A stretch of DNA of 64,000 nt, from assembly GCF_012932915.1 (NCBI RefSeq), contig NZ_VCQU01000003.1, positions 310,001 to 374,000 of the forward strand, in the 5' to 3' direction. The notes under the pieces were generated by a model. That model was given only the letters and a program-made list of their open reading frames with translations. It was not told the origin of the DNA and searched no databases. This DNA is from Antrihabitans stalactiti (GTDB lineage: Bacteria; Actinomycetota; Actinomycetes; Mycobacteriales; Mycobacteriaceae). The stretch's first letter is position 1. The number at the start of each line of letters is the position of its first letter. The translations under genes and the position numbers were made by a program. Shown here in pieces: positions 1 through 64,000 of the stretch.

Positions 1-1024
1 CGTACAGCATGCCGAGCACCGCGAAGCCGATGATGGCACCGGCGAGGTTGGTCCCGATGAGTAGATACATCGGTATGACGGCGATGACCAGCGCGGCACA
101 CGAGAACAGCCACATCGGCCGCCGACCGACTCGGTCCGACAGCATTCCGAAGAACGGCAGAGTCACCAGCATCGCGACCTGGCCGAACAGCGGGACCAGC
201 AGGGCGTCGGATTCGTCCATGTCGATCGTCGTCTGCAAGTACGTCGGCATGTAACTGAGCAAGGTGTAGTTCACGACGTTGAGCGCGATCACCAACCCGA
301 ACAACGTGAGAACGCAACGCGAGTACTTCACGATCAGGTCTTTGAAGACGACGGTGACTGCGCCCTCGGTCGCGTTCTTCGCCTCCAACTCCCGGAATAT
401 CGGGGTGTCCTCCATCCGGTTTCGCAGATACATGCCGATCAGTCCGAGCGGTGCCGCAACGAAGAACGGCAGCCGCCAGCCCCACGATTCCAGCGCCGTA
501 GCGTCCAGGACGTTGACGAGGAACAGCGCGATCGCGTTACCGAGGACGAAGCCGGTCAAGGTGCCGACCTCGAGGAAACTGCCGTAGAAGCCGCGCTTGT
601 TGTCGGGTGCGTATTCGGCCATGAACGTTGCGGCGCCACCGTATTCGCCGCCCGCGGAGAACCCCTGCACGATGCGTGAGGCGTAGAGCAGGATCGGCGC
701 CCAGATGCCGATGGTCTCGTACGAGGGAATCAGGCCGATGAACACCGTGGATGAGGCCATCAGGATGATCGTCATCGCCAGGACGCGCTTGCGTCCGATC
801 TTGTCCCCGAGCGGACCCCAGAAGAGCCCGCCGATCGGCCGGATCAGGAACGAGATCGCGAACCCGACCAGCGTGTACAGAACACCGTTGCTGCCTTCGG
901 GAAACAGTGAAGCCGCGATGTGGGTGGTCAGATAGGCGTAAACGCCATAGTCGAACCACTCGACCGCATTTCCGATCGCCGAGGCACCGATCGCTCTGTG
1001 CAGAACGTTCGGTTCTTTGGGCAT
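1..1024 (-). CDS. MHS-family MFS transporter (C-terminus outside window)
   Basis: Reading the minus strand from 1024 gives an open frame that runs off the window edge, about 341 residues. The N-terminus has the ASAIGNAVEWFDYGVYAY segment typical of metabolite:proton symporters of the ProP/ShiA/KgtP group. It is followed by RPIGGLFWGPLGDKIGRKR, the loop 2-3 motif of the major facilitator superfamily, and further hydrophobic helices. Such proteins import osmolytes, dicarboxylates or aromatic acids by proton symport. The substrate cannot be read from sequence. I chose the ATG at 1024 because CAGGAGAAG lies seven bases upstream; an in-frame ATG at 1045 would add seven residues. It is the first gene of its strand block, preceded by a 71-base gap to the next minus-strand gene. 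Confidence 0.9.
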   Translation of the reverse strand, partial: MPKEPNVLHRAIGASAIGNAVEWFDYGVYAYLTTHIAASLFPEGSNGVLYTLVGFAISFLIRPIGGLFWGPLGDKIGRKRVLAMTIILMASSTVFIGLIPSYETIGIWAPILLYASRIVQGFSAGGEYGGAATFMAEYAPDNKRGFYGSFLEVGTLTGFVLGNAIALFLVNVLDATALESWGWRLPFFVAAPLGLIGMYLRNRMEDTPIFRELEAKNATEGAVTVVFKDLIVKYSRCVLTLFGLVIALNVVNYTLLSYMPTYLQTTIDMDESDALLVPLFGQVAMLVTLPFFGMLSDRVGRRPMWLFSCAALVIAVIPMYLLIGTNLAGAIIGFAVLGMLY

Positions 1025-1095
1025 TGGCTTCTCCTGTCGGGTCATTTGAGACTCGGAGCGAATACCCCGGTGCCGACAGCGCCAAACCCTCTGCG

Positions 1096-3465
1096 TCAGA
1101 TCATGTCTTTGCGGCCCAGCCAGCGCAGGGTCGGCCAACCCAAGAACACCGGGAGCCAGCAGGTCAGGACCCGGTAGAGGAGAACGGACGGCACGGCGAT
1201 CTCGGCGGCAAGGCCGAACGCGGCGAGTCCACCGATCAGTGCCGCTTCGACGGCGCCGACGCCACCGGGTGTCGGAGCGGCAGAGGCGAGAGTGCCACCG
1301 ATCATCGTCACGACCGTCACGGTCACGAATGTCGTACCGCCACCGAAGGCTTCGATGCTGGCCCACAGTGCCAGTGCGGCGCCGAGTGTCGTCGCGCCGC
1401 AACCGAGGATGATCAGTGCGGACCGCTTCGGGTCACGCGCGAGCTCGCTCAGTTCGCCGAAGACTTCTTGTATTTGCGGCCGCACAGCATCGCGCAGCCA
1501 ACGCCGCAAGGTCGGCACGAACATGAATGCGCCGAGGATGCCAAGTGCGACACCGGCTATCAAGTACAAAACCGTCGCCCCCGGCACGAAGTGCGATAGG
1601 TCGGCGGACGTACCGGCAACGACGCTGAACAAGATCAACAGGCCGACGTGGGTGATGACCTGGACCGACTGTTGCAGTGCCACAGCGGCAGTCGCGCGGA
1701 CTGCGCCGAGCCCGCCTTTCTGCAGGAACCGAACGCTCAATGCCAGGCCACCAACGCCGGCGGGTGTGGTAGTCGCGGCAAAGGTGTTGGCCACCTGCAT
1801 GATTACGAGGTTTCTGAACTTGACCAAACCGGAGGCACACGCCCACAACGCCGCCGCCGCACCGACGTAGGTTAGTGCCGAGATCCCGAGCCCCAGTAGG
1901 GCCCACCACCATTTCAGTGTTTTGAGCTGCGTGAAGAAGGTAGGGACCTGGCTGATGAATGGATACGCGACGTACACCAGGCCGATGAGCAGCACCAGCT
2001 GGATGAGCTGATTGCGGCTGAACCTCGTGACCTGCTCGGCCTTGATCTGTTCGGCCTGAGTCTGTTTCAGCACTTCTTCGCGAGTAGCCGTCAGCACGGC
2101 GCCGGAGTCGGGCACGGACTTGCGAATGCGTGCCGGCATAGCCGATTTCGTCAGTCGCCGCGATGCCGCGACGACTGCGTCTTCGCCGAATCTGTCGATT
2201 GCCGTACGCACCGTTCGGACCTCGCCGAAGAGGGCGGTCGAGGTGATGAGCAGTTGGGCAATGTCGGATTGCAGGTGCGAGTCGGAGGCGCCCAGTTCGG
2301 CATTCCCGAACCCTCCGAACAGGATTGTGCCGTCCTCGATGCGTAGTTCGGCGGCGCGTAGATCGCCGTGCGAGATCTGGTGCGAATGCAGGATCTTCAG
2401 CGAGTTCCAGGTGCTGCACGCGACCATTGCGTCGTCGATCGGCGCCAGGGCGCTCCCACGGGAGGGGCTGTGCGCGTAGAGCTCCCAGCCGCGCTCCAGC
2501 GTCGATACCGCGATCGGCTTGCTGCTCGCCAGGCCAAGATCGCCGATAGCAATGCCCATGAGTGCGCGATGCTCGACCACGCGATGCATCGACGCGTGAA
2601 AAGGCGCGCTTTCGCTCTTGCGGAAGGTCAGCCAACGCCAGAACTGACGGACAGCGCCTGCACTTCGCTGATTCTTTCCGTACAGCTCGACGATCACTTG
2701 CTCCGCGTCCTCGGTCGCTGCGGAAAGCACCAGCGGGCCTGGGCCGCCGGGTTGTACGACAGTGAAGCCGGTGACGGTAAGGTCGCGGCCCGCCAGCACA
2801 CGGACCGCTCCATCGAGTGGGACCTCCAAAGCGGGAGTCCCGACGACCAACACGACCAGAGCGCCGACGAACCAACCGACCACGAGCCCGAGCATCGAGC
2901 GGGCAGGGACCACGGTGCTGACGACGAGGTGAATCGGGACGAATGCCAGCAGCATGGTCCACCACCAGCGTCGCCACCGTGTCGGCAACCAGGGACCGGA
3001 CACAGTGAGGACGGCCGCGAGCATTCCGATCCAGCGCGAATCGTCGACAAATTGCGCCAGGAAGGTGTCGAGCCGTGCGGGGTTGAGATGCCACTCGGGC
3101 GGTGACATGTCGTTCGCTACCAGCGAGAGCGTTATTCCCGCGATCAGTCCGGAGGCCGCGTAACCGATCAACAACTTCCAGCGACGACCGATGATCAGCC
3201 CGAGCAGTACGGCGAACGGTAGCGCGAGAATCGCCACGCCATACAGCAGATAGATGAAGTTCGACTGGCCAGGAGTGAAGACGCCGACGATGTCGGACAC
3301 CGACCCCTCCAGCGCGTGCCACTGGCTGCGCGTGACCACCGATCCCGCCACGACGATGGCGACCGCGATGGCTGAGAGCACGACGCGGATGATGTCGGCA
3401 GTCCGGCGGATCAACGGTTGCAGCAAGCTGCCCGCGACAACGATCTCCCGCCCGTCGACTCGCAT
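1096..3465 (-). CDS. Flippase-like integral membrane protein with degenerate kinase-like middle domain
   Basis: The protein is 789 residues in three parts. About 1-230 has several membrane helices. About 230-440 is soluble and carries SHGDLRAAEL and later FGGFGNAE, which resemble the HxD catalytic loop and DFG segment of protein/aminoglycoside kinases, but with the metal-binding Asp of DFG replaced by Gly. About 455-785 is a multi-helix domain of the UPF0104/TIGR00374 type, related to the membrane part of lysylphosphatidylglycerol synthase (flippase-like). No lysyl-transferase domain is seen. The role is therefore probably lipid or polyprenyl-linked translocation with a pseudokinase-like sensor; this is inference. 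The next minus-strand gene upstream ends 110 bases away. Confidence 0.8.
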   Translation of the reverse strand: MRVDGREIVVAGSLLQPLIRRTADIIRVVLSAIAVAIVVAGSVVTRSQWHALEGSVSDIVGVFTPGQSNFIYLLYGVAILALPFAVLLGLIIGRRWKLLIGYAASGLIAGITLSLVANDMSPPEWHLNPARLDTFLAQFVDDSRWIGMLAAVLTVSGPWLPTRWRRWWWTMLLAFVPIHLVVSTVVPARSMLGLVVGWFVGALVVLVVGTPALEVPLDGAVRVLAGRDLTVTGFTVVQPGGPGPLVLSAATEDAEQVIVELYGKNQRSAGAVRQFWRWLTFRKSESAPFHASMHRVVEHRALMGIAIGDLGLASSKPIAVSTLERGWELYAHSPSRGSALAPIDDAMVACSTWNSLKILHSHQISHGDLRAAELRIEDGTILFGGFGNAELGASDSHLQSDIAQLLITSTALFGEVRTVRTAIDRFGEDAVVAASRRLTKSAMPARIRKSVPDSGAVLTATREEVLKQTQAEQIKAEQVTRFSRNQLIQLVLLIGLVYVAYPFISQVPTFFTQLKTLKWWWALLGLGISALTYVGAAAALWACASGLVKFRNLVIMQVANTFAATTTPAGVGGLALSVRFLQKGGLGAVRATAAVALQQSVQVITHVGLLILFSVVAGTSADLSHFVPGATVLYLIAGVALGILGAFMFVPTLRRWLRDAVRPQIQEVFGELSELARDPKRSALIILGCGATTLGAALALWASIEAFGGGTTFVTVTVVTMIGGTLASAAPTPGGVGAVEAALIGGLAAFGLAAEIAVPSVLLYRVLTCWLPVFLGWPTLRWLGRKDMI

Positions 3466-3575
3466 GTCGCAATGACTCTTTCAGATCGAGACCACACCGC
3501 AGCCACCTGCGGCTTTCGATCAACTTACAGCCGACCGCCCCGAATGCCGCGATTTATGCTGCGATCATCGACCCC

Positions 3576-5210
3576 TCACAGGGAACGTAATTCGCGCTTG
3601 AGCACCTTACCTGTGGGGTTGCGTGGGAGTGTGTCTAGGAACGTGACCTCGCGCGGCACTTTGAACCGGGCGAGGTGGGCGCGTACATGCTCTTTGACGT
3701 CCTCTTCGGTCAAGGTGTGGCCCTCGCGGACAACGACGAAAGCGCGCAGCCGTTGACCGTACTTCTCGTCGTCGACGCCGAGCGCGCTGACTTCTTCGAT
3801 CGCGGGATGACCGCTGAGCAACTCCTCGATCTCACCGGGAAAGACGTTCTCGCCGCCGGAGACGATCATGTCGTCGTCGCGTCCGTCGATGTAAAGCCTT
3901 CCGGCCGAGTCGAAGTGGCCGACGTCGCCGGACGACATCAAGCCTTGAATTCGCGCCTTGTCGCCGCCGCCGGTGTAACCCTCGAACTGAATCGAGTTGC
4001 CGACGAAGATCCGGCCGGTCGTCCCTGCCGGGACTTCTTTTTCGTGCTCGTCGAAGATCTTCACGACCGCGCTGCGCACCACGCTGCCGACGCACCCTGG
4101 TTCGACGGCAAGGTCGTCCGGCGTCGCAATCGTTGCGTAGGCGACTTCGGTCGAGCCGTACAGGTTGTAGACGACCGGACCGAAGGTGTCGGTGACGCGT
4201 TGGCACAAATCTGCGCCCAGTTGGGAGCCGGCGACAAAGATGATCCGCAGCCGGGAAAGGTCTTTTCCTGCAAACGAATCCGGATCCAGGTCGACCAGCC
4301 GCTGCAACATCACCGGGACTGCGATCATCGCCGTGGCGCCGTGCCGGTCGAGGCTGTCCACCACAACTTTCGGATCGAAGCGGCGCCGAATGACAAGGGT
4401 CGAGCCCAGACCGATCGCCAGCATCGCATGGGCGAACCCGAGCGTATGAAACAGCGGCGCAGGGCATTCGGTCACTTCACGCGCCCGGAACGGCACCTTG
4501 CTGAGGATTGCACCAAGGGGTGCAAGCGATTTGGGCTCTGCGCGCGGGGCGCCCTTCGGTGTGCCGGTGGTCCCGCTGGTGAGCAGAATGATCTTGGCGG
4601 CCTTGGTCACCCGCTTCGGTGCCGATCGCTTGTTCTTGGCGATCAATGCGGCCAGGGTGTCGTCGCCCGGGGTGTCGGCCCAAGCTCGATAGCGTCCGCG
4701 ACGCGGCTGCACGTCGCCGAGGATGTCGGCGTACTCGTCGTCGTAGACCAGCAGGTCCGTGCCTTCGCGCTCCGCGACTTCCTTGAGCTGCGGACCCGCG
4801 AAATCGGTGTTGAGCAACACGATCCGGGCACCGCATTTCGCCGCCGCAAACAGCGCGTAATGGAAGCCTCGGTGATTGCGAGCGAGGATCGCGACGCCCT
4901 CACCGTCACGCAGGCCTTGCGCACGCCAGGCGTTGGCAATGGCGTTGGAATGTTGGTCCAGTTCGCGGAAGCTGACCGTGCCGAGCTCGTCGAGGATGGC
5001 GGCGCGGTCGCGATAGCGCTGACCTGCGACTGTGGCGAGCCCGCCGAGCAGTCCGGAGCGGAGGACGCCAGCCCCCATTTTGGCGAGTCGGTCCGGGCGC
5101 TCGGGCGTCACGAGGCCGGCGCGGACGCCGAGGAATCCGTAATAGAGCTCGTCGAGCGCGCGACGGGCAGTGCCGTCCGCCAGGGATACGAGCGTCTTTG
5201 CTGCGTTCAC
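3576..5210 (-). CDS. Fatty-acid--CoA ligase / acyl-CoA synthetase (FadD type)
   Basis: A 544-residue member of the ANL adenylating family. The P-loop LLTSGTTGTPKGA is at about 209-221, the YNLYGSTE motif near 345, and the C-terminal catalytic lysine segment RNPTGKVLKREL near 533-544. It should activate a fatty or aromatic acid to acyl-AMP and then the CoA thioester in the cytoplasm. The N-terminus (LYYGFLGVRAGLV) resembles the mycobacterial FadD2/FadD12 subgroup, but I cannot fix the substrate. The start is GTG at 5210 with only a weak ribosome site. It sits 44 bases downstream of a divergently unrelated secreted lipase on the same strand, so lipase-released fatty acids are a plausible source of substrate. 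Confidence 0.93.
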   Translation of the reverse strand: MNAAKTLVSLADGTARRALDELYYGFLGVRAGLVTPERPDRLAKMGAGVLRSGLLGGLATVAGQRYRDRAAILDELGTVSFRELDQHSNAIANAWRAQGLRDGEGVAILARNHRGFHYALFAAAKCGARIVLLNTDFAGPQLKEVAEREGTDLLVYDDEYADILGDVQPRRGRYRAWADTPGDDTLAALIAKNKRSAPKRVTKAAKIILLTSGTTGTPKGAPRAEPKSLAPLGAILSKVPFRAREVTECPAPLFHTLGFAHAMLAIGLGSTLVIRRRFDPKVVVDSLDRHGATAMIAVPVMLQRLVDLDPDSFAGKDLSRLRIIFVAGSQLGADLCQRVTDTFGPVVYNLYGSTEVAYATIATPDDLAVEPGCVGSVVRSAVVKIFDEHEKEVPAGTTGRIFVGNSIQFEGYTGGGDKARIQGLMSSGDVGHFDSAGRLYIDGRDDDMIVSGGENVFPGEIEELLSGHPAIEEVSALGVDDEKYGQRLRAFVVVREGHTLTEEDVKEHVRAHLARFKVPREVTFLDTLPRNPTGKVLKRELRSL

Positions 5211-5254
5211 GCTTCGATGGTGCCACGCGCGGATCGCGACGATCTTGGCAGTGC

Positions 5255-6490
5255 CTAGCGAATCACCGTGCTGCAGCCAGCGGCGGCGGGGGTGCCGGAG
5301 AGCCGGTCGGCAAGCCAGTCGAAGGCGATCGGCTTACCAGTGGTCGAGACCGTGGGGTGGTCGCCGGGCAGTTCTTCCAGGCGCACGGATGCGCCGGCTG
5401 CGCACCATTCGTTCTGGAGATTCTCGGCTCCCTCTTTCGGGATCCAATAATCTTGGAGGCCTTGGTAAATGAAGATCGGCGCGCGGGGTGGCTTAGCGCC
5501 CATGCGGTTTTCGGCAATCACATCGCGAATCACGGGATCGGTGAACGAGTTCTGATCCTTTGCCAACGCTTCGATCGGCAACATGAAGATGCCTTGGACG
5601 GAGAGGATTTCGCCGCATTGATCCTTGTTGACCTGCATGAGCCGCAATCCGTTCGCGTTGTACAGCCGAAGCAGTTCGGGATATTCGCGGGCCAGGCCGG
5701 TGGATGCCGCCAGGTACAGCCCGGAACCGATCTGACCGTTGAGCGACCGATGCAGAATCGTGTAGTCGGTCGGTGGACCGCCGAGTGCGACGCCGACGAT
5801 GTTGAGTTCCGGCGCGTAGTGCGGGGCCAATTGCGCGGCCCAGCCGGACGCGATCGCACCCCCTGAATACCCGGTGATCCCGATCGGCGCGGTCGACCGC
5901 AGACCGAGTTCGGCACGGTTGACAGCTGCGCGAAGCGAATCGAGGACCGTGTGGCCCGACACGAGTCCGGCCGAGTACGCCTGCCGCGGACCCTGGTAGT
6001 CAGTGACCACAACGGCGAAGTTGCGTTCAAGCAGGCTCGCGACCGAGTTGACCTCCGCGCCGGTACCTCTCGGGAGGGTGTACGACGGCGCGCAGGTGTT
6101 GCCGAGCGAGTCGATCGCGAAGTTGTAGGAGATAACTGGGCGAGGTCCGCCGCCGGTCCACGGTGCGGTCGGGACAATGACGCTGGTCGCTGCGGCAATC
6201 GGCCGGTCCTTGGAATCGGTCGATCGAAAGAGCAACTGCGTTGTTCTGGTCGAAACCGACAAGCTTGGGATGCTGACTTCTCGGTCGCGCAGCACGGTGC
6301 CGGGCGCGGTGGCTTCGAAGCCTGAAGTGGCGTTGAACCACGGATCGCCAAGGGGCGTCGGCAGATACAGCGGCGGATCGGGCTTCGGATCGATGAGATC
6401 CGCCGGATCGGCGTGGGCTGTCATCCCGGTGCAAGTCGCCAATGCCGCAGTCAGAGCCAATGCCGCGCTTGCCAACCGAGTTCTAACCAC
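5255..6490 (-). CDS. Secreted lipase family protein (LIP, alpha/beta hydrolase)
   Basis: The 411-residue precursor has a cleavable signal peptide at about 1-27 ending in TAHA-DPA. The nucleophile elbow ITGYSGGAIASGW (Ser about 209) and the late HPTVST segment (His candidate about 380) fit the secretory lipase family (PF03583), whose members release fatty acids from triglycerides or esters outside the cell. The start is GTG at 6490, overlapping the stop of the upstream gene by eight bases, so the two are cotranscribed. A second, divergent member of the same family lies at 34770-36104. Downstream is an acyl-CoA synthetase. Confidence 0.92.
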   Translation of the reverse strand: MVRTRLASAALALTAALATCTGMTAHADPADLIDPKPDPPLYLPTPLGDPWFNATSGFEATAPGTVLRDREVSIPSLSVSTRTTQLLFRSTDSKDRPIAAATSVIVPTAPWTGGGPRPVISYNFAIDSLGNTCAPSYTLPRGTGAEVNSVASLLERNFAVVVTDYQGPRQAYSAGLVSGHTVLDSLRAAVNRAELGLRSTAPIGITGYSGGAIASGWAAQLAPHYAPELNIVGVALGGPPTDYTILHRSLNGQIGSGLYLAASTGLAREYPELLRLYNANGLRLMQVNKDQCGEILSVQGIFMLPIEALAKDQNSFTDPVIRDVIAENRMGAKPPRAPIFIYQGLQDYWIPKEGAENLQNEWCAAGASVRLEELPGDHPTVSTTGKPIAFDWLADRLSGTPAAAGCSTVIR

Positions 6491-7634
6491 CGTGCAGCCA
6501 CCGATCCTTCAATTGCCCGTGGTGTTCCCACCATTGTTCGATTGTGGCCGGATTGGATCCTGGTCCTGGCGGTGGGGTCTCACCGGGAAACAATCCGAAT
6601 ACGTTCGGCTGGCCAACTTTGTCCTCGGTTTGCGGTGGCGCGGACTCCGCCGGTGTGGGCTTGGCGGCAGGTGGGGGCGTCCAGGCAACGGGCGGCGCGG
6701 CTGGTGCTGGTTCGGCAGCGGGAGAACGTTCCGCCACCGGCGCCGGTTGTTTCGCAGGAACTGGTGCAGCCGCCGGAACCGGTGCAGCCGCCGGAACGGG
6801 TGCGGGGAGCTGCGCGGCGTGCATTACGACCGCGTCGTTTCCCGCCGACGTTGTGGTGAGTTCGGTGATCCCGAATCCAGCGAGCGCGAGCACTGCGGCC
6901 GATGCAGCAACGACGAGGATCCGTCGGTCACGGCGTGGTGACGCAATAGGTTCGACTGGGACGGTCGCTTCTGGCTCGCGGAGGTCTCGGGCGAGCAGTG
7001 CGGCACCGATCGCTTCGGCGGATTCCGACTCGGGCGACTGGATGACGGGAACCTCGAAGACCAGTTCCAATACGGGTGCCACCTCGGGTGCGTCGGCAGA
7101 CGCCCCCAGCACGAGAATCGCGTCGGGCGTTGCATCGACCGAGTCGAGCAGCGACCAGGCCTGACTCGCGGATCGGCCGACAGCGCTCGCGTCGACGTCG
7201 CCGTCTGTCGTGCCGGAAGCAAGAACTGCTGTGCGGTCGGCGTTCACAACGGAGAGAGCTTTGTGGTTCGGTGCGAGCTCGTATACCAACAGTGTCGCGA
7301 AGTCGTCGAGGCCCGGAATGTCACGGACGGTGGCAAGCAAGGCCGCGTCGCCGACGACCACCGACGACTCGTTCCACCGGCCCGATGCCAAACGTGACTC
7401 GATCGCCGACTGCTGCTCTACGGTCTGGCACGCGACGACGGTGCCGTCGATCGCTTCGTCCGGACCCAACTGCTCCTCGAGCGCATCGAGGACCGACGCG
7501 ACTGCCGCAGCGGCGGCTGGATCTGATTCCGACTTCAGGTCGCGTTCGCGGTGGTGCAGTACGTGCGGTGAATCGTCGGCCAGGACGACTGCACGCACCA
7601 CCCCGAATTCGGTCGAGACGCCGATCGTGGCCAT
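6483..7634 (-). CDS. Membrane-anchored protein of unknown function, mycobacterial DUF7159-like
   Basis: I chose the ATG at 7634 because GGAGG lies eight bases upstream; this gives 383 residues. Residues 1-225 form a soluble domain beginning MATIGVSTEFGVVRAVVL, reminiscent of the start of actin/Hsp70-like folds. One membrane helix lies at about 238-257, followed by a Pro/Ala-rich extracellular stretch with repeated APVPAA units and a short conserved-looking tail ending WEHHGQLKDRWL. Proteins of this build are common and uncharacterised in mycobacteria and relatives; the DUF7159 assignment is from memory. It overlaps the secreted lipase by eight bases, so a role in the envelope near that lipase is possible but unproven. 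Confidence 0.7.
   Translation of the reverse strand: MATIGVSTEFGVVRAVVLADDSPHVLHHRERDLKSESDPAAAAAVASVLDALEEQLGPDEAIDGTVVACQTVEQQSAIESRLASGRWNESSVVVGDAALLATVRDIPGLDDFATLLVYELAPNHKALSVVNADRTAVLASGTTDGDVDASAVGRSASQAWSLLDSVDATPDAILVLGASADAPEVAPVLELVFEVPVIQSPESESAEAIGAALLARDLREPEATVPVEPIASPRRDRRILVVAASAAVLALAGFGITELTTTSAGNDAVVMHAAQLPAPVPAAAPVPAAAPVPAKQPAPVAERSPAAEPAPAAPPVAWTPPPAAKPTPAESAPPQTEDKVGQPNVFGLFPGETPPPGPGSNPATIEQWWEHHGQLKDRWLHGG
6763..6798. repeat. 18-bp tandem repeat inside CDS
   Basis: Two adjacent copies of GGTGCAGCCGCCGGAACC (second copy ends in G), with partial copies on both sides, encode the APVPAA repeats in the extracellular linker of the membrane-anchored protein at 6483-7634. 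Such an in-frame minisatellite could vary in copy number between strains. Confidence 0.8.
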
Positions 7635-7708
7635 GCCATATACCTCCGCAGTAAGAAAGCTCCCTTCTGGTCTTCGCTTCCGATCGATCGGCGGATGAGA
7701 ATCGGTCC

Positions 7709-7742
7709 GAAAAAGATTCTCGAGATCCGTGTCGAAATGCTG
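7709..7742 (+). repeat. 34-bp dispersed repeat, copy 1
   Basis: This sequence matches 10109-10142 at 30 of 34 positions, in the same orientation. Both copies contain the palindrome TCTCGAGA followed by GTGTCGAAAT. This copy lies just past the stop of the ECF41 sigma gene and 75 bases upstream of the gene starting at 7634. Confidence 0.75.
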
Positions 7743-7767
7743 GAGCCCCACCCCTCACAAACAATGC

Positions 7768-8613
7768 TCAGCGATGAGCTGCGCGGACCTGCTCCGGGTC
7801 GAGTACGAGATCGATCGAGGTGATCCGCCCGTCGACGATGTGCAGGCTCGCGAACGCGATGAGCCCTTTCGGTCCGGGCACCCGAACACCTGCGCCGCCG
7901 TCGACCAGAGCGGGCTCGCACAACTTCAACACCTTTTGCCGCAACGCAAGCCGAGCGACGTCTGCCGCGCCGACCATGTGCTCCGGATCCAGCCCAGGAC
8001 GCCGTCGTCCGATGTCGGCGTTGAACACGACGTCCGGATGCAACAGTGTGACCAGTGCGTCGAAATCACCGTTCCTGGCCGCTGCCAGGAAGGCGACGAC
8101 AACGTCGCGCTCACGGGCGAGGTCGCGGTGGGGTGCAGGCTCGCCTTGTACGCGTCGGCGAGCACGGCTCGCGAGTTGCCTTGTTGCAGTGGGTGTTCGG
8201 TCGACCATCGGCGCTATGTCGTCGAAGGACATCCCGAACATGTCGTGCAGGACGAACGCAAGGCGCTCGCTAGGCGACAACGTATCCAGCACGACGAGCA
8301 ACGCCAGACCGACCGAATCGGCAAGGACCGCTTGAGATTCCGGATCGCTGCGCGCGTCGGCTACCGTTTCGACCGGCCAGTCGTCGACGACGTGCTCGGG
8401 GCGTGAGCGACGCCGGCGGAGCATGTCGAGGCACACCCGGCCGACGACGGTCGTGAGCCAGGCGCCCATGTTGTCGATCGGGCCGTCGTTGCGGTCCAGC
8501 CGCAGCCACGCCTCCTGCACCGCGTCCTCGGCATCCGTTTTCGAGCCCAGCATTCTGTACGCAACTGCCGACAGTTGCGCCCGGTGCCGCTCGAAATCCT
8601 GAATCATTGCCAT
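7768..8613 (-). CDS. ECF41-type extracytoplasmic sigma factor with C-terminal SnoaL-like domain (SigJ-like)
   Basis: From the ATG at 8613 the protein has 281 residues. Region sigma2 is at about 10-75 (AYRMLGSKTDAEDAVQEAWL), sigma4 at about 105-155 (LSPSERLAFVLHDMFGMSFDDIA), and a SnoaL/NTF2-like domain at about 170-280. This is the ECF41 build, in which the C-terminal domain replaces an anti-sigma factor. From memory, the family has DGGGK and NPDKL signatures; here they read DGGAG and LDPEQ, so they are degenerate. Typical ECF41 genes neighbour a carboxymuconolactone decarboxylase, oxidoreductase or epimerase. Here the divergent neighbour is a drug exporter. A mirror-image pair of candidate promoters lies between them. 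An ATG at 8607 is an alternative start. Confidence 0.9.
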   Translation of the reverse strand: MAMIQDFERHRAQLSAVAYRMLGSKTDAEDAVQEAWLRLDRNDGPIDNMGAWLTTVVGRVCLDMLRRRRSRPEHVVDDWPVETVADARSDPESQAVLADSVGLALLVVLDTLSPSERLAFVLHDMFGMSFDDIAPMVDRTPTATRQLASRARRRVQGEPAPHRDLARERDVVVAFLAAARNGDFDALVTLLHPDVVFNADIGRRRPGLDPEHMVGAADVARLALRQKVLKLCEPALVDGGAGVRVPGPKGLIAFASLHIVDGRITSIDLVLDPEQVRAAHR

Positions 8614-8621
8614 ACATCTTC

Positions 8622-8676
8622 GACGTTTCGGCGGAGGAATGTGTGACGGCGTCACATTCTCGAGGCGCCGTCCGTC
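8622..8676. promoter_or_regulatory. Back-to-back candidate ECF41 promoters sharing a palindromic -35
   Basis: On the plus strand CGTCACA (8650-8656) is followed by exactly 16 bases and CGTC (8673-8676), nine bases before the exporter ATG at 8685. On the minus strand CGTCACA (8648 to 8642) is followed by exactly 16 bases and CGTC (8625 to 8622), just before the sigma-factor ATG at 8613. The ECF41 consensus as I recall it is TGTCACA for -35 and CGTC for -10. Both messages would be nearly leaderless. Confidence 0.7.
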
Positions 8677-8684
8677 GAGCAGAT

Positions 8685-10103
8685 ATGACTACTACAACGA
8701 TCCAACCACCCACCCTGGCGAGCGGCAGAGGGAAGCTCACGCTACTTCTGTTGTGCGCCATAGCCTTTCTCGACTTCGTCGACGGCGTCATCGTCAACGT
8801 CGCGCTGCCTGCAATCCGCGACGACCTGGGCTTTTCGGTACAAGCTCTGCCCTGGGTACTGACCGCATATCTACTGACTTACGGCGGTTTCATGCTCCTC
8901 GGTGGGCGTGCGGCAGATCTACTCGGCCGACGGCGAGTGCTCCTAGCGGGCATGACCGCCTTCGCTCTCGCATCGACGATCGGTGGCTTCGCCGCAACGG
9001 CAGAAGTGCTGGTCGGAGCCCGATTGCTCCAAGGTGCTGCGGCAGCGTTGATGCTGCCCGCTGCGTTGTCCATCCTCACGACAACCTTCCGCGAAGGATC
9101 CGACCGCAACAACGCGGTAGGTGCGTGGGGCGGCGTGGCCGGGGCAGCATCAGCCGCGGGCGTTCTGCTCGGCGGTGTGCTCACCGACGGTCCGGGCTGG
9201 CGCTGGGTCTTGTTCGTCAACCCGCCGATCTGTCTGGTTCTGCTGGTCGCGACTGTTCGGCTCATTCCCGATGACCGCGGGGAATTACGCCGGAGCTCCG
9301 ATATCCCGGGCGCCGTGCTCGTCACGTCCGGGATGTTGCTGCTCGTCTACACGATCGTCTCGGCTCCCACGGAAGGTTGGCTGTCGCTCCGCACGGTCGG
9401 TGGTTTCGTCGGCGCCGCCGCGCTGTTGGTCGCGTTCGTAGGCAACGAATTACGCTGTGCCGATCCGCTGGTGCCGATGTCGATCTTCCGGATCAAGGGA
9501 CTCGCGGCCGCCGACATCACTCAACTGGTCGCGGTAGCAGGCATTCTGTCTGTCTTTCTGTTTCTGACTTTGTACATGCAGAACGTATTGGGCTACAGCC
9601 CGTTACAGACTGGACTCGCGTACCTGCCGACCACCATCGGGGTCGGGGTGGCTGCCGGGTTGTCGTCGCAACTGATCAGCCGGTTCGGCACACGCCCCAT
9701 CGCTGCGGTGGGCGCGACGATTGCATCGATAGGAATGGGTTACCTGTCGACGATTCCCGTCGACGGCAGCTACGTGACGGACGTCCTGCCCGGATTGCTC
9801 GTCATGTCGATCGGACTCGGCTCCGTCTTCGTCGCCGTGACAGCAGCCGCGAATGCCGGCGTTCCAGCCGACAAGTCAGGGCTCGCGGCCGCCCTGCTCA
9901 ACTCGTCGCAACAGCTGGGTGGCGCGCTGGGCATCGCAGTCTTCTCCGCAATCGCCTCGGCTCACACGAAAGGGCTGCTCACGGCTGGGCAACCCATGAA
10001 CGAGGCTTTGACCTCAGGATTCCGGTGGGGGCTCTTCGCCTGCAGCATGTCCTTGCTGGCCGCGGCATCGCTGGTATTTCGCACTCACAACACGCGTGGT
10101 TAG
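8685..10103 (+). CDS. DHA2-type MFS drug exporter (EmrB/QacA subfamily)
   Basis: The 472-residue protein starts at the ATG at 8685. It has about 14 hydrophobic helices, LDFVDGVIVNVALPAI in helix 1 (the subfamily signature region) and GGRAADLLGRRRVLLAG, the loop 2-3 motif A. Such antiporters expel drugs, dyes or toxic lipids using the proton gradient. It is transcribed divergently from the ECF41 sigma factor through a shared symmetrical promoter region, so it is probably that sigma factor's target. No ribosome site is evident upstream, which fits a leaderless message. A 34-bp repeat begins six bases after its stop. Confidence 0.92.
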   Translation: MTTTTIQPPTLASGRGKLTLLLLCAIAFLDFVDGVIVNVALPAIRDDLGFSVQALPWVLTAYLLTYGGFMLLGGRAADLLGRRRVLLAGMTAFALASTIGGFAATAEVLVGARLLQGAAAALMLPAALSILTTTFREGSDRNNAVGAWGGVAGAASAAGVLLGGVLTDGPGWRWVLFVNPPICLVLLVATVRLIPDDRGELRRSSDIPGAVLVTSGMLLLVYTIVSAPTEGWLSLRTVGGFVGAAALLVAFVGNELRCADPLVPMSIFRIKGLAAADITQLVAVAGILSVFLFLTLYMQNVLGYSPLQTGLAYLPTTIGVGVAAGLSSQLISRFGTRPIAAVGATIASIGMGYLSTIPVDGSYVTDVLPGLLVMSIGLGSVFVAVTAAANAGVPADKSGLAAALLNSSQQLGGALGIAVFSAIASAHTKGLLTAGQPMNEALTSGFRWGLFACSMSLLAAASLVFRTHNTRG

Positions 10104-10108
10104 CGCCT

Positions 10109-10142
10109 GAAAAAGTTTCTCGAGATTTGTGTCGAAATCCTG
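10109..10142 (+). repeat. 34-bp dispersed repeat, copy 2
   Basis: This is the partner of 7709-7742 (30/34 identical), starting six bases after the exporter stop and lying upstream of the DoxX-like gene. Its GTGTCGA overlaps the -35 of a candidate ECF42 promoter. Confidence 0.75.
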
Positions 10143-10156
10143 TCGAGTCGCTCGAC
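10130..10156 (+). promoter_or_regulatory. Candidate ECF42 promoter for the DoxX-like gene
   Basis: TGTCGA (10130-10135), 17 bases, CGAC (10153-10156), 43 bases before the ATG at 10200. The ECF42 consensus as I recall it is TGTCGA and CG(A/T)C. The same motif and spacing occurs in front of the ECF42 operon of this window (32341-32367). Confidence 0.5.
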
Positions 10157-10199
10157 GTGTTGGCAAGGAGCAAGAAAACCCACGCCGAAGGAGCTCGAC

Positions 10200-10634
10200 A
10201 TGACCGCCACCATCGCTTCCGCCGTCCCCACCACCAGCACGAACACGATCTCGAGGAAGGCCCGCAACGCTGGCCGCGCCATCAGCGGCCTCGTCGTCGC
10301 CTTCCTGCTGTTCGACTCGCTGTCGAAGATCGCCGGCGTTCAGGCAGTGAAGGATGCTTCCGCCGAACTCGGCATCCACGCCCATCTGGTGCCGGTGATC
10401 GGCATCGTGTTGCTCGCGTGCGTCGCCTTCTACGTCGTTCCCCGCACCTCGATTCTCGGCGCGGTCCTGCTGACCGGCTACCTCGGCGGTGCGGTCACGA
10501 TCAACATGGTCAACGAAAAGCCGCTGGTCAGCACCACGTTGTTCGCGGTGTACTTCGGCGTCGCAGTGTGGGCGGGAATCTGGCTGCGTGACTCCCGGGT
10601 CCGCGCGATCATGCCGGTCCTCATCGGCAAGTAA
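10200..10634 (+). CDS. DoxX-like four-helix membrane protein
   Basis: A 144-residue protein. After a polar N-terminus of about 30 residues it has four hydrophobic helices, with the DoxX-like pattern (ISGLVVAFLLFDSLSKI; LLTGYLGGAVTINMV). Members of this family are linked to redox stress or quinone-related membrane processes, but the activity is unknown. AAGGAG lies about nine bases upstream of the ATG. A close paralogue lies at 63068-63484. It is followed by a 21-bp perfect palindrome and a convergent SDR gene. A candidate ECF42 promoter precedes it. Confidence 0.88.
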   Translation: MTATIASAVPTTSTNTISRKARNAGRAISGLVVAFLLFDSLSKIAGVQAVKDASAELGIHAHLVPVIGIVLLACVAFYVVPRTSILGAVLLTGYLGGAVTINMVNEKPLVSTTLFAVYFGVAVWAGIWLRDSRVRAIMPVLIGK

Positions 10635-10643
10635 CCCCAACCC

Positions 10644-10687
10644 TCGTGAGTCTTTTAGGAGTCCCTGGACTCCTAAAAGACTCACGA
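10644..10687. repeat. Dispersed palindrome, copy 1 (21-bp perfect arms), likely bidirectional terminator
   Basis: Arms 10644-10664 and 10667-10687 are perfectly complementary with a two-base centre. The core is GTGAGTCTTTTAGGAGTCC. It lies between convergent genes (DoxX-like and SDR). Related copies are at 14063-14098 and 46687-46738. There is no T-tract outside the stem. Confidence 0.85.
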
Positions 10688-10696
10688 CCGTTTGTG

Positions 10697-11383
10697 CTAT
10701 TTGGCGCCCAACCCGGCCTTCACGGCACGGGAGAGTCCGTCCGCGAGAACTTCTTCCTGACCAGCCTCGACGGCGTCCAGCACCTGTGCGACGACGTCCT
10801 CGGGGCTGACCTTCGCTTCGGCGACGTTCGCCGCCATGTCGGTGTCGATGTAGCCCGCGTGAACGCCGACGACCAGTGTGTTCTGCGCACTCAGTTCCTG
10901 CCGGATCGCGTCGGTCAGCGACCACACAGCCGACTTGGACGCGGCGTAGCCGCCAACGGCGGGGAAGGTGATCCAGGACAGTACCGACGCCATGTTCACC
11001 AGAGCGCCGCCACCATTACGTCCGAGCACTGGCGCGAATTGCCGCGACATTTCGAGGGTGCCGAAGTAGTTCGTCTCCATTTCGGCACGAGCGCCATCCA
11101 GGTTGGGCGCGCCGATCAGTCCGCCGCCCCGCAGGATGCCTGCGTTGTTGATCAGCAGCGTGGTGTCCGAGCACTGCGCGACAGCTGCAGCGACACTCTT
11201 GGGGTCGGTGATGTCCAGCTGAACTGGGATCACGCCAGCGTCATCGATGGTGCCCGGATCCCGCGCCCCGCCGTACACCTTTGCGCCACGCGCGACGAGG
11301 GCTTGCGCGAACGCGCGGCCCAACCCTCGATTCGCGCCAGAAACGAATGCAATCGAACCTGCTATCTGACTATGCAATGCCAT
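10697..11383 (-). CDS. Short-chain dehydrogenase/reductase
   Basis: A 228-residue classical-type SDR. The cofactor loop SGANRGLGRA is at 15-24, NNAG at 79-82, and the catalytic Ser near 133 with Tyr146 and Lys150 (YAASK). It reduces or oxidises an unknown alcohol/ketone with NAD(P). It is the third gene of a TetR-beta-lactamase-like-SDR operon, starting 21 bases after the previous stop. The start codon lies in a strong hairpin and has no clear ribosome site, so translation is probably coupled to the upstream gene. Confidence 0.92.
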   Translation of the reverse strand: MALHSQIAGSIAFVSGANRGLGRAFAQALVARGAKVYGGARDPGTIDDAGVIPVQLDITDPKSVAAAVAQCSDTTLLINNAGILRGGGLIGAPNLDGARAEMETNYFGTLEMSRQFAPVLGRNGGGALVNMASVLSWITFPAVGGYAASKSAVWSLTDAIRQELSAQNTLVVGVHAGYIDTDMAANVAEAKVSPEDVVAQVLDAVEAGQEEVLADGLSRAVKAGLGAK

Positions 11384-11409
11384 AGTCAGATGGTACGACC
11401 CTGACTATG
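11364..11409 (-). promoter_or_regulatory. Alternative hairpins over the SDR start codon
   Basis: ATCTGACTATG (11364-11374) pairs perfectly with CATAGTCAGAT (11381-11391). A third copy, CTGACTATG, is at 11401-11409. In the minus-strand message the SDR AUG (11383-11381) lies in the 11-bp stem, and the upstream stop UAG (11407-11405) lies in the third copy. The copies can form two mutually exclusive stems. Confidence 0.65.
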
Positions 11410-12568
11410 CTTTTAGCAAGCCTGCTCCTGCTGCGCTGTACACCGCCCGCAAGTAAGCCTCGCTGCGCGGCGAACCGACCAGGCCGAGGCCCATCTTGTT
11501 CATCATGTAGGTCGCGGTCATTCGGCGGTCGAGGTCCATGATCACCATCGAGCCACCCCATCCGCCCCAAAAGCAGATCCGGTCGTTCGGGATGTAGGGC
11601 ACGGTATCGAGCTGCGGCAGCCCGAAGCCGATCCCGAACCGCAGGGGGCAGGCGAGCACCAGGTCGATGCCGTTGGATTGCTCATCGAAGATGAGGTCGA
11701 TCGTCTTCGGCGTGAGCAATTGGACCCCGTCCACCGCTCCGCCCAGCGTGATGGCCGACATGATTCGCGCGAGCGATCGAGCATTGCCATGGCCGTTGAA
11801 GGCGCCGAGATCGGCGCGGCGCCATTCGGCAGTGCCGGCAACAGTCGCATCGAGCGGAGGCGAGGTGAAGGTCTTCCGCATGATGTTGTCTTCCGGGAGG
11901 ATCGTGAGATCGATCGGCATCGGGGGCGGCGGGACGATCTCTGCGATTCGGTCCCAATCCTCTTCTCGCGCGCCGATCTGAAAGTCTGCGCCGAGTGGGC
12001 CGGCAATCTCCGTAGCGACGAAATCCTTCAAGGTCTTACCGCTGACCCGGCGGATCAGTTCGCCGACGAGGTGTCCCTGGTTCTGTGCGTGATAGCCCGA
12101 CGCCGTACCGGGCTCCCACCAAGGCGCTTGCGCTGCAAGCTTTTCCGTCGCCTTCGTCCAGTCGTAGAGATCGTCTACGGCAAACGGCGGTTCCCAGCCT
12201 GCGACGCCGGAGGTGTGGGAAAGCAGATGCCGAACTTCGACGGACTCCTTGCCGTTCGCCGCAAACTCCGGCCAGTAATCGGCAACTGGCGCATAGACAT
12301 CCAATTCACCGCGATCCACGAGCATGAGCGCGGCGAGGTTCATGACAGTCTTCGTCGAAGACCACACGTTGGTGATGGTGTCCGCGGTCCAGTCGATGCT
12401 CCGATCGGCGTCGCTGTAGCCGCCCCACATATCGACCACGGTCTCGCCGTCGATATCGATGACGATCGACGCGCCGAGCTCCTCGCCGTTTTCGAGGTGT
12501 CGCTCGAGTTCGATGCGCACGCCCTCGAATTGATCGGCACATTCGCCGTGCACGCGGGACTCGGTCAT
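11405..12568 (-). CDS. Beta-lactamase-fold serine hydrolase (class C / EstB-like)
   Basis: From the ATG at 12568, with AAGGAG seven bases upstream, the protein has 387 residues. The nucleophile motif SSTK is at 70-73 and a YHAQN segment near 177 could supply the Tyr/Asn of the second motif. There is no signal peptide, so this is more likely a cytoplasmic esterase or amidase of family VIII than a drug-inactivating beta-lactamase. Its start overlaps the stop of the QsdR-type regulator (ATGA), and the SDR follows after 21 bases. The operon order suggests ester cleavage followed by alcohol/ketone conversion. Confidence 0.9.
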   Translation of the reverse strand: MTESRVHGECADQFEGVRIELERHLENGEELGASIVIDIDGETVVDMWGGYSDADRSIDWTADTITNVWSSTKTVMNLAALMLVDRGELDVYAPVADYWPEFAANGKESVEVRHLLSHTSGVAGWEPPFAVDDLYDWTKATEKLAAQAPWWEPGTASGYHAQNQGHLVGELIRRVSGKTLKDFVATEIAGPLGADFQIGAREEDWDRIAEIVPPPPMPIDLTILPEDNIMRKTFTSPPLDATVAGTAEWRRADLGAFNGHGNARSLARIMSAITLGGAVDGVQLLTPKTIDLIFDEQSNGIDLVLACPLRFGIGFGLPQLDTVPYIPNDRICFWGGWGGSMVIMDLDRRMTATYMMNKMGLGLVGSPRSEAYLRAVYSAAGAGLLKA

Positions 12569-13161
12569 TGCTGGCTCCTTTTCGGTTTGTATTGCTGATC
12601 GCCGAGCAAGGCGGCGATCGCGATCGCCGCCTTGCTCGCGTCGGGACGCTCTCCTGTGATCAGGTCGGCATAGATGAAGGATTCGGCGACGCGTGCGATC
12701 AGGTATGCAAGATCGTGCGCGCTCAGCGAGTGGGACAGGTGTCCGCGATCGAGCTCCTGTTGCAGTAATCGTTCTGTGGCGCTGACCATTTCGTGCTGCA
12801 CGATGCTCGCTTTCGTGGTGAGCAGACGAAGGGCGCGCTCCGGTTCGCGTTGCAGAAAGACGCGAAAGTAGGGCGCGTCGATGAGGTCCTGAACGAACTT
12901 GCCGGTGGCATCCGCGACGCGAGCCGGCCCGGTGGATTCGGTCTGCTCGATCGCATTGCGAAAGGTCGGAGCCCCCAGTGACCACAGCACGGTGGCGAGC
13001 AGCTTGTCCCGGTTGCCGACCCACCGAAACAGCGTGGTGCGGTCGACGCCCAGGTCTGCGGCGAGCTTCTGCATATCGACACGTTCGCCAGCGATGAACG
13101 CCTGCCGAGCCGCCTGGACGGCCATTGCCGCACTGGGTTGACTGTGGCCTGCGTCACTCAC
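12565..13161 (-). CDS. TetR-family regulator, QsdR type
   Basis: The protein has 198 residues with a helix-turn-helix at about 28-62 (VDMQKLAADLGVDRTTLFRWVGNRDKL). The C-terminal ligand domain resembles the QsdR group, which in Rhodococcus controls a lactone-degrading enzyme; the resemblance is from memory. The start is GTG at 13161; an internal ATG at 13125 is possible. It heads an operon with the beta-lactamase-fold hydrolase and the SDR through an ATGA overlap, so it probably autoregulates that operon. A TGCAAC/GTTGCA inverted repeat just upstream is a candidate operator. Confidence 0.9.
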   Translation of the reverse strand: MSDAGHSQPSAAMAVQAARQAFIAGERVDMQKLAADLGVDRTTLFRWVGNRDKLLATVLWSLGAPTFRNAIEQTESTGPARVADATGKFVQDLIDAPYFRVFLQREPERALRLLTTKASIVQHEMVSATERLLQQELDRGHLSHSLSAHDLAYLIARVAESFIYADLITGERPDASKAAIAIAALLGDQQYKPKRSQQ

Positions 13162-13164
13162 ACG

Positions 13165-13188
13165 TGCAACATACGCTCAAACGTTGCA
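13165..13188. promoter_or_regulatory. Candidate operator of the QsdR-type regulator
   Basis: TGCAAC (13165-13170) and GTTGCA (13183-13188) form an inverted repeat with a 12-base spacer. It lies four bases upstream of the regulator's GTG and just after the stop of the SMP-30 gene. GTTGCAAC at 13183-13190 is itself a perfect palindrome. Confidence 0.5.
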
Positions 13189-13193
13189 ACAAA

Positions 13194-14027
13194 TCAAGAG
13201 ATGTTGCGGCGGAGCTCCAACGCTTGAACTTGCCCACTGCCGGCCATGCCGCCTATGCCGTCCGTGCCGCCCCACGCGGCGCCGACCAGGTACAACGTGC
13301 TGCCATCGTCGCCACCGAGCGCACAATCGAAACAGCCGCGATCCATCTCGACGGTCTGCAAGACCGCTCCGCCCTCTGCGACCCGCACGCACCGCTCGCC
13401 AGGGACCGTGGCGAACCACACCGAATCGTCTGCGCCGATGCAAATGCCATCCGGCGCAACGCCTTCCCCTAAAGACGCCCACAGTCGACGATTCGAGAGG
13501 GAGCCGTCGTCGGCTATGTCGAACGCCGTGAGCGCGAAGGCATACGACTCGGCGACGATGAGCGTCGAACCGTCGGCGGTGACGGCCATTCCGTTGGGAA
13601 ACGCGAGACCGTCGGCGACCTGCTCAGCCTTGCCGTCGGGGCGCACCAGCGCGACGCAACCGGGCTTGAATTCGCCTCCGGGGAAATCGAATCCGATGTT
13701 GTTGGCATAGACATTGCCATGACTGTCGACGACGATGTCGTTCCAGCCGAACGGTGAAATACCGCTCAGGTCGGCATGCGGTTGCACCGTTGCAGCACCG
13801 TCGAGGGTGAGCAGTCCGCTCGGACCCGTGACGATCAGCCGACCGTCTGGCAGCCAGTCGAAGCACGATGGCATGTAATCCAACTGGGCCATCACCTCGG
13901 CATTGCCGTTCGAATCCAAGGCGAGAATCTGCTGCGCGAACCAATCTGCGAACCACACTCTGCCTTCGTGCCATCGGACCGACTCGACCAGACCGTGACC
14001 GCTGGACAGAACCTGCACCTCGGACAT
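13194..14027 (-). CDS. SMP-30/gluconolactonase-like beta-propeller protein
   Basis: The 277-residue protein starts at the ATG at 14027, after GAGGGG. It has repeated propeller-blade segments such as GLVESVRWHEGRVWFADW, FPNGMAVTADGSTLIVAES and DGICIGADDSVWFATV, which are typical of SMP-30/LRE proteins, calcium-dependent lactonases. It probably hydrolyses a lactone. The neighbouring QsdR-type regulator and serine hydrolase make a lactone/ester degradation locus plausible. A palindromic repeat separates it from the upstream gene. Confidence 0.9.
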   Translation of the reverse strand: MSEVQVLSSGHGLVESVRWHEGRVWFADWFAQQILALDSNGNAEVMAQLDYMPSCFDWLPDGRLIVTGPSGLLTLDGAATVQPHADLSGISPFGWNDIVVDSHGNVYANNIGFDFPGGEFKPGCVALVRPDGKAEQVADGLAFPNGMAVTADGSTLIVAESYAFALTAFDIADDGSLSNRRLWASLGEGVAPDGICIGADDSVWFATVPGERCVRVAEGGAVLQTVEMDRGCFDCALGGDDGSTLYLVGAAWGGTDGIGGMAGSGQVQALELRRNIS

Positions 14028-14062
14028 CCAAATCCCCTCACTCTCGACACCCCGGCCCTTGT

Positions 14063-14098
14063 GAGTCTTTTTGGAGTCCCTGGACTCCAAAAAGACTC
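14063..14098. repeat. Dispersed palindrome, copy 2 (17-bp arms)
   Basis: Arms 14063-14079 and 14082-14098 are perfectly complementary, with the core GAGTCTTTTTGGAGTCC. It lies directly after the stop of the acyl-CoA dehydrogenase-like gene (14104) on the minus strand and upstream of the SMP-30 gene. Confidence 0.85.
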
Positions 14099-14103
14099 GC
14101 GAG

Positions 14104-15021
14104 CTAGAAGGAACGCCAGGCCGCTTCCAATCGTTTTGCTCGGACGCGCCCGGCGATGTTCAGCAGCGGGCGGTCGCGTTGCCACCGCAGCCGAACGGCC
14201 TCGTCCGCCGACGGCCACAATGCTTCGATTTCCTCGGTCAGCCCCGTTGCGAGGCTGAACACGCCGCCTAGTGCGACGTGCACGGCAGGCGAACTGGGGT
14301 CGGCCTGACCGAGACTTCGAAGGGCGGCGATAACCGCGAGCGTCTTCTCCTGGGTTACCGTCGGCCAACCGGACCGGCGCGCGACCTGCAACAACCAGCC
14401 GAACACGGCGGCGAAGACGTGAATGTCCTCGATCGTGCGAAAAGGCTTGAGGTACTTGGTGTATCCGTCCCCGGCCAGCACCTCTTCGGACGTCACACGG
14501 ACGCCGGTCAGAGTCATCTCGGCATGCGGTACTTCCGGGATGAACGGCAGTGCGGGAAGCTCGCGCAGCGTCACGCCCGGAGCGTTCGCGTCGACCAAGA
14601 CCACTCGTAGCTGGTTCTGGCCGGTCGCACTGGGGCCAGCGCTGGCGACGACGACGAGCTGCTCTGCTGCGGTCCCAAGAGTGACGAACGACTTGGTGCC
14701 GGTCAGTGTGAAGGCTCCATCGGTCGCCGAGGCGAGCTCGGTGCGGATTGCCGACGGGTGGCCGCCGCCCCGCTCGGTCGCGCAGAGGGCTCGCAAGCGG
14801 TCCGACGGCATATCGGGAAGAAGGGCCGCGATCGCAGCCTGGTAGCCGGACAGGAAGGCGAAGCCGATCTGGTCGGATTCGAACCCCGCCGCGGCGGCCA
14901 GGTCGACGGAGAATGGGAAGCGCTCGTGCAGTGCTAGGTGCTGTTTCCAAGCGTCGTGAACGTTGGCGAGCGGCGCTGGCTCGGCGGATTCGGACAGCAG
15001 GAAATGCAGCAGTTCGTCCAC
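14104..15021 (-). CDS. Acyl-CoA dehydrogenase-family protein, short form
   Basis: The 305-residue protein has the middle FAD/acyl-binding part (CATERGGGHPSAIRTE and FTLTGTKSFVTLG at about 80-125). It is about 80 residues shorter than standard acyl-CoA dehydrogenases, and I cannot place the usual catalytic Glu. It may act on a non-standard substrate or be a non-catalytic paralogue. The start is GTG at 15021, nine bases after the small gene upstream, so the two are probably cotranscribed. A palindromic repeat follows the stop. Confidence 0.8.
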   Translation of the reverse strand: MDELLHFLLSESAEPAPLANVHDAWKQHLALHERFPFSVDLAAAAGFESDQIGFAFLSGYQAAIAALLPDMPSDRLRALCATERGGGHPSAIRTELASATDGAFTLTGTKSFVTLGTAAEQLVVVASAGPSATGQNQLRVVLVDANAPGVTLRELPALPFIPEVPHAEMTLTGVRVTSEEVLAGDGYTKYLKPFRTIEDIHVFAAVFGWLLQVARRSGWPTVTQEKTLAVIAALRSLGQADPSSPAVHVALGGVFSLATGLTEEIEALWPSADEAVRLRWQRDRPLLNIAGRVRAKRLEAAWRSF

Positions 15022-15030
15022 GCGTGCACT

Positions 15031-15213
15031 CTAATTGTCGGCGTCGTACGCGTCCGCTGCTGCTCGTCGCTCCGCGGCGATCTCTGGTGCCCTCGCGGCC
15101 GTGGCCTCGTCAGGGTACGGACCGAGCCGCACACTCGGACCGCAGATATCGCCGTGTTCAGGCCGCTGGTGTTGGACGCAGAACCACCATTGCTGCCCGT
15201 CGTCTTTGGCCAT
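15031..15213 (-). CDS. Small conserved actinobacterial protein (60 aa)
   Basis: The sequence begins MAKDDGQQWWFCVQHQRPEH and continues with a CG...RLGPYPDEATAARAPE segment ending in an acidic helix. Small proteins with a W(Y/W)FC...H start and an RLGPY centre recur in Mycobacteriales, and I recognise the pattern although its function is unknown. The two Cys and His near the start could bind a metal. It lies nine bases upstream of the acyl-CoA dehydrogenase-like gene. Confidence 0.7.
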   Translation of the reverse strand: MAKDDGQQWWFCVQHQRPEHGDICGPSVRLGPYPDEATAARAPEIAAERRAAADAYDADN

Positions 15214-15431
15214 GAACCGAGCCTACCTACCCCGTCGTCGATACGGTGCCGTATAGGTTCAGCGGATGGCCAACGCACGTAGTTGTTTCGGCAGTTCGTT
15301 GTGGACGGCGATGATGCCGACGCGCGCAGCATGTTTGGCCTTCTCGCTATCGATCGCAGATTCTCGGTCTCGCCGTGAAGCGACTGCTGAGTGATACGTG
15401 GGGCTGGCCCCAAAGATGAAGGAGGCGGCCG

Positions 15432-16070
15432 ATGCTCGGCCACGATCGCCAAGAGGTGGTGCTTGCGGGATTGTTGAGCGGCTTGGCCGGCTACATCGAT
15501 GCCGTCGGATTCTTGAACCTCGGCGGCTACTTCGTCTCCTTCATGAGCGGCAACACGACCCGAGCCGGCGCGGCCTTGGCCCAGGGCTCGTTTCACGATT
15601 TCGGGCTTGCTGCGGGGCTCATCGGGTCGTTCGTCTTCGGTGTCGTCTTAGGTTCGCTCGTCAGCAGGTACGCCAAGGATCGACAGCGGTGGGCCGTGAT
15701 CGGTTGCGTCTCCGGAGTTCTGTTCGTTGCTGCCATGCTGCACTCGATTCCCGCGGTCGCGTTCCTGGCACCGCCCGCGATGGCGGTCGCGATGGGCGCC
15801 GAGAACGCCGTGTTCGAGCGCGGCGGCGAGGTCAGCATCGGGCTGACCTACATCACCGGCACCCTCGTCAAACTCGGCCAGCATCTTTCGCGGCTGATCG
15901 CCGGCGAACACAACGTGGGCTGGGTGCGGTACCTGCTGTTGTGGACCGGTCTGGCGGTCGGCACGGTGTTGGGCGCGGTGTCATACGGCAAAATCGGGCT
16001 CGCGAGCCTGTGGATCGGAGCCTGTCTGGCAGCCGTCGCCGCGCTTACCGTTGCGCGACTGAAGATTTGA
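15432..16070 (+). CDS. YoaK-family (DUF1275) membrane protein
   Basis: A 212-residue protein with about six helices. LSGLAGYIDAVGFLNLGGYFVSFMSGNTTR near the N-terminus is the family hallmark. The activity is unknown. AAGGAGG lies eight bases before the ATG. Its last 26 bases overlap the 3' end of the convergent ABC transporter gene. The 218 bases before it (15214-15431) hold no feature I can support. Confidence 0.92.
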   Translation: MLGHDRQEVVLAGLLSGLAGYIDAVGFLNLGGYFVSFMSGNTTRAGAALAQGSFHDFGLAAGLIGSFVFGVVLGSLVSRYAKDRQRWAVIGCVSGVLFVAAMLHSIPAVAFLAPPAMAVAMGAENAVFERGGEVSIGLTYITGTLVKLGQHLSRLIAGEHNVGWVRYLLLWTGLAVGTVLGAVSYGKIGLASLWIGACLAAVAALTVARLKI

Positions 16071-17847
16071 CGACGCGACCGAAATCGAGCTTGATCAATT
16101 GGTCCGCGATGTCGAAGTAGCGATCGTCGTGCGTGATCACGATGACCGTCTTCCTACGCCGCTTCAGGTCGGCGAGGATCTCCTTGTAGAACACGTCGCG
16201 AAAACGCGGCTCCTGGTCGGCGGCCCATTCGTCGAACACGACGATCTGCCGGTCCTCCAGCAGCGTGGTCAAGAGCGCGAGTCGCTTGCGTTGACCCTGC
16301 GAGAGAGCGATCGTCGACAACCGCCCGTCCTGCACTGTCACCTTGTGCGCAATCTCGAGCTCCTCGAGATATCGCCGGACCTCGTTGTCGATGCCAGGTC
16401 GGTCGAAACCCAGGTAGTCCTCGAACAGGTGGAAGTCGGTGAAGATGGCAGACGAGTTCTGGCGGAACCACTCGACGTTCTCATGGTCGATGCGCTCGTC
16501 GTTGAGCGACACGCTCCCGGTACGCGGGACGTACAGGCCCGTGATGAGCTTCGCCAGCGTCGACTTTCCGCTGCCGTTGCCGCCGATGACGAACGTGATC
16601 TGGCCTGGCTCGAAGACGAGGTCGAGTGGTCCGAGCCGGAAGCCGCTGTCGTCTTCATCGTCGTCCGGCGGCGGACCGTGCGGCGCGCCTTGTGGCGGCC
16701 CGGGGGGCAATGGCCTGCCGGCCTTGCCGCGGTGGCTGACCCACTGCCGACCGTTCACGTCCGGGGGCGGGCCCCCGCGGTGCCCTGGCGGTGGCGGCGG
16801 GCCACCCGGACCCAAACCGGGCTGCGACGCCTCACCCCCGTAGCGGTAGCTCGCATTCGTCAGTTCGAGCCGCGCTTCAGCCGCGGCGGGGCGGTCCGTG
16901 AACGGCAGCAGCTCCTCGTCGTGTGCCGTCTCCAGCGAGAGTTCCATCGCCTGAATCTTCTTGAGCGCGACGTCACCACGAAGCAGGTCGGGGATTCGGT
17001 GCATGAAGTTCTGCATCGGCATCGACAGGAACGTCGTCACCAGGACATAACTGACCATGACGTCGCGCGGGAGGTCGAGCCACTTCGCGATCCCGAACAG
17101 GATGAGTGCCATCGTCGCGAGCTGAAAGGTCTGCCCGAGGCCTTGGGCAATGGAGAACTTGGAGCCTGCGTCGATGTTCTGCTCGCGCAGTGACCTGGCT
17201 GTTCCGAGCAAATGCCGATTCATGAAGTCGCGACGCCTGCCGCGATGCAGCTTCAGCTCTTTGATGCCCAGTGTGACGGCCTGGAACGAGCGGATCAGCA
17301 CGTCTTCGTTCTCGCGCGCCTCGCGGTAGATGTTCCGGACGCGCGTGAGAAACACCTCGACGCAGAAGATGCTCACCAGGGTGCCTGCAATGGTGACCGC
17401 GAAAATCGGGCCGGACACCGTGACCAGAAATATGAAGGAGCCCACGATCGTCGCAACGTCGATGCAGATGCTGGGAATCGCCGTCACAGCTTGGGACAGG
17501 GACCGAACATCTTCGATCAGCGTGGTCATCAGCCGATGCGTGCCGAGGCCCTCGAGGTGGGCAAGGGGCGCGGAAACGACCCCCGAACTCAAATCCGAGC
17601 GCAGCCGAAAGATCGCGTCCTGTGCGAGCCGGATCAGCAATATCTGGGAAGAGATACCGCTGACGAGAACGACCAGCCCGGTGAGGGCAAAGCGCGCAAT
17701 CGTGTTGTCGGGGTGCGGCATCGGCGAGACGAGACCGTTGATCAAGGTCAACAGGTAAGTGTTCGCCGCGCCGCAGACAAGGCCGGCGACGATGATGGTC
17801 ACGATCCGCAGCCACGAAACCGAGATGAGGAATCTGATCAGTTGCAT
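16045..17847 (-). CDS. Cyclic-peptide-type ABC exporter (membrane and ATPase domains fused)
   Basis: The protein has 600 residues. Six membrane helices lie within about 1-300. The ATPase domain has Walker A GGNGSGKST at 422-430, signature LSQGQRKR at 515-522 and Walker B IVVFDEWAADQEP from 535. The EWAADQEP form is typical of the YojI/PvdE/SyrD exporters of peptide or siderophore products. Between the domains (about 338-400) is an odd Gly/Pro-rich and then Asp-rich insertion (GGPPPPPG, DDDEDD). It lies 40 bases after the type III polyketide synthase gene, so it likely exports that pathway's product. Confidence 0.92.
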   Translation of the reverse strand: MQLIRFLISVSWLRIVTIIVAGLVCGAANTYLLTLINGLVSPMPHPDNTIARFALTGLVVLVSGISSQILLIRLAQDAIFRLRSDLSSGVVSAPLAHLEGLGTHRLMTTLIEDVRSLSQAVTAIPSICIDVATIVGSFIFLVTVSGPIFAVTIAGTLVSIFCVEVFLTRVRNIYREARENEDVLIRSFQAVTLGIKELKLHRGRRRDFMNRHLLGTARSLREQNIDAGSKFSIAQGLGQTFQLATMALILFGIAKWLDLPRDVMVSYVLVTTFLSMPMQNFMHRIPDLLRGDVALKKIQAMELSLETAHDEELLPFTDRPAAAEARLELTNASYRYGGEASQPGLGPGGPPPPPGHRGGPPPDVNGRQWVSHRGKAGRPLPPGPPQGAPHGPPPDDDEDDSGFRLGPLDLVFEPGQITFVIGGNGSGKSTLAKLITGLYVPRTGSVSLNDERIDHENVEWFRQNSSAIFTDFHLFEDYLGFDRPGIDNEVRRYLEELEIAHKVTVQDGRLSTIALSQGQRKRLALLTTLLEDRQIVVFDEWAADQEPRFRDVFYKEILADLKRRRKTVIVITHDDRYFDIADQLIKLDFGRVVKSSVAQR

Positions 17848-17887
17848 GGGTGCTGCGCTCTCTGCAGGAACGGGCGATTCGCGGCGA

Positions 17888-19066
17888 TCACTGGCGGACG
17901 ATGTCGAATATCAGCCCCTCGAGGGTGACTCCCGGCGCGAAAGAGAACGCCACGCCGGTCGAAAGCGGTTTCGTCGTGTCAGCGCGCCGAACCATCTGTT
18001 CCATTACGAAGATCAGCGACACGCTCAGCATGTTTCCGTACTGCGCAAGGACATCCCAGCTGAGCGCCGCCTGCTCCGAGTCGATCCCGAGTGAGCGAGC
18101 GGATTCGGAGATGATCTTGGGACCACCCGGGTGGATCGCCCACAGATCGATGTCGGACTTCTGTAAGCCGTTGCGGTGCAACACATCCTTGATCACCGGA
18201 TCCACGCCTGTGTAGATGTACTTCGGCAGATTCTCCGCCAGCTCGCAGGTGATGCCGTTGGGATTGACGCCGAGGACGATACCGTCCTCCGAGCCATCGA
18301 TGAGACTGCTGAAACTGTTCCGGATCACGATTTTGCCGGGTGCCAACGGCTGTTGGACGTTGCTGGCGCCGATCACGACCGCACCGCACCCGTCGCCAAA
18401 GAGACTGTGAATGATCACGTCGTTGACATCGTCGGCGAAGACGCCGTTGACCGAGCTCAGCTCGAGGCAGATCACCAACGCGTTCTTGTCGGGGTTGGAC
18501 CGAACGAAATCGACGGCGGTCCGGATACCGTTCATCGCGGCCGCGCAGCCCATGAAGTTCACGATGATGCGGCTGACTGTCGGCGGCAGCCCGAGTTCCT
18601 TGAGCACGGCAATGTCGACCCCAGGCGCGATGAAGCCGGTGCTGGTGACGAATACGAGTAAGCCGATTTCTTTCTCGGCTTCACCGACGCCTGCGATGGC
18701 GCGCCTGGCTACATCGACTGCCAGCGGAACCGCGTGTGTGTAAAAGAGATTCATCCGGTCGCGAATCGTCCCCGGTTTCTGGCTGAACTCCAGAAACTCC
18801 GGACCCAGCGGATCGACAGCCAGTCTGCGCGTGGCGATTTTGGTCTTCTCGTACACCCGCGGGATTCGTGCCTGCTGTTCAGGATCAGCGAACAGCGCGG
18901 CGACTCGGATGGCGGCTTCGCTCTGGTCGAAGATTCCGCTCGGCGCGCCTGTTGCGATGCTCTCGATCACGCCTACTGTCGTCGGCGGCGTGGGCGGCAA
19001 GCCATGTGGACCGTGGTCGAGTCCGTGCTCATCCCGATTTGTGCCCTCATCGATCGATACAGACAT
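17888..19066 (-). CDS. Type III polyketide synthase (chalcone synthase-like)
   Basis: The protein has 392 residues from the ATG at 19066, with AGGAG eight bases upstream. The catalytic triad is visible: Cys174 in NFMGCAAAMNG, His312 in AIHPGG and Asn345 in QYGNMLS. It condenses malonyl-CoA onto an acyl-CoA starter to make alkylpyrones, alkylresorcinols or related rings. The overall form resembles mycobacterial PKS11/PKS18, which use long fatty starters. It lies between a desaturase (20 bases upstream) and an exporter (40 bases downstream) in one operon. The long-chain starter is therefore inferred to be the desaturase product. Confidence 0.95.
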   Translation of the reverse strand: MSVSIDEGTNRDEHGLDHGPHGLPPTPPTTVGVIESIATGAPSGIFDQSEAAIRVAALFADPEQQARIPRVYEKTKIATRRLAVDPLGPEFLEFSQKPGTIRDRMNLFYTHAVPLAVDVARRAIAGVGEAEKEIGLLVFVTSTGFIAPGVDIAVLKELGLPPTVSRIIVNFMGCAAAMNGIRTAVDFVRSNPDKNALVICLELSSVNGVFADDVNDVIIHSLFGDGCGAVVIGASNVQQPLAPGKIVIRNSFSSLIDGSEDGIVLGVNPNGITCELAENLPKYIYTGVDPVIKDVLHRNGLQKSDIDLWAIHPGGPKIISESARSLGIDSEQAALSWDVLAQYGNMLSVSLIFVMEQMVRRADTTKPLSTGVAFSFAPGVTLEGLIFDIVRQ

Positions 19067-19086
19067 GGCACTCTCCTTTTCGAGGT

Positions 19087-20553
19087 TCACACTGTTCCGA
19101 TTCCGGTGAATCCTTGAACCGTGTAGACGGCGCACGTCTTCAATGCGGTCGGCGAGAAATGCTCGCGGACGAATCCCAACTTTTGTTCCTCCGCTCGACG
19201 TGACGGTGCGAGGAGGTATGTGCGGACCTGCTTGGGAAAACGATCGGTGAAGAAGCTCTTGGCCGGTAGCCATTCGACACCGAATGCAGCAGATTCTTCG
19301 CGCAGGACGTCCTCGGACGCGATGTTGGCATATCCGCTGCGTTGATACGGCAGAACGTGATGAGCTCGATGCGAGCTGAGGCCGGCCGCGAGGAAGCAGT
19401 CGACGTATCGATTGCCCACGACCTTGAGGTCGTACGCCTGCAGCAATTGATTGACGGCCCAGTCGTTCGTGTCGGTAGCGGGCAGTTCGTCGACGTCGAG
19501 CTCGAAATCGTGGCTTGCGACCACGAGGAACGTACTGATCCACAGGCTGATGACGAATTGCAGCGCCCACGCCCAGAAGTCGCCCATCAAGGTGAAGACG
19601 ATGAACTCGCCGACCAGCAGAAACCGCACCCCGAACGACCCGATGAAGTGCGGTAGCGCACCGCCCCACGTCCCGTACATGTCTTTGATGCCGACTTGGC
19701 GGGTGAGCCTGCAGACGTCGATGAGCCGAATCGTCATGCCCGTCAACAAGTGTCCGAACTTGTGAACCGTATGAACGGGCATCCGATACAGCCGGGGCAA
19801 CTCCATCATCATTGTGAAGACGTTCTTCTTGATGTCGACTTCACTCTGCGTGTGCGGGTGGTGCAGTAGCGCATGCCCATCCGCGGTGACGAACGCCAAC
19901 GCGACGTAATTGAAGTCGAAGGCATTCGTGAAGTACTTGTTCACGCCTTTTTGTTTGCGGTGGATGGCGTAGTGGCCGAATCCTGCCAGTGCACTCCGCA
20001 GCAGGACCATCGCGATGACGAACACGGGCAGCGGCATCCAACTGCGCTCGAAAAGCCGGATCCCCTGCACCGCGAAATACGCGACCGCCAACACCGCGAC
20101 AACGATGTTGAAAATCGTGTCCATTCTCTTGATCCGCGCCGCCAAAGCCGGCTCAGCCAGGCGCGCCTTCACTTTGTGCAGCAGGTCGTTCTTGTCGTCG
20201 AATTTGTACTTCGGCGTATCGCGCCAACCGTCGAAGCCTTCCTTGAACAGGAAGTCCGGTGCGTTGCACTTCGGGTGGATGTCTTCGGGAATGGCGTCGC
20301 GGTCCAGCGCATAGCGCTTGAGCATCCGCTCGACCTGTTCGGGTTTCTTGTGATACGACCCGACTATCGAGGTGATGTCGCGATTCTTCGTTCGCCCGAT
20401 GAAGAACTCGCCGCCCGGGTGCTTGGTGATCCAATCGCTCAGGTCGTAGGCTTTTCCGTCGTAAATCCACACGTTCGACAACTGCGGTCCGCCGGGAGGG
20501 CCGGGCGGCCGGCTGAACGGCTGCTCCTGCGCGTCGAGGCTGCTACTCGTCAC
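19087..20553 (-). CDS. Cytochrome b5-fused fatty acid desaturase
   Basis: The 488-residue protein has a cytochrome b5 domain at about 25-100 with the haem-ligand motif HPGG (45-48), then a membrane desaturase domain with three histidine boxes: H194xxxH198, H227xxxH231H232 and H395xxH398H399. This build is common in front-end desaturases of eukaryotes and less usual in bacteria. It would add a double bond (or hydroxyl) to a fatty acyl chain using electrons from its own b5. The start is GTG at 20553 with GGAGG upstream. It is the first gene of the operon with the type III polyketide synthase and ABC exporter. Confidence 0.92.
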   Translation of the reverse strand: MTSSSLDAQEQPFSRPPGPPGGPQLSNVWIYDGKAYDLSDWITKHPGGEFFIGRTKNRDITSIVGSYHKKPEQVERMLKRYALDRDAIPEDIHPKCNAPDFLFKEGFDGWRDTPKYKFDDKNDLLHKVKARLAEPALAARIKRMDTIFNIVVAVLAVAYFAVQGIRLFERSWMPLPVFVIAMVLLRSALAGFGHYAIHRKQKGVNKYFTNAFDFNYVALAFVTADGHALLHHPHTQSEVDIKKNVFTMMMELPRLYRMPVHTVHKFGHLLTGMTIRLIDVCRLTRQVGIKDMYGTWGGALPHFIGSFGVRFLLVGEFIVFTLMGDFWAWALQFVISLWISTFLVVASHDFELDVDELPATDTNDWAVNQLLQAYDLKVVGNRYVDCFLAAGLSSHRAHHVLPYQRSGYANIASEDVLREESAAFGVEWLPAKSFFTDRFPKQVRTYLLAPSRRAEEQKLGFVREHFSPTALKTCAVYTVQGFTGIGTV

Positions 20554-20907
20554 TTCATTCCTCCCTGACAGACGGCTCGATGCGAGTGCATTCCGCCCAG
20601 GTTTCACAGGCATTCGTCGCGGCACGGGTAGATGGGGTGCAGTGTCCGGTGGAACCGGCCGTTCCCCCCAAAGTTGCGCTCCCCGTGACAACGTTCATGA
20701 ACCATATCGTGCACCTACGACCCGCTGTTCGCCGTACTCAGCGGTTAACGAATTGGTCGTAATGTGAGATTTTTCGACATGACCAACCAGGTCACACAGA
20801 ACGCTCCCGCGCGGTGGGGGACGTGCTGCATACTTACGATTCAGGAGGCACCAGTGCCCCTCACACAAATCCGTTCGGACGGACCTCACACTCTCCTAGG
20901 GGGCTAC
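20554..20907. promoter_or_regulatory. Divergent intergenic region, desaturase operon / lprG
   Basis: These 354 bases separate two divergent units and should hold both promoters. I see an inverted repeat, TGACC-AACCA-GGTCA, at 20780-20794, and a relatively AT-rich segment with GTTAACGAATTGG at about 20740-20765. No gene is evident. Confidence 0.45.
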
Positions 20908-21735
20908 ATGAGTGCTCATTTCTCTCGTCGGCTTCGGCTCGGCCCAGTGATGACTGCGGCGGCTGTCTTCGCGGTCTTCGTGGCCGGTTGCTCTACCGAG
21001 GACAAGTCGTCGTCTTCGTCGTCGGATTCCACATCCAAGGCGGGCACGACGTCGGCCTCCTCGGCCGACACCCCGGACGCCGCGTCGATCATCGCCGAAT
21101 CATCGAAGACCACCCAGACACTGCAGGCGGTGCACCTGATTCTCGCGGTGAACAACGTCCCGAACCTGCCGGTCGAGGCCGTCAACGCCGATGTCACCAA
21201 CCAACCTGTGGGCGCAGGCGCAGCGGAAGGTACGGCGAAGGTCCGGACCCAGCCGGACGCCCCGTTCGTCGAGGCCAAGTTCGTCGTCGTCGACAAGACG
21301 ATCTACGCGCAGACCGATCCGACAGGCAAGTACACCAACCTGGGTCCGGCAGAGAAGATCTACGACCCGGGCGTCATCCTCGACAAGGACAAGGGCCTCG
21401 CCAACCTCATCGGCAAGGTGCAGAACCCCAAGGTCGAAGGTAAAGAGACCGTCGACGGCGTCGCCACCGTGAAGGTGACCGGCACTGTCGACGCAGCAGT
21501 GGTCGATCCGATCGTTCCGAAGTCGGGTGACGGCGGCGGCCAGTTGCCGATCACTCTCTACATCGCCGATGTGGCACCTCCGACGACCAGCGGTACTCAG
21601 CTCCCGTCGGATTCAGCGTCGCCGGGTACCGGACCGAACCTGGTCAAGACGGTGATCAAGAAGGGTGATGGCACCATCACGATTTCCCTGTCGAAGTGGG
21701 CCGTGCCCGTCACGGTCACCAAGCCGGCAGAGTAA
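20908..21735 (+). CDS. lprG: LppX/LprA/LprF/LprG-family lipoprotein
   Basis: The 275-residue precursor starts at the ATG at 20908, after AGGGGG. A lipoprotein signal peptide ends in VFVAGC with the acylated Cys at 28, followed by a Ser-rich linker. The mature domain has the LprG fold pattern (DGVATVKVTGTVDA; LPITLYIAD). Family members bind triacylated lipids and carry them across the periplasm. In mycobacteria lprG is paired with an MFS gene (P55); no such partner is adjacent here, so the symbol marks family rather than orthology. A strong terminator follows the stop. Confidence 0.88.
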   Translation: MSAHFSRRLRLGPVMTAAAVFAVFVAGCSTEDKSSSSSSDSTSKAGTTSASSADTPDAASIIAESSKTTQTLQAVHLILAVNNVPNLPVEAVNADVTNQPVGAGAAEGTAKVRTQPDAPFVEAKFVVVDKTIYAQTDPTGKYTNLGPAEKIYDPGVILDKDKGLANLIGKVQNPKVEGKETVDGVATVKVTGTVDAAVVDPIVPKSGDGGGQLPITLYIADVAPPTTSGTQLPSDSASPGTGPNLVKTVIKKGDGTITISLSKWAVPVTVTKPAE

Positions 21736-21751
21736 CTCTCTCAGCAAGATT

Positions 21752-21793
21752 CGAGACCGGCCCGGGTACGGAAACGTATCCGGGCCGGTCTCG
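21752..21793. terminator. Strong bidirectional intrinsic-type terminator
   Basis: A 19-bp stem (21752-21770 with 21775-21793, one G-U pair) is capped by a GAAA tetraloop. The outer arm begins CGAGACCGGCCCGG. It lies between convergent lprG (stop 21735) and the metallo-hydrolase (stop 21796). Confidence 0.9.
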
Positions 21794-21795
21794 TC

Positions 21796-22575
21796 TTACG
21801 CGCGCATTTGCTCGAACATGCTCGGATCGTGGGCGCAGATGATCGCAAGACCGGGTTCGGCGCGACGGTACAACTCGGCGAGCCGAGCGTGGTTGGCCCG
21901 GACCGTCGAAGGCTCGAAACCGATGAGAGCTTCCTGGACGCGAAGGGCCCTCGGTACTTTCGACGTTCCGTCGATCGTTCCCGGGTGATAGAAACTGTCG
22001 CCGGCGTGCAGGATCCAGCGATCCCCGCTATCGACGGCGACCGCCATATGTCCGCGCGTGTGGCCGGGGAGGGAGACGAGAACGATGCCCGGCGAGATGT
22101 CGTCGAGTTCTTTGGCTGCCGCAAAGCCGCGCCACTTTTCGCCGTCCGGATTGTGTTCGACGATCTTCGGACCGTGCGCCCACTGTGCGGACTGGTAGCG
22201 CACCTTTTCGCGCCATGACGGGGAATGCATCGCGCCGCGAGCTTCGGCCGCGGTCGTGTGGATCGACGCGTCGGGGAAGTCGGCTATTCCGCCGATGTGG
22301 TCGGAATCGAAGTGAGTCACGATGATGTGGGTGACGTCGTCGCCACGGAATCCGAGCCGCTCGACTTGCCGCAGAGCGGTCTCATCGGGGTCGAGGATGG
22401 GTTTGACGACGCGTCGGTACGGACCGAGTCGACGTGCTGGATCGGCTATGTCGCGCAAGCCGTAGCCGGTGTCGACCAACACCAGACCGCGGTCGGTTTC
22501 CAGGAGCAAGACGTGGCAGACCAGTGGTGCGGTGGGCATGTGCATGGTGCCGCAATTGAGATGGTGAACCTTCAT
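21796..22575 (-). CDS. Metallo-beta-lactamase-fold hydrolase (lactonase-like)
   Basis: A 259-residue enzyme with the zinc motif HFDSDH (about 104-109), a later [12 protein letters not shown] His and an [10 protein letters not shown] Asp. The layout resembles AttM/AiiA-type N-acyl-homoserine lactonases, although lactone activity is inferred. It lies six bases downstream of the SnoaL-like gene, and both are divergent from a TetR regulator with paired operators. The pair likely forms an inducible degradation unit. Confidence 0.88.
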
Positions 22576-22581
22576 TGTCGG

Positions 22582-23127
22582 TCAGTCCGCAAAGACGGGG
22601 GCAGTGGTGTCGAGCAGACGTCGGTCCGGCTCGGTGCCCGACTCCGCGAGCATCCCGCGGATCACACGCGCGAGCAACAGCCAGTTCCTTGGCTTCTTGG
22701 CATCGATCCCGCGGATGAGCTGTTTGAGCATGGTCAACGTGTCGAAGTAGATCCGCTCGCAGACGAGGTTCTCGTTCTCGTCGAAGATGAAGTACGCCGT
22801 CATGCGGACGCGAAACTTTGAGCCGGTCGCGGGGATCGATCCCAGTGGGCCGAGATGGGTGCCCAGCAACCAGAATTCGGCGATCACGGCGTCGTCGCTG
22901 TGTCGTAGCGCGATGATCTCGTGGTCTTGGTCCGGGAACGCGACGCGCGTGTCGTGGTAGTAGCCGCGGACATCGGTGTCGCCGTCGTGAACGACCATCA
23001 TCGGGATGAGTTCGTAGTGGGGATGCGGAAAGGTCGACAGCACGTCATCCCAGTCTTGGCGCACCTCGTCGTGGAAGTGGTCGAGCACCACCTTTTCGCG
23101 GACGGCTCGCGTTTCCAATGTCAGCAC
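22582..23127 (-). CDS. SnoaL/NTF2-like protein
   Basis: The 181-residue protein has an NTF2-like fold pattern (VRGYYHDTRVAFPDQDHEI; AEFWLLGTHLGPLG; ARVRMTAYFIFDE-like segment). Members are ester cyclases, ketosteroid isomerase relatives or binding proteins. The C-terminal 45 residues add a helical tail. It is the first gene of the unit with the metallo-hydrolase and faces a TetR gene across 97 bases holding two operator-like repeats. Confidence 0.82.
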   Translation of the reverse strand: MLTLETRAVREKVVLDHFHDEVRQDWDDVLSTFPHPHYELIPMMVVHDGDTDVRGYYHDTRVAFPDQDHEIIALRHSDDAVIAEFWLLGTHLGPLGSIPATGSKFRVRMTAYFIFDENENLVCERIYFDTLTMLKQLIRGIDAKKPRNWLLLARVIRGMLAESGTEPDRRLLDTTAPVFAD

Positions 23128-23158
23128 GGTGCCTCCAAATGTCTGTGGACGAATTCCA

Positions 23159-23175
23159 CTTACACCGTAAGTTTA
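23159..23175. promoter_or_regulatory. Candidate TetR operator 1
   Basis: CTTAC-ACC-GTAAGTTTA is an inverted repeat. A second copy is 36 bases away at 23195-23211. Both lie in the divergent gap between the SnoaL-like gene (start 23127) and the TetR gene (start 23225). Confidence 0.65.
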
Positions 23176-23194
23176 AATCTCGCCGAAGGCAAGG

Positions 23195-23211
23195 CTTACG
23201 ATGTATGTTTA
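23195..23211. promoter_or_regulatory. Candidate TetR operator 2
   Basis: CTTAC-GAT-GTATGTTTA matches operator 1 at 13 of 17 positions. It sits 14 bases before the TetR start, so binding would repress the regulator's own gene. Confidence 0.6.
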
Positions 23212-23224
23212 GCGAGGAGGTCGG

Positions 23225-23863
23225 ATGGCGCGGGCGAGACGGGATCTGACAAGGGAGCAAGTCCTCAGCGCGGCGCTCCGGTTGGCCGAACGCGACGGGG
23301 TGACGTCGCTGACGATGCGCAAGGTCGCGAAAGAAGTTGGCGTCGAAGCGATGTCGCTCTACAACCATGTAGCCGACAAGGAGGCGATGCTCGACGGTCT
23401 CGCCGATGCGGTGCTCGCGATGTTCGAGTTACCGGACCCGACCGGCGACTGGGTGGCCGACGTGCGCGCAGTCGCGCACGCCTTTCGGCGATTTGCCGTC
23501 CAGTATCCGCAGACCGCGCCGTTGATTCTCACCAGGCAGTCGTACTCCCCTGCTCTGCTTCGTGTTGCCGACACCGTCTTGGGCGTACTGATCAGAGCGG
23601 GATTCGCTCCGGCAACCGCCGTTCATGGCATGCGGGCGTTGCTGGCCAGCGTGGTCGGCGTGCTCCTCCGCGAGATGGGCGCGAGTCCGACTCTCGCCGG
23701 CGACGATCCAGTGAGTCGGGAGCGCCGCGTCGATCGAGTGGTCGCGAGCGAGCTGCCCAACCTTGCCCTCGTAGCTGCAGATCTATCGGTGATCGACCAC
23801 GAGGCCGAATTCGACTTCACACTCGATCTTGCACTGGAATCGCTGCAACGCATTCTCGAATGA
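23225..23863 (+). CDS. TetR/AcrR-family repressor
   Basis: The 212-residue protein has an N-terminal helix-turn-helix (LTMRKVAKEVGVEAMSLYNHVADKE at about 28-52) and a C-terminal domain of the classic TetR_C type. GAGGAGG lies seven bases before the ATG. It is divergent from the SnoaL-like and metallo-hydrolase genes and probably represses them and itself through the two repeats in the gap. The ligand is unknown. Confidence 0.93.
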   Translation: MARARRDLTREQVLSAALRLAERDGVTSLTMRKVAKEVGVEAMSLYNHVADKEAMLDGLADAVLAMFELPDPTGDWVADVRAVAHAFRRFAVQYPQTAPLILTRQSYSPALLRVADTVLGVLIRAGFAPATAVHGMRALLASVVGVLLREMGASPTLAGDDPVSRERRVDRVVASELPNLALVAADLSVIDHEAEFDFTLDLALESLQRILE

Positions 23864-23974
23864 GGTAAGGGTTTACCGAGTCGTGCGTTCGGATACTCTG
23901 CCGGAGTCGTCACCTTGGGTCGGGCACTCTTTGGAGGCACTCATCGCTAACCCTGCCGACCGACAGTCGGTGAC

Positions 23975-25753
23975 GTGAACCAACAGATCGGTCGTTGGCC
24001 ACGACTGCGAAGTCCCCGTGCCCCCGTTGTTGTCAGCCCCGCGGTGATGGCACGGACCACGGGTGCCTTCTTCACCTTCGGCGGTGTCTTCGGTCTCGCG
24101 CAAACCGCGTTGATGCCCGAGGACATGCGCGGAAGTCGGCTGGGGTGCGCCTTGATTGCGGCAGGTTGTCTGGCCACCGGAATCCTGATGCTCGCGCTGG
24201 GTGATCGCGTTCCCGTGCGCCAACAACAATGGCTTCTCTTCTCGCCGACGCCGTTCGTCGCCGCGGGAGTGTGGATCACAACAAGCAACATCGCCGCGAT
24301 GGGGTTTGCATGCTTCTTCATCTCCATCACCTGCACGGGCGCGTTCTTCTTGTCGTGGCCCGCGGCCACCGCGAACACGGCGTTTTGTGTTGCGTGCTCG
24401 ATGACCACGTTGGGATTTCGGCCTGGCCTGCCGTGGTGGGCCGGACTGGCCACGTCGGCCGTTGTCATCGCGGTCTTCCTCGTCGTGGGGGTGCTGGTGC
24501 GCGTCGCGTCGGAGGCCGACATCGATCCACTGACCACTCTGTTGAATCGCCGAGGATTCGACAGGCAACTGGAGCTGGAGTTAGCTCGTGCGGCGAAGAA
24601 CCGCCGCCCTCCGGCACTCGTATTGTTCGACCTCGATCGGTTCAAGGAAATCAACGACGTCAGTGGGCACGCCGCCGGCGATGTCGTGCTTCAGACGGTT
24701 GCCACCACCTGGCAGAAGATGGTCGGTCGGAATGCGATTTTCGCGCGCTACGGCGGCGACGAATTCGCGTTGCTCTTGCCGGGCGCGAGCGTGGATGAGG
24801 CTCTTCTCGTCGCGGACGCCATGCGAGCGGCGATATCACTGGAATGCTCGGCCGGCATCACAACCTGCCATCGTGGCGAGTCGGCGTCGTTCATGGTCAG
24901 TCGGGCCGATGTCGGTCTGTACCGGGCGAAAGGATCGGGCCGCAACAGATCTGTGGTCGAGACGTCCCACCAACCTCTGCTGGCCGCGGAGTTGGTCGAG
25001 GCGATCGAGCACGGCACACTCGACGTGCATTTCCAGCCGATCGTCGACGTCGCCGACAATGGCGCAATCGTCGGGTTCGAGGCCCTGCTGCGCTGGTCCT
25101 CGCAAACGCAATTCGGTGTCACTCCCGCCGAAGTGGTCCGCGTGGCCGAAGAGAACAACCTCATCCCAACTCTTGGCCGTCAGGTCCTCGCGACCGCGTG
25201 CCGGCAGGCGCTGCAGCTGCAGCGCTCATTTCCGGATCGTCGACTGATGTTGAGCGTCAACGTGTCTGGCCTCGAGCTGATCCATGGTGATTATGCAGAC
25301 AGCGTGGAACGGGTGTTGCACACGACCGGTTGGCCCGCCGAACAACTCGTATTGGAGATCACCGAGAGCGTCCTCGACATCGACGCCTACATGACGGTCG
25401 CCAATCTGCACAGCCTCAGAGCACACGGTATCCGGATCGCGATCGACGATTTCGGCACGGGTTACTCGTCGCTGAGCAGACTGGCGAACCTGCCAACGGA
25501 CATCCTGAAACTCGACGGCTCGTTCATCGCGGCTGCCGTGCACGTTGCCGACCCGCCACCCCTGCTCAATGTCATCGCGAAGCTCAGTGAGGTGCTCGCG
25601 CTGCCAGTGATCGTTGAAGGTGTCGAGACCGCCGACCAAGCGGCTGTGCTCGCCTCGCTCGGATTCTCACTTGCTCAGGGGTTCTACTACGGCAAACCGC
25701 AGTCGGTGAGTGACCTTGTCGACACGCGCGGCCTTGCCGAAACAGCAATATAA
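23975..25753 (+). CDS. Membrane GGDEF-EAL protein (cyclic-di-GMP turnover)
   Basis: The protein has 592 residues. About six N-terminal helices (to about 175) form a MASE-like sensor. The diguanylate cyclase domain has an intact GGDEF at 260-264. The phosphodiesterase domain has an intact EAL at 369-371 and DDFGTGYSS further on. The usual RxxD inhibitory site before GGDEF is not conserved (RNAI). Both activities look possible. The start is taken as GTG at 23975, without a clear ribosome site; an ATG at 24047 would remove part of the first helix region. The gene is monocistronic, with nothing nearby naming its signal. Confidence 0.92.
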   Translation: MNQQIGRWPRLRSPRAPVVVSPAVMARTTGAFFTFGGVFGLAQTALMPEDMRGSRLGCALIAAGCLATGILMLALGDRVPVRQQQWLLFSPTPFVAAGVWITTSNIAAMGFACFFISITCTGAFFLSWPAATANTAFCVACSMTTLGFRPGLPWWAGLATSAVVIAVFLVVGVLVRVASEADIDPLTTLLNRRGFDRQLELELARAAKNRRPPALVLFDLDRFKEINDVSGHAAGDVVLQTVATTWQKMVGRNAIFARYGGDEFALLLPGASVDEALLVADAMRAAISLECSAGITTCHRGESASFMVSRADVGLYRAKGSGRNRSVVETSHQPLLAAELVEAIEHGTLDVHFQPIVDVADNGAIVGFEALLRWSSQTQFGVTPAEVVRVAEENNLIPTLGRQVLATACRQALQLQRSFPDRRLMLSVNVSGLELIHGDYADSVERVLHTTGWPAEQLVLEITESVLDIDAYMTVANLHSLRAHGIRIAIDDFGTGYSSLSRLANLPTDILKLDGSFIAAAVHVADPPPLLNVIAKLSEVLALPVIVEGVETADQAAVLASLGFSLAQGFYYGKPQSVSDLVDTRGLAETAI

Positions 25754-25791
25754 CTTGCCGGATTGTCGTTGCGAGCGGCATCGTGTGTGGC

Positions 25792-26640
25792 ATGAACCAT
25801 CAACACCAGCACCATGACATCGACTGGGCCGCGATGGCCGACGCGCTCGAACTCGAAGGTGCTGCATTCAGTCCGTACGTGGCGCAGGCGCTCGATCAGC
25901 TCGGTCAGCTGACTCCGCAACGGATCCTGGATATCGGAAGTGGTCCAGGAGTGGCGGCGTGCCAGCTTGCCGAGAAGTTCGGTGACGCGGAGGTGATTGC
26001 GGTGGATGGGTCTTCGGAGTTGCTGGAGCGCGCCGTGAAGCGGGCTGCGCGACTCGGTGTTCGAGTGACAACTCGGCAGGCCGAATTTCCGGAAGGTCTG
26101 AAGAATCTGCCCGCTGCCGACCTGGTCTGGTCCGCGCAGGTGGTCCACCACGTCGGCGACCAACTCGGGGCGCTGAAAGATCTCGCCGCGCTTCTACGGC
26201 CCGGCGGGACCCTTGCCATCGTCGAAGGCGGGCTGCCGGTCCGTTCGCTGCCGCGCGATATCGGTTTCGGAAAACCCGGTCTGCAGTATCGCCTCGATGT
26301 CGCGACGAACGAACGTTTCGATCTGATGCGCGCCGAGTTGCCGGGATCGGTTGCAGTGGTAGAGGACTGGCCCGCCATGCTCCGTGCCGCCGGACTGGTC
26401 GATGCACACAGTCGGACTTTCCTGGTCGATCACGCTGCGCCGTTGGCCGACGGTCCGCGCCAGTTCATCCGTCGCACGGTCGAACGTCAGCGCGCCGGGC
26501 TAGCCGAGTTCCTCGACCCCGACGACCTCGCCACCCTCGACCGCCTCCTCGACCCCGCCGACCCGGCAGGCATCGACCGCCGCTCCGACCTCTTCCTGCT
26601 CACCGCCAAGACAGTCCACTTCGCCCGCCGCGAGGGGTAG
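25792..26640 (+). CDS. Class I SAM-dependent methyltransferase
   Basis: The protein has 282 residues from the ATG at 25792. The His-rich start MNHQHQHHDIDW is followed by the SAM-binding loop ILDIGSGPGVAA (about 47-58) and the PGGTLAIVEGG strand-loop. The extended C-terminal part may choose the substrate, which is unknown. An ATG three codons upstream (25783) is possible. A structured non-coding stretch follows the stop. Confidence 0.88.
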   Translation: MNHQHQHHDIDWAAMADALELEGAAFSPYVAQALDQLGQLTPQRILDIGSGPGVAACQLAEKFGDAEVIAVDGSSELLERAVKRAARLGVRVTTRQAEFPEGLKNLPAADLVWSAQVVHHVGDQLGALKDLAALLRPGGTLAIVEGGLPVRSLPRDIGFGKPGLQYRLDVATNERFDLMRAELPGSVAVVEDWPAMLRAAGLVDAHSRTFLVDHAAPLADGPRQFIRRTVERQRAGLAEFLDPDDLATLDRLLDPADPAGIDRRSDLFLLTAKTVHFARREG

Positions 26641-27040
26641 GGGTTGCTATCGACGGGCGCCATCCCTGCCCGCCCGCCGAGTGCATAGATTTGGTGGCTG
26701 GGGCGGCCTGATTTACGACCAAAACTATGCGCTCGACGCGCTGGGCGTCGAGAGTGCGGTTGTTCAGCCTGTTTGTCGCGAAATAGGCTGAACAAGTCCA
26801 CTTTCGATGATCGCAACCACGCCGTCGCCCGTCGAACCCCGCCAGGCCGCTACCACCGACGAGGACTGTGGAATTCCACTCGGATACCGAGAGGTTTCCT
26901 GCATTTCCACCGACCGCGCAACGTGACTTGCCTGCGAACGCGTCGAAGGGGCGGATATTCGCCACGCCACTCGCGCGATGCTTGCGCAACCACCCCTTCG
27001 GCGGCCGAACCGCACGCGCTGCGGCCGATCTGAGCTCTTT
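26641..27040. other. Structured intergenic region with three consecutive hairpins
   Basis: Between the methyltransferase stop and the furA promoter there is no convincing gene. Three inverted repeats follow one another: 26683-26695 with 26718-26730 (12/13 pairs), CTCGACGC 26732-26739 with 26745-26752 (8/8), and TTGTTCAGCCT 26760-26770 with 26785-26795 (11/11, extendable inward). The rest, 26800-27040, shows nothing clear. Confidence 0.55.
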
Positions 27041-27063
27041 TCTTGACTGATTCCAGAAAAAGG
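27041..27063 (+). promoter_or_regulatory. furA promoter and FurA operator
   Basis: TCTTGACTGATTCCAGAAAA followed by AGG matches the AT-rich FurA-binding sequence conserved upstream of mycobacterial furA, as I recall it. TTGACT within it is the -35. It lies 15 bases before the furA GTG, so the gene is probably transcribed with little or no leader and is autoregulated. Confidence 0.8.
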
Positions 27064-27078
27064 ACGAGACTACTGGGC

Positions 27079-27510
27079 GTGGCCACGAGTTCGGACTTCC
27101 CGCAGATGTTGCGTGAGGCCGATTTGCGCGTGACCCGTCCCCGGGTGGCGGTACTGAGTGCTGTGCACCGTCATCCCCATGCCGATACGGACCACATACT
27201 CGGCGTCGTCCGTGACGATCTCGGCGAAGTGTCCCATCAGGCGGTGTACGACGTACTCCGTGCATTGACGGCTGCGCACCTGATTCGGCGCATCCAACCG
27301 TCAGGTTCGGCGGCTCGTTACGAGTCGCGGGTCGGGGACAATCACCACCACGTTGTATGCCGTACGTGTGGGGTCATTGCCGATGTCGACTGCGCGGTTG
27401 GGCATGCACCTTGCCTGACTGCATCCAACGACAGCGGCTTCACGATCGACGAAGCCGAAGTCATCTATTGGGGCCTGTGCCCCGATTGCTCGTCCACAAA
27501 CAGTTCGTAA
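27079..27510 (+). CDS. furA: FurA, Fur-family redox/iron repressor
   Basis: From the GTG at 27079 the protein has 143 residues, beginning like mycobacterial FurA (ATSSDFPQMLREADLRVTRPRVAVL). The winged-helix DNA-binding part is at about 10-80. The metal-binding part has DNHHHVVCRTCG and later CPDCSS. It represses itself and katG and is released by oxidative stress. The GTG is chosen because it follows the conserved operator and matches known FurA starts. The katG gene begins 36 bases after its stop. Confidence 0.95.
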   Translation: MATSSDFPQMLREADLRVTRPRVAVLSAVHRHPHADTDHILGVVRDDLGEVSHQAVYDVLRALTAAHLIRRIQPSGSAARYESRVGDNHHHVVCRTCGVIADVDCAVGHAPCLTASNDSGFTIDEAEVIYWGLCPDCSSTNSS

Positions 27511-29769
<2,259 letters not shown>

Positions 29770-29786
29770 TCTGGTTCGATCGGTGC

Positions 29787-30236
29787 ATGACCGATAACGA
29801 GCAACGTCTGATCAGCGCCAGCCGCGACATCGCGGCTGGCGCTGATCTGGTTTTCGAGCTGATCGCCGATCCTGCGCAGCAACCGCGCTGGGACGGAAAC
29901 GACAATCTGGCCGAAGCGTCTGCCGGGCAACGAGTTCGCGGTGTGGGTGACGTGTTCGCCATGACGCTCACCAACAGCGCCGTGCGGGAAAACCACGTCG
30001 TGGAGTTCGAAGAAGGTCGCCGCATCGCCTGGCTGCCCGCCGAACCCGGCGCCGAGCCCCCAGGTCATCTCTGGCGGTGGGATCTCGAGCCGCTGAGCGA
30101 CACGCGCGTTCGCGTCACCCACTCTTACGACTGGTCTAACCTGACCGACGAGAAGCGCCTCATCCGAGCCCGCGCCACCACGGCCGACAAACTGCGTTCG
30201 TCCATCGACCGGCTAGCCGCGGTCGCCGAGCAGTAG
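29787..30236 (+). CDS. SRPBCC (START-like) family protein
   Basis: The 149-residue protein has the helix-grip fold pattern: SRDIAAGADLVFELIADPAQQPRWD at the start and a C-terminal amphipathic helix. Such proteins bind hydrophobic ligands or act as cyclases. The ATG at 29787 is 17 bases after katG, so it may be cotranscribed. Its last 24 bases overlap the 3' end of the convergent ECF42 gene. Confidence 0.87.
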   Translation: MTDNEQRLISASRDIAAGADLVFELIADPAQQPRWDGNDNLAEASAGQRVRGVGDVFAMTLTNSAVRENHVVEFEEGRRIAWLPAEPGAEPPGHLWRWDLEPLSDTRVRVTHSYDWSNLTDEKRLIRARATTADKLRSSIDRLAAVAEQ

Positions 30237-31364
30237 CTGCCGGACCCGGGCTGCCTCGCGGGTGAGGTGGTCGCGCTCAGGCACATTGGTGGCCGAACGG
30301 GAGGCCTCGGCATAAAGGTCGGCCGCTTGCGCCAGATTGCCGGAGCGTTCGAGGAGATACGCGCGGACCGCTGTGAAGCGGGGAAGATTCGGGTCCAGTT
30401 CGGCGAGCGCGGCGAGTCCGGCAAGCGGTCCGTCAGCTTCGCCGACCGCCACGGCACGGTTCAGCCGCACGACCGGGCTTTCGGTGAGCAGTAGGAGTTC
30501 GTCGTACCACTCCACGATCTGCACCCAGTCCGTTTCCGACGTACTCCGGGCATCGGCATGCAAGGCCGCGATCGCGGCTTGGGCCTGGTATTCGCCGAGT
30601 CGATCAACGGCCAACGCGGACTGAAGAATCGCCACGCCTTCGGCGATAAGGTCTGTGTCCCAACGAGATCGGTCCTGCTCGGCGAGCGGAACGAGACGGC
30701 CGGCCGCGCCGGTGCGTGAAGCCCGCCGAGCGTGGTGCAGCAGCATCAGCGCAAGCAGTCCCGAGACCTCCGGCTCGTCGGTCGCAGCGGCGAGCTGTCG
30801 TGTCAGGCGAATCGCTTCCGCCGCCAAGTCGATGTCGCCGCTGTAGCCCTCGTTGAAGACGAGGTAGAGCACGCGCAGCACCGTCGCGAGGTCGCCGGGC
30901 TGGTCGAGCGCCGACCCGGTGATCTTCCTCTTGGCGCGGCTGATCCGTTGCGCCATAGTCGCTTCGGGAACGAGGTAGGCCGTGGCGATCTGCCGGGTGG
31001 TCAGGCCACCGACTGCACGCAGCGTCAATGCCACGGCCGATCCCGGGGACAGGGACGGGTGCGCGCACAAGAAATACAGCCACAGCGAGTCGTCGGTTGC
31101 AGGGACCGGTCCGGGTTCCGGCTCGACTTCGACGGCGAGTTCCCTGCCCCGCCTGGATGTTTCGGATCGGGCCGCGTCGAGGAACTTGCGCCAGGCGACG
31201 GCGACGAGCCAACCCTTGGCATCGCGCGGTGGATCGTCCGGCCATGTTTCGAGTGCTCGAATCAGGGCCTCCTGCACCGCATCCTCGGCGGCTGCGAAGT
31301 CGGCACCGCGTCGCACGAGGATGCCGATCACCGCGGGCACGAGTTCGCGAACCAGCTCGTTCAT
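30213..31364 (-). CDS. ECF42-type sigma factor with long C-terminal TPR-like extension
   Basis: The 383-residue protein has sigma2 at about 10-75 (AAAEDAVQEALIRALETWP) and sigma4 at about 115-165 (LTLRAVGGLTTRQIATAYLVPEATMAQRI). A helical extension to the end contains the family segment VLYLVFNEGYSG and repeat-like helices. ECF42 proteins use the extension instead of an anti-sigma factor and are linked to DGPF-domain (YciI-like) genes. Exactly such a gene lies upstream with an ATGA overlap. The start is the ATG at 31364. Confidence 0.93.
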   Translation of the reverse strand: MNELVRELVPAVIGILVRRGADFAAAEDAVQEALIRALETWPDDPPRDAKGWLVAVAWRKFLDAARSETSRRGRELAVEVEPEPGPVPATDDSLWLYFLCAHPSLSPGSAVALTLRAVGGLTTRQIATAYLVPEATMAQRISRAKRKITGSALDQPGDLATVLRVLYLVFNEGYSGDIDLAAEAIRLTRQLAAATDEPEVSGLLALMLLHHARRASRTGAAGRLVPLAEQDRSRWDTDLIAEGVAILQSALAVDRLGEYQAQAAIAALHADARSTSETDWVQIVEWYDELLLLTESPVVRLNRAVAVGEADGPLAGLAALAELDPNLPRFTAVRAYLLERSGNLAQAADLYAEASRSATNVPERDHLTREAARVRQLLLGDRG

Positions 31365-31768
31365 TCGGTGACGCAGGGCAATTCGGAGTAGAACGGTCGA
31401 AGCTCGAGCCACTCCTGGACCGGCTTCCCACCCGCACCCGGAGCTGCGGACAGCTCGCCGGCCAACTCGACCGCTCGCTCATAGGTATCGACGTCGATGA
31501 CCATCCACCCCGCGATCAGATCTTTGGTCTCGGCGAACGGTCCGTCGGTGACGGGTGGGCGTCCATCGCCGTCGTTGCGGACGAACGTTCCCTGCGGAGA
31601 GAGCGCGTGTTCCTCGACGTACTCGCCGGTCGCCGCGAGCTTCGCTGCGAAATCTTGCATGTACTGCACATGGGCGGTCACCTCGTCCGGCGTCCATTGG
31701 TCCATCGGCACGTCGTTCACCGATGCAGGCGCGCCCCGGTAGTGCTTGAGCAGAAGGTATTTGGCCAT
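31361..31768 (-). CDS. YciI/DGPF-domain protein
   Basis: The 135-residue protein has the DGPF motif (VTDGPFAETKDLIAGWMVIDVD at about 78-99) that names this family (PF03795). Its stop overlaps the ECF42 start, the classical pairing for that sigma group. These proteins are dimeric alpha/beta barrels of unclear chemistry, possibly enzymes in stress detoxification. A PPOX-family gene is 18 bases upstream in the same operon. Confidence 0.93.
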   Translation of the reverse strand: MAKYLLLKHYRGAPASVNDVPMDQWTPDEVTAHVQYMQDFAAKLAATGEYVEEHALSPQGTFVRNDGDGRPPVTDGPFAETKDLIAGWMVIDVDTYERAVELAGELSAAPGAGGKPVQEWLELRPFYSELPCVTE

Positions 31769-31786
31769 GGTCGTCTCCTCGTTGGT

Positions 31787-32284
31787 TCAGGCGCTCTGGC
31801 GCTCGGCTTGCTGTGCGATCAGTTCCTCGACCGCTGACGGCAAGGTGGTTTCGAAGTCGATCAGTTTTACCCAAGTGGGGGTGATGACAATCCTGACCAT
31901 GCCGTCGTAGAGGGAGCGGACTTGGGCTTCCCACTCGACGCGCTGCTCCGGAGTCATGTGGTAGCTGCCGTTCATCTGCAGGTATTCATCAGGGATGCCG
32001 TCCACGGTATCCAGCTCCGCGCGACCGCGGATGAGCAGCATCTTCGGCGGATGCACCTCAGTGTCGATCGTCAACGCGACCTCGGGATTGTGCCGCAGCG
32101 AGTGCAGCTTCGGGGCGTTCTTCGACGTGCAGACGACGATCTCGGAGCCGTTCCAGGCGAATCCGATCGGGATGTTGCGTGGCGTTCCGTCCTTCGCGAC
32201 GTAGGCCATCCGGAGCAGGTCGCGTGCCAGGAGTTCCTGGCTGAACGGGCGGTCAAGGATCTCGGTGATCTCGTTCTGATGCAT
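31787..32284 (-). CDS. Pyridoxamine 5'-phosphate oxidase-family (flavin split-barrel) protein
   Basis: From the ATG at 32284, with AAGGAG upstream, the protein has 165 residues. The split-barrel pattern includes AYVAKDGTPRNIPIGFAWNGSEIVVCTSKNAPK, found in FMN- or F420-dependent reductases and haem-binding relatives. The cofactor cannot be decided. It is the first gene of the PPOX-DGPF-ECF42 operon, with a candidate ECF42 promoter about 57 bases upstream of its start. Confidence 0.88.
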   Translation of the reverse strand: MHQNEITEILDRPFSQELLARDLLRMAYVAKDGTPRNIPIGFAWNGSEIVVCTSKNAPKLHSLRHNPEVALTIDTEVHPPKMLLIRGRAELDTVDGIPDEYLQMNGSYHMTPEQRVEWEAQVRSLYDGMVRIVITPTWVKLIDFETTLPSAVEELIAQQAERQSA

Positions 32285-32622
32285 CGTGGTCGCTCCTTCG
32301 TCGGTGGTACCGAGGCCGTTCTGGCTGCTCGTACCCCTGGGACGGAGCCGCCTGACCGTTCTCGACACCATTGCCCAGCGAATTTCAGACCGAACTACGC
32401 GTTAGATGCTGCCACCGAAGTCGGAGGGATTTCGAACGACTGCGTCGCCGGGTGAGGCCGAACGCGGCCGGTCGTCACCTGCGCGGCGGAATGCGTCACG
32501 CTATTACTTGGGGCGAGTCGTGCCTGCCATTATGCGCAGCGCACCGTTCTCCGATCGTTCGCACGTAGCATCGCCGAATCGGCTGTCCCTGCTTGCTGCG
32601 CGTGCGAAGCGTTAGGCTCGCG
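32285..32622. other. Intergenic region between divergent operons
   Basis: Apart from the candidate ECF42 promoter at 32341-32367, I see no gene, RNA or repeat in these 338 bases. The methyltransferase to the right may have its promoter in 32500-32620, but no clear -10/-35 pair stands out. Confidence 0.5.
32341..32367 (-). promoter_or_regulatory. Candidate ECF42 autoregulatory promoter
   Basis: On the minus strand TGTCGA (32367 to 32362), 17 bases, CGTC (32344 to 32341), then about 57 bases to the PPOX start at 32284. This fits the ECF42 consensus as I recall it (TGTCGA and CG(A/T)C) and gives the same spacing as the site before the DoxX-like gene at 10200. Confidence 0.6.
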
Positions 32623-33279
32623 ATGAGCGGTCGATTTCAGAAGGGGACGACATTGTCGGAGTCGCGCCAGCCAACCAGTCATGAACGAATGTCAGGGGTG
32701 CCGTGGGATGCGTCGTATCAAGACGGTCCGGCGCCGTGGGATGTGGAGCAGCCACAGCAGGCGATAGTGCGGCTGGCGGCCGAGGGTGGATTCACGGGAG
32801 CGGTTCTCGACGCAGGCTGCGGTACCGGCGACAATGCGATTCACCTTGCTGCACTTGGCTTGTCGGTTTTCGGATTCGATGTAGCCGAGTCGGCGATAGC
32901 AATCGCACGAGAAAGGGCACAGGCTCGAGGCCTCGAGGTCGATTTCGCTGTTGCCGACGCTTTCGCGCTCGATCGTGTGGGCCGCACCTTCCAGACCGTG
33001 TTGGATTCCGGACTGTTCCATACCTTCGACGCTGACGAACGTTCGCGATATGCGGCCAGTCTCGCGACAGTCACCGAGCCGGGCGCGACCGTCTACGTGT
33101 TGTGTTTCAGCGACGAGGGTCCCGACACAGGTCCGCATCCGATCAGCCGGAACGATCTGGCCGCGGCCTTCGACGCGGCGAGTGGTTGGCGCATTGCCGC
33201 GATCGAGCCGACCCGGATTCTCACCCGGTTCCATGCCGATGGAGCGCCGGCGTGGCTCGCGACGATTCAACGAGCCTAG
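32623..33279 (+). CDS. Class I SAM-dependent methyltransferase
   Basis: A protein of about 218 residues with SAM loop VLDAGCGTGDNAI and the segment VPWDASYQDGPAPWD near the start, as in small-molecule methyltransferases that take thiols or halides. The start is uncertain. The ATG at 32623 has a weak ribosome site, while a TTG at 32653 has AAGGGG eight bases upstream and would remove ten residues. An NAD(P)-binding protein gene follows after ten bases. Confidence 0.88.
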   Translation: MSGRFQKGTTLSESRQPTSHERMSGVPWDASYQDGPAPWDVEQPQQAIVRLAAEGGFTGAVLDAGCGTGDNAIHLAALGLSVFGFDVAESAIAIARERAQARGLEVDFAVADAFALDRVGRTFQTVLDSGLFHTFDADERSRYAASLATVTEPGATVYVLCFSDEGPDTGPHPISRNDLAAAFDAASGWRIAAIEPTRILTRFHADGAPAWLATIQRA

Positions 33280-33289
33280 TGTTGAAAAG

Positions 33290-33949
33290 ATGCATGTAGT
33301 TATCGCTGGTGGCCATGGGAAAATCGCACGTCTGCTCGCCGAGCTGTTGTCGAGGAACGGGCATCGGGCAGATTCGCTGATCCGCAATCCGCAGCACGAG
33401 GACGATATCCGGGCGGTGGGTGCGGTCCCTGTCCTCTGCGACCTGGAGAACGCGTCCAGTGCGGAGATCGATGCGGTCGTTACAGGGGCGGACGCCGTCG
33501 TCTTTGCGGCAGGTGCAGGCCCGGGAAGCGGCATCGCGCGCAAGGATTCGGTCGATCGGGGTGCGGCGGTCTCGCTGGCGGCGGCTGCTGAGCGGTCCGG
33601 CGTGCGCAGGTTCGTCCAAATCTCATCCATGGGCGTCGACGAACCGCCGCAGCCGGGGACCGACGAGGTCTGGGCCGCGTACCTGGCTGCCAAGGCGGCA
33701 GCCGAGCGCGATCTACGAACTCGCGACTTGGATGCAACGATCCTGCGGCCAGGAAGACTGACCGACGATCCGGCGACGGGACATGTCCTTCTGGCGCCGT
33801 CGGTTCCGCGAGCGGACATCCCGCGCGGGGACGTAGCAGCGGTCATCGCGGAATTGCTGACCACCACGGCCGGCATTGGTCAGACCGTGGAACTGATCAG
33901 TGGCGAATCCGAAATCCCAGCTGCCGTACGTGCATTGACGCGGGCCTGA
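33290..33949 (+). CDS. Atypical SDR / NAD(P)-binding protein
   Basis: The 219-residue protein begins MHVVIAGGHGKIARLLAELL, a Rossmann loop GGHGKIA of the NmrA/YwnB-type group. It continues with ISSMGVDEPP and YLAAKAAAE, the atypical YxxxK. Such proteins act as NAD(P)H sensors or flavin/biliverdin-type reductases; no substrate can be named. It is ten bases after the methyltransferase and six bases from the convergent deacetylase gene. Confidence 0.88.
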   Translation: MHVVIAGGHGKIARLLAELLSRNGHRADSLIRNPQHEDDIRAVGAVPVLCDLENASSAEIDAVVTGADAVVFAAGAGPGSGIARKDSVDRGAAVSLAAAAERSGVRRFVQISSMGVDEPPQPGTDEVWAAYLAAKAAAERDLRTRDLDATILRPGRLTDDPATGHVLLAPSVPRADIPRGDVAAVIAELLTTTAGIGQTVELISGESEIPAAVRALTRA

Positions 33950-33955
33950 CACGCG

Positions 33956-34750
33956 TCAGACGTCGAGGAACCAGCGCTCGACCATGCCTGGTGGCCGACC
34001 CGGCTCGATGTAGAACTCTGCCGAGAAGATGGCGGCAAACACTTCCGGCGGCATCGCCATGAAGGTGCCGATGTCGGTCACTTGGCTGGCGTGCGCTTGC
34101 ATCGATGCTCGTCGCGCAGCGACGAAGTCGGAGACGTCGGCTTGCCAATGAATGTCGGCTTCCGGTGAACCCAGCGGGTTGCCGTCGTCCATCGGGGCGT
34201 CCGGGTCGAATTCTTGCTCCATGCCGGCGGCGAGTGCGAGTTCTCGAAACTGCCGCAGACGGTCTCGATTCATGGTCGATTCGAGCAGTCTTGGCCGACG
34301 TGCGGCAAGCTCGGCAGCGCGATGTGCGACGTGGTGGACCTTGATGTGATCGGGGTGGCCGTACCCACCGTGCCAGTCGTATCCGATCAAGACGTCGGCA
34401 TCCTCCTCGTCGAGGATGCGGACCAGACGTAAGGCAGCCTCGTCGAGGTCGGCCTGAAGGAACGACCCGGGATCGTTGTTCTGCTCCCAGCCGGTCATGC
34501 CGGAATCGGCATAGTCCAACCACGCGACTCGCTGGGTACCAGTTGCGGCCGCAGATGCGTCGGCTTCCTTGCGACGGCGGTCGATCAGCGTCTCGCCCGG
34601 CGCGAGATCGTCAGGTACTTCGCCGTGATCGCCGTTCGTCGCATAGACGACCACAACGCGATGTCCCTCTTTGCTGGCGCGGGCCATCGACCCTGAGGTC
34701 TGCGAACTTTCGTCGTCGGGATGGGCGTGCAGGAAGACGATTGTCGTCAT
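33956..34750 (-). CDS. PIG-L family zinc deacetylase (MshB/Mca-like)
   Basis: The 264-residue protein starts at the ATG at 34750. Zinc-site motifs are FLHAHPDDES at 6-15 and GYGHPDHIKVHH at about 144-155. The family includes the mycothiol biosynthesis deacetylase MshB and the mycothiol S-conjugate amidase Mca. Length and the TGWEQNNDPGSF segment do not let me decide between them, and a third group of uncertain substrate exists. The secreted lipase gene ends 19 bases upstream on the same strand. Confidence 0.88.
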   Translation of the reverse strand: MTTIVFLHAHPDDESSQTSGSMARASKEGHRVVVVYATNGDHGEVPDDLAPGETLIDRRRKEADASAAATGTQRVAWLDYADSGMTGWEQNNDPGSFLQADLDEAALRLVRILDEEDADVLIGYDWHGGYGHPDHIKVHHVAHRAAELAARRPRLLESTMNRDRLRQFRELALAAGMEQEFDPDAPMDDGNPLGSPEADIHWQADVSDFVAARRASMQAHASQVTDIGTFMAMPPEVFAAIFSAEFYIEPGRPPGMVERWFLDV

Positions 34751-34769
34751 GAGTCCATCCTGCCCCAGA

Positions 34770-36104
34770 TCAGCCGCCAGGACAGCCGGGTGGCATGACT
34801 GTGAAATCGGCTTTGAACTTCGGACCCGGCGGCAAACCACGGAGGACGGCGCTGATCCACGCAACTGCCGGGGGCCAGCCTGCGCCTGCGGTCACGACGT
34901 GTTCCGGTAGCGGCATTGTGTAGAAACGCAGGTCAGCGCCGCGATCCCAGTACGACTGAACGGTCGGCAGCACAACCGACGGTGGGATGAGTTCGTCCCA
35001 GAAGCTGTGAAACCACAGCAGCGGTGTGTCCGGGATGTGTTTACCGAGGCTGTTGTCCTCGAGCACTTTGACCGCTGCGGGTGTCGTCGCAAGTGACTTT
35101 CCGGGCTGGAAATAGGCGCTGAGCGGCCGGTACATGCCACTGGGTGCAGTCGTCAGAACGCAGCGGCGCTGGAAATCGGCGAGGAGCCCTTGACCTTCGG
35201 GCGTCAGCAGTTCCTTCGGATCGAACACGTCGGGATACTCGCGTGCGAGCGCGGCGAACCCGAGCCACATGGTGAAGTTGCCGATGCCAGTGACGCCAGG
35301 CTGCGCTTTGAGCGCGTATTCCGCCACGGCGGTCAGGCTGCCTGGTGTGCCGCCGAAGGCAGTTCCCAAGATCGCGACGTCTGGTGCATACGTTTGGCGG
35401 AGTTCCGCCGCACGGATCGAGCCGGAGCCACCGCCGGAGTAGCCGTAGAGCGCTATGCCGGATTTCTCGAAGCCCAACGTGTTGTCGGACTTGACCGCCC
35501 GAAGGCTGTCGAGAACCATCTTGCCTTCGTCGAAGGTGTTGAACGTGTTGAACTTGCCGTCGAAGTCCGGGATGTTGATGGCGAACCCTTCGGCAAGCCA
35601 AAGCTGCAGCAGCGCTGATTCTTTCATCGTGCCGACCTGGAGCGTGTGGGACGGATTGCACGACGAGTCGGTCGAGTCGATCGCCTCTTGGAACGACACC
35701 ACCGGTCGTGGACTGCCTATCCATGGAATGCCGGGAACGATGACGGTCGTGGCCGTGACGATCGGATTGTCGTAGACGTCGTTCGACCGGTACAGCAACT
35801 GTTTGGTGTAGACGGGAACAGGAATGCCGAGCAGTCGGGTCTGCACCTCGCGGGAACGCACGATTTGGCCGGGCTGGAACGAGTCGAGGTCGGCCGGATC
35901 GTCGTACCAGGGGTCGTTGTCGGGCGTCGGGATCGGAAGTAAGTCGTAGAGCTGCGGCTCCGACGGCAACTGCGGTAACTGGTTCTGATCCGGCGGGAAG
36001 ATCGGCGGAAAAGTCGGATCGGCGGAAGCGGCTCCGACGCCCACCGACGACACGGATATCACTCCGAGAAGCACCACTAACAGCCGAAACGTTGACCTGA
36101 CCAT
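34770..36104 (-). CDS. Secreted lipase family protein, second copy
   Basis: The 444-residue precursor has a signal peptide at about 1-28 (LLVVLLGVISVSSVGVGAASA-DP). The nucleophile elbow is ALYGYSGGGSGS (Ser about 223). It shares the whole plan of the lipase at 5255-6490 (LLYRS-D, VIVP-PW, PRPVVSF, IDS-CNPS-T segments) but is clearly diverged. It probably hydrolyses external lipids. It is divergent from the flavin monooxygenase gene across a 188-base gap that contains no clear motif. Confidence 0.92.
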   Translation of the reverse strand: MVRSTFRLLVVLLGVISVSSVGVGAASADPTFPPIFPPDQNQLPQLPSEPQLYDLLPIPTPDNDPWYDDPADLDSFQPGQIVRSREVQTRLLGIPVPVYTKQLLYRSNDVYDNPIVTATTVIVPGIPWIGSPRPVVSFQEAIDSTDSSCNPSHTLQVGTMKESALLQLWLAEGFAINIPDFDGKFNTFNTFDEGKMVLDSLRAVKSDNTLGFEKSGIALYGYSGGGSGSIRAAELRQTYAPDVAILGTAFGGTPGSLTAVAEYALKAQPGVTGIGNFTMWLGFAALAREYPDVFDPKELLTPEGQGLLADFQRRCVLTTAPSGMYRPLSAYFQPGKSLATTPAAVKVLEDNSLGKHIPDTPLLWFHSFWDELIPPSVVLPTVQSYWDRGADLRFYTMPLPEHVVTAGAGWPPAVAWISAVLRGLPPGPKFKADFTVMPPGCPGG

Positions 36105-36292
36105 CTATCCGTCCACTTCGTTGCTGGATGTGAGACGCAAGAGTCTCACATTTTGCAGCCATTTGGAACAGGTTCTGCGATATCGGCGTGTGCCGTCGGA
36201 AGTCGGGGTCTTGGCCGCAAGTGTCCGTTACTGCGAGTACGGTCCACGGTGGGCACCGAACGGCCGCTCGAACTCGAAGACGAGGATTTGCT

Positions 36293-37771
36293 GTGACGCC
36301 TACACCGGAACGCCACCACGTTGTCATCATCGGCGCAGGTTTCGGAGGGCTTGGAGCGGGAATCAAGCTCGCCGCCAAGGGAATCGACGATTTCGTCCTT
36401 CTCGACCGAGGCGACGAGGTCGGCGGGACCTGGCGCGAGAACACCTACCCGGGCGTCGAGGCGGACATCCCCGCCGTCCATTACTCGTATGGTCATCTGC
36501 CGAATGCCAAGTGGTCCTCTGCCTTTGCCCCCGGCAGCGAACTCTTCGCCTACGCGCGCGACATTGCCGACCGCTTCGAACTGCGACCGAAGATCCGGTT
36601 CGGCACCGAAGTCGTCTCCGCTGCCTACGACGAAGCCACACGAGAATGGACCGTCACCGCAGAAGACGGCACCCAATTCGTGTCGCGCTTCGTCATCTCC
36701 TGCCACGGTGCGCTCAGCATCCCGTCGCGCCCGGACATTCCGGGGTTGGACGACTTCGAAGGCAAGATGATGGCGACCCAGCGCTGGGACCATTCGTACT
36801 CGGTCGCAGGCAAGCGCGTCGCAGTCATCGGCACGGGCGCTTCTGCGCTGCAGGTCATTCCGACGATCGCACCCGAGACGGCCCATCTGACCGTATACCA
36901 GCGCACGCCGATCTGGGTGATGCCGAAAGTGAACTTCGCCGTCCCCGGCGCTCTGCAGAAGGTGTTCGAGACCCTGCCGTTGTCGCAGAAGATCGTGCGC
37001 AACATCGTCTCGTCCACCACTGCGGCCGCCGAAACCGTCGCTGTCACCCACAACAAGCGGCTGCCGTTCGTGACCAAGGGGGTCGCACAGCTCGCGACGG
37101 CGTTCCTGAAATCTCAGGTCAAGGACCCAGCGCTCCGTGAGAAGCTCACCCCGACTTACGGTTTCGGCTGCAAGCGACCATCGATGTCGAACACGTACTT
37201 CTCGACCTTCGAACGCGACAACGTGACATTGGAGACCACCGGCATCGAGCGGATCACCTCGAAGGGGATCCGGACCGTGGACGGCAACGAGGTCGAGCTC
37301 GACACCATCATCTTGGCGACCGGTTTCAAGATCTTCGGGCTGAGCTACCGGATTGCGGGCGTCGACGGCGTTGACCTGGAGTCGCAGTGGGACGAGCAGC
37401 GGCTGGCGTCCTACGAGGGCGTTGCTGTGCCCGGATTCCCGAACTTCTTCCTCGCCCCCGGACCGTACGGCGTCATCGGCTTCTCCTGGTTCGACACTAT
37501 CGACATCTGTGTCTCGCACGCTGTCGACATGATCGCGCAAGCCGACGCGGACGGCGTGACGCGGATCGAGGCGGACTCCGCCGCCACCGCAAAGTTCGTC
37601 AAGAAGATGCGCAAGCGCGTCGAGAACACTGTGTTCATGAGCCCGTCGTGCAACAACTCGAACACCTACTACCTCAACAAGCATGGCGACGCCCCATACC
37701 TGCGGCCGGAGACCATCGTCGAGGCGAAGTTCGCTATGCGATCGGCGGCGAAAGGCTACGTGCGCGCGTAG
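36293..37771 (+). CDS. Baeyer-Villiger-type flavin monooxygenase, copy 1 (degenerate fingerprint)
   Basis: The 492-residue protein starts at the GTG at 36293, with GAGGA upstream. The FAD Rossmann loop GAGFGG is at 14-19, GGTW near 44, and the NADPH loop GTGASA near 180. The class B fingerprint FxGxxxHxxxW appears as F155...G157...Ala161...W165, so the key His is replaced by Ala. The reaction (ketone to ester, or heteroatom oxidation) is therefore less certain. An alpha/beta hydrolase gene follows 23 bases later, as expected if the product is an ester or epoxide to be opened. Confidence 0.9.
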   Translation: MTPTPERHHVVIIGAGFGGLGAGIKLAAKGIDDFVLLDRGDEVGGTWRENTYPGVEADIPAVHYSYGHLPNAKWSSAFAPGSELFAYARDIADRFELRPKIRFGTEVVSAAYDEATREWTVTAEDGTQFVSRFVISCHGALSIPSRPDIPGLDDFEGKMMATQRWDHSYSVAGKRVAVIGTGASALQVIPTIAPETAHLTVYQRTPIWVMPKVNFAVPGALQKVFETLPLSQKIVRNIVSSTTAAAETVAVTHNKRLPFVTKGVAQLATAFLKSQVKDPALREKLTPTYGFGCKRPSMSNTYFSTFERDNVTLETTGIERITSKGIRTVDGNEVELDTIILATGFKIFGLSYRIAGVDGVDLESQWDEQRLASYEGVAVPGFPNFFLAPGPYGVIGFSWFDTIDICVSHAVDMIAQADADGVTRIEADSAATAKFVKKMRKRVENTVFMSPSCNNSNTYYLNKHGDAPYLRPETIVEAKFAMRSAAKGYVRA

Positions 37772-37794
37772 CGGTTGGGGGAGGGAATCAGCAG

Positions 37795-38685
37795 ATGGCT
37801 GAACGTATTTCGACGTACACGAACGACGGGCATACCTTCGACGTCATCGACGACGGACCGCTCGACGGCACACCCGTCGTGCTGTTGCACGGCTTCCCGC
37901 AGACTGCTCTGGAATGGTCCCGCGTTGCACCGTTTCTGCACGACCGCGGCTACCGCACAATCGCCCCCACTCAGCGCGGCTACTCGCCGGGTGCCCGGCC
38001 ACGCGGTCGTTACGCGTACCGGATGAGCGCTCTGGTCGGCGATGCGACGGCACTGATCGCCGCCATCGGCGCTGGCCCTGTGCACCTCGTCGGCCACGAC
38101 TGGGGATCGGCGGTCGCGTGGTCCACGGCGACAAGGCATCCCAACTTGGTCCGCACGTTGACCTCGGTATCGGCACCACATCCAATGGCGTTCATGCGGT
38201 CCATGGTGACGAGCAGCCAGGCCGCGCGATCGTTCTACATGGCCCTGTTCCAGGTGCCGTGGATTCCCGAGGTGGTGATATCCCGTGCGTTCGCGGCGAC
38301 TGCCCGGCCCGACGTGCGACGCCGCGCATTGGAAATGTCGCAGCTCGACGGCGAGCAGTTCGATCGTATAAATCGTGATGTCGTCCAGAGCGGTGCGCTG
38401 AAGTACGCCCTCAACTGGTACCGAGCGATGCTGATCACAACCCCTGGTGGGGCCGCGAAGACGGTCAGTGCTCCGACGACCCATGTATGGAGTACTCGCG
38501 ACAGCGCACTGGTGCGCAAAGGTGCCGACCTGACCGCCGAATACGCAACGGGACCTTATCGATTGGAAATCCTGGACGCGACGCACTGGATACCGGAAGA
38601 GCGTCCTGCCGAGCTCGCCGACATCATCGCCGCTCGCGTAGATGGTTCCGATCGAGTCTCGGGGGTACCCCCAGTCCATGAGTGA
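37795..38685 (+). CDS. Alpha/beta hydrolase (epoxide hydrolase-like)
   Basis: The 296-residue protein has HGFPQTALEW (oxyanion region), nucleophile elbow VGHDWGSAVAW with Asp, and C-terminal DATHWIPEE with the catalytic His. Asp as nucleophile points to epoxide hydrolases or haloalkane dehalogenases rather than esterases. It is 23 bases after the monooxygenase gene and its stop overlaps the next gene by eight bases. Confidence 0.92.
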   Translation: MAERISTYTNDGHTFDVIDDGPLDGTPVVLLHGFPQTALEWSRVAPFLHDRGYRTIAPTQRGYSPGARPRGRYAYRMSALVGDATALIAAIGAGPVHLVGHDWGSAVAWSTATRHPNLVRTLTSVSAPHPMAFMRSMVTSSQAARSFYMALFQVPWIPEVVISRAFAATARPDVRRRALEMSQLDGEQFDRINRDVVQSGALKYALNWYRAMLITTPGGAAKTVSAPTTHVWSTRDSALVRKGADLTAEYATGPYRLEILDATHWIPEERPAELADIIAARVDGSDRVSGVPPVHE

Positions 38686-38893
38686 TCCTGAGTTCAGCAA
38701 GGGCGACAAGGTCGAATGGAAGACCCACGGCACCACCACCGAGGGTGAAGTGGAAAAGAAGATCACTAGCGACACCGAGGCCGCCGGTCGGCAAGTCCGA
38801 GCGTCGAAGGACGAACCGCAGTACAAGGTGCGCAGCGACAAAAGCGGCAAGGACGCGGTGCACAAGCCCGACGCTCTGACTCCGAAAGACTGA
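38678..38893 (+). CDS. DUF2945 (HVA1 TUDOR-like) small protein
   Basis: The 71-residue protein starts MSDPEFSKGDKVEWKTHGTTTEGEV and has VRASKDEPQYKVRSDKSGKDAVHKP, the pattern of the hypervirulence-associated TUDOR domain family (PF11160). The function is unknown; the fold suggests binding to a protein or nucleic acid. It overlaps the hydrolase gene by eight bases and precedes the photolyase gene by 12 bases, so it is in one transcript. Confidence 0.88.
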   Translation: MSDPEFSKGDKVEWKTHGTTTEGEVEKKITSDTEAAGRQVRASKDEPQYKVRSDKSGKDAVHKPDALTPKD

Positions 38894-38905
38894 CCAGGCT
38901 CCGAC

Positions 38906-40387
38906 ATGTCCAAGGGTGCGGATCGGCGTTGGTGTTTCGCTGACCAGTTGGGTCCGCATTTCCTGGACTCCGAGGATCAGCCCGTTCTGCTGATCGAGGC
39001 GCGGGCGGTGTTCGGTCGCCGCAGATTCCACCGCCGCAAAGCACACTTGGTCTTGTCAGCGCTTCGTCACCGGGCGGCCGAACTCGGTGAGCAAGCGATA
39101 TTCCTCCAAACACGCACGTATCAGCAAGCTTTGGCAGAAGTGCCTGGGACGTTCAGTGTGTGTCAGCCGACGTCGCGGGTCGCCGACGACTTTGTACGAA
39201 AGCTGCCGTCTGTCGAGGTGCTGCCCGCTCGGGGGTTCGCGACCGATAGGGAGACGTTCGAGCGGTGGGCGCAGTCGCAACGCGGACTGCTGCTCGAGCA
39301 GTTCTATCGCGACGCTCGGCGGCGGTTCGACCTGCTGATGGACGGCAAGGAACCGACCGGCAATCGCTGGAACTTCGACGCCGAGAATCGCGAACCACCG
39401 CCGAAGAGCGGTCGACTCGACGTAACCGGTCCGTGGTTGCCGGACGAGGACGAGATCGACGAGCGGGTCCGCGCCGATCTCGATCAGTGGGAACGTGACG
39501 GCGATGCCTCGTTCGTCGGACGCGACGGTCCGCGTGAGTTCGCGGCCACTCGCACCGAAGCCCAAGCCGCGCTACAGCATTTCTTGCAGCACCGGCTAGC
39601 GCAGTTCGGGCCGACCGAAGACGCGATGCTTGCAGGGGATCGGTGGATGTCGCACAGCGGGTTGTCGGCTCCGATGAACCTGGGACTGCTGGATCCGCTG
39701 GAATGTGCCTATGCCGCCGAAGATGCTTATCGGACGGGGAATGCCCCGCTGGCCAGCGTCGAAGGGTACATCCGGCAGCTCATCGGGTGGCGCGACTATA
39801 TCTGGCACACCTACTGGCATCACGGCGACGAGTATCGCAATCGGAACGCGCTCGCCGCGCATCGCCCACTGCCGCAATGGTTTACCGACCTGGACGCCGA
39901 CGCCGTCCAGGCGAGATGCCTGAAAGATGTTCTGGCGCGAGTGCGTGACCATGGTTGGGTGCACCACATTCCGCGGCTGATGGTGCTGTCGAACTATGCG
40001 CTGCAACGAGGTTGGCAACCGGCGGCCATGACCGACTGGTTTCACCGTAGCTTTGTCGACGGCTACGACTGGGTGATGGTCGGCAACGTCGTGGGGATGT
40101 CACAGCACGCGGACGGCGGCCTGATTGCCACCAAGCCGTACGCATCCGGTGGTGCGTACATCAACCGAATGAGCGACTACTGCGGTGACTGTCGCTACAA
40201 GCCCACCCGCCGAGTCGGCGAGGATGCGTGCCCCTTCACCGGTGGCTATTGGTCCTTTCTGGCGCGTAATCAGGACCGCCTGAAGAACAATCACCGGATG
40301 CGGCAGCCACTGGCGGGATTGAATCGACTCGCTGACCTCGACGACGTCGTCGCCCAGCAGCGGGAGCTGGGCGACGACGCGCCGTGA
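38906..40387 (+). CDS. Iron-sulfur bacterial photolyase/cryptochrome (PhrB/FeS-BCP type)
   Basis: The 493-residue protein has the N-terminal photolyase-related domain (RRWCFADQLGPHFL) and the FAD-binding C-terminal half (GWRDYIWHTYW; HHIPRLMVLSNYALQ; NVVGMSQHADGG). Four Cys at 338, 426, 429 and 442 have gaps of 88, 3 and 13, identical as I recall to the [4Fe-4S] ligands of Agrobacterium PhrB. It probably repairs (6-4) photoproducts using blue light. It follows the DUF2945 gene by 12 bases. A GC-rich hairpin sits at the very end of the coding sequence. Confidence 0.93.
   Translation: MSKGADRRWCFADQLGPHFLDSEDQPVLLIEARAVFGRRRFHRRKAHLVLSALRHRAAELGEQAIFLQTRTYQQALAEVPGTFSVCQPTSRVADDFVRKLPSVEVLPARGFATDRETFERWAQSQRGLLLEQFYRDARRRFDLLMDGKEPTGNRWNFDAENREPPPKSGRLDVTGPWLPDEDEIDERVRADLDQWERDGDASFVGRDGPREFAATRTEAQAALQHFLQHRLAQFGPTEDAMLAGDRWMSHSGLSAPMNLGLLDPLECAYAAEDAYRTGNAPLASVEGYIRQLIGWRDYIWHTYWHHGDEYRNRNALAAHRPLPQWFTDLDADAVQARCLKDVLARVRDHGWVHHIPRLMVLSNYALQRGWQPAAMTDWFHRSFVDGYDWVMVGNVVGMSQHADGGLIATKPYASGGAYINRMSDYCGDCRYKPTRRVGEDACPFTGGYWSFLARNQDRLKNNHRMRQPLAGLNRLADLDDVVAQQRELGDDAP
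40345..40379. terminator. Hairpin inside the photolyase 3' end
   Basis: CGTCGTCGCCCAG (40345-40357) pairs perfectly with 40367-40379 around a nine-base loop. It ends eight bases before the photolyase stop codon end, and the convergent Hsp20 gene stops at 40407. It may end transcription from both sides; there is no U-tract. Confidence 0.5.
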
Positions 40388-40406
40388 TCGGTCTGAATCG
40401 CCTGGC

Positions 40407-40826
40407 TCAGGCGTCGATCGACTGCTGACCGTTGCGGTGTGCGATCTCGATCTTTCGAGGCTTTGCCTTCTCTGCCACCGGAATTCGTAGCCGGAGGACG
40501 CCGTCGGTGTAGTCGGCCTCGATGCGGTCGGTGTCGAGGTTCTCGCCGAGGAACAGCTGGCGGCTGAACACGCCGCGTGGACGTTCGGCGGCCAGCATGT
40601 CACGGTTGGTGTCCAGGTCAGGACGTTCCGCCCGGACCGTGATCACATTGCGTTCGATGTCGAGATCGAGGGAATCCGGTTTCATCCCCGGTAGGTCGAA
40701 CTCGACCACGAACTCGTCACCCTCGCGCCACGCGTCCATCGGCATTACCGCCGGCCGTGCCGAAGTGCCGAACACCTGCTGGGTCAGGCGGTCGAGGTCA
40801 CGGAATGGATCGGTACGCATCAGCAT
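40407..40826 (-). CDS. Hsp20/alpha-crystallin small heat-shock protein
   Basis: From the ATG at 40826, with GGAGG eight bases upstream, the protein has 139 residues. The alpha-crystallin domain is at about 28-125 ([30 protein letters not shown]), ending in a tail. It holds unfolding proteins in the cytoplasm under stress. It is divergent from an HspR-like MerR gene, and the gap contains a perfect seven-base inverted repeat with seven-base spacer, which should control it. Confidence 0.95.
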
Positions 40827-40865
40827 CGTCGCCACCTCCACTACTCCAATCTTGTCTGTGGGTAA

Positions 40866-40886
40866 CCAGTTATCTCTGTTAACTGG
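40866..40886. promoter_or_regulatory. HAIR-like operator between hsp20 and MerR gene
   Basis: CCAGTTA-N7-TAACTGG is a perfect inverted repeat with the same 7-7-7 geometry as the HspR box (CTTGAGT-N7-ACTCAAG) but a different half-site. It is 39 bases upstream of the Hsp20 start. A TATATT -10-like box lies at about 40913 for the plus strand. Confidence 0.7.
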
Positions 40887-40959
40887 CATAGATTTGTTGT
40901 ACCACTGTCCGCTATATTGATGCAAGAGCATGTGGAAGTAATTTCTCCGGAGGTTCGAA

Positions 40960-41286
40960 ATGGTGCAGGAGCCCAACGGGCCGAACGGTTTGCCGTCGCC
41001 GCAGCTGGGTGTGTATGGGATCTCGGTGGCCGCGCAGTTGTCCGGCGTCGGGGCGCAATCGCTTCGGCTCTACGAAGAACACGGCCTGCTGACACCAGAC
41101 CGCACCGCAGGCGGCACCCGGCGCTACAGCAGCGACGATATCGACCGCATCCGGCGGATCGCGACCATCCTCGCCGCGGGAGTCAATCTTGCTGGGATCG
41201 GCCGCATCTTGGCCCTGGAGGCTGACAACGCCGATCTTCGTCGTCGACTTCTCGACCTGGGAGACGACATCGGCCGAGCCCGGTAG
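40960..41286 (+). CDS. MerR-family repressor, HspR-like
   Basis: The 108-residue protein has a MerR DNA-binding domain at about 17-85 ([43 protein letters not shown]). It is short, with no metal-binding C-terminus, as in HspR. GGAGG lies seven bases upstream of the ATG. Its position divergent from hsp20 and the intervening operator make it the likely heat-shock repressor of this pair. Confidence 0.92.
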
Positions 41287-41295
41287 AGCGAGGGC

Positions 41296-41727
41296 CTACA
41301 TCGGTCGGCCGAGCGCCTTGCGAAGGAGTTCGGCGAGTTGGGCCTGCTCGTCGAGACTGAGGTTGGCTGCGGCTGCCCGGGCGAATTCGAAGGTCTTCTC
41401 GAAGGCGGAGTTGAGGCTGTCGCCTGCGGGGGTCCGGGTGAGCTGGCGGGATCGACGGTCCGCGGGATTGGCATGCCGCTCCACCAGATCCCTCGCTTCG
41501 AGCCGGGTGACGATCTGCGTGATGTTGGACGCGTCGCAGCCGAGTTCGTCTGCCAGCTCACGCATTCCGCGCGGACTGGAGATTCTGCCCAGCACGCAGG
41601 CCTGCGCGACGCTCATCCCGTGCTGTTCGGCCGCGATCTCGTACGCGCGGTCGTAGGCATCGACGAAGTCGAACATCGCGCGTTCGGCATCGGACGACGC
41701 CGAGACGGGACCGGAAGGTACGGCCAT
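41296..41727 (-). CDS. MarR-family regulator
   Basis: From the ATG at 41727 the protein has 143 residues, with a winged helix-turn-helix at about 45-105 (GMRELADELGCDASNITQIVTRLEARDLVERHANPADRRS). It is divergent from a quinone-reductase-like gene. Two copies of a 15-base palindrome in the gap are its likely operators. It probably senses a quinone or phenolic stress signal, as other MarR proteins beside such reductases do. Confidence 0.93.
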   Translation of the reverse strand: MAVPSGPVSASSDAERAMFDFVDAYDRAYEIAAEQHGMSVAQACVLGRISSPRGMRELADELGCDASNITQIVTRLEARDLVERHANPADRRSRQLTRTPAGDSLNSAFEKTFEFARAAAANLSLDEQAQLAELLRKALGRPM

Positions 41728-41742
41728 GACCAAATTCTAACA

Positions 41743-41757
41743 CTTGATTCACTCAAG
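41743..41757. promoter_or_regulatory. MarR operator copy 1
   Basis: CTTGATTCACTCAAG, with arms CTTGA/TCAAG. An identical copy lies 34 bases away at 41777-41791. This copy is 16 bases upstream of the MarR start. Confidence 0.8.
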
Positions 41758-41776
41758 CATTTGTGGAAGCGTGATG

Positions 41777-41791
41777 CTTGATTCACTCAAG
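41777..41791. promoter_or_regulatory. MarR operator copy 2
   Basis: An identical copy of CTTGATTCACTCAAG, 18 bases upstream of the reductase ATG. It is placed to repress both divergent genes together with copy 1. Confidence 0.8.
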
Positions 41792-41808
41792 TATGTAAGG
41801 AAGGCGCC

Positions 41809-42369
41809 ATGCACGCACTCGTCGTCTCGGTCCATCCCCGTTCCAACTCGTTGACCGCCGCCAGCTCCGCACGGGCACGCGACAAATTGGTCGCCGACGG
41901 CCACACCGTTGACTACCTCGATCTCTATGCCGAGGGCTTCGACCCTTCGCTGCTGCCCGACGACGAACCCGACTGGGCCGACTCTGCAAAGGAGTACTCG
42001 GCTGAGGTTCGAAGCCACATGGCGCGGGTCGCCGCAGCCGATGTGATCGTCGTGGTCTTCCCGGTCTGGTGGTTCGGCTTACCTGCGATGGCCAAGGGCT
42101 GGGTGGATCGGGTGTGGAATCGGGGATTCGCCTACGAGCCGTCCACACTCCATGGCAAACGGATGCTGTGGCTCGGGCTGGCAGGTGGCCCCGCGGGCTA
42201 TTTCGCGAAGTACGGCTTCGACAAGATTCTCGACCTGCAACTGCGCGTGGGCATCTCGGAATTCTGTGGGATCACCGACGCGACGGTCCACCTGGTGTAC
42301 GACACCCTCGCCGAGCCACGCCTGACGAGCATCTACGAAGCGGTGTCGTCGACGACAATCGCGGCTTAG
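41809..42369 (+). CDS. NAD(P)H:quinone oxidoreductase-like flavodoxin-fold protein
   Basis: The 186-residue protein begins MHALVVSVHPRSNSLTAA, a flavodoxin-type FMN/FAD phosphate loop, and has FPVWWFGLPAMAKGWVDRV, typical of the NQO1/MdaB/KefF group. It reduces quinones by two electrons in the cytoplasm. AAGGA lies ten bases before the ATG. Paired operators with the divergent MarR gene indicate inducible expression. Confidence 0.93.
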   Translation: MHALVVSVHPRSNSLTAASSARARDKLVADGHTVDYLDLYAEGFDPSLLPDDEPDWADSAKEYSAEVRSHMARVAAADVIVVVFPVWWFGLPAMAKGWVDRVWNRGFAYEPSTLHGKRMLWLGLAGGPAGYFAKYGFDKILDLQLRVGISEFCGITDATVHLVYDTLAEPRLTSIYEAVSSTTIAA

Positions 42370-42386
42370 CCTGGGTATTCTGCCTT

Positions 42387-42944
42387 GTGGCCGAACGCAT
42401 CTCGACCGAAGCAGACAGGCACCGGGGCCCAGGTTTCCGTGAACGCGTGGAACGCGCGATTCGAATGACCGAGCGACTCAATTCCTTCTCGTACGACGAC
42501 AAGGACGCGATCCGGGCGGCGTGGAGCGAGCTGACCGGTCAGCCCGTCGACCCGACGTTTCATCTCATTCCGCCGGTCTATTCGGACCACGGCGTCAACA
42601 TCCGGCTCGGCCGCAATGTCTTCATCAACCAGGGCTGCCGGCTCGACGACCTCGGTGGAATCGAGATCGGCGACGACGTCATGATCGGTCCCGGCGTTCG
42701 GTTGATCACGTCGGGACATCCCGTCGACCCGGCGGAGCGCCGCAATGGAGTCACGGCAGCCCCGATCCGAATCGAGCGCAACGTGTGGATCGGTGCAGGC
42801 GCAATGGTTTTGCAAGGAGTCACGATCGGTGCCGACTCCGTCATCGGAGCCGGGGCAATCGTTACCCGCGACGTTCCGCGCGCGGTGCTAGCTGTCGGGG
42901 TGCCCGCTCAGGTTGTCCGTAGCATCGGCAGAGACGTCACCTGA
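42387..42944 (+). CDS. Sugar O-acetyltransferase (LacA/NodL/Maa-like hexapeptide repeat)
   Basis: From the GTG at 42387 the protein has 185 residues. Residues 8-60 form the Maa cap domain (TERLNSFSYDDKDAIRAAW). A left-handed beta-helix of hexapeptide repeats follows (FINQGCRLDDLGGIEIGDDVMIGPGV; IGADSVIGAGAIVTRDVP). It transfers acetyl from acetyl-CoA to a sugar hydroxyl. Its last 57 bases overlap the convergent MmpL gene. Confidence 0.92.
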   Translation: MAERISTEADRHRGPGFRERVERAIRMTERLNSFSYDDKDAIRAAWSELTGQPVDPTFHLIPPVYSDHGVNIRLGRNVFINQGCRLDDLGGIEIGDDVMIGPGVRLITSGHPVDPAERRNGVTAAPIRIERNVWIGAGAMVLQGVTIGADSVIGAGAIVTRDVPRAVLAVGVPAQVVRSIGRDVT

Positions 42945-45104
42945 TGCCTCGGTCGCGGCGACGAGTTTGCTGCCTTCGATGTCGAGGTCGGGGAGAACGC
43001 GTTGGAGCCAGGCGGGCAGCCACCAAGCAGCGTGGTTGAGAAGCTTGAGCACAGCCGGAACTAGTGTCATGCGAACGACGAAGGCGTCGATCGCCACGCC
43101 GACCGCGAGGGCCAGGCCGATGGACTTGATCACCGCGTCGTCCCCGAAGATAAACGACCCGAACACCGCAATCATGATCAGCGCAGCGGCGGTGACGACG
43201 CGCGCGGTGTGTCCCATTCCGAGCTCGATCGAGAGGGCCGGGTCGTTGGTGTGGATGTACTCCTCACGTATTCGCGTGACGAGGAATACCTCGTAGTCCA
43301 TCGCGAGCCCGAACAAGATGCCGACGAGCAGCACAGGAAGGAAGCTCACGATGGGGCCAGGCGTCTCCACGTTGAAGATGCTGCCGAGATGCCCCCACTG
43401 AAAGACCCCGACCGTGAGCCCCATCGAGCCACCGATCGACAACAGGAAGCCGACTATCGCCTTGACCGGAACCAGGATCGACCTGAACACAAGGGTCAGC
43501 AGCACCAACGCAAGGCCGACGATCAACACCAGGAACACCGGCAATGCAGAACCGAGTTTCTCGGAAACGTCGATGTTCGACGCCGTCGGACCGGTCACAT
43601 AGACCTCTGCGCCTAGCGCCTTGGCCTGATCGCCGACCTCTCGAAGTAGGTGGACGAGGTCCCGCGTCGCTTCGCTCGACGGCGCCGAATTGGGCACGAC
43701 CGACACGATTGCGACGTCGCCGGTCTGGTTCGGAATCGGGGGTGAAATCGAGGCAACGCCGGGAATGTTCTTGCCGCCCTGGTCGATACCCTGCTGGGTG
43801 ACTTGGGCGACGTCGGTGTGGCCTGGCCAGTAGACGACCAAAGTGAGCGGACCGTTGAACCCCGGACCGAAACCTTCCGACAGCAAGTCGTACGCGCGAC
43901 GCTCGGTGGTATCGGTCGACTTGGCGCCGTCGTCCGGAAGGCCGAGTTCGAGGTCCAGGGCGGGGTAGGCCAGCACTCCCACGCCGACAATGCAAAGCAA
44001 CACTGTGACAATGGGTTTCGCGGTGACCAGCTGCGACCAACGTCGTCCGAAACCCGTGCCTGGCTCTCGGCTCTCCTGCCTGCGCGCCAGCGGTCCGATT
44101 CGTCCGCCGTTGATCCGCTCGCCGAGCAACGCCAACAGCGCCGGAACGAGGGTGATGGAAATGAGGACAGCGACTGCGACGGTCGCCGCGGCGGCGACGC
44201 CCATTGCTGTGAGGAACGGGATTCCGACGACAGCCAAGCCTGCCAAGGCGATCACGACGGTAAGGCCCGCGAAAACCACGGCACCTCCAGCGGTGGCGAT
44301 CGCCGTCGCGATCGACTCCTTCACCGGCATGCCGTCGTGCAACTGTTGTCGGTGGCGAGAAATGATGAACAGCGCGTAATCGATGCCGACAGCCAGTCCG
44401 AGCATGAGGGCCAGCGTGGGTGTCGTCGAATTGACTTCGACAACTCCGGACAATGCCTGAATGCCGAGCAATCCGATCCCGACGCCGATGACCGCCGTCA
44501 ACAGCGGCATACCTGCGGCGACGAGTGCACCGAAAGTGATTGCGAGGACGACGAAGGCGATGACGATGCCGTACACCTCGCTGCTATGGCCCGCCGCTTC
44601 CGTGGTGGAGATGACACCGCCGGAGAACTCGACTTGCAATCCTGCTTTCCGAGCCGGGTCGGCCGCCTTCTGGAGCGCTGCCTTGGCTTCGTCACTGATC
44701 TTGTCGACGGTGACCGCATATTTGATGTCGCCGAACAGGATTCGCTTGTCAGGGCTCAGGGTGCCCTGATCGAAGCCGGTGACCGCAATTACCTGCGGTG
44801 CCGTACGCACCTGGTCCAACGCTCGCAGCCCGACCTCGCGGTACTGCTCCTCCTCTAACGTGTGCCCCGGCGGCGCTGCGACCACGACCCGCGCGCTCGC
44901 ACCACCTGTACCAGGGAACTTCTCCGAGAGAAGATCGATTGCGCGCTGGGACTCCGTGCCCGGGATGGTGAACGAATTGCTCACCGGCCCATTGAAAGCC
45001 ACCGACGATATTCCGACGCCCGCCAAGATGAGGATCCACACCGCGGCCACGAGCCATCGGCGACGGACGATCACATTCCCCAACCGGTAAAGAAAACTGG
45101 CCAC
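42888..45104 (-). CDS. MmpL-family RND exporter
   Basis: From the GTG at 45104, with AAGGAG seven bases upstream, the protein has 738 residues. It has two repeats of helix-porter-helices: TM1 at about 15-37 (VAAVWILILAGVGISSVAF), helices at about 165-365, and the second half with helices from about 555 (GILFGLAMDYEVFLVTRIREEY). The GLAVGIDYALF and GLAMDYEVF segments carry the proton-relay Asp-Tyr pairs of MmpL proteins. It likely moves lipids or hydrophobic compounds outward. It is divergent from the P450 gene across 140 bases. Confidence 0.93.
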   Translation of the reverse strand: MASFLYRLGNVIVRRRWLVAAVWILILAGVGISSVAFNGPVSNSFTIPGTESQRAIDLLSEKFPGTGGASARVVVAAPPGHTLEEEQYREVGLRALDQVRTAPQVIAVTGFDQGTLSPDKRILFGDIKYAVTVDKISDEAKAALQKAADPARKAGLQVEFSGGVISTTEAAGHSSEVYGIVIAFVVLAITFGALVAAGMPLLTAVIGVGIGLLGIQALSGVVEVNSTTPTLALMLGLAVGIDYALFIISRHRQQLHDGMPVKESIATAIATAGGAVVFAGLTVVIALAGLAVVGIPFLTAMGVAAAATVAVAVLISITLVPALLALLGERINGGRIGPLARRQESREPGTGFGRRWSQLVTAKPIVTVLLCIVGVGVLAYPALDLELGLPDDGAKSTDTTERRAYDLLSEGFGPGFNGPLTLVVYWPGHTDVAQVTQQGIDQGGKNIPGVASISPPIPNQTGDVAIVSVVPNSAPSSEATRDLVHLLREVGDQAKALGAEVYVTGPTASNIDVSEKLGSALPVFLVLIVGLALVLLTLVFRSILVPVKAIVGFLLSIGGSMGLTVGVFQWGHLGSIFNVETPGPIVSFLPVLLVGILFGLAMDYEVFLVTRIREEYIHTNDPALSIELGMGHTARVVTAAALIMIAVFGSFIFGDDAVIKSIGLALAVGVAIDAFVVRMTLVPAVLKLLNHAAWWLPAWLQRVLPDLDIEGSKLVAATEASGDVSADATDNLSGHPDS

Positions 45105-45244
45105 AGTCCCGCTCCTTACCCTGCGTCGACGTAGGGAATCTAGCCCGGCGTGCGCTGTTTCCGTCGTCGTTTTCGCATGTCGCGGCGTCGAATCTCCGAC
45201 CGTGGGTGGATTCCAAACGGCGCGAGTTGGCCGAAGATTGTGTG

Positions 45245-46630
45245 ATGGCGACAACATCCGAGGTACGCGATCAGACTCCGTCCACCCGCGATCGGCTCTA
45301 CGGCTGGAAGACCGCGGCACCGCTCGATCACTCGCATGTTCCGGTCACGCCGATCGAACTCCCACCCGGTCCGCGCACCCCGGGCCTGCTGCAGACCGTG
45401 CTCGTATGGGGATACCGGCCGCATTACTTGCCGAGGATGCACGAGAAGTTCGGTGACACCTTCACGTTGAACTCGGCGCCGGTGGGTCGGCTGGTGGTCA
45501 CCCGCGACGCCGACGCGATTCGCGAGATCTTCCGAACCAGTCCCGACATCGTGCACGCCGGTGAGGGCAACTCGCTGCTGCGACCGCTCGTCGGTAACAA
45601 CTCCGTCCTCACCCTCGACGCGCCAGAGCATCAGCCGGCGCGCAAGCGTCTGCTGCCACCGTTCCACGGCGCCCGGATCGCGCGCGTCGTGTCGTTGATG
45701 GAAGAGGCGACCGCTCGCGAAGTCGCGACTTGGCCTGTCGGCCAAGACTTTCCGCTACTCGAACGGACCCAGGCGCTCACGCTCGATATCATCGTGCGCG
45801 TTGTGATGGGCGTCGACGACCCCGCTCGGGCGAAACGGCTGGGCGACGCGCTGCGCGGGGTGCTCAGCCTGGGCATCAGCGACATGTTGATGTGGGTAGC
45901 ACCTGGGCTGCATCGGTATTGGCCGTGGCGCAACGTGATCCGCCAGCTCGACTACGCGGATGAGCTGCTGTACGAGGAGATCGAGCGACGCCGAAATGAT
46001 CCCGACCGCGCATCGCGACCCGATGTGCTGTCGATGCTCGTCGACGGCGATGCCGACCCGGCGATCGTGCGGGACGAACTCGTCACGATGCTCGCTGCCG
46101 GCCACGAGACCACCGCGGTCGGGCTGGCGTGGACCTTCGAGCTCATCTTGCGGCACCCCGAGGTCCTCGACCGCTTGCGCCCGGGGTTGGACGACGATAA
46201 AGACCCTTACCGCACTGCCGTCGTCAAGGAGGCTTTGCGGGTGCGTCCGGTCATCTACAACGTCGCCAGACGCCTGATGGAACCGATGCAACTCGGCGGG
46301 TTCTCTTTGCCGGCGGGGCAGTTCGTCCTGCCGTCGATCGCGGGCTTGCAGACGGACCCTCGCATCTGGGGTTCCGACGCCGCCGAATTCCGTCCCGAAC
46401 GGTGGGAGGACAGCGACGTCCCATCGCACGCGTGGATACCGTTCGGCGGCGGAACTCGCCGGTGTCTCGGTGCGCTGTTCGCGCAGACCGAGATGGAAAC
46501 GGTCGTGCGCACCGTGCTCCGTCAGGTCGAGTTGCGGACCGTCGGTGACGTCGAAAAGCAGCGTATGCACCACATCACTGTCGTCCCGAAGCATGGCGCG
46601 CGAGTGCAGGTGACGAACCGCCTCGCCTGA
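45245..46630 (+). CDS. Cytochrome P450 (CYP138/CYP135-like)
   Basis: The 461-residue protein has I-helix AGHETT at 285-290, the ExxR motif E329-R332 and haem loop FGGGTRRCLGA with ligand Cys407. The N-terminal LPPGPRTPGLLQTVLVWG and the AGHETTAVGL form suggest the mycobacterial CYP135/CYP138 type. The substrate is unknown, probably a lipid or terpenoid. Start ATG at 45245. A palindromic repeat follows its stop by 57 bases, then a TetR gene. The KshB-like reductase beyond it might supply electrons, but P450s usually need a different partner. Confidence 0.93.
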   Translation: MATTSEVRDQTPSTRDRLYGWKTAAPLDHSHVPVTPIELPPGPRTPGLLQTVLVWGYRPHYLPRMHEKFGDTFTLNSAPVGRLVVTRDADAIREIFRTSPDIVHAGEGNSLLRPLVGNNSVLTLDAPEHQPARKRLLPPFHGARIARVVSLMEEATAREVATWPVGQDFPLLERTQALTLDIIVRVVMGVDDPARAKRLGDALRGVLSLGISDMLMWVAPGLHRYWPWRNVIRQLDYADELLYEEIERRRNDPDRASRPDVLSMLVDGDADPAIVRDELVTMLAAGHETTAVGLAWTFELILRHPEVLDRLRPGLDDDKDPYRTAVVKEALRVRPVIYNVARRLMEPMQLGGFSLPAGQFVLPSIAGLQTDPRIWGSDAAEFRPERWEDSDVPSHAWIPFGGGTRRCLGALFAQTEMETVVRTVLRQVELRTVGDVEKQRMHHITVVPKHGARVQVTNRLA

Positions 46631-46664
46631 CGTCGCGTTCTGCATGTCGATCTCGATAACGCTA

Positions 46665-46676
46665 TTATTCCGATAG
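46665..46676 (+). promoter_or_regulatory. Shared regulon operator, site A
   Basis: TTATTCCGATAG, within ATAACGCTATTATTCCGATA and followed by GTGAC. It matches the regulon core TTATTCGGATAA at 10 of 12 positions and lies upstream of the TetR gene at 46776. Site D resembles its whole 24-base context (18/24). Confidence 0.65.
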
Positions 46677-46686
46677 TGACTTGCCC

Positions 46687-46738
46687 ACCCTCGTGAGTCT
46701 ATTAGGAGTCCAGGGACTCCTAAAAGACTCACGAGGGT
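46687..46738. repeat. Dispersed palindrome, copy 3 (25-bp arms, one mismatch)
   Basis: Arms 46687-46711 and 46714-46738 pair with one mismatch. The core is GTGAGTCTATTAGGAGTCC. It is located after the P450 gene and before the TetR gene, and shares the core with copies 1 and 2. Confidence 0.85.
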
Positions 46739-46775
46739 AGGTGGGTATCGCGATCGATATGTAGAGGGGGACGAC

Positions 46776-47402
46776 GTGGCGGCCCGGAAGGTACTGACCC
46801 GCGCCGAAACTCAGGCGCAAACGCGTGAGGATCTGCTCGACGCTGCCGAGAAGTTGTTTCTTGCCAATGGTTATCACGTCACGTCGATCGCCACGATTGC
46901 GGCCGAAGCCGGTCGGACCGTCGGCGCCGTCTACAGCAACTTCGCGAACAAAGAAGAGTTGTGCATCGAAGTACTGAAGCGTCGGTCGGCTGGTGAATTG
47001 TCGAGCCTTATCACTGCCCTCGCGACATCGGGGGACGATTTCGACGGCCGTCTGGACGCGATCGCGATCTGGTGGCGGCGGGTTTCCTCGCAGACCGACG
47101 TCGTGAACTTGATCGCCGAGTACCTGCTGAGCATCGTTCGAGATCTCGATCGCCGCGCGGAGGCCGTGGAAACGATTTCTCGGTTCATCGAATCCGCTCA
47201 GGCGATAACCGAGGAGTACTTGCCGATGGGGGTCTCGCCGTCAGAGGAGGCCACAAATGAGGCGATGCACGCCATTCTCGCCACTGGCACCGGCCTGGCC
47301 GTATCGCAATCGGCCGGGATCATCGGAGTCGATGAGTCGGTGACCCTGCTGGTCAAGTCCTTCAAGTTGTGGATGGGTCAGCTGGCCGCGTCGCAGAAAT
47401 GA
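46776..47402 (+). CDS. TetR-family regulator, copy 1 of a paralogous pair
   Basis: The 208-residue protein (GTG start) has HTH VTSIATIAAEAGRTVGAVYSNFANKEEL at about 35-62. It is strikingly similar to the TetR at 59207-59839 (LLDAAE-LF, AGRTVGA-YSNFANKE, EVLKRR, ELSS shared). Sites A (upstream) and B (downstream) flank it, so it probably controls itself and the reductase 86 bases downstream. The two paralogues bracket the monooxygenase cluster. Confidence 0.93.
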   Translation: MAARKVLTRAETQAQTREDLLDAAEKLFLANGYHVTSIATIAAEAGRTVGAVYSNFANKEELCIEVLKRRSAGELSSLITALATSGDDFDGRLDAIAIWWRRVSSQTDVVNLIAEYLLSIVRDLDRRAEAVETISRFIESAQAITEEYLPMGVSPSEEATNEAMHAILATGTGLAVSQSAGIIGVDESVTLLVKSFKLWMGQLAASQK

Positions 47403-47420
47403 GTAATTGAAAGAGTGCCA

Positions 47421-47432
47421 TTATTCGGATAA
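47421..47432 (+). promoter_or_regulatory. Shared regulon operator, site B
   Basis: TTATTCGGATAA, a near-palindrome, 56 bases before the reductase ATG. It is followed at 47451 by ATCCCGATCTGG, a word that also follows site C (58835), 11 bases closer there. Confidence 0.7.
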
Positions 47433-47487
47433 CATCTATATCTAGAAATGATCCCGATCTGGGGTCGTGGGTGTAGAGAGGTCCGAG

Positions 47488-48525
47488 ATGAGCGCCTACG
47501 TTCACGAAGTACGGGTGCGCGAGGTGATCGCGGAAACTGCCGACTCGGTGACCTTGGTCCTGGACGTATCGGACGAGGTAACGCCAAGGTTCGATTACGA
47601 GTGCGGGCAATTTCTCACCGTCCGAATCCCGAGTCCCACAACCGGATCGGTGGCGCGGTGCTACTCGTTGTCGTCGAGTCCGCACGACCCCCACCTCGCC
47701 GTCACCATCAAGCGCACGGCGGGCGGATATGCATCGAACTGGTTATGCGACAACGTTGTTCCGGGTTCTTCGCTCGAAGTCCTCGAGCCTTCGGGAACTT
47801 TCGTTCCCGCATCGCTGGACCGTGATGTTCTGCTCTGCGCGGCCGGCAGTGGAATCACGCCGATCATGTCGATCGCAAAAACCGTTCTCGCTCGCGGCGC
47901 CGGCCGAGTAATCGTTCTGTACGCCAACCAGAACCGAGAGTCGACCATCTTTCATCGCCAGTTGGCCGAACTCGAGCAGGCCTACGCAGACCGCCTCGTC
48001 GTTGTCCATTGGCTAGTCGACGAGCGAGGCCTACCTACCGTCGACGGCCTGGCTGCGGAGATCCGCACGCATACCTTCGACGACGTATTCCTCTGCGGAC
48101 CAGCAGGTTTCATGAGCGAAGCCCACATTGCCCTGTCATCGATCGGTGTACCGGCCGAGCGGATCAGGCGCGAAGAGTACCGCTCGCTGGAAAGCAACCC
48201 TTTCGAATCAAGCACTACCGCAACGCAACCGACTCCGCCCCGGGGTGACCACCCGACTGTCGAGGTCGAAATCAACGGCGAGAACCACACGTTCGCGTGG
48301 CCGAAAAATCAGCCACTGTTGGATGTGTTGCTGGACAACGGTATCGACGCCCCGTACGTCTGCCGCGAATCCATCTGCGGCACATGCGTGTGCTCGGTGC
48401 GAAAGGGCAAGACGCGAATGCTGCTGAGCGACGCGCTGACCGACGAAGACATAGACATGGGCGTCACGCTCGCCTGTCAGACGCTCCCAGAATCGGATGA
48501 GGTCTATATCGCGTTCGATCAGTGA
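47488..48525 (+). CDS. Ferredoxin--NAD(P)H reductase fused to [2Fe-2S] ferredoxin (KshB-like)
   Basis: The protein has 345 residues. The FAD domain has RCYSLSSSP (57-65), and the NAD domain GSGITPIMS (about 121-129) and FLCGPAGFM. The C-terminal plant-type ferredoxin ligands are C292, C297, C300 and C330 (CX4CX2CX29C). It passes electrons from NADH to an oxygenase, as KshB does for 3-ketosteroid 9-alpha-hydroxylase or HmpA-type partners do. No Rieske oxygenase is in the window, so the partner may be the diiron-like PF10118 protein or lie elsewhere. Start ATG at 47488 after GAGAGG. Its last seven bases overlap the convergent ABC1 kinase gene. Confidence 0.92.
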   Translation: MSAYVHEVRVREVIAETADSVTLVLDVSDEVTPRFDYECGQFLTVRIPSPTTGSVARCYSLSSSPHDPHLAVTIKRTAGGYASNWLCDNVVPGSSLEVLEPSGTFVPASLDRDVLLCAAGSGITPIMSIAKTVLARGAGRVIVLYANQNRESTIFHRQLAELEQAYADRLVVVHWLVDERGLPTVDGLAAEIRTHTFDDVFLCGPAGFMSEAHIALSSIGVPAERIRREEYRSLESNPFESSTTATQPTPPRGDHPTVEVEINGENHTFAWPKNQPLLDVLLDNGIDAPYVCRESICGTCVCSVRKGKTRMLLSDALTDEDIDMGVTLACQTLPESDEVYIAFDQ

Positions 48526-49904
48526 TTGCCGGTCGCAGTTCGCCACTCCGCGATTGCTCGACCGATGTCGGTGGCCGGCGGATCGCCGTACGCCCATTCG
48601 CGGGCGATGCGATGCCAGTTGTTCGTCGAATTGAGCTGCCCGAGAACGCCGAACGTGAAGAAGTCGGCTCTACGGGAGAACACGTGCTCTGCGGGGAGTT
48701 GCTGGCGACGTATGCCGGTGAACTGTGCTGCGGATGCGCGTGGGTCGATTGCGAGGATCAGGGCGCCGGTAGCCAATTCCGGTGTGATGGTGAGGGGTTC
48801 GTCCAAGAGATGCCAGCCGGCGGCTGACCGTAGATAGTCGAGACACTCTGCCGGTATGACGTTCGACGTCGGATCGACGATGCCGCGTCCGACCATGAGT
48901 CGGTACAGCTCATCAGCGTCTTCCTCGCACGCGGCTCGCAACAGCGCGCGCTCGAAGTCGACGTTGACCGGATCCATCCGGTTGTACAGACCGAAGTCGA
49001 TGAAGGCGACCATTCCGTCGGCTCCCACAAGGACGTTGCCGGGGTGGGGATCGCCGCAGAATTCGTTGTGGCTGAACATCGAGCCGATGTAGAAGCGGTA
49101 GATCAACTCGCCGATGTGGTTGCGATCGGCCTTCGGCAGCGCGCGCATGCGGTCGAACGGCATTCCGTCGAAGAATTCCGTGACCAGGACGTGGGGTGAC
49201 GAGTGCTCGACGACACTGTCGGGGATTGTGATGAACGGATGGCCTTGATACCGCTGCGAGACGGCATGTTGGGTGCGCGCTTCGGCCTCGTAGTCGAGCT
49301 CGCTCTCCAGGTTTCGCGCGATCTCGTCGAAGATGGAGTTGTCTTTCAACGTCGGCCAGAACGGCGCGGCGAGCTTGCCGAAGAACTTGAGATTGCGCAT
49401 GTCGGCACGAATGGCGTCGTCCACACCCGGGTACTGGACCTTGACGGCAACGGCCCTGCCGTCGCGCAGTGTGGCGCGGTAGACCTGCCCGACCGACGCC
49501 GCCGCGATGGCGGACTCGTCGAAGTCTCGGAATACACCGCGCAGTGGTCCGAGGTCGGTCTCGATCACCTTCCGCATTGCGGAAAACGGCGCCGCGGGTG
49601 CTTGATCTCGCAGTGCCGCGAGTTTCTCGCGGAACACTTCGCGGTGCGACTCTGGTATGAGGTCGAGGTCGAGCACGGACAGCATCTGTCCGATCTTCAT
49701 AGCCGCGCCTTTCATGGTGCCGAGGACCATGACAAGTTGTTCGGCGGCTTGCATCGTCGAACGTTCCGCAAGGATCGCACGTGCCCGGTCGGACCGGCCG
49801 ATCATCGATATGCGCGTACCCGCGCCGCGCACGGCCTGCTCAGCGGCCAATCGGCCAAGTTTTCCGCCCCGCGCGACCCGGGATTTCGGAACTCGACCTG
49901 CCAC
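48519..49904 (-). CDS. ABC1/AarF (UbiB-type) atypical kinase
   Basis: The 461-residue protein has the KxGQ signature (MKIGQMLSVLD at about 69-79), the ATP-binding AVKVQYPG Lys, catalytic EFCGDPHPGNV and metal-binding AFIDFGL. Such kinases support quinone or isoprenoid lipid metabolism by an ATPase-like activity. It lies 54 bases after the unknown gene at the end of the long operon, so it may or may not share the transcript. Confidence 0.92.
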   Translation of the reverse strand: MAGRVPKSRVARGGKLGRLAAEQAVRGAGTRISMIGRSDRARAILAERSTMQAAEQLVMVLGTMKGAAMKIGQMLSVLDLDLIPESHREVFREKLAALRDQAPAAPFSAMRKVIETDLGPLRGVFRDFDESAIAAASVGQVYRATLRDGRAVAVKVQYPGVDDAIRADMRNLKFFGKLAAPFWPTLKDNSIFDEIARNLESELDYEAEARTQHAVSQRYQGHPFITIPDSVVEHSSPHVLVTEFFDGMPFDRMRALPKADRNHIGELIYRFYIGSMFSHNEFCGDPHPGNVLVGADGMVAFIDFGLYNRMDPVNVDFERALLRAACEEDADELYRLMVGRGIVDPTSNVIPAECLDYLRSAAGWHLLDEPLTITPELATGALILAIDPRASAAQFTGIRRQQLPAEHVFSRRADFFTFGVLGQLNSTNNWHRIAREWAYGDPPATDIGRAIAEWRTATGNH

Positions 49905-49958
49905 CAGCTACCTCCGCCTGCGTTTCGCCTGACCATACCCCCGGGCACTGGGCGTTTG

Positions 49959-50642
49959 TCATGCCTCCAACTCGAGAACGCAGCGCGGATTCCAGGGCAG
50001 CGGTCCGCTGGGGAAGCTGAACCGGAGCATCCGGTGCGATCCGTGCGCGTCCATGTGCAATATGAACGGCGGAAGGAATCCCGCCACCACCTTGTCGAGC
50101 AGGCCGTTGATGTGGTTGAAGCTCGGCCGGATGCGGACCTGCCAGGCATCGAACGATCCGGCCCCGATCTTCATAGTCGTGCGCTTCTCGACCTTGACCT
50201 CGAGTGGCCACACCACCGAGAAAGCCAGCCATAGATCGTATTTGGCCTTCGAACCACGTTGGAAATCGAGGCCGCGAAGCAGTGTTGCGGCGCTGAGCAG
50301 TGGCATCGTGCCTGAGGGGAACGGGCCGACTTCGCCACCGAACTGCAAGTGCTGAGTGTCGACGAAGTAGCCCTCTTCGCGTGAGACGACTTTGCCCGCG
50401 AATAGTGATGCCGCTTTGTAGCTCTCCATCACGAGCGACCCCTTGGATCGCTGGATCCGCTGCTCGACCTTCATGCTGTATTGATCGTCGGAACCGGTGT
50501 TGATCGAGGCGACGTAGGCCTCATCGCCGTCGTGTTCGACGATGCTCGTTAGCTGGCCTGTCGCGGGGGCATCGCCCACCTTGATCGAGTAGACGGACTT
50601 CTCGCCATCGGCGATCCCTGGATCGCGGAACGGTGTAATCAT
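49959..50642 (-). CDS. Uncharacterised protein in monooxygenase operon
   Basis: The 227-residue protein has no signal peptide and no membrane helix that I can see. It has alternating beta-strand segments (GQLTSIVEHDGDEAYVASI; LEVKVEKRTTMKIGAGSFDAWQVRIRPSF), reminiscent of the DUF3108 barrel fold that binds lipids. I do not recognise the family with confidence. It starts 12 bases after the methyltransferase stop in the operon, so a role in handling the operon's lipid-like substrate is possible. Confidence 0.75.
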   Translation of the reverse strand: MITPFRDPGIADGEKSVYSIKVGDAPATGQLTSIVEHDGDEAYVASINTGSDDQYSMKVEQRIQRSKGSLVMESYKAASLFAGKVVSREEGYFVDTQHLQFGGEVGPFPSGTMPLLSAATLLRGLDFQRGSKAKYDLWLAFSVVWPLEVKVEKRTTMKIGAGSFDAWQVRIRPSFNHINGLLDKVVAGFLPPFILHMDAHGSHRMLRFSFPSGPLPWNPRCVLELEA

Positions 50643-50654
50643 AATCGGAACCTC

Positions 50655-51416
50655 TCAGTAGGTCGGTTTGACAGCAGAGACGGTTTGCGCGAGTCCGCTG
50701 GTGTGCTGTCCGATCTCGGTGAAACCGGTCTGGCGGAGGCCGCCGGTGATGGCTGCGCGGCTGAACATGGTTATACCGCTGAGCTTTTCGAGTGGTTTGG
50801 CCGGAATTCCCCGCGGTGCAAGGCTGGTCAGGATCACGATTCGGCCGCCTGGCTTGAGAACTCGGAAGATCTCCTCGATCGCGTCGAATGGCTTGTTGAT
50901 GAGGTAGAGCGCTGCGAGGCAGCTGACCGCGTCGGCGACGCTGTCGGCGAACGGCAGCTTCTCGGCATCCCCGCGGACGTAGGCGACTGCTGGTCCTGAG
51001 TTGTCGGCAACTGCTCGGCGCAGCATCTGGTGCGAGGCGTCGACGCCGACGGCCAAGCCGCCGGGAAACGCCTGCGCTCCGAACCAGCCGGTGAAATTAC
51101 CGGGACCACAACCGATATCGAGCACGGTATCGCCAGGCTGCAGGCGCAGGAGCCCAGTGATCCGAGCCCGTTCGGCGTCGGCGTTCGACCCGATCGCGCC
51201 GGCAAGGACGCGATAGCCGATCGGTCGGAACAGCTGATAGCCGGTGGAGTAGAGGGTGGTGCGCATGAGGCGCTGCGCGAAGCTGCGGGTCGGCGGCGCC
51301 GTTTCGCCGAGCGTGTCGAGGTAGCCGTCGCGAGAGACTGCGGCACCCCGGCATCGGGTTGGGTCGAGCAGCTCAGCCGTGCGGCTGACGGGTGTGGGCG
51401 ATGCTATGCGGGTCAT
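50655..51416 (-). CDS. Class I SAM-dependent methyltransferase (operon member)
   Basis: The 253-residue protein has SAM loop VLDIGCGPGNFT (about 98-109), VGVDASHQML and RVLKPGGRIVILTSL, the UbiE/COQ5-like pattern. The N-terminal 60 residues are variable. It lies 27 bases after the esterase and 12 bases before the uncharacterised gene. It could methylate a carboxyl or hydroxyl made by the operon's oxygenases. Confidence 0.9.
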   Translation of the reverse strand: MTRIASPTPVSRTAELLDPTRCRGAAVSRDGYLDTLGETAPPTRSFAQRLMRTTLYSTGYQLFRPIGYRVLAGAIGSNADAERARITGLLRLQPGDTVLDIGCGPGNFTGWFGAQAFPGGLAVGVDASHQMLRRAVADNSGPAVAYVRGDAEKLPFADSVADAVSCLAALYLINKPFDAIEEIFRVLKPGGRIVILTSLAPRGIPAKPLEKLSGITMFSRAAITGGLRQTGFTEIGQHTSGLAQTVSAVKPTY

Positions 51417-51443
51417 GGTGGTCTCTTTCGTCGAGAAGTATTG

Positions 51444-52505
51444 TCAGGCAGTGGATTTGACCGACCAGATCGACGGTCGCACAGCCTCGGCATCGAGAAT
51501 GCGCCGCACGAACGTCGCGACTTCCTCGATCGCATCCCGCGCGTCGGGCAGCAGGTCGGCGGCAATCTGGAAGACGTGAAAGGCGTTGTCCCAGATCTGA
51601 AGTTTGAGCGGCACACCGCCTTCGGCGCAGCGCGCCGCGAGGAGTTCGGCATCCGAGAGCAGCACTTCGGTCGACCCGACGTGTATCAGAGCCGGCGGGA
51701 GCCCGTGGAAGCTGCCGTTGACAGGTGACCACGCCGGATCCAGTTCACCGTCGACGGCGATGCCCCATTTCGCGGGCAATGCATAGCCGTCTGCGGAGAT
51801 CAGCGCGTCGACCGGGTTGTTCGGATGGGTTTGCCGGATCGTCGAGTCGTAATTCGCCCACGGCGACATCGCGACGACAGCGGCCGGCAACGGCAGATTT
51901 CGGTCCCGAGTAGCCATCGCTAGCGAGAAAGACAAACCACCCCCGGCGGAATCGCCCATGACAATGATGCGCTCCGCAGGGAAGCCCTGGTCCAACAGGT
52001 ATCGGTAGGCGTCCACGCAATCATCGACCGTCTCGGTGACGTGTGCCTGCGGGATCTGCCGGTAGTCGACGTTGAGGAGAGGGACGCCGCACGTTCGGGC
52101 GATGCGCGCGACCAGCCGGCGGTGCGAGTTCAGCCCACACGCCAGCAGCCCGCCGCCGTGAAAATAGATGATCGCGCTGCCCTTGTCGATGGCGGGGTCG
52201 GCAACGCTCTTGTCCCACACCCACTCCGCACGGAACTGCGGGAACTCGACCATTCGCAACTGGGTTCCCCGCCGTGGGCGCAGCGGCAGCAGCAAGCGGT
52301 CAACCCGCGTGGTGATCGGGAGCGCCACCCGCGGACCGATGACGTTGGTCTTTTCGGCCCACACCGCCGCGTCGAGCGCCTTGCGAATCGTGGACTGCAG
52401 TACGGAATGCGTGATCCGGAGCGTTCGACTCGATCTGCGTGGTAGCTCCGCGACTACCGGCGGGTGGAGCGGCGACACGGTCGCAAGGTCTGGGGCTGTG
52501 GTCAC
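51444..52505 (-). CDS. HSL-family esterase (LipR/Est-like alpha/beta hydrolase)
   Basis: The 353-residue protein has the oxyanion motif HGGG (FHGGGLLACG, about 115), the nucleophile GDSAGGG (Ser about 185) and the late WDNAFHVFQI with the catalytic His. The hormone-sensitive lipase group cleaves short or bulky esters, exactly what Baeyer-Villiger oxidation would produce. The mycobacterial mymA operon has a comparable gene (lipR). It starts one base after the stop of the enoyl reductase-like gene. Confidence 0.92.
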   Translation of the reverse strand: MTTAPDLATVSPLHPPVVAELPRRSSRTLRITHSVLQSTIRKALDAAVWAEKTNVIGPRVALPITTRVDRLLLPLRPRRGTQLRMVEFPQFRAEWVWDKSVADPAIDKGSAIIYFHGGGLLACGLNSHRRLVARIARTCGVPLLNVDYRQIPQAHVTETVDDCVDAYRYLLDQGFPAERIIVMGDSAGGGLSFSLAMATRDRNLPLPAAVVAMSPWANYDSTIRQTHPNNPVDALISADGYALPAKWGIAVDGELDPAWSPVNGSFHGLPPALIHVGSTEVLLSDAELLAARCAEGGVPLKLQIWDNAFHVFQIAADLLPDARDAIEEVATFVRRILDAEAVRPSIWSVKSTA

Positions 52506-52506
52506 G

Positions 52507-53772
52507 TCATTTCCTCGCGTCGAGTCGTTCGCATTCCAGGTGGATCAGGTCTGATTCATTGAGCCGCTCGACAAGTACGTCACCGAACGCGGCAACGGTT
52601 GTGAGGACGCCGGCAGCCGGTGGCAGGCGGTCTTCGTCGCGGACCAAGGCAAGTGCGCACTCGCCGATCATGATGGACGTCATGACGTACCCGGGGTCGC
52701 AGTCAGCCTGCAGTCGAGCGACGTATCGCGCGCCGGTCGTTGTGCGCGTGTAGGTTTCGACGGTGAGTGAACCGTTGTCGGTGATCGTCTCGCCCGGGCC
52801 GGATCCCGGCTTCGGCAATGCGAAATCGATAAGCCGACGGACCGGGGGAAGTGCGAAGGCGCCCAAACCAATTGCGTAACCAGCAGTAATGACACCGGCG
52901 GCAACTGTCGACACGATCGGCCGCTGCGTGACGGAGAGCGCCTCGCTGTACCGGAATTCTGGTCCGTACGCGCCGTCGAGCAACGCGTTTGTGCGGCGCA
53001 CGACCCTAGCGTTGTAGAACGACGCAATGAACGGTGCCAGGGTTCCCTTCAGCGACGGGTCCACCGAGGCACCACGCACGATCCGGATGTCCCGCGGTTG
53101 GCGGGTGCGCGGTCGAGCTGGCCGATCGGGGCTGTCGGTAAGGGAATCCGGATCGAGCATCATCCGGAGGAAGCCCTTCTTGAACGCCTGCTCGGCATAC
53201 ACCCGCCCGGTATCGACCGATCCACCCGACACCCAGCCCACGATCTTGCGCAACACCATGGTCGTGTCGGTCAGCGTGCCTTGATTGTCTTGTGCCGCAG
53301 CCTTGTACAGCAGATAGACCGGCAGATCTGAAGGAATGGAGTCGAATCCGGCGGAATGGATGATCCGCGAGCCGTTCGCCACGGCTTGCTCGTGGTACTT
53401 GTCGATCGACCATCGAACGAACGGGACTTCGGCAGTGAGGTCGAGGTAGTGGCAGCCCGCATTCACCGCAGCGGCAAGGAGATTCTCACCGTAGCGCAGC
53501 CATGGACCGACACTCGTGACGATCACCTTCGTGCGCGCCGCCATGGCGTCCAACGTCGACGGAGTATCGACGTCGGCGACGATCAGCGGCCACTGCGCAG
53601 CCCGGCTGGGTAGCGAGCTGCGGATCTTCTGCAGCTTCTGCAAGCTACGGCCGGCTAGCGCGATCGACACGTCGGTCGGTGCATGCGCCGCGAGGTAGCG
53701 GGCGTTCGCCGCCCCGGAGAATCCGGTGGCACCGAAGACGACGATGTCGAACTCACGATCGTGGTTGGTCAT
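52507..53772 (-). CDS. Saccharopine dehydrogenase-like / trans-acting enoyl reductase family protein
   Basis: The 421-residue protein starts with the Rossmann loop VVFGATGFSGAANARYL (about 11-27). It continues with GPWLRYGENLLAAAVNAGCHYLDLTAE and HSAGFDSIPSDL, the signature of the group containing the mycobacterial trans-acting enoyl reductase Rv2953. The C-terminal half is hydrophobic and may contact the membrane. It would reduce a double bond using NADPH. Its start overlaps the PF10118 gene (ATGA). Confidence 0.9.
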   Translation of the reverse strand: MTNHDREFDIVVFGATGFSGAANARYLAAHAPTDVSIALAGRSLQKLQKIRSSLPSRAAQWPLIVADVDTPSTLDAMAARTKVIVTSVGPWLRYGENLLAAAVNAGCHYLDLTAEVPFVRWSIDKYHEQAVANGSRIIHSAGFDSIPSDLPVYLLYKAAAQDNQGTLTDTTMVLRKIVGWVSGGSVDTGRVYAEQAFKKGFLRMMLDPDSLTDSPDRPARPRTRQPRDIRIVRGASVDPSLKGTLAPFIASFYNARVVRRTNALLDGAYGPEFRYSEALSVTQRPIVSTVAAGVITAGYAIGLGAFALPPVRRLIDFALPKPGSGPGETITDNGSLTVETYTRTTTGARYVARLQADCDPGYVMTSIMIGECALALVRDEDRLPPAAGVLTTVAAFGDVLVERLNESDLIHLECERLDARK

Positions 53773-54686
53773 CGCAGCCGATCCACCAGTTCACCGTTGG
53801 CGCCGAAGAGCTTCAATTGCCATTCCTGGACGAGGTCTTCGGTGTCGATGTCGTCGGGATGGAAGCCTGGGCGCATGAACTCCGCGAGCTCGCCGAGCAG
53901 GCCCTTGAGCAGCGGGCCTCGCGCGACTTCGATGGCTTGTCGGGCAACGATGAGCGGATGCCAGGAATCGCGATCGCGCAGGATCGAGAGCAGCAGTAGG
54001 GGCCCGAGGACCGGGTACAGACCGACGACGACGACCGCCATGCTGCCGATGCGCGCGATCTCTGAGCCGCCGACATACCTGTAGGCGTCGAACATCACCG
54101 ACTTGTGTTCGAGTTCCTCCAGCGCATGCCAGGTGAGCAATTTCAGGGCCTCTGGATCGGCGCCCGGCATGTTGTAGAGCTCTTCGTTCGACAACATCCG
54201 ACGACCGAGAGTCGCGGTGATGTGCTCGAGCATCGCCGTCACACCCATGTGGAGCTTCACCCCGGCGAAGTCTTCGATCTTCACCAACGCTTTGAAGCTT
54301 TTGGTTCCCTCTCGAAGAACGGTCATGACGCTGTTTGCGACCGGGTACCGCAGATTGGCGAGATGCTCGTCGTTGAGCCGGTCGTGTTCCTGGCTGTGCA
54401 CCAGTTCCTGGCCGACGAATCCGACGACGCGCTTCTTGAGTACGGGGTCGTCGATGTCTTTCATGAACTTCTTGACGGCGCGAAGCATCGTTTCCTCACC
54501 CAGCGGGATCGCCGCGTTGCCGAGCGCCAAGCCGTGGCTGAGCGGGATGTTCCCGTTGATGAAGAGGTGCTCCATCGGTGCCGCTTCGCCGAACCGGAAG
54601 CGCATGCGCCGGACCTTCGGTGGGGTCGTGTCCTTCGCCGTGCGGAGCGGGGTCTTTTCTTTGCGGAGAATCGATGTCACGGACAT
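53769..54686 (-). CDS. PF10118 metal-dependent hydrolase / diiron-like protein
   Basis: From the ATG at 54686 the protein has 305 residues. It is all-helical, with two E-xx-H type pairs, GQELVHSQEH (about 132-141) and ALEELEHKSVMFDAY (about 210-224), spaced like the ligands of a ferritin-like diiron site. It has one hydrophobic helix near 235-260. The family is annotated as metal-dependent hydrolase, but an oxygenase role is conceivable and is my inference. It is 16 bases after the monooxygenase gene and overlaps the enoyl reductase-like gene by four bases. Confidence 0.87.
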   Translation of the reverse strand: MSVTSILRKEKTPLRTAKDTTPPKVRRMRFRFGEAAPMEHLFINGNIPLSHGLALGNAAIPLGEETMLRAVKKFMKDIDDPVLKKRVVGFVGQELVHSQEHDRLNDEHLANLRYPVANSVMTVLREGTKSFKALVKIEDFAGVKLHMGVTAMLEHITATLGRRMLSNEELYNMPGADPEALKLLTWHALEELEHKSVMFDAYRYVGGSEIARIGSMAVVVVGLYPVLGPLLLLSILRDRDSWHPLIVARQAIEVARGPLLKGLLGELAEFMRPGFHPDDIDTEDLVQEWQLKLFGANGELVDRLR

Positions 54687-54702
54687 GGTGAACTCACTTT
54701 CC

Positions 54703-56259
54703 TCAGGCGGAAGCGGAAATGGTTGTCGGCAATGCCTTCTCGGCGACGCGTTCGTAGCGGTAGTCGTCGAGCGGGTACTTACGATTGCCGCGGCTGGCTT
54801 CGAAGAAGCCCTGCGGTCGCAGATACGTCGTGTCGCCTTGCGAGTTGCGGTAGTAGGTCGGCACATGTGCGTTCAGTTCGGCCAGGTAGTAGCGCTGCGA
54901 TTCGCCCAGGCGGTAGATCTTCTCGTGGTACGCCTCGGCGGCGTCCTTGCGGATCTCGCACACGTCGGCGCCGCGGCGGTGTGTTTCCTTGATGGCGCGG
55001 ACAGCGTGATCGGCGGTCATTTCGACGAACGAATGCCACCCGGAGCCGGTCCAGGAGTACGGGCCGCACAAGGTCCAGCGATTGGGCAGCCCTGGGACGG
55101 AGACACTTTCGTACGCCTGCAAGCCCTCCTCGTTGTAGAACTTCGCGAGGTCGAAGCCGTCACGACCGAGAACCGTTCCAGGACGGTAGGTTTCGGGATC
55201 GGAGAACACCTCGTAGCCGGTCGCGAGGATCAGTACGTCGAGCTTGTGCAGCACACCGTCGCGCGTCTTGACACCGGTCGGCGTGACCTTCTCGATCGAA
55301 TCGGTGATCAGCGAGACGTTGTCGCGGTTGTAGGTCCGTAGGTAGGCAGACGAGATGGTCGGCCGTTTGGCGAGCGGTCCGAAGTTCGGCGTCAGCTGTT
55401 CCGCCGTCGCCGGGTCCTTGACCACGCGTCTGATATAGCGCCGGTACGCCGAGATCGCTGTTGCGTCGAACCGGTCCATCGCCGGATGTACAAGCCGGGC
55501 AGGGGGTTTGACCATCGCGCGGAAGAGTAGGTCCATCGCCACGAGTGCGACTCCGTGCAATGCAGGCTGCACGCCAGGGATGGCAAGGGTGCGCTGTACC
55601 GCACGGGGAACGGTGAAGTCCGGTTTCGGGACCGACCACACCGGCGTTCGTTGAAAGACCGTGAGGTGTTTGACGTCCGGCGCGATGGTCGGGACGATCT
55701 GCACTGCACTGGCGCCCGTGCCGATGATGCCGACGGACTTGCCTGACATATCGAAGTCGTCGTCCCACGAACTCGGGCGTTGCACTTTGCCTTTGAAGGT
55801 CTTGGCTCCAGGGATGCCGACGTCTTCCTTGGGGCGAACGAACGCGCCGACGGCACTGATCAGAAAACGGGCGGTGATCGTCGAATCGTTGTCGAGGTGG
55901 AGCGTCCAGAAGCGGCCGGCGTCGTTCCATTCTTCGCGTTCGACGTTGACGCCGAACGTGATTCGGGGATAAAGGCCGAACCGTTTTGCGACGTCGACGT
56001 GGTACTGCTTGACCTCCGCACCGCGTGGAAAGATTCGGCTCCAGTCGGCCTTGCGCGCAAACGAGTACTGGTAGGCGAGCGCAGGGACGTCGACGCCCAG
56101 TCCCGGGTAATGATTTTCGTTCCAGCTACCGCCGACGTCGTCGGCGCGTTCGAGGATGACGAAATCGTCGATCCCGGCTTTGCGCAGTTTGGCTCCTGCA
56201 GCGATTCCGGCTGGTCCGGCACCGATCACCGCCACCTCGTACTGTGGCTTGCTGTTCAT
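54703..56259 (-). CDS. Baeyer-Villiger-type flavin monooxygenase, copy 2 (degenerate fingerprint)
   Basis: The 518-residue protein has FAD loop GAGPAG (13-18), GGSW and NADPH loop GTGASAVQ. The class B fingerprint reads F155xG157xxxArg161xxxW165, with Arg in place of the usual His. It shares LTPNFG-KRP and SWTGSGWHSF-like segments with copy 4. It overlaps the SDR stop by four bases and precedes the PF10118 gene by 16 bases. The substitution may alter or abolish Baeyer-Villiger chemistry. Confidence 0.92.
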   Translation of the reverse strand: MNSKPQYEVAVIGAGPAGIAAGAKLRKAGIDDFVILERADDVGGSWNENHYPGLGVDVPALAYQYSFARKADWSRIFPRGAEVKQYHVDVAKRFGLYPRITFGVNVEREEWNDAGRFWTLHLDNDSTITARFLISAVGAFVRPKEDVGIPGAKTFKGKVQRPSSWDDDFDMSGKSVGIIGTGASAVQIVPTIAPDVKHLTVFQRTPVWSVPKPDFTVPRAVQRTLAIPGVQPALHGVALVAMDLLFRAMVKPPARLVHPAMDRFDATAISAYRRYIRRVVKDPATAEQLTPNFGPLAKRPTISSAYLRTYNRDNVSLITDSIEKVTPTGVKTRDGVLHKLDVLILATGYEVFSDPETYRPGTVLGRDGFDLAKFYNEEGLQAYESVSVPGLPNRWTLCGPYSWTGSGWHSFVEMTADHAVRAIKETHRRGADVCEIRKDAAEAYHEKIYRLGESQRYYLAELNAHVPTYYRNSQGDTTYLRPQGFFEASRGNRKYPLDDYRYERVAEKALPTTISASA

Positions 56260-57152
56260 GCGCTCACCCGATCGAGCACGCTCATCAGCCGGACGCCTGC
56301 AGCTTCGAGGCGTTCGACGGGGAACTGCCGCAAGATGCCCCGGGTAACCGAGGGCGCGATGCGATACATGGCGTAGGTGAGCCAGGCTTCGGTGCGAACC
56401 GGAACGACGTCGAGGTCGAAGCGGACGCCGCGGACGGCTGCTCGAGCCACAAGGTCCGGGCTGAGCGGAGAGATCGGCAGTGTGTCGACGAAATCTCTGA
56501 CCCGATCGAGGATTCCAACTCCATCCTGGAACAGATTCGCGTCGATACCGACCGTCTCGGCGTGATTGCCGAGATTGGTGTTGATCAGCCCGGGGCAGAT
56601 CGACGTGGCGCTGACGCCCTTCGGACCCAATTCGACTCGGAGACAGTCGGTCAGCATCCGGACGCCGGCTTTCGAGACGTTATACGCGGAGGTTCCCGGC
56701 ACAGGTGTGTACGACGCCGCGGAGGCGATGTTGACGATGTGGCCTCTGCCGAGTTCAGCCATCTGCCTGCCGAATACGAGGCTGCCGTACACGACACCCA
56801 TCAGGTTCGGCCCGAGCTGGCGGTCCCACGACTGCGGTGTCGTGTCGAGGAAGGCTCCTGCGACGACCAGGCCGGCGTTGTTCACGAGCACGTCGGCGAC
56901 GCCGAACTTAGCCCGGATGTCAGCGGCGACTCGCTCCCACGCGTCGGGGTCGGTCACGTCGAGCAGCGCCGATGACGCACGGTCGCCGTTGGCTTCGATG
57001 AGGGCGACCGTCTCGTCAGCGGTCCTGAGGTCGATGTCCGAGACGACAACGTGTGCGCCGAGTTTGGCGAATCGGAGCGAGATCGCCCGACCGATTCCGC
57101 TACCCGCACCGGTCACCACTACGAGCTTCGGCTGTAAACGGTTGATCTTCAT
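56256..57152 (-). CDS. Short-chain dehydrogenase/reductase (operon member)
   Basis: From the ATG at 57152 the protein has 298 residues. NAD(P) loop TGAGSGIGRA is at 15-24, NNAG near 91, and YNVSK holds the catalytic Tyr and Lys at about 160-164. It overlaps both neighbours by four bases (ATGA), tightly coupling it to the two monooxygenases. An alcohol-to-ketone step before, or reduction after, Baeyer-Villiger oxidation fits. The mymA operon has a similar SDR (sadH). Confidence 0.95.
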   Translation of the reverse strand: MKINRLQPKLVVVTGAGSGIGRAISLRFAKLGAHVVVSDIDLRTADETVALIEANGDRASSALLDVTDPDAWERVAADIRAKFGVADVLVNNAGLVVAGAFLDTTPQSWDRQLGPNLMGVVYGSLVFGRQMAELGRGHIVNIASAASYTPVPGTSAYNVSKAGVRMLTDCLRVELGPKGVSATSICPGLINTNLGNHAETVGIDANLFQDGVGILDRVRDFVDTLPISPLSPDLVARAAVRGVRFDLDVVPVRTEAWLTYAMYRIAPSVTRGILRQFPVERLEAAGVRLMSVLDRVSA

Positions 57153-58729
57153 GATCGGGACTCCTCGAGTTCCAGCGGCCGTGTGCTTTGGGCCAGCAAT
57201 GCCGAATAGCGATAGTTGTCCAGCGGGAAATGCTTGTTTCCCCACCACATTTCGAGGTGGGTACTGGGCCGGATGGTTGCGGCGTCGCCCTGGTAGTTGA
57301 CGTAGTACGTGTTGGACCCCTCGCAGGCGGGCGAGAGCCACATCGTCTTCTCACCGCGGCGGCGGTACTTGTCGTAGTAGGCGTCGTGTGCGGCTTGCTT
57401 GATCTCCACCTTCGTGGCGCCGCGCCGCTTGGATTCGGCGATTGCTCGCGCCGCGTGGCGACTGGTGCACTCGATCATCGCGAGGTACGAGCCCGCGGCG
57501 AACCCGTACGGTCCGGTGATCAGGAATGCATTCGGGAATTTCGGCACCGAGACGCCTTGGTAGGCCTGAAAGCGGTTTTCGTCCCAGAACTGGTTCAGAT
57601 CGAGACCGTCGATGCCGCGCATCGGATACGGGGGAGTGGTGCCCTTGCCCATGACCTTGAATCCGGTGGCGCACACAAGGACATCGATATCGCGAACAGT
57701 CCCGTCCTCAGTTGCGACGCCGTTCTCGGTGATCTTCTGAATCGGTGTGGTGACCAACTCGACGTGCGGCCTGGTGAACGTCTTCAGGTAGCGGTTGGAG
57801 ACTGACGGACGTTTGCACCCGGGGGCGTACTCCGGCGTAAGTTGCTGCGTGAGTTCAGGATTGCCGCGCAGCCAGACCTTGTAGCCTCGGGCTCCGCCAC
57901 GCTCGAGGGCTTCGGCGAGAAACGGGACACGCTCGTGGAATACCCCGATTCCGGTGATGCCGAAGTCGATCGCGACGGTGACCGCGGCGCGGATGCTACG
58001 GCGCAGTACCGGCATGTTCAGCAGTGCGGTGCTGACCGCCGAAGGAATCGGAAAGTCGGGCTTCGGTGCGACCCAGATCGGGGTTCGCTGGAACACGGTC
58101 AGCTGCTCGGCGATGTCGGCGAGCTCCGGGATCAATTGCAGCGCAGTCGCTCCTGTTCCGATGCCGGCGATGCGCTTGCCCGTGTAGTCGTAGTCGTGGT
58201 CCCACCGCGAGGTGTGGACGACCTTCCCGGCGTAGGTGTCGATTCCGGGAATGTCGGGCAGCTGGGGGATCTCGAGCGCGCCGATAGCGCCGACGATGTA
58301 GCGCGCGACGAGGGTCTCGCCGGTGTCCAGTCCGACGCGCCAGACGTGGTTGTCGTCGTCCCATACAGCGCTCTGCACCGTCACGCCGAGTTTGATCCGC
58401 GACCGCAGGTTGTAGGAATCCACGACTTGCTCCGCATACTGCTTGACCTCGGCCCCCGGCGCGAACATGCGCGTCCACTTCTTCGGAGGTTCGTAGGAGA
58501 AGCTGTAGTAGATCGACGGAATGTCCACGGCGACACCGGGATAGGTGTTCGCGTGCCAGGTACCGCCGATCCCGTCGTTCTTGTCGACGATGAGGAAGTC
58601 GTCGATCCCGGCCTTGGTCAACTGCACGCCCGTGCCGATACCGCCGAATCCCGCGCCGACGATGAGTACCTCGTGGTCGACTGCGCCCTCTCGCGGCGCT
58701 CGTATCGCGGCGGTCATCTCCGGCACCAC
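57149..58729 (-). CDS. Baeyer-Villiger monooxygenase, copy 3 (canonical)
   Basis: The 526-residue protein from the GTG at 58729 (an ATG at 58717 is possible) has GAGFGG (25-30), GGTW (55-58) and GTGATALQ. The fingerprint is intact: Y166xGxxxHis172xxxW176D. It should insert oxygen next to a ketone carbonyl, or oxidise sulfur, using NADPH. It is the promoter-proximal gene of the operon, about 87 bases downstream of operator site C. MymA/EthA-like monooxygenases are the closest functional models. Confidence 0.95.
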   Translation of the reverse strand: MVPEMTAAIRAPREGAVDHEVLIVGAGFGGIGTGVQLTKAGIDDFLIVDKNDGIGGTWHANTYPGVAVDIPSIYYSFSYEPPKKWTRMFAPGAEVKQYAEQVVDSYNLRSRIKLGVTVQSAVWDDDNHVWRVGLDTGETLVARYIVGAIGALEIPQLPDIPGIDTYAGKVVHTSRWDHDYDYTGKRIAGIGTGATALQLIPELADIAEQLTVFQRTPIWVAPKPDFPIPSAVSTALLNMPVLRRSIRAAVTVAIDFGITGIGVFHERVPFLAEALERGGARGYKVWLRGNPELTQQLTPEYAPGCKRPSVSNRYLKTFTRPHVELVTTPIQKITENGVATEDGTVRDIDVLVCATGFKVMGKGTTPPYPMRGIDGLDLNQFWDENRFQAYQGVSVPKFPNAFLITGPYGFAAGSYLAMIECTSRHAARAIAESKRRGATKVEIKQAAHDAYYDKYRRRGEKTMWLSPACEGSNTYYVNYQGDAATIRPSTHLEMWWGNKHFPLDNYRYSALLAQSTRPLELEESRS

Positions 58730-58815
58730 CGGATGAAAACCCTTGACCCAGAAGGATGAAGCATCGTTCGACTCCCTTGTCGTCCTAGCAAGAATGCGTC
58801 ATCCAAAGAGTAGCA

Positions 58816-58827
58816 TTATCCGAATAT
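58816..58827 (-). promoter_or_regulatory. Shared regulon operator, site C
   Basis: The minus strand reads ATATTCGGATAA, 11 of 12 with site B. It lies about 87 bases upstream of the first gene of the monooxygenase operon. ATCCCGATCTGG follows at 58835 on the plus strand. Confidence 0.65.
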
Positions 58828-58915
58828 CGACACAATCCCGATCTGGAACCAATGTGACCTGCAGTGCACTCCATCGCACGGCGAGGCACTCATCACATTC
58901 CGCTAAATAATGCTG

Positions 58916-58927
58916 TTATGTGAATAG
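58916..58927 (-). promoter_or_regulatory. Shared regulon operator, site D
   Basis: The minus strand reads CTATTCACATAA (9/12 with the core). The wider plus-strand context, beginning ATAATGCTGTTAT and ending ATAGTGA, matches site A at 18 of 24 positions. It is about 100 bases from site C. Confidence 0.55.
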
Positions 58928-59013
58928 TGATCGCATCTAGAGTTTGGGGAATCGCCCGACCTTGGAGTGGGGCGGATGTCCGAAGATGGTGTCCACAAAG
59001 GAGTGCGATCCGC

Positions 59014-59196
59014 ATGTTCGTTTCGAGTATCGATCCAGTTGCAGCAGCATTCGCAGGCCTGCTGGCGGTGTCACTTGTGTTGATGCACGATCCCGACGGC
59101 CTCGACTTTCGCCGACGAGAAGTGGCTGCGACGCGTCGGTCGCTCGGATCCGCTCAGCGCAATGCCGGGCGGGCGACGTGGAGCCGGCGGCGCTGA
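59014..59196 (+). CDS. Possible small protein (60 aa)
   Basis: From the ATG at 59014, preceded by AAGGAG nine bases upstream, this open frame encodes MFVSSIDPVAAAFAGLLAVS, then LVLMHDPDGLDF and a basic tail with RRR ends. One hydrophobic segment (about 9-24) followed by arginine-rich sequence suggests a small membrane protein. I recognise no family. It lies downstream of operator sites C and D, ten bases from the convergent TetR gene. Chance cannot be excluded. Confidence 0.4.
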   Translation: MFVSSIDPVAAAFAGLLAVSLVLMHDPDGLDFRRREVAATRRSLGSAQRNAGRATWSRRR

Positions 59197-59206
59197 GTTC
59201 GGTGGC

Positions 59207-59839
59207 TTACGACGGTTTCGGTCGAGAGCCTTCGAGTATCCGGGCGATCCGCAGTTGAAAGGCGTCGAGCAGCAGCGATCTCGACTCGTCGGTGTCGACG
59301 ATTCCAGCTGCTTGTGCGACCGACAGGCCGGCGGCGGTCGCAATGACGCCGCGCACCGCCTTGTCATACTCGACATCCGACGTGCTGAGGGGAAGATGCT
59401 CGTCGAGCAGGACCCGACCCGACTGGACCAGCCGTTCGATTCCCTCACGGGCCGCCGCCTGTCGTTCGGCGTCGCGCAACATCACCAATAAGTACTCGGC
59501 GCCGAGGGTGAGCAGATTCGAATCACTCGACAGGCGTGACCACCAGGCGACGATGACGTCGACGCGTGCGTCGAGGTCATCCGTCGCGCCGGCGAGGTCG
59601 GCGACGACGCTGGACAGTTCGGATGTACCCCGGCGTTTGAGTACTTCGAAGCAGATGTCTTCCTTGTTCGCGAAGTTGCTGTAGAGCGCACCCACTGTGC
59701 GACCGGCCGAAGCAACGATTGCCGCGACCGAAGTGCCGTGGTATCCGACCGATATGAATAGCCGCTCGGCGGCATCGAGAAGTTCCTCACGGATCAGTTC
59801 CCGTGATTCGTTGCGGCTCAACGCTTTCCGAGACGCCAC
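59207..59839 (-). CDS. TetR-family regulator, copy 2 of a paralogous pair
   Basis: From the GTG at 59839, with AAGGA upstream, the protein has 210 residues. HTH TSVAAIVASAGRTVGALYSNFANKEDI lies at about 36-62. It closely resembles the TetR at 46776-47402. It is divergent from the START protein-monooxygenase pair, with site E in the 242-base gap. It probably represses those genes and the operon to its left in response to the pathway substrate. Confidence 0.93.
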   Translation of the reverse strand: MASRKALSRNESRELIREELLDAAERLFISVGYHGTSVAAIVASAGRTVGALYSNFANKEDICFEVLKRRGTSELSSVVADLAGATDDLDARVDVIVAWWSRLSSDSNLLTLGAEYLLVMLRDAERQAAAREGIERLVQSGRVLLDEHLPLSTSDVEYDKAVRGVIATAAGLSVAQAAGIVDTDESRSLLLDAFQLRIARILEGSRPKPS

Positions 59840-59984
59840 GCCATTCCTTCGATGTCTGCAATCCGTTTCGTCGAGCCGCCGATCGCGATCGATGACACCC
59901 ATGACCCTAACGTGCGTACCACTGGCGCGCAGAAACCGACCAAACGTCAGGTTGCAAACGTTCGGCAATCAGTCGGCGGCGTAA

Positions 59985-60004
59985 GAATAGCGCTATTCAA
60001 ATAC
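59985..60004 (+). promoter_or_regulatory. Shared regulon operator, site E with palindrome
   Basis: GAATAGCGCTATTC (59985-59998) is a perfect 14-base palindrome. It overlaps CTATTCAAATAC (59993-60004), which matches the regulon core at 8 of 12. It sits between the TetR copy 2 and START-protein genes. Confidence 0.6.
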
Positions 60005-60081
60005 TGACAATATCTTGATAGTGTCGTCATGTCGGCCGAGCGGTTCGACTCCGACGGACCCATCAATCAACGGAGACACGA

Positions 60082-60705
60082 ATGGGAATCATGTCCGTAC
60101 TACACAGGCAGCGTCCTGCAGCGACGGAAGTCGACGACGCCACCATCGCCAACGCCTCGCTCACCTTCACTGTCCGCCGGACGTTCGACGCGTCGGTCGA
60201 GGCAGTTTGGGAAGCCATCGACGACGACCATGCCTGGGAATGGCTGCCGTTCCCAGGAGTCGGCGTTCGCTACGACTCACCCGAGCGCGGTGTCGGCGTC
60301 ATCCGCGAGATGGGCAGCGTTCACGGCATCGTTCGCGCGCTCTGGGTTGAGCGGGAACGCTTTTGGCGCTACGAGCCACAGGAGCGCATCACGTTCGGCG
60401 TTGTCAGCGGCACGTGGATCCAGTACCTCCTGGTGCGCGAGTACGCCGAGAACATGGAATTTGCACCGAACTCTTCTGGCGGCACCGATGTGAAGTGGGA
60501 TGTCGCAGTCACGCTGCGATTGCCACTCCGGTTCACCAAGTACGCACCGGCGGTGTGGCGCTTGGCATATCGCGAAGTCGGCCTGGGCTTGCTTATGCAG
60601 CGGCGGGTCGCTGCCGTTGAGGCGCTGCGAGAACCACCCACTCAGACGACTAACGGACACCGGCCGAGCCGACTGACCAAAGCATCGGCAGGAGAACGGA
60701 AATGA
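60082..60705 (+). CDS. SRPBCC (START-like) family protein, cluster member
   Basis: The 207-residue protein has the polyketide-cyclase/START pattern (LTFTVRRTFDASVEAVWEAIDDDHAWEWLPFPG) and a C-terminal amphipathic helix (WRLAYREVGLGLLMQRRVAAVEAL). Such proteins bind hydrophobic ligands. Start ATG at 60082 after GGAG; 60091 is an alternative. Its stop overlaps the next monooxygenase start (ATGA), so it may present or sequester that enzyme's substrate or product. Confidence 0.88.
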   Translation: MGIMSVLHRQRPAATEVDDATIANASLTFTVRRTFDASVEAVWEAIDDDHAWEWLPFPGVGVRYDSPERGVGVIREMGSVHGIVRALWVERERFWRYEPQERITFGVVSGTWIQYLLVREYAENMEFAPNSSGGTDVKWDVAVTLRLPLRFTKYAPAVWRLAYREVGLGLLMQRRVAAVEALREPPTQTTNGHRPSRLTKASAGERK

Positions 60706-62300
60706 CGCAGACAACTCCCCACCACGAGGTTGTAGTCATCGGCGCAGGCATCGGCGGCATCTGCGCCGGAGTGAAGCTACAAGAGATCGGGATCGACGAC
60801 TTCCTCATCGTGGACCGCGTCGGCGGGCTCGGCGGAACCTGGTACACCCATAGCTATCCAGACGCTGGCTGCGACATCCCCACCACCACATATCAGTTCT
60901 CGTTTGCGCGCAAACCCGACTGGGACCGCTTCTTCGCCAAACGAGACCAGATCCTGGAGTACCTCCAGGATGTCGCTGCCGACTACGACCTGCCACGCCG
61001 AATGCAGTTCGACACCACCATTGTTCGTGAGGAATGGGACGACAACGCTGGAGTGTGGCAGTTGCATCTAGATTCCGGGGAAGTCATCACCGCCCGGTTC
61101 GTGATCAGCGCCGTCGGCGCATACATCAACCCGAAGACCCGACCGAACATCCCCGGCCTCGACACCTACACCGGCGTCTCCATGCACCCGGCGACCTGGG
61201 ACAACGACTACGACTTCACCGGCAAACGCGTCGGCATCATCGGTGTCGGCGCCAGCACCATGCAGATCGCACCCAAGCTCGCCGAACAGGTCGCGCGGCT
61301 CGATATCTACCAACGCACCCCGCAGGTTTACCTGCCGAAACCGGACTTCGTCCTGCGTCCGTGGATGCAGCGCTTCCTCGCCCTGCCAGGCGGTTCGGCA
61401 GTGGTCAACGGAATTGCCCAAAGTGTCGTCGACTTGGCGTTGCGCGTAGCGATATTCACCCCCGCGCCGCTGTGGAAGCGCGCGGCACGAGTGGTCGATT
61501 TCGCCGGACGGCACGCCTACTCCGGCTGGGTACGACACAAGGTCAAGGACAAAGAGCTTCACCCGCACCTGCGTCCCGATTTCGGCATCGTGTGCATCCG
61601 CGGCGGTGCGGGCGGTGGCTACCTGCCGACCCTCAACCGCGACAACGTCGAGCTTGTCACCGACGGCATCGCGGAGATCACCCCCAACGGAATCCGCAGC
61701 ACCGACGGGACCGAACGCGAAATCGACGCCCTCGTGCTGGCGACGGGTTACGAAGTGTTCTCAGATCCGGAGAGCTACAAACCCGAAACTGTCATCGGCC
61801 GTGACGGATTCGACCTCGGCGTGTTCTACAACAGCGAGGAACTCAAGGCTTACTACAGCACCGCCGTGGCAGGCATTCCCAACCGGTTCATCATGGTAGG
61901 TCCGTACTCGTGGACGGGCACTGCGTTCCACTACTTCGTCGAGAACGCGATGCGCCACATCGCGACCGTCATCGACGAAACTCGACGACGAGGCGCCTCG
62001 GTGGTCGAGGTTCGCCCAGAAGCCCAAGAACGCTTCCACCAGGAAATGATCCGTAGCGGCCGAAACCTCTCCTACTACCTAGAGACTCGCTGCGAAGGAT
62101 CCAACACCTACTTCGTGAATTCTCAGGGCAAGTCCCCGTACATCCGCCCCTGGTCGTTGTTGAAGACCTACCGGCGGGCAACACGATTCGACCGCGACGA
62201 CTACGAGTACCGCGTCCCCGCCGGCGCTGTGCGCACCGTCTCCGGTGCCGATGAGCTGGACCTGGTTGGAACCGTGAACGTCACATCGGTGCTCGAATAG
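60702..62300 (+). CDS. Baeyer-Villiger monooxygenase, copy 4 (canonical)
   Basis: The 532-residue protein has GAGIGG (14-19), GGTW (44-47) and GVGASTMQ. The intact fingerprint is Y156xGxxxHis162xxxW166D. The FSDPESYKPETVIGRDGFDL segment is shared with copy 2, so these two are closest relatives within the window. It is cotranscribed with the START-like gene, and a 13-bp hairpin follows its stop. Together with copies 2 and 3 it gives the cluster three such enzymes under one set of operators. Confidence 0.95.
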   Translation: MTQTTPHHEVVVIGAGIGGICAGVKLQEIGIDDFLIVDRVGGLGGTWYTHSYPDAGCDIPTTTYQFSFARKPDWDRFFAKRDQILEYLQDVAADYDLPRRMQFDTTIVREEWDDNAGVWQLHLDSGEVITARFVISAVGAYINPKTRPNIPGLDTYTGVSMHPATWDNDYDFTGKRVGIIGVGASTMQIAPKLAEQVARLDIYQRTPQVYLPKPDFVLRPWMQRFLALPGGSAVVNGIAQSVVDLALRVAIFTPAPLWKRAARVVDFAGRHAYSGWVRHKVKDKELHPHLRPDFGIVCIRGGAGGGYLPTLNRDNVELVTDGIAEITPNGIRSTDGTEREIDALVLATGYEVFSDPESYKPETVIGRDGFDLGVFYNSEELKAYYSTAVAGIPNRFIMVGPYSWTGTAFHYFVENAMRHIATVIDETRRRGASVVEVRPEAQERFHQEMIRSGRNLSYYLETRCEGSNTYFVNSQGKSPYIRPWSLLKTYRRATRFDRDDYEYRVPAGAVRTVSGADELDLVGTVNVTSVLE

Positions 62301-62305
62301 AGTCA

Positions 62306-62348
62306 GGACATCCTGACGTTCCCGATTACCGGTCGCGTCAGGATGTCC
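62306..62348. terminator. Hairpin terminator after monooxygenase copy 4
   Basis: GGACATCCTGACG (62306-62318) pairs perfectly with 62336-62348 around a 17-base loop. It lies six bases after the stop and before the convergent methyltransferase gene (stop 62373). Confidence 0.8.
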
Positions 62349-62372
62349 CGATGGACCGGAAGTGACTAAGTT

Positions 62373-62990
62373 TCACGGTGCGATCGCGACACCGAGGGAC
62401 ATCGCACCCCAGGTCTTCGGTACAGACTTCTCGTAGAAGCAATCGATATCGCGAATTTCGAATCCGGCCGTCTCGATCAACCCGCGAATGTCGCGATTGA
62501 GGTGGCAACCGCCCGCAACCGTGCGTTGGACTGGATTGAACCGGTGCTGCCACTTTTGCACTGCGGCGTCCGGTGCGAGACCGTGTTCGACGAAATGGAA
62601 TGCGCCGCCCGGCACCAAGACGCGGCGCACCTCCGAGAGGGCCGCCTTCACATCGGGAATGGTGCATAGCGTCCACGTCGACAGCGCCGAATCAAAACTG
62701 TTGTCTTCGAAGGGCAATGACTGTCCGTCGAGTCCCGCGCGCTCGATGGGAACGGCCGAGGCGGCCACCCGCGAGGCTGCCATGTCCCAACCGCGGTCCG
62801 CGGGTTCGACGGCGCTGACGTCTGTCACCGACGCCGGATAGAACGGCGCGTTGCGCCCTGATCCGAAGCCGATCTCGACCACGCGACCGGACAATCCCGT
62901 GCAAGTCCGCTCACGCACGGAATCCAGCATCGACGAACCGCAGGTCAGATCGACGATTCGGGGGAGTATCCGATCTTCGTAGAAACCCAT
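62373..62990 (-). CDS. Class I SAM-dependent methyltransferase
   Basis: The 205-residue protein starts at the ATG at 62990, after GAGGTG. MGFYEDRILPRIVDLTCG at the start, SAM loop VVEIGFGSGRNAPFY and VRRVLVPGGAFHFVEHG fit the small phospholipid or thiol methyltransferase-like group (PmtA/METTL7-like). The gene is monocistronic and convergent with the monooxygenase. An upstream in-frame extension (VAYLKLAPVYDRCG) is possible but lacks an ATG. Confidence 0.9.
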   Translation of the reverse strand: MGFYEDRILPRIVDLTCGSSMLDSVRERTCTGLSGRVVEIGFGSGRNAPFYPASVTDVSAVEPADRGWDMAASRVAASAVPIERAGLDGQSLPFEDNSFDSALSTWTLCTIPDVKAALSEVRRVLVPGGAFHFVEHGLAPDAAVQKWQHRFNPVQRTVAGGCHLNRDIRGLIETAGFEIRDIDCFYEKSVPKTWGAMSLGVAIAP

Positions 62991-63067
62991 TACGACACCT
63001 CTCGGTCCACAACGATCGTAGACGGGCGCGAGTTTTAGATACGCGACGCTGACGGAAAGCCTGCGAC

Positions 63068-63484
63068 CTAGCGGCCGACGAGTGCGGGGACTCGTTCGTC
63101 GCGCAGGTAGAGCGCGGTCCACAGCAGGATGCCGAGGTAGACGGGGAACAGCACGTGGCTGAAGATCGGGTTCTCGTTGATCAGGTGAACGGACACGACG
63201 CTGCTGAGGTAGCCGGTCACGAAGATCGCGCCGATCACCGCTGTCGGCCGGAAGAGCAGTAGGGCAAGGAAGATCAGCATCGCGATGCCGGAGATCGGTC
63301 CCAAGTGCGCCGGAACGCCGAGTTCCAGGAATCCTTTACGCGAGGTCTCGCCGTTGAGTAGGTGTGCGATCGCGTCAACGGTCAGGAAGGCGACTACGAG
63401 GCCGCCCATGATCGTGCCCACGCGGCGGGCCTTGCGAGAGATGCCGTTGGTGGCGGGAGCGGCTGCAATCTGGGTGAGTGTCAT
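63068..63484 (-). CDS. DoxX-like four-helix membrane protein, second copy
   Basis: The 138-residue protein has four helices. It shares ISRKAR, GGLVVAFL, TGYL and LRD-RVPA-type segments with the paralogue at 10200-10634. The function is unknown; the family is tied to redox stress. The upstream gap (63485-63623) contains GTTGAC-G-GTCAAC at 63546-63558, a possible operator. No candidate ECF42 promoter like that of the first copy is present. Confidence 0.88.
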   Translation of the reverse strand: MTLTQIAAAPATNGISRKARRVGTIMGGLVVAFLTVDAIAHLLNGETSRKGFLELGVPAHLGPISGIAMLIFLALLLFRPTAVIGAIFVTGYLSSVVSVHLINENPIFSHVLFPVYLGILLWTALYLRDERVPALVGR

Positions 63485-63545
63485 GTCATGTCCTTTGTTG
63501 GTTCGGCTTGTTGGAAATGACTCTGCGGTACGCGGTTTACGGTTT

Positions 63546-63558
63546 GTTGACGGTCAAC
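63546..63558. promoter_or_regulatory. Inverted repeat upstream of second DoxX-like gene
   Basis: GTTGAC-G-GTCAAC is a perfect six-base inverted repeat, 62 bases before the ATG at 63484. The cognate regulator is unknown. Confidence 0.45.
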
Positions 63559-63623
63559 TATCGGATCCAAGCCGGAATCCCATGCCGCGCATGACGGTGG
63601 TGACGTGGCTGGTGGGACGGTGC

Positions 63624-64000
63624 CTACCGCCGAAGGCGGGGTTGCCAGAGCTTTCGGCGACGAGGACTGACTGCGTGTGTGTCACGCGAGATGCGAGGTG
63701 TGTACAGGGCTACCGGCACGGCACGCCATTTGAGTGTTACGGCCGGTCGGGCGATCAGGGTCGAGGCTTCGGCGGCGGAGAGCAACGTGCGCGTGTGTTC
63801 GCTGACGAGAATGGTGTCGCCGGTTCGGCGGGTGGCGGATTCGACACGGGCCGCGACGTTGACGACGTCTCCGATCACGCTGAAATCGTAACGGCCGGCA
63901 CCGCCCAACGTGCCGGCGACGACCGTTCCCGAGTTGAGGCCGATGCCGATGCGGGGTTCACGATCGCCTACGACGACGGCGATTTCGCACGCCGCAGCCA
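63624..64000 (-). CDS. Class III adenylate/guanylate cyclase, C-terminal part (N-terminus outside window)
   Basis: The open frame continues to the window edge. The visible 125 residues include IGIGLNSGTVVAGTLGG and RYDFSVIGDVVNVAARVES, the core of the class III cyclase homology domain with the transition-state Asn/Arg segment. A basic C-terminal tail of about 25 residues follows (SPRRRKLWQPRLRR). It makes a cyclic nucleotide; upstream sensor domains are not visible. Confidence 0.92.
   Translation of the reverse strand, partial: AAACEIAVVVGDREPRIGIGLNSGTVVAGTLGGAGRYDFSVIGDVVNVAARVESATRRTGDTILVSEHTRTLLSAAEASTLIARPAVTLKWRAVPVALYTPRISRDTHAVSPRRRKLWQPRLRR

Follow-up and report, generated by a model that had tools for sequence, protein, structure and literature searches.

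The window analysed here is a stretch of DNA of 64 kb; all coordinates are positions within it, and operator sites are given as 20-mers. The original prediction placed a 13-kb gene set at 46665 to 60004. The block listed there is present, but the set is larger, as it includes FMO3, an ABC1 kinase and a small ORF, and it reaches past the end assigned to it:

46661-46680, no strand: predicted operator A, upstream of TetR-1, with a 5-of-6 core partner 17 bp leftward
46776-47402, plus strand: TetR-1 (PF00440, E 1.3e-13), with a 76% ortholog in the sister genome G003
47417-47436, no strand: predicted operator B, upstream of the reductase, with a 5-of-6 core partner 17 bp rightward
47488-48525, plus strand: FAD/NAD/2Fe-2S reductase with PaaE-like domain order (PF00970, PF00175, PF00111)
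48519-49904, minus strand: ABC1/UbiB-like atypical kinase (PF03109, E 3.7e-59)
49959-50642, minus strand: conserved protein of 227 aa, without a hit in Pfam or NCBIfam at E ≤ 0.001
50655-51416, minus strand: class I methyltransferase (PF08241, E 2.2e-22)
51444-52505, minus strand: esterase of the hormone-sensitive lipase family (PF07859, E 5e-44)
52507-53772, minus strand: saccharopine-dehydrogenase-like protein, SacDH (PF03435, E 3.2e-11)
53769-54686, minus strand: PF10118 protein, predicted ferritin-like diiron protein (PF10118, E 1.7e-55)
54703-56259, minus strand: FMO2, BVMO-like, Arg for the fingerprint His (FKGKVQRPSSWD)
56256-57152, minus strand: short-chain dehydrogenase, SDR (PF00106, E 1.3e-49)
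57149-58717, minus strand: FMO1, BVMO with the fingerprint His (YAGKVVHTSRWD)
58812-58831, no strand: predicted operator C, upstream of the long operon
58912-58931, no strand: predicted operator D, 82 bp upstream of the 60-aa ORF
59014-59196, plus strand: 60-aa ORF with one hydrophobic stretch, overlooked originally
59207-59839, minus strand: TetR-2 (PF00440, E 7.1e-14), GTG start picked by alignment with TetR-1
59989-60025: predicted tandem operator E/E2 between TetR-2 and SRPBCC (E 59989-60008, E2 from 60006, 17 bp apart)
60082-60705, plus strand: SRPBCC (START-like) protein (PF10604, E 4e-11)
60702-62300, plus strand: FMO3, FMO/BVMO-like (YTGVSMHPATWD)

Type I BVMOs were defined by the fingerprint FxGxxxHxxxW(P/D) between two GxGxx(G/A) motifs. 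FMO1 carries this fingerprint with Y for F together with both Rossmann motifs, and its best match in the PDB is cyclohexanone monooxygenase from Thermocrispum municipale. It thus resembles Type I BVMOs in the Rossmann motifs and the fingerprint His, and FMO2 differs from them by an Arg at the His position. The same Arg was found in all 10 FMO2 relatives (at least 53% identity, own copies included), and each of these 10 loci also holds a His-type FMO1, the loci having been fetched for their TetR-1 relatives and not as a survey of all Arg-type enzymes. In FMO3, YTGVSMHPATWD is present and the expression used detected only the first of the two Rossmann motifs. Three flavin monooxygenases are encoded as proposed, but FMO2 is devoid of the BVMO fingerprint histidine and FMO3 lies beyond 60004.

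The PF10118 protein fits the ligand pattern E...ExxH...E...ExxH, which we take to be a mark of ferritin-like diiron proteins, and residues E64, E94xxH97, E154 and E191xxH194 are invariant in seven of seven homologs. Its structural model is all-helical (mean pLDDT 73). By title, 41 of the best 50 rows of a fold search were R2-like oxidases, RNR R2, aldehyde deformylating oxygenases or other ferritin-like proteins, the matches being weak (best E 0.076, none at E ≤ 0.001, TM-scores ≤ 0.5). For the reductase, the best NCBIfam match was PaaE at 226 bits, under its cutoff of 421. Proteins like SacDH also go by the label trans-acting enoyl reductase. The AlphaFold model of the 227-aa protein was set aside (mean pLDDT 34). 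The 60-aa ORF has a counterpart in G003 (65% identity over 48 columns, E 1.3e-14), while the search of 13 other sequences gave nothing better than E 0.01.

All five sites A to E were found at the positions originally reported. They share a 20-bp palindrome around TAT-N4-ATA, so that palindromic operator candidates, identified by sequence only, lie in the promoters of the TetR genes themselves and of their putative targets. As had been assigned, sites precede TetR-1, the reductase, the long operon and the TetR-2/SRPBCC pair; site D, however, fronts the 60-aa ORF. Between site A and TetR-1 lies a palindromic repeat of high copy number, and the long inverted repeat at 46684-46741 was dismissed as a second operator because it occurs genome-wide. 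A scan for sigma-70-type promoters across 58700-60100 returned no match.

To score the motif, a position-weight matrix was built from 17 sites of other genomes and applied to the 64-kb window and to a background of 20 stretches of 20 kb elsewhere in the own genome (400 kb of 6.76 Mb, 6%; 399,620 positions). Sites A to E scored 20.1, 21.6, 23.2, 21.8 and 23.1, respectively, and took ranks 1 to 5 in the window, followed by the partner of E at 60006 (16.7) and by a seventh place at 12.6. This ranking confirms the statement that the window holds no such sites elsewhere. In the background the maximum was 16.0, and none of the 399,620 positions reached the scores of A to E. The foreign sites had initially been chosen with a matrix from the window's five, so the two sets of sites are not independent; the independent evidence is the location of the foreign sites, which lie beside TetR genes and outside coding stretches.

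Simple patterns performed differently across the whole genome. The 12-base literal core TTATNCGGATAA with one mismatch gave 11 rows versus 10 for the control and was useless as the sole search pattern, and a longer 14-base pattern with one mismatch gave 40 rows versus 42, i.e., no enrichment by row number. Thirty places fit the longer pattern within one mismatch, and seven of these preserve the core TAT-N4-ATA: A to E and two places beside another TetR/monooxygenase cluster 18 kb past the window, near window coordinate 82,000, which thus bears the same motif. The specific feature is the joint preservation of TAT and ATA with their flanks. The original prediction had named a motif frequent genome-wide as evidence against it; intact-core sites are infrequent in the own genome. 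Scanning the own genome with two sequence models was of little use (best E 3.1), as 20 bp carries too little information, and both scans were discarded. The model trained partly on own sites gave seven rows (E 3 to 7; 150 of 490 candidates scored) and recovered only B, C, E and 392752, missing A and D, and the model trained without them recovered 392752 only (150 of 522 candidates scored).

Several sites are paired. A partner matching five of the six core letters stands exactly 17 bp away at 9 of 21 anchors, and all other offsets from 10 to 60 yielded three partners in total. Since the partners of C and D are weak (four and three of six core letters at 17 bp, respectively) and 12 of the 21 anchors lack a 5-of-6 partner, the tandem pair is not universal among the sites.

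The motif recurs at loci of TetR-1 relatives in five of six other genomes, namely G003 and four genomes from three other genera, and 15 of 15 matches lie outside homologous coding sequence. In the sixth genome, G057, the TetR-1 relative (54%) has no such sites beside it. G003 carries sites at the corresponding promoters, including those upstream of the TetR-1 ortholog and of FMO1, and a weaker site (15.7) in the gap corresponding to site D. Both the promoter sites and the gene order FMO1-SDR-FMO2-diiron-SacDH-esterase-MTase-227aa-ABC1 persist in this genome, despite relocation of the TetR-2/SRPBCC/FMO3 segment to the opposite side of the block. The P450 (45206-46630) and MMPL genes to the left of site A were left out of the regulon because neither was matched in 40 kb around TetR-1 of G003. 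Elsewhere, the ABC1 kinase adjoins TetR homologs in G256, G257 and G300, and the reductase was not found in the stretches around the TetR relatives of G256, G205, G300 and G057. Among named organisms, the TetR-1 relatives recovered from genome contigs came from just two sources, Kaistia defluvii (56% over residues 4-78), whose stretch gave no FMO match, and a Polyangia MAG. Plasmid searches turned up nothing closely related (46.2% at best for FMO1 and 36.5% for TetR-1).

The proposal of a regulon of related sites and two TetR proteins is backed by this comparison, i.e., by the G003 promoters, the TetR-1 loci in four further genomes and the low frequency of intact-core sites. As far as sequence comparison can tell, shared control of the gene groups is well supported, and so is the view that the predicted sites, which lie at promoters associated with TetR proteins of this clade, are shared, conserved and non-random. 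We consider the locus rather likely to be a local catabolic regulon under TetR repression, with operators in tandem. We infer repression rather than activation, and we put forward cooperativity, the inducer, the order of the enzymes and the substrate class on the same footing. Dimers of TetR-1 and TetR-2, with nearly the same recognition helix, would bind the 20-bp palindrome, in pairs 17 bp apart at several promoters, and would repress transcription from the promoters in front of the long operon, the reductase gene, the small ORF and SRPBCC-FMO3, as well as from those of the two TetR genes, until a hydrophobic substrate or intermediate frees the dimers. The diiron protein with its reductase would then hydroxylate the compound, the SDR would turn the alcohol into a ketone, FMO1 (perhaps also FMO3) would convert this by oxygen insertion into an ester or lactone, and the esterase would open it. 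SRPBCC and the 227-aa protein may handle the poorly soluble compound. This order assigns no step to the SacDH, MTase and ABC1 genes. Judged by the enzyme families, the ketone or steroid-like route suggested originally is plausible.

The same regulon might instead serve to modify lipids of the cell's own envelope during stress, in the manner of mymA, and not to use an outside compound as food. The mymA operon of Mycobacterium tuberculosis combines FMO/BVMO, SDR and esterase genes with acyl-CoA ligase and acyltransferase genes, is controlled by the AraC-type regulator VirS and is reportedly important for the envelope. A methyltransferase, an ABC1 kinase, a saccharopine-dehydrogenase-like protein and an SRPBCC protein in the present set would suit such a role. 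The resemblance noted originally holds in that an FMO/BVMO shares one operon with SDR and esterase genes, and acyl-CoA ligase and acyltransferase Pfam domains are, as had been noted for FadD13 and the acyltransferases, absent from the 17 proteins scanned. It does not amount to membership, as this locus has TetR_N regulators rather than VirS, three FMOs, a PF10118 protein and an ABC1 kinase. Besides the missing domains, the sporadic spread of the genes better fits an accessory catabolic set: the TetR-1 type occurs in 7 of 301 family genomes (E ≤ 1e-45) and the PF10118 ortholog in 2 of 61 relatives (E ≤ 1e-100), the own genome counted in both. Envelope remodelling appears unlikely to us.

We give about the same low standing to a scheme in which TetR-1 and TetR-2 differ in preferred sites or inducers and govern two nested regulons of common ancestry. 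Both proteins contain a TetR_N helix-turn-helix above the Pfam cutoff of 24 (50.9 and 51.8 bits). They had been described as near-duplicates; at just 49% identity over 203 residues they are diverged paralogs instead, and each has a separate ortholog in G003, as two regulons would predict. However, the almost identical recognition helices (GRTVGA(V/L)YSNF), a single matrix scoring all sites and the same motif at A, beside TetR-1, and at E, beside TetR-2, speak against such a division.

A xenobiotic response, in which a foreign hydrophobic ligand is detoxified without growth, is less probable still. In M. tuberculosis, the gene for EthA, an FMO/BVMO, lies beside that of its TetR repressor EthR, an arrangement like the TetR genes adjoining flavin monooxygenase genes here. 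EthR is said to octamerise cooperatively. A PDB search with TetR-1 did recover Rv0078 (EthR2) at E 3.4e-8, but the similarity does not extend beyond residues 7-113, and Rv0078 does no better than several further TetR chains; EthR, by name, is absent from the best 60 of 82 matches listed. Ten enzyme genes, including the esterase and SDR, moreover exceed the needs of simple detoxification. Rv0078 is reported to place two dimers on a 21-bp operator, the second shifted by 7 bp (PMC6016246). As in both systems, a TetR-family regulator gene here lies beside an oxidative enzyme gene, and the sites paired 17 bp apart may seat more than one dimer per operator, a likeness in arrangement. Unlike them, the present locus combines a pair of paralogous regulators with five or more promoters, a TAT-N4-ATA core and a 17-bp register in place of the 7-bp shift of Rv0078. 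Finally, mere chance or promoter-element resemblance of the five sites, with no common regulator, would agree with the missing enrichment of the 12-base and 14-base patterns but is very improbable given the top ranks of A to E against the background, their foreign recurrence, the 17-bp spacing and the core-preserving subset.

In the open-licence literature, which takes in few subscription journals, no such operator or gene set appeared in titles or abstract starts among the matches listed. Subterminal oxidation of alkanes and ketones is known from acmA/acmB of Gordonia. BVMO_4041 of Rhodococcus erythropolis XP converts medium-chain aliphatic ketones (PMC12724338). In those systems a BVMO makes an ester from a ketone, whereas the present locus adds a larger gene set and its regulation. 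A bolder proposal, which we offer tentatively, would put an unnamed two-flavoprotein unit at the heart of the TetR-repressed regulon: His-type FMO1 and Arg-type FMO2, of which FMO2 would carry out a different reaction or form a mixed complex with FMO1. Both would be under TetR repressors of one clade, polymerising on operator arrays in 17-bp register, each array having its own induction threshold. The Arg-for-His change in a BVMO-like enzyme that shares its locus with a normal one poses a concrete question of enzymology. The predicted diiron protein and the PaaE-like reductase raise the possibility that the Pfam entry 'Predicted metal-dependent hydrolase' conceals a family of hydroxylases. For the TetR clade tied to flavin monooxygenases, an operator motif tested by comparison and a defined gene set are now at hand, and searches for the ligand may be carried out by reporter.

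In the 64-kb window (bases 310001-374000 of contig C20, in a genome of 6.76 Mb), a sequence check found all five operator sites at the positions claimed for them. Set in a register common to all five, they read as follows:

Candidate operator sites, with start position in the window
Site A, 46661, GCTATTATTCCGATAGTGAC
Site B, 47417, GCCATTATTCGGATAACATC
Site C, 58812, AGCATTATCCGAATATCGAC
Site D, 58912, GCTGTTATGTGAATAGTGAT
Site E, 59989, AGCGCTATTCAAATACTGAC

What A-E have in common is TAT-N4-ATA, within a 20-bp imperfect palindrome with the consensus roughly CAC-TATTC-GAATA-GTG, rather than the 12-base core TTATTCGGATAA, which by itself was not distinguishing (11 rows in the own genome versus 10 for the control). 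The pattern RYTATYCRNATARY is matched exactly at three genome places, giving 4 rows as compared to 2 for the control; these places are B, D and C20:392753. With one mismatch allowed, 40 rows at 30 genome places were obtained as compared to 42 rows for the control, so this word is not commoner than the control. Among these 30 places, which are a census of one-mismatch fits and not of every TAT-N4-ATA of the genome, both TAT and ATA were kept at seven when the rows were sorted by eye: A, B, C, D, E, 392023 and 392753. The last two adjoin another TetR gene, and all seven lie within 36 kb.

Shared control of the gene set is well supported as a prediction from sequence. Relatives of TetR-1 at E<=1e-45 are present in 7 of 301 family genomes, the own genome counted. 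In 179,023 bases around six such relatives, a matrix built from the five window sites gave 15 matches scoring at least 16, versus none in 399,620 background positions. The matches are spread over five of the six loci, in the sister genome G003 and in G256, G257, G205 and G300; the locus in G057 gave no match of at least 16 with this matrix. All 15 fall outside the stretches homologous to window proteins, the outside share being 58% of those bases. Under a matrix from 17 foreign sites, A-E took the five highest ranks of the window (scores 20.1-23.2), followed by the partner of E at 60006 (16.7) and a next score of 12.6, with a top score of 16.0 among 399,620 positions of own-genome background. 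These foreign sites were initially picked with the matrix from the window sites; the two sets are thus not independent, and the independent part is where the foreign sites lie.

The sister genome, which belongs to the same genus, carries the whole set: TetR-1 (76% identity), FMO1 (90%), SDR (95%), FMO2 (84%), the PF10118 protein (93%), SacDH (90%), esterase (80%), methyltransferase (82%), the 227-aa protein (64%), ABC1 (90%), reductase (73%), FMO3 (93%), SRPBCC (81%) and TetR-2 (81%). The gene order of the long operon is identical; the segment made up of TetR-2, SRPBCC and FMO3 is placed at the opposite side of the block. Sites precede TetR-1, the reductase, the FMO1 operon and the small ORF, and one lies within the TetR-2/SRPBCC gap; with the own-site matrix, the site near the small ORF scored 15.7 and the remaining four 17.2 to 25.7. 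An additional site at 2738 (17.8) has no named counterpart. In the sequence retrieved around the six foreign TetR-1 relatives, FMO1 (at least 76%) and FMO2 (at least 68%) are both present in G003, G256, G257, G205 and G300; the genes for PF10118, SacDH, the 227-aa protein, reductase, FMO3 and SRPBCC are not shared by all of these. At one locus of G205 (L061/L062), there are four PF10118-family matches, one of 48 residues, and the SDR and FMO1 genes are duplicated.

A short reading frame lies between site D and site E:

Small ORF, 59014-59196, encoding MFVSSIDPVAAAFAGLLAVSLVLMHDPDGLDFRRREV..., with AAAGGAG before the start

Its version in the sister genome is 65% identical with a 6-residue insertion (E 1.3e-14), and 13 other sequences searched gave no match better than E 0.01. 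Over 42 shared codons, the two versions differ 10, 3 and 12 times at positions 1, 2 and 3. Comparison of these two genomes is weakly in favour of the ORF being coding.

To assess the spacing of the sites, 5 window sites and 16 foreign ones served as 21 anchors, and core letters were counted at each distance of 10 to 60 bp from them. For 9 of the 21 anchors, five or all six core letters were found exactly 17 bp off on one side; the other 50 offsets gave three such partners in total, one of them at 34. In the window, A and B have five and E six core letters at 17 bp, C four and D three. We interpret the 17-bp pairs as a predicted array of operators on which at least two dimers would sit. Binding at the arrays may be cooperative, by analogy with EthR, described as an octamer, and with Rv0078, reported to place two dimers on 21 bp (PMC6016246); the dimers of Rv0078 are shifted by 7 bp, whereas the predicted spacing here is 17 bp.

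TetR-1 and TetR-2, originally called near-duplicates, share 49% identity over 203 residues and are better described as paralogs. The recognition helix is GRTVGAVYSNF in TetR-1, GRTVGALYSNF in TetR-2 and GRTQGAIYGNF in TetR-3 (C20:392095). A more distant own TetR copy on C9, with His in that helix position, has no such site in its 20 kb (best 8.2). Each window TetR gene is preceded by a site, which fits autoregulation of both.

Beyond the window, a second own cluster at C20:385809-392769 (window coordinates ~75,800-82,770) combines a TetR gene 34-37% identical to TetR-1 with sites of this motif and with genes resembling those for FMO1, FMO2, the esterase and SRPBCC. Its matches at C20:391986, 392003 and 392020 are 17 apart (scores 12.6, 15.1 and 18.8), and a fourth lies at 392750 (21.9). 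A weaker match at C20:376995 (window coordinate 66,995; 15.1, below the best background of 16.0) is just upstream of an SDR-like gene pair; similar pairs adjoin FMO1 in G257 and G205. By eye, differing TTGCAAT-like palindromes seem to lie near more distant TetR relatives (L041, L043, L045, L040), some of them beside other FMO genes. The own genome is rich in FMO/BVMO-like genes, with 45 FMO1 matches at E<=0.001, some being fragments of one gene. Its gene content suggests an actinobacterial host from the mycolic-acid group. Between site A and TetR-1, a palindrome at 46684-46741 (28-bp arms, 93%) belongs to a family of numerous copies, with at least 80 rows on both strands at ~40 own-genome places (40 of 226 candidates scored), 72 rows in G003 and none at E<=0.001 in G001 or G002.

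For both FMO1 and FMO2, cyclohexanone monooxygenases are the closest solved relatives. Among proteins sharing at least 53% identity, the own ones counted, the BVMO fingerprint has His in 12 of 12 relatives of FMO1 and Arg in 10 of 10 relatives of FMO2, excluding open frames aligned over <350 residues such as a 78-residue FMO2 piece in G057. Below 53%, one FMO2-like protein (49%) does not match the fingerprint expression and another (41%) has Ile; among FMO1-like proteins, the one at 43% has His, and of two at 35% one has His and the other Leu. Three papers (PMC9044951, PMC7570161, PMC10682829) define BVMOs by the fingerprint His, and their excerpts do not mention an Arg form. All ten loci with an Arg-type enzyme also have a His-type one. 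In the PF10118 protein, E64, E94xxH97, E154 and E191xxH194 are kept in 7 of 7 homologs; this set is the classic diiron pattern. Its predicted model is all-helical (mean pLDDT 73), and 41 of the best 50 Foldseek matches are ferritin-like or diiron-type by title, none being significant (best E 0.076). The reductase has the domain order FAD-NAD-2Fe-2S, with a likeness to PaaE below cutoff. From these features, a diiron hydroxylase supplied by the reductase is a fair guess, no more.

TetR control of genes for oxidative enzymes is known from EthR/EthA, and EthR2-EthA2 has been described as a further such system. In comparison, the system predicted here is larger and would have its own operator; its unusual parts are the array spacing and the Arg-type FMO2. 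In the openly licensed literature, no description of this operator or gene set was found among the matches listed.

The enzymes would most likely hydroxylate the substrate, oxidise the resulting alcohol, carry out a Baeyer-Villiger insertion and hydrolyse the ester; a tested parallel is reported for Rhodococcus erythropolis XP, in the Baeyer-Villiger step of its subterminal alkane oxidation (PMC12724338). Most likely, both TetR proteins would occupy all five promoters as repressors, and a hydrophobic ketone or alcohol intermediate would release them.
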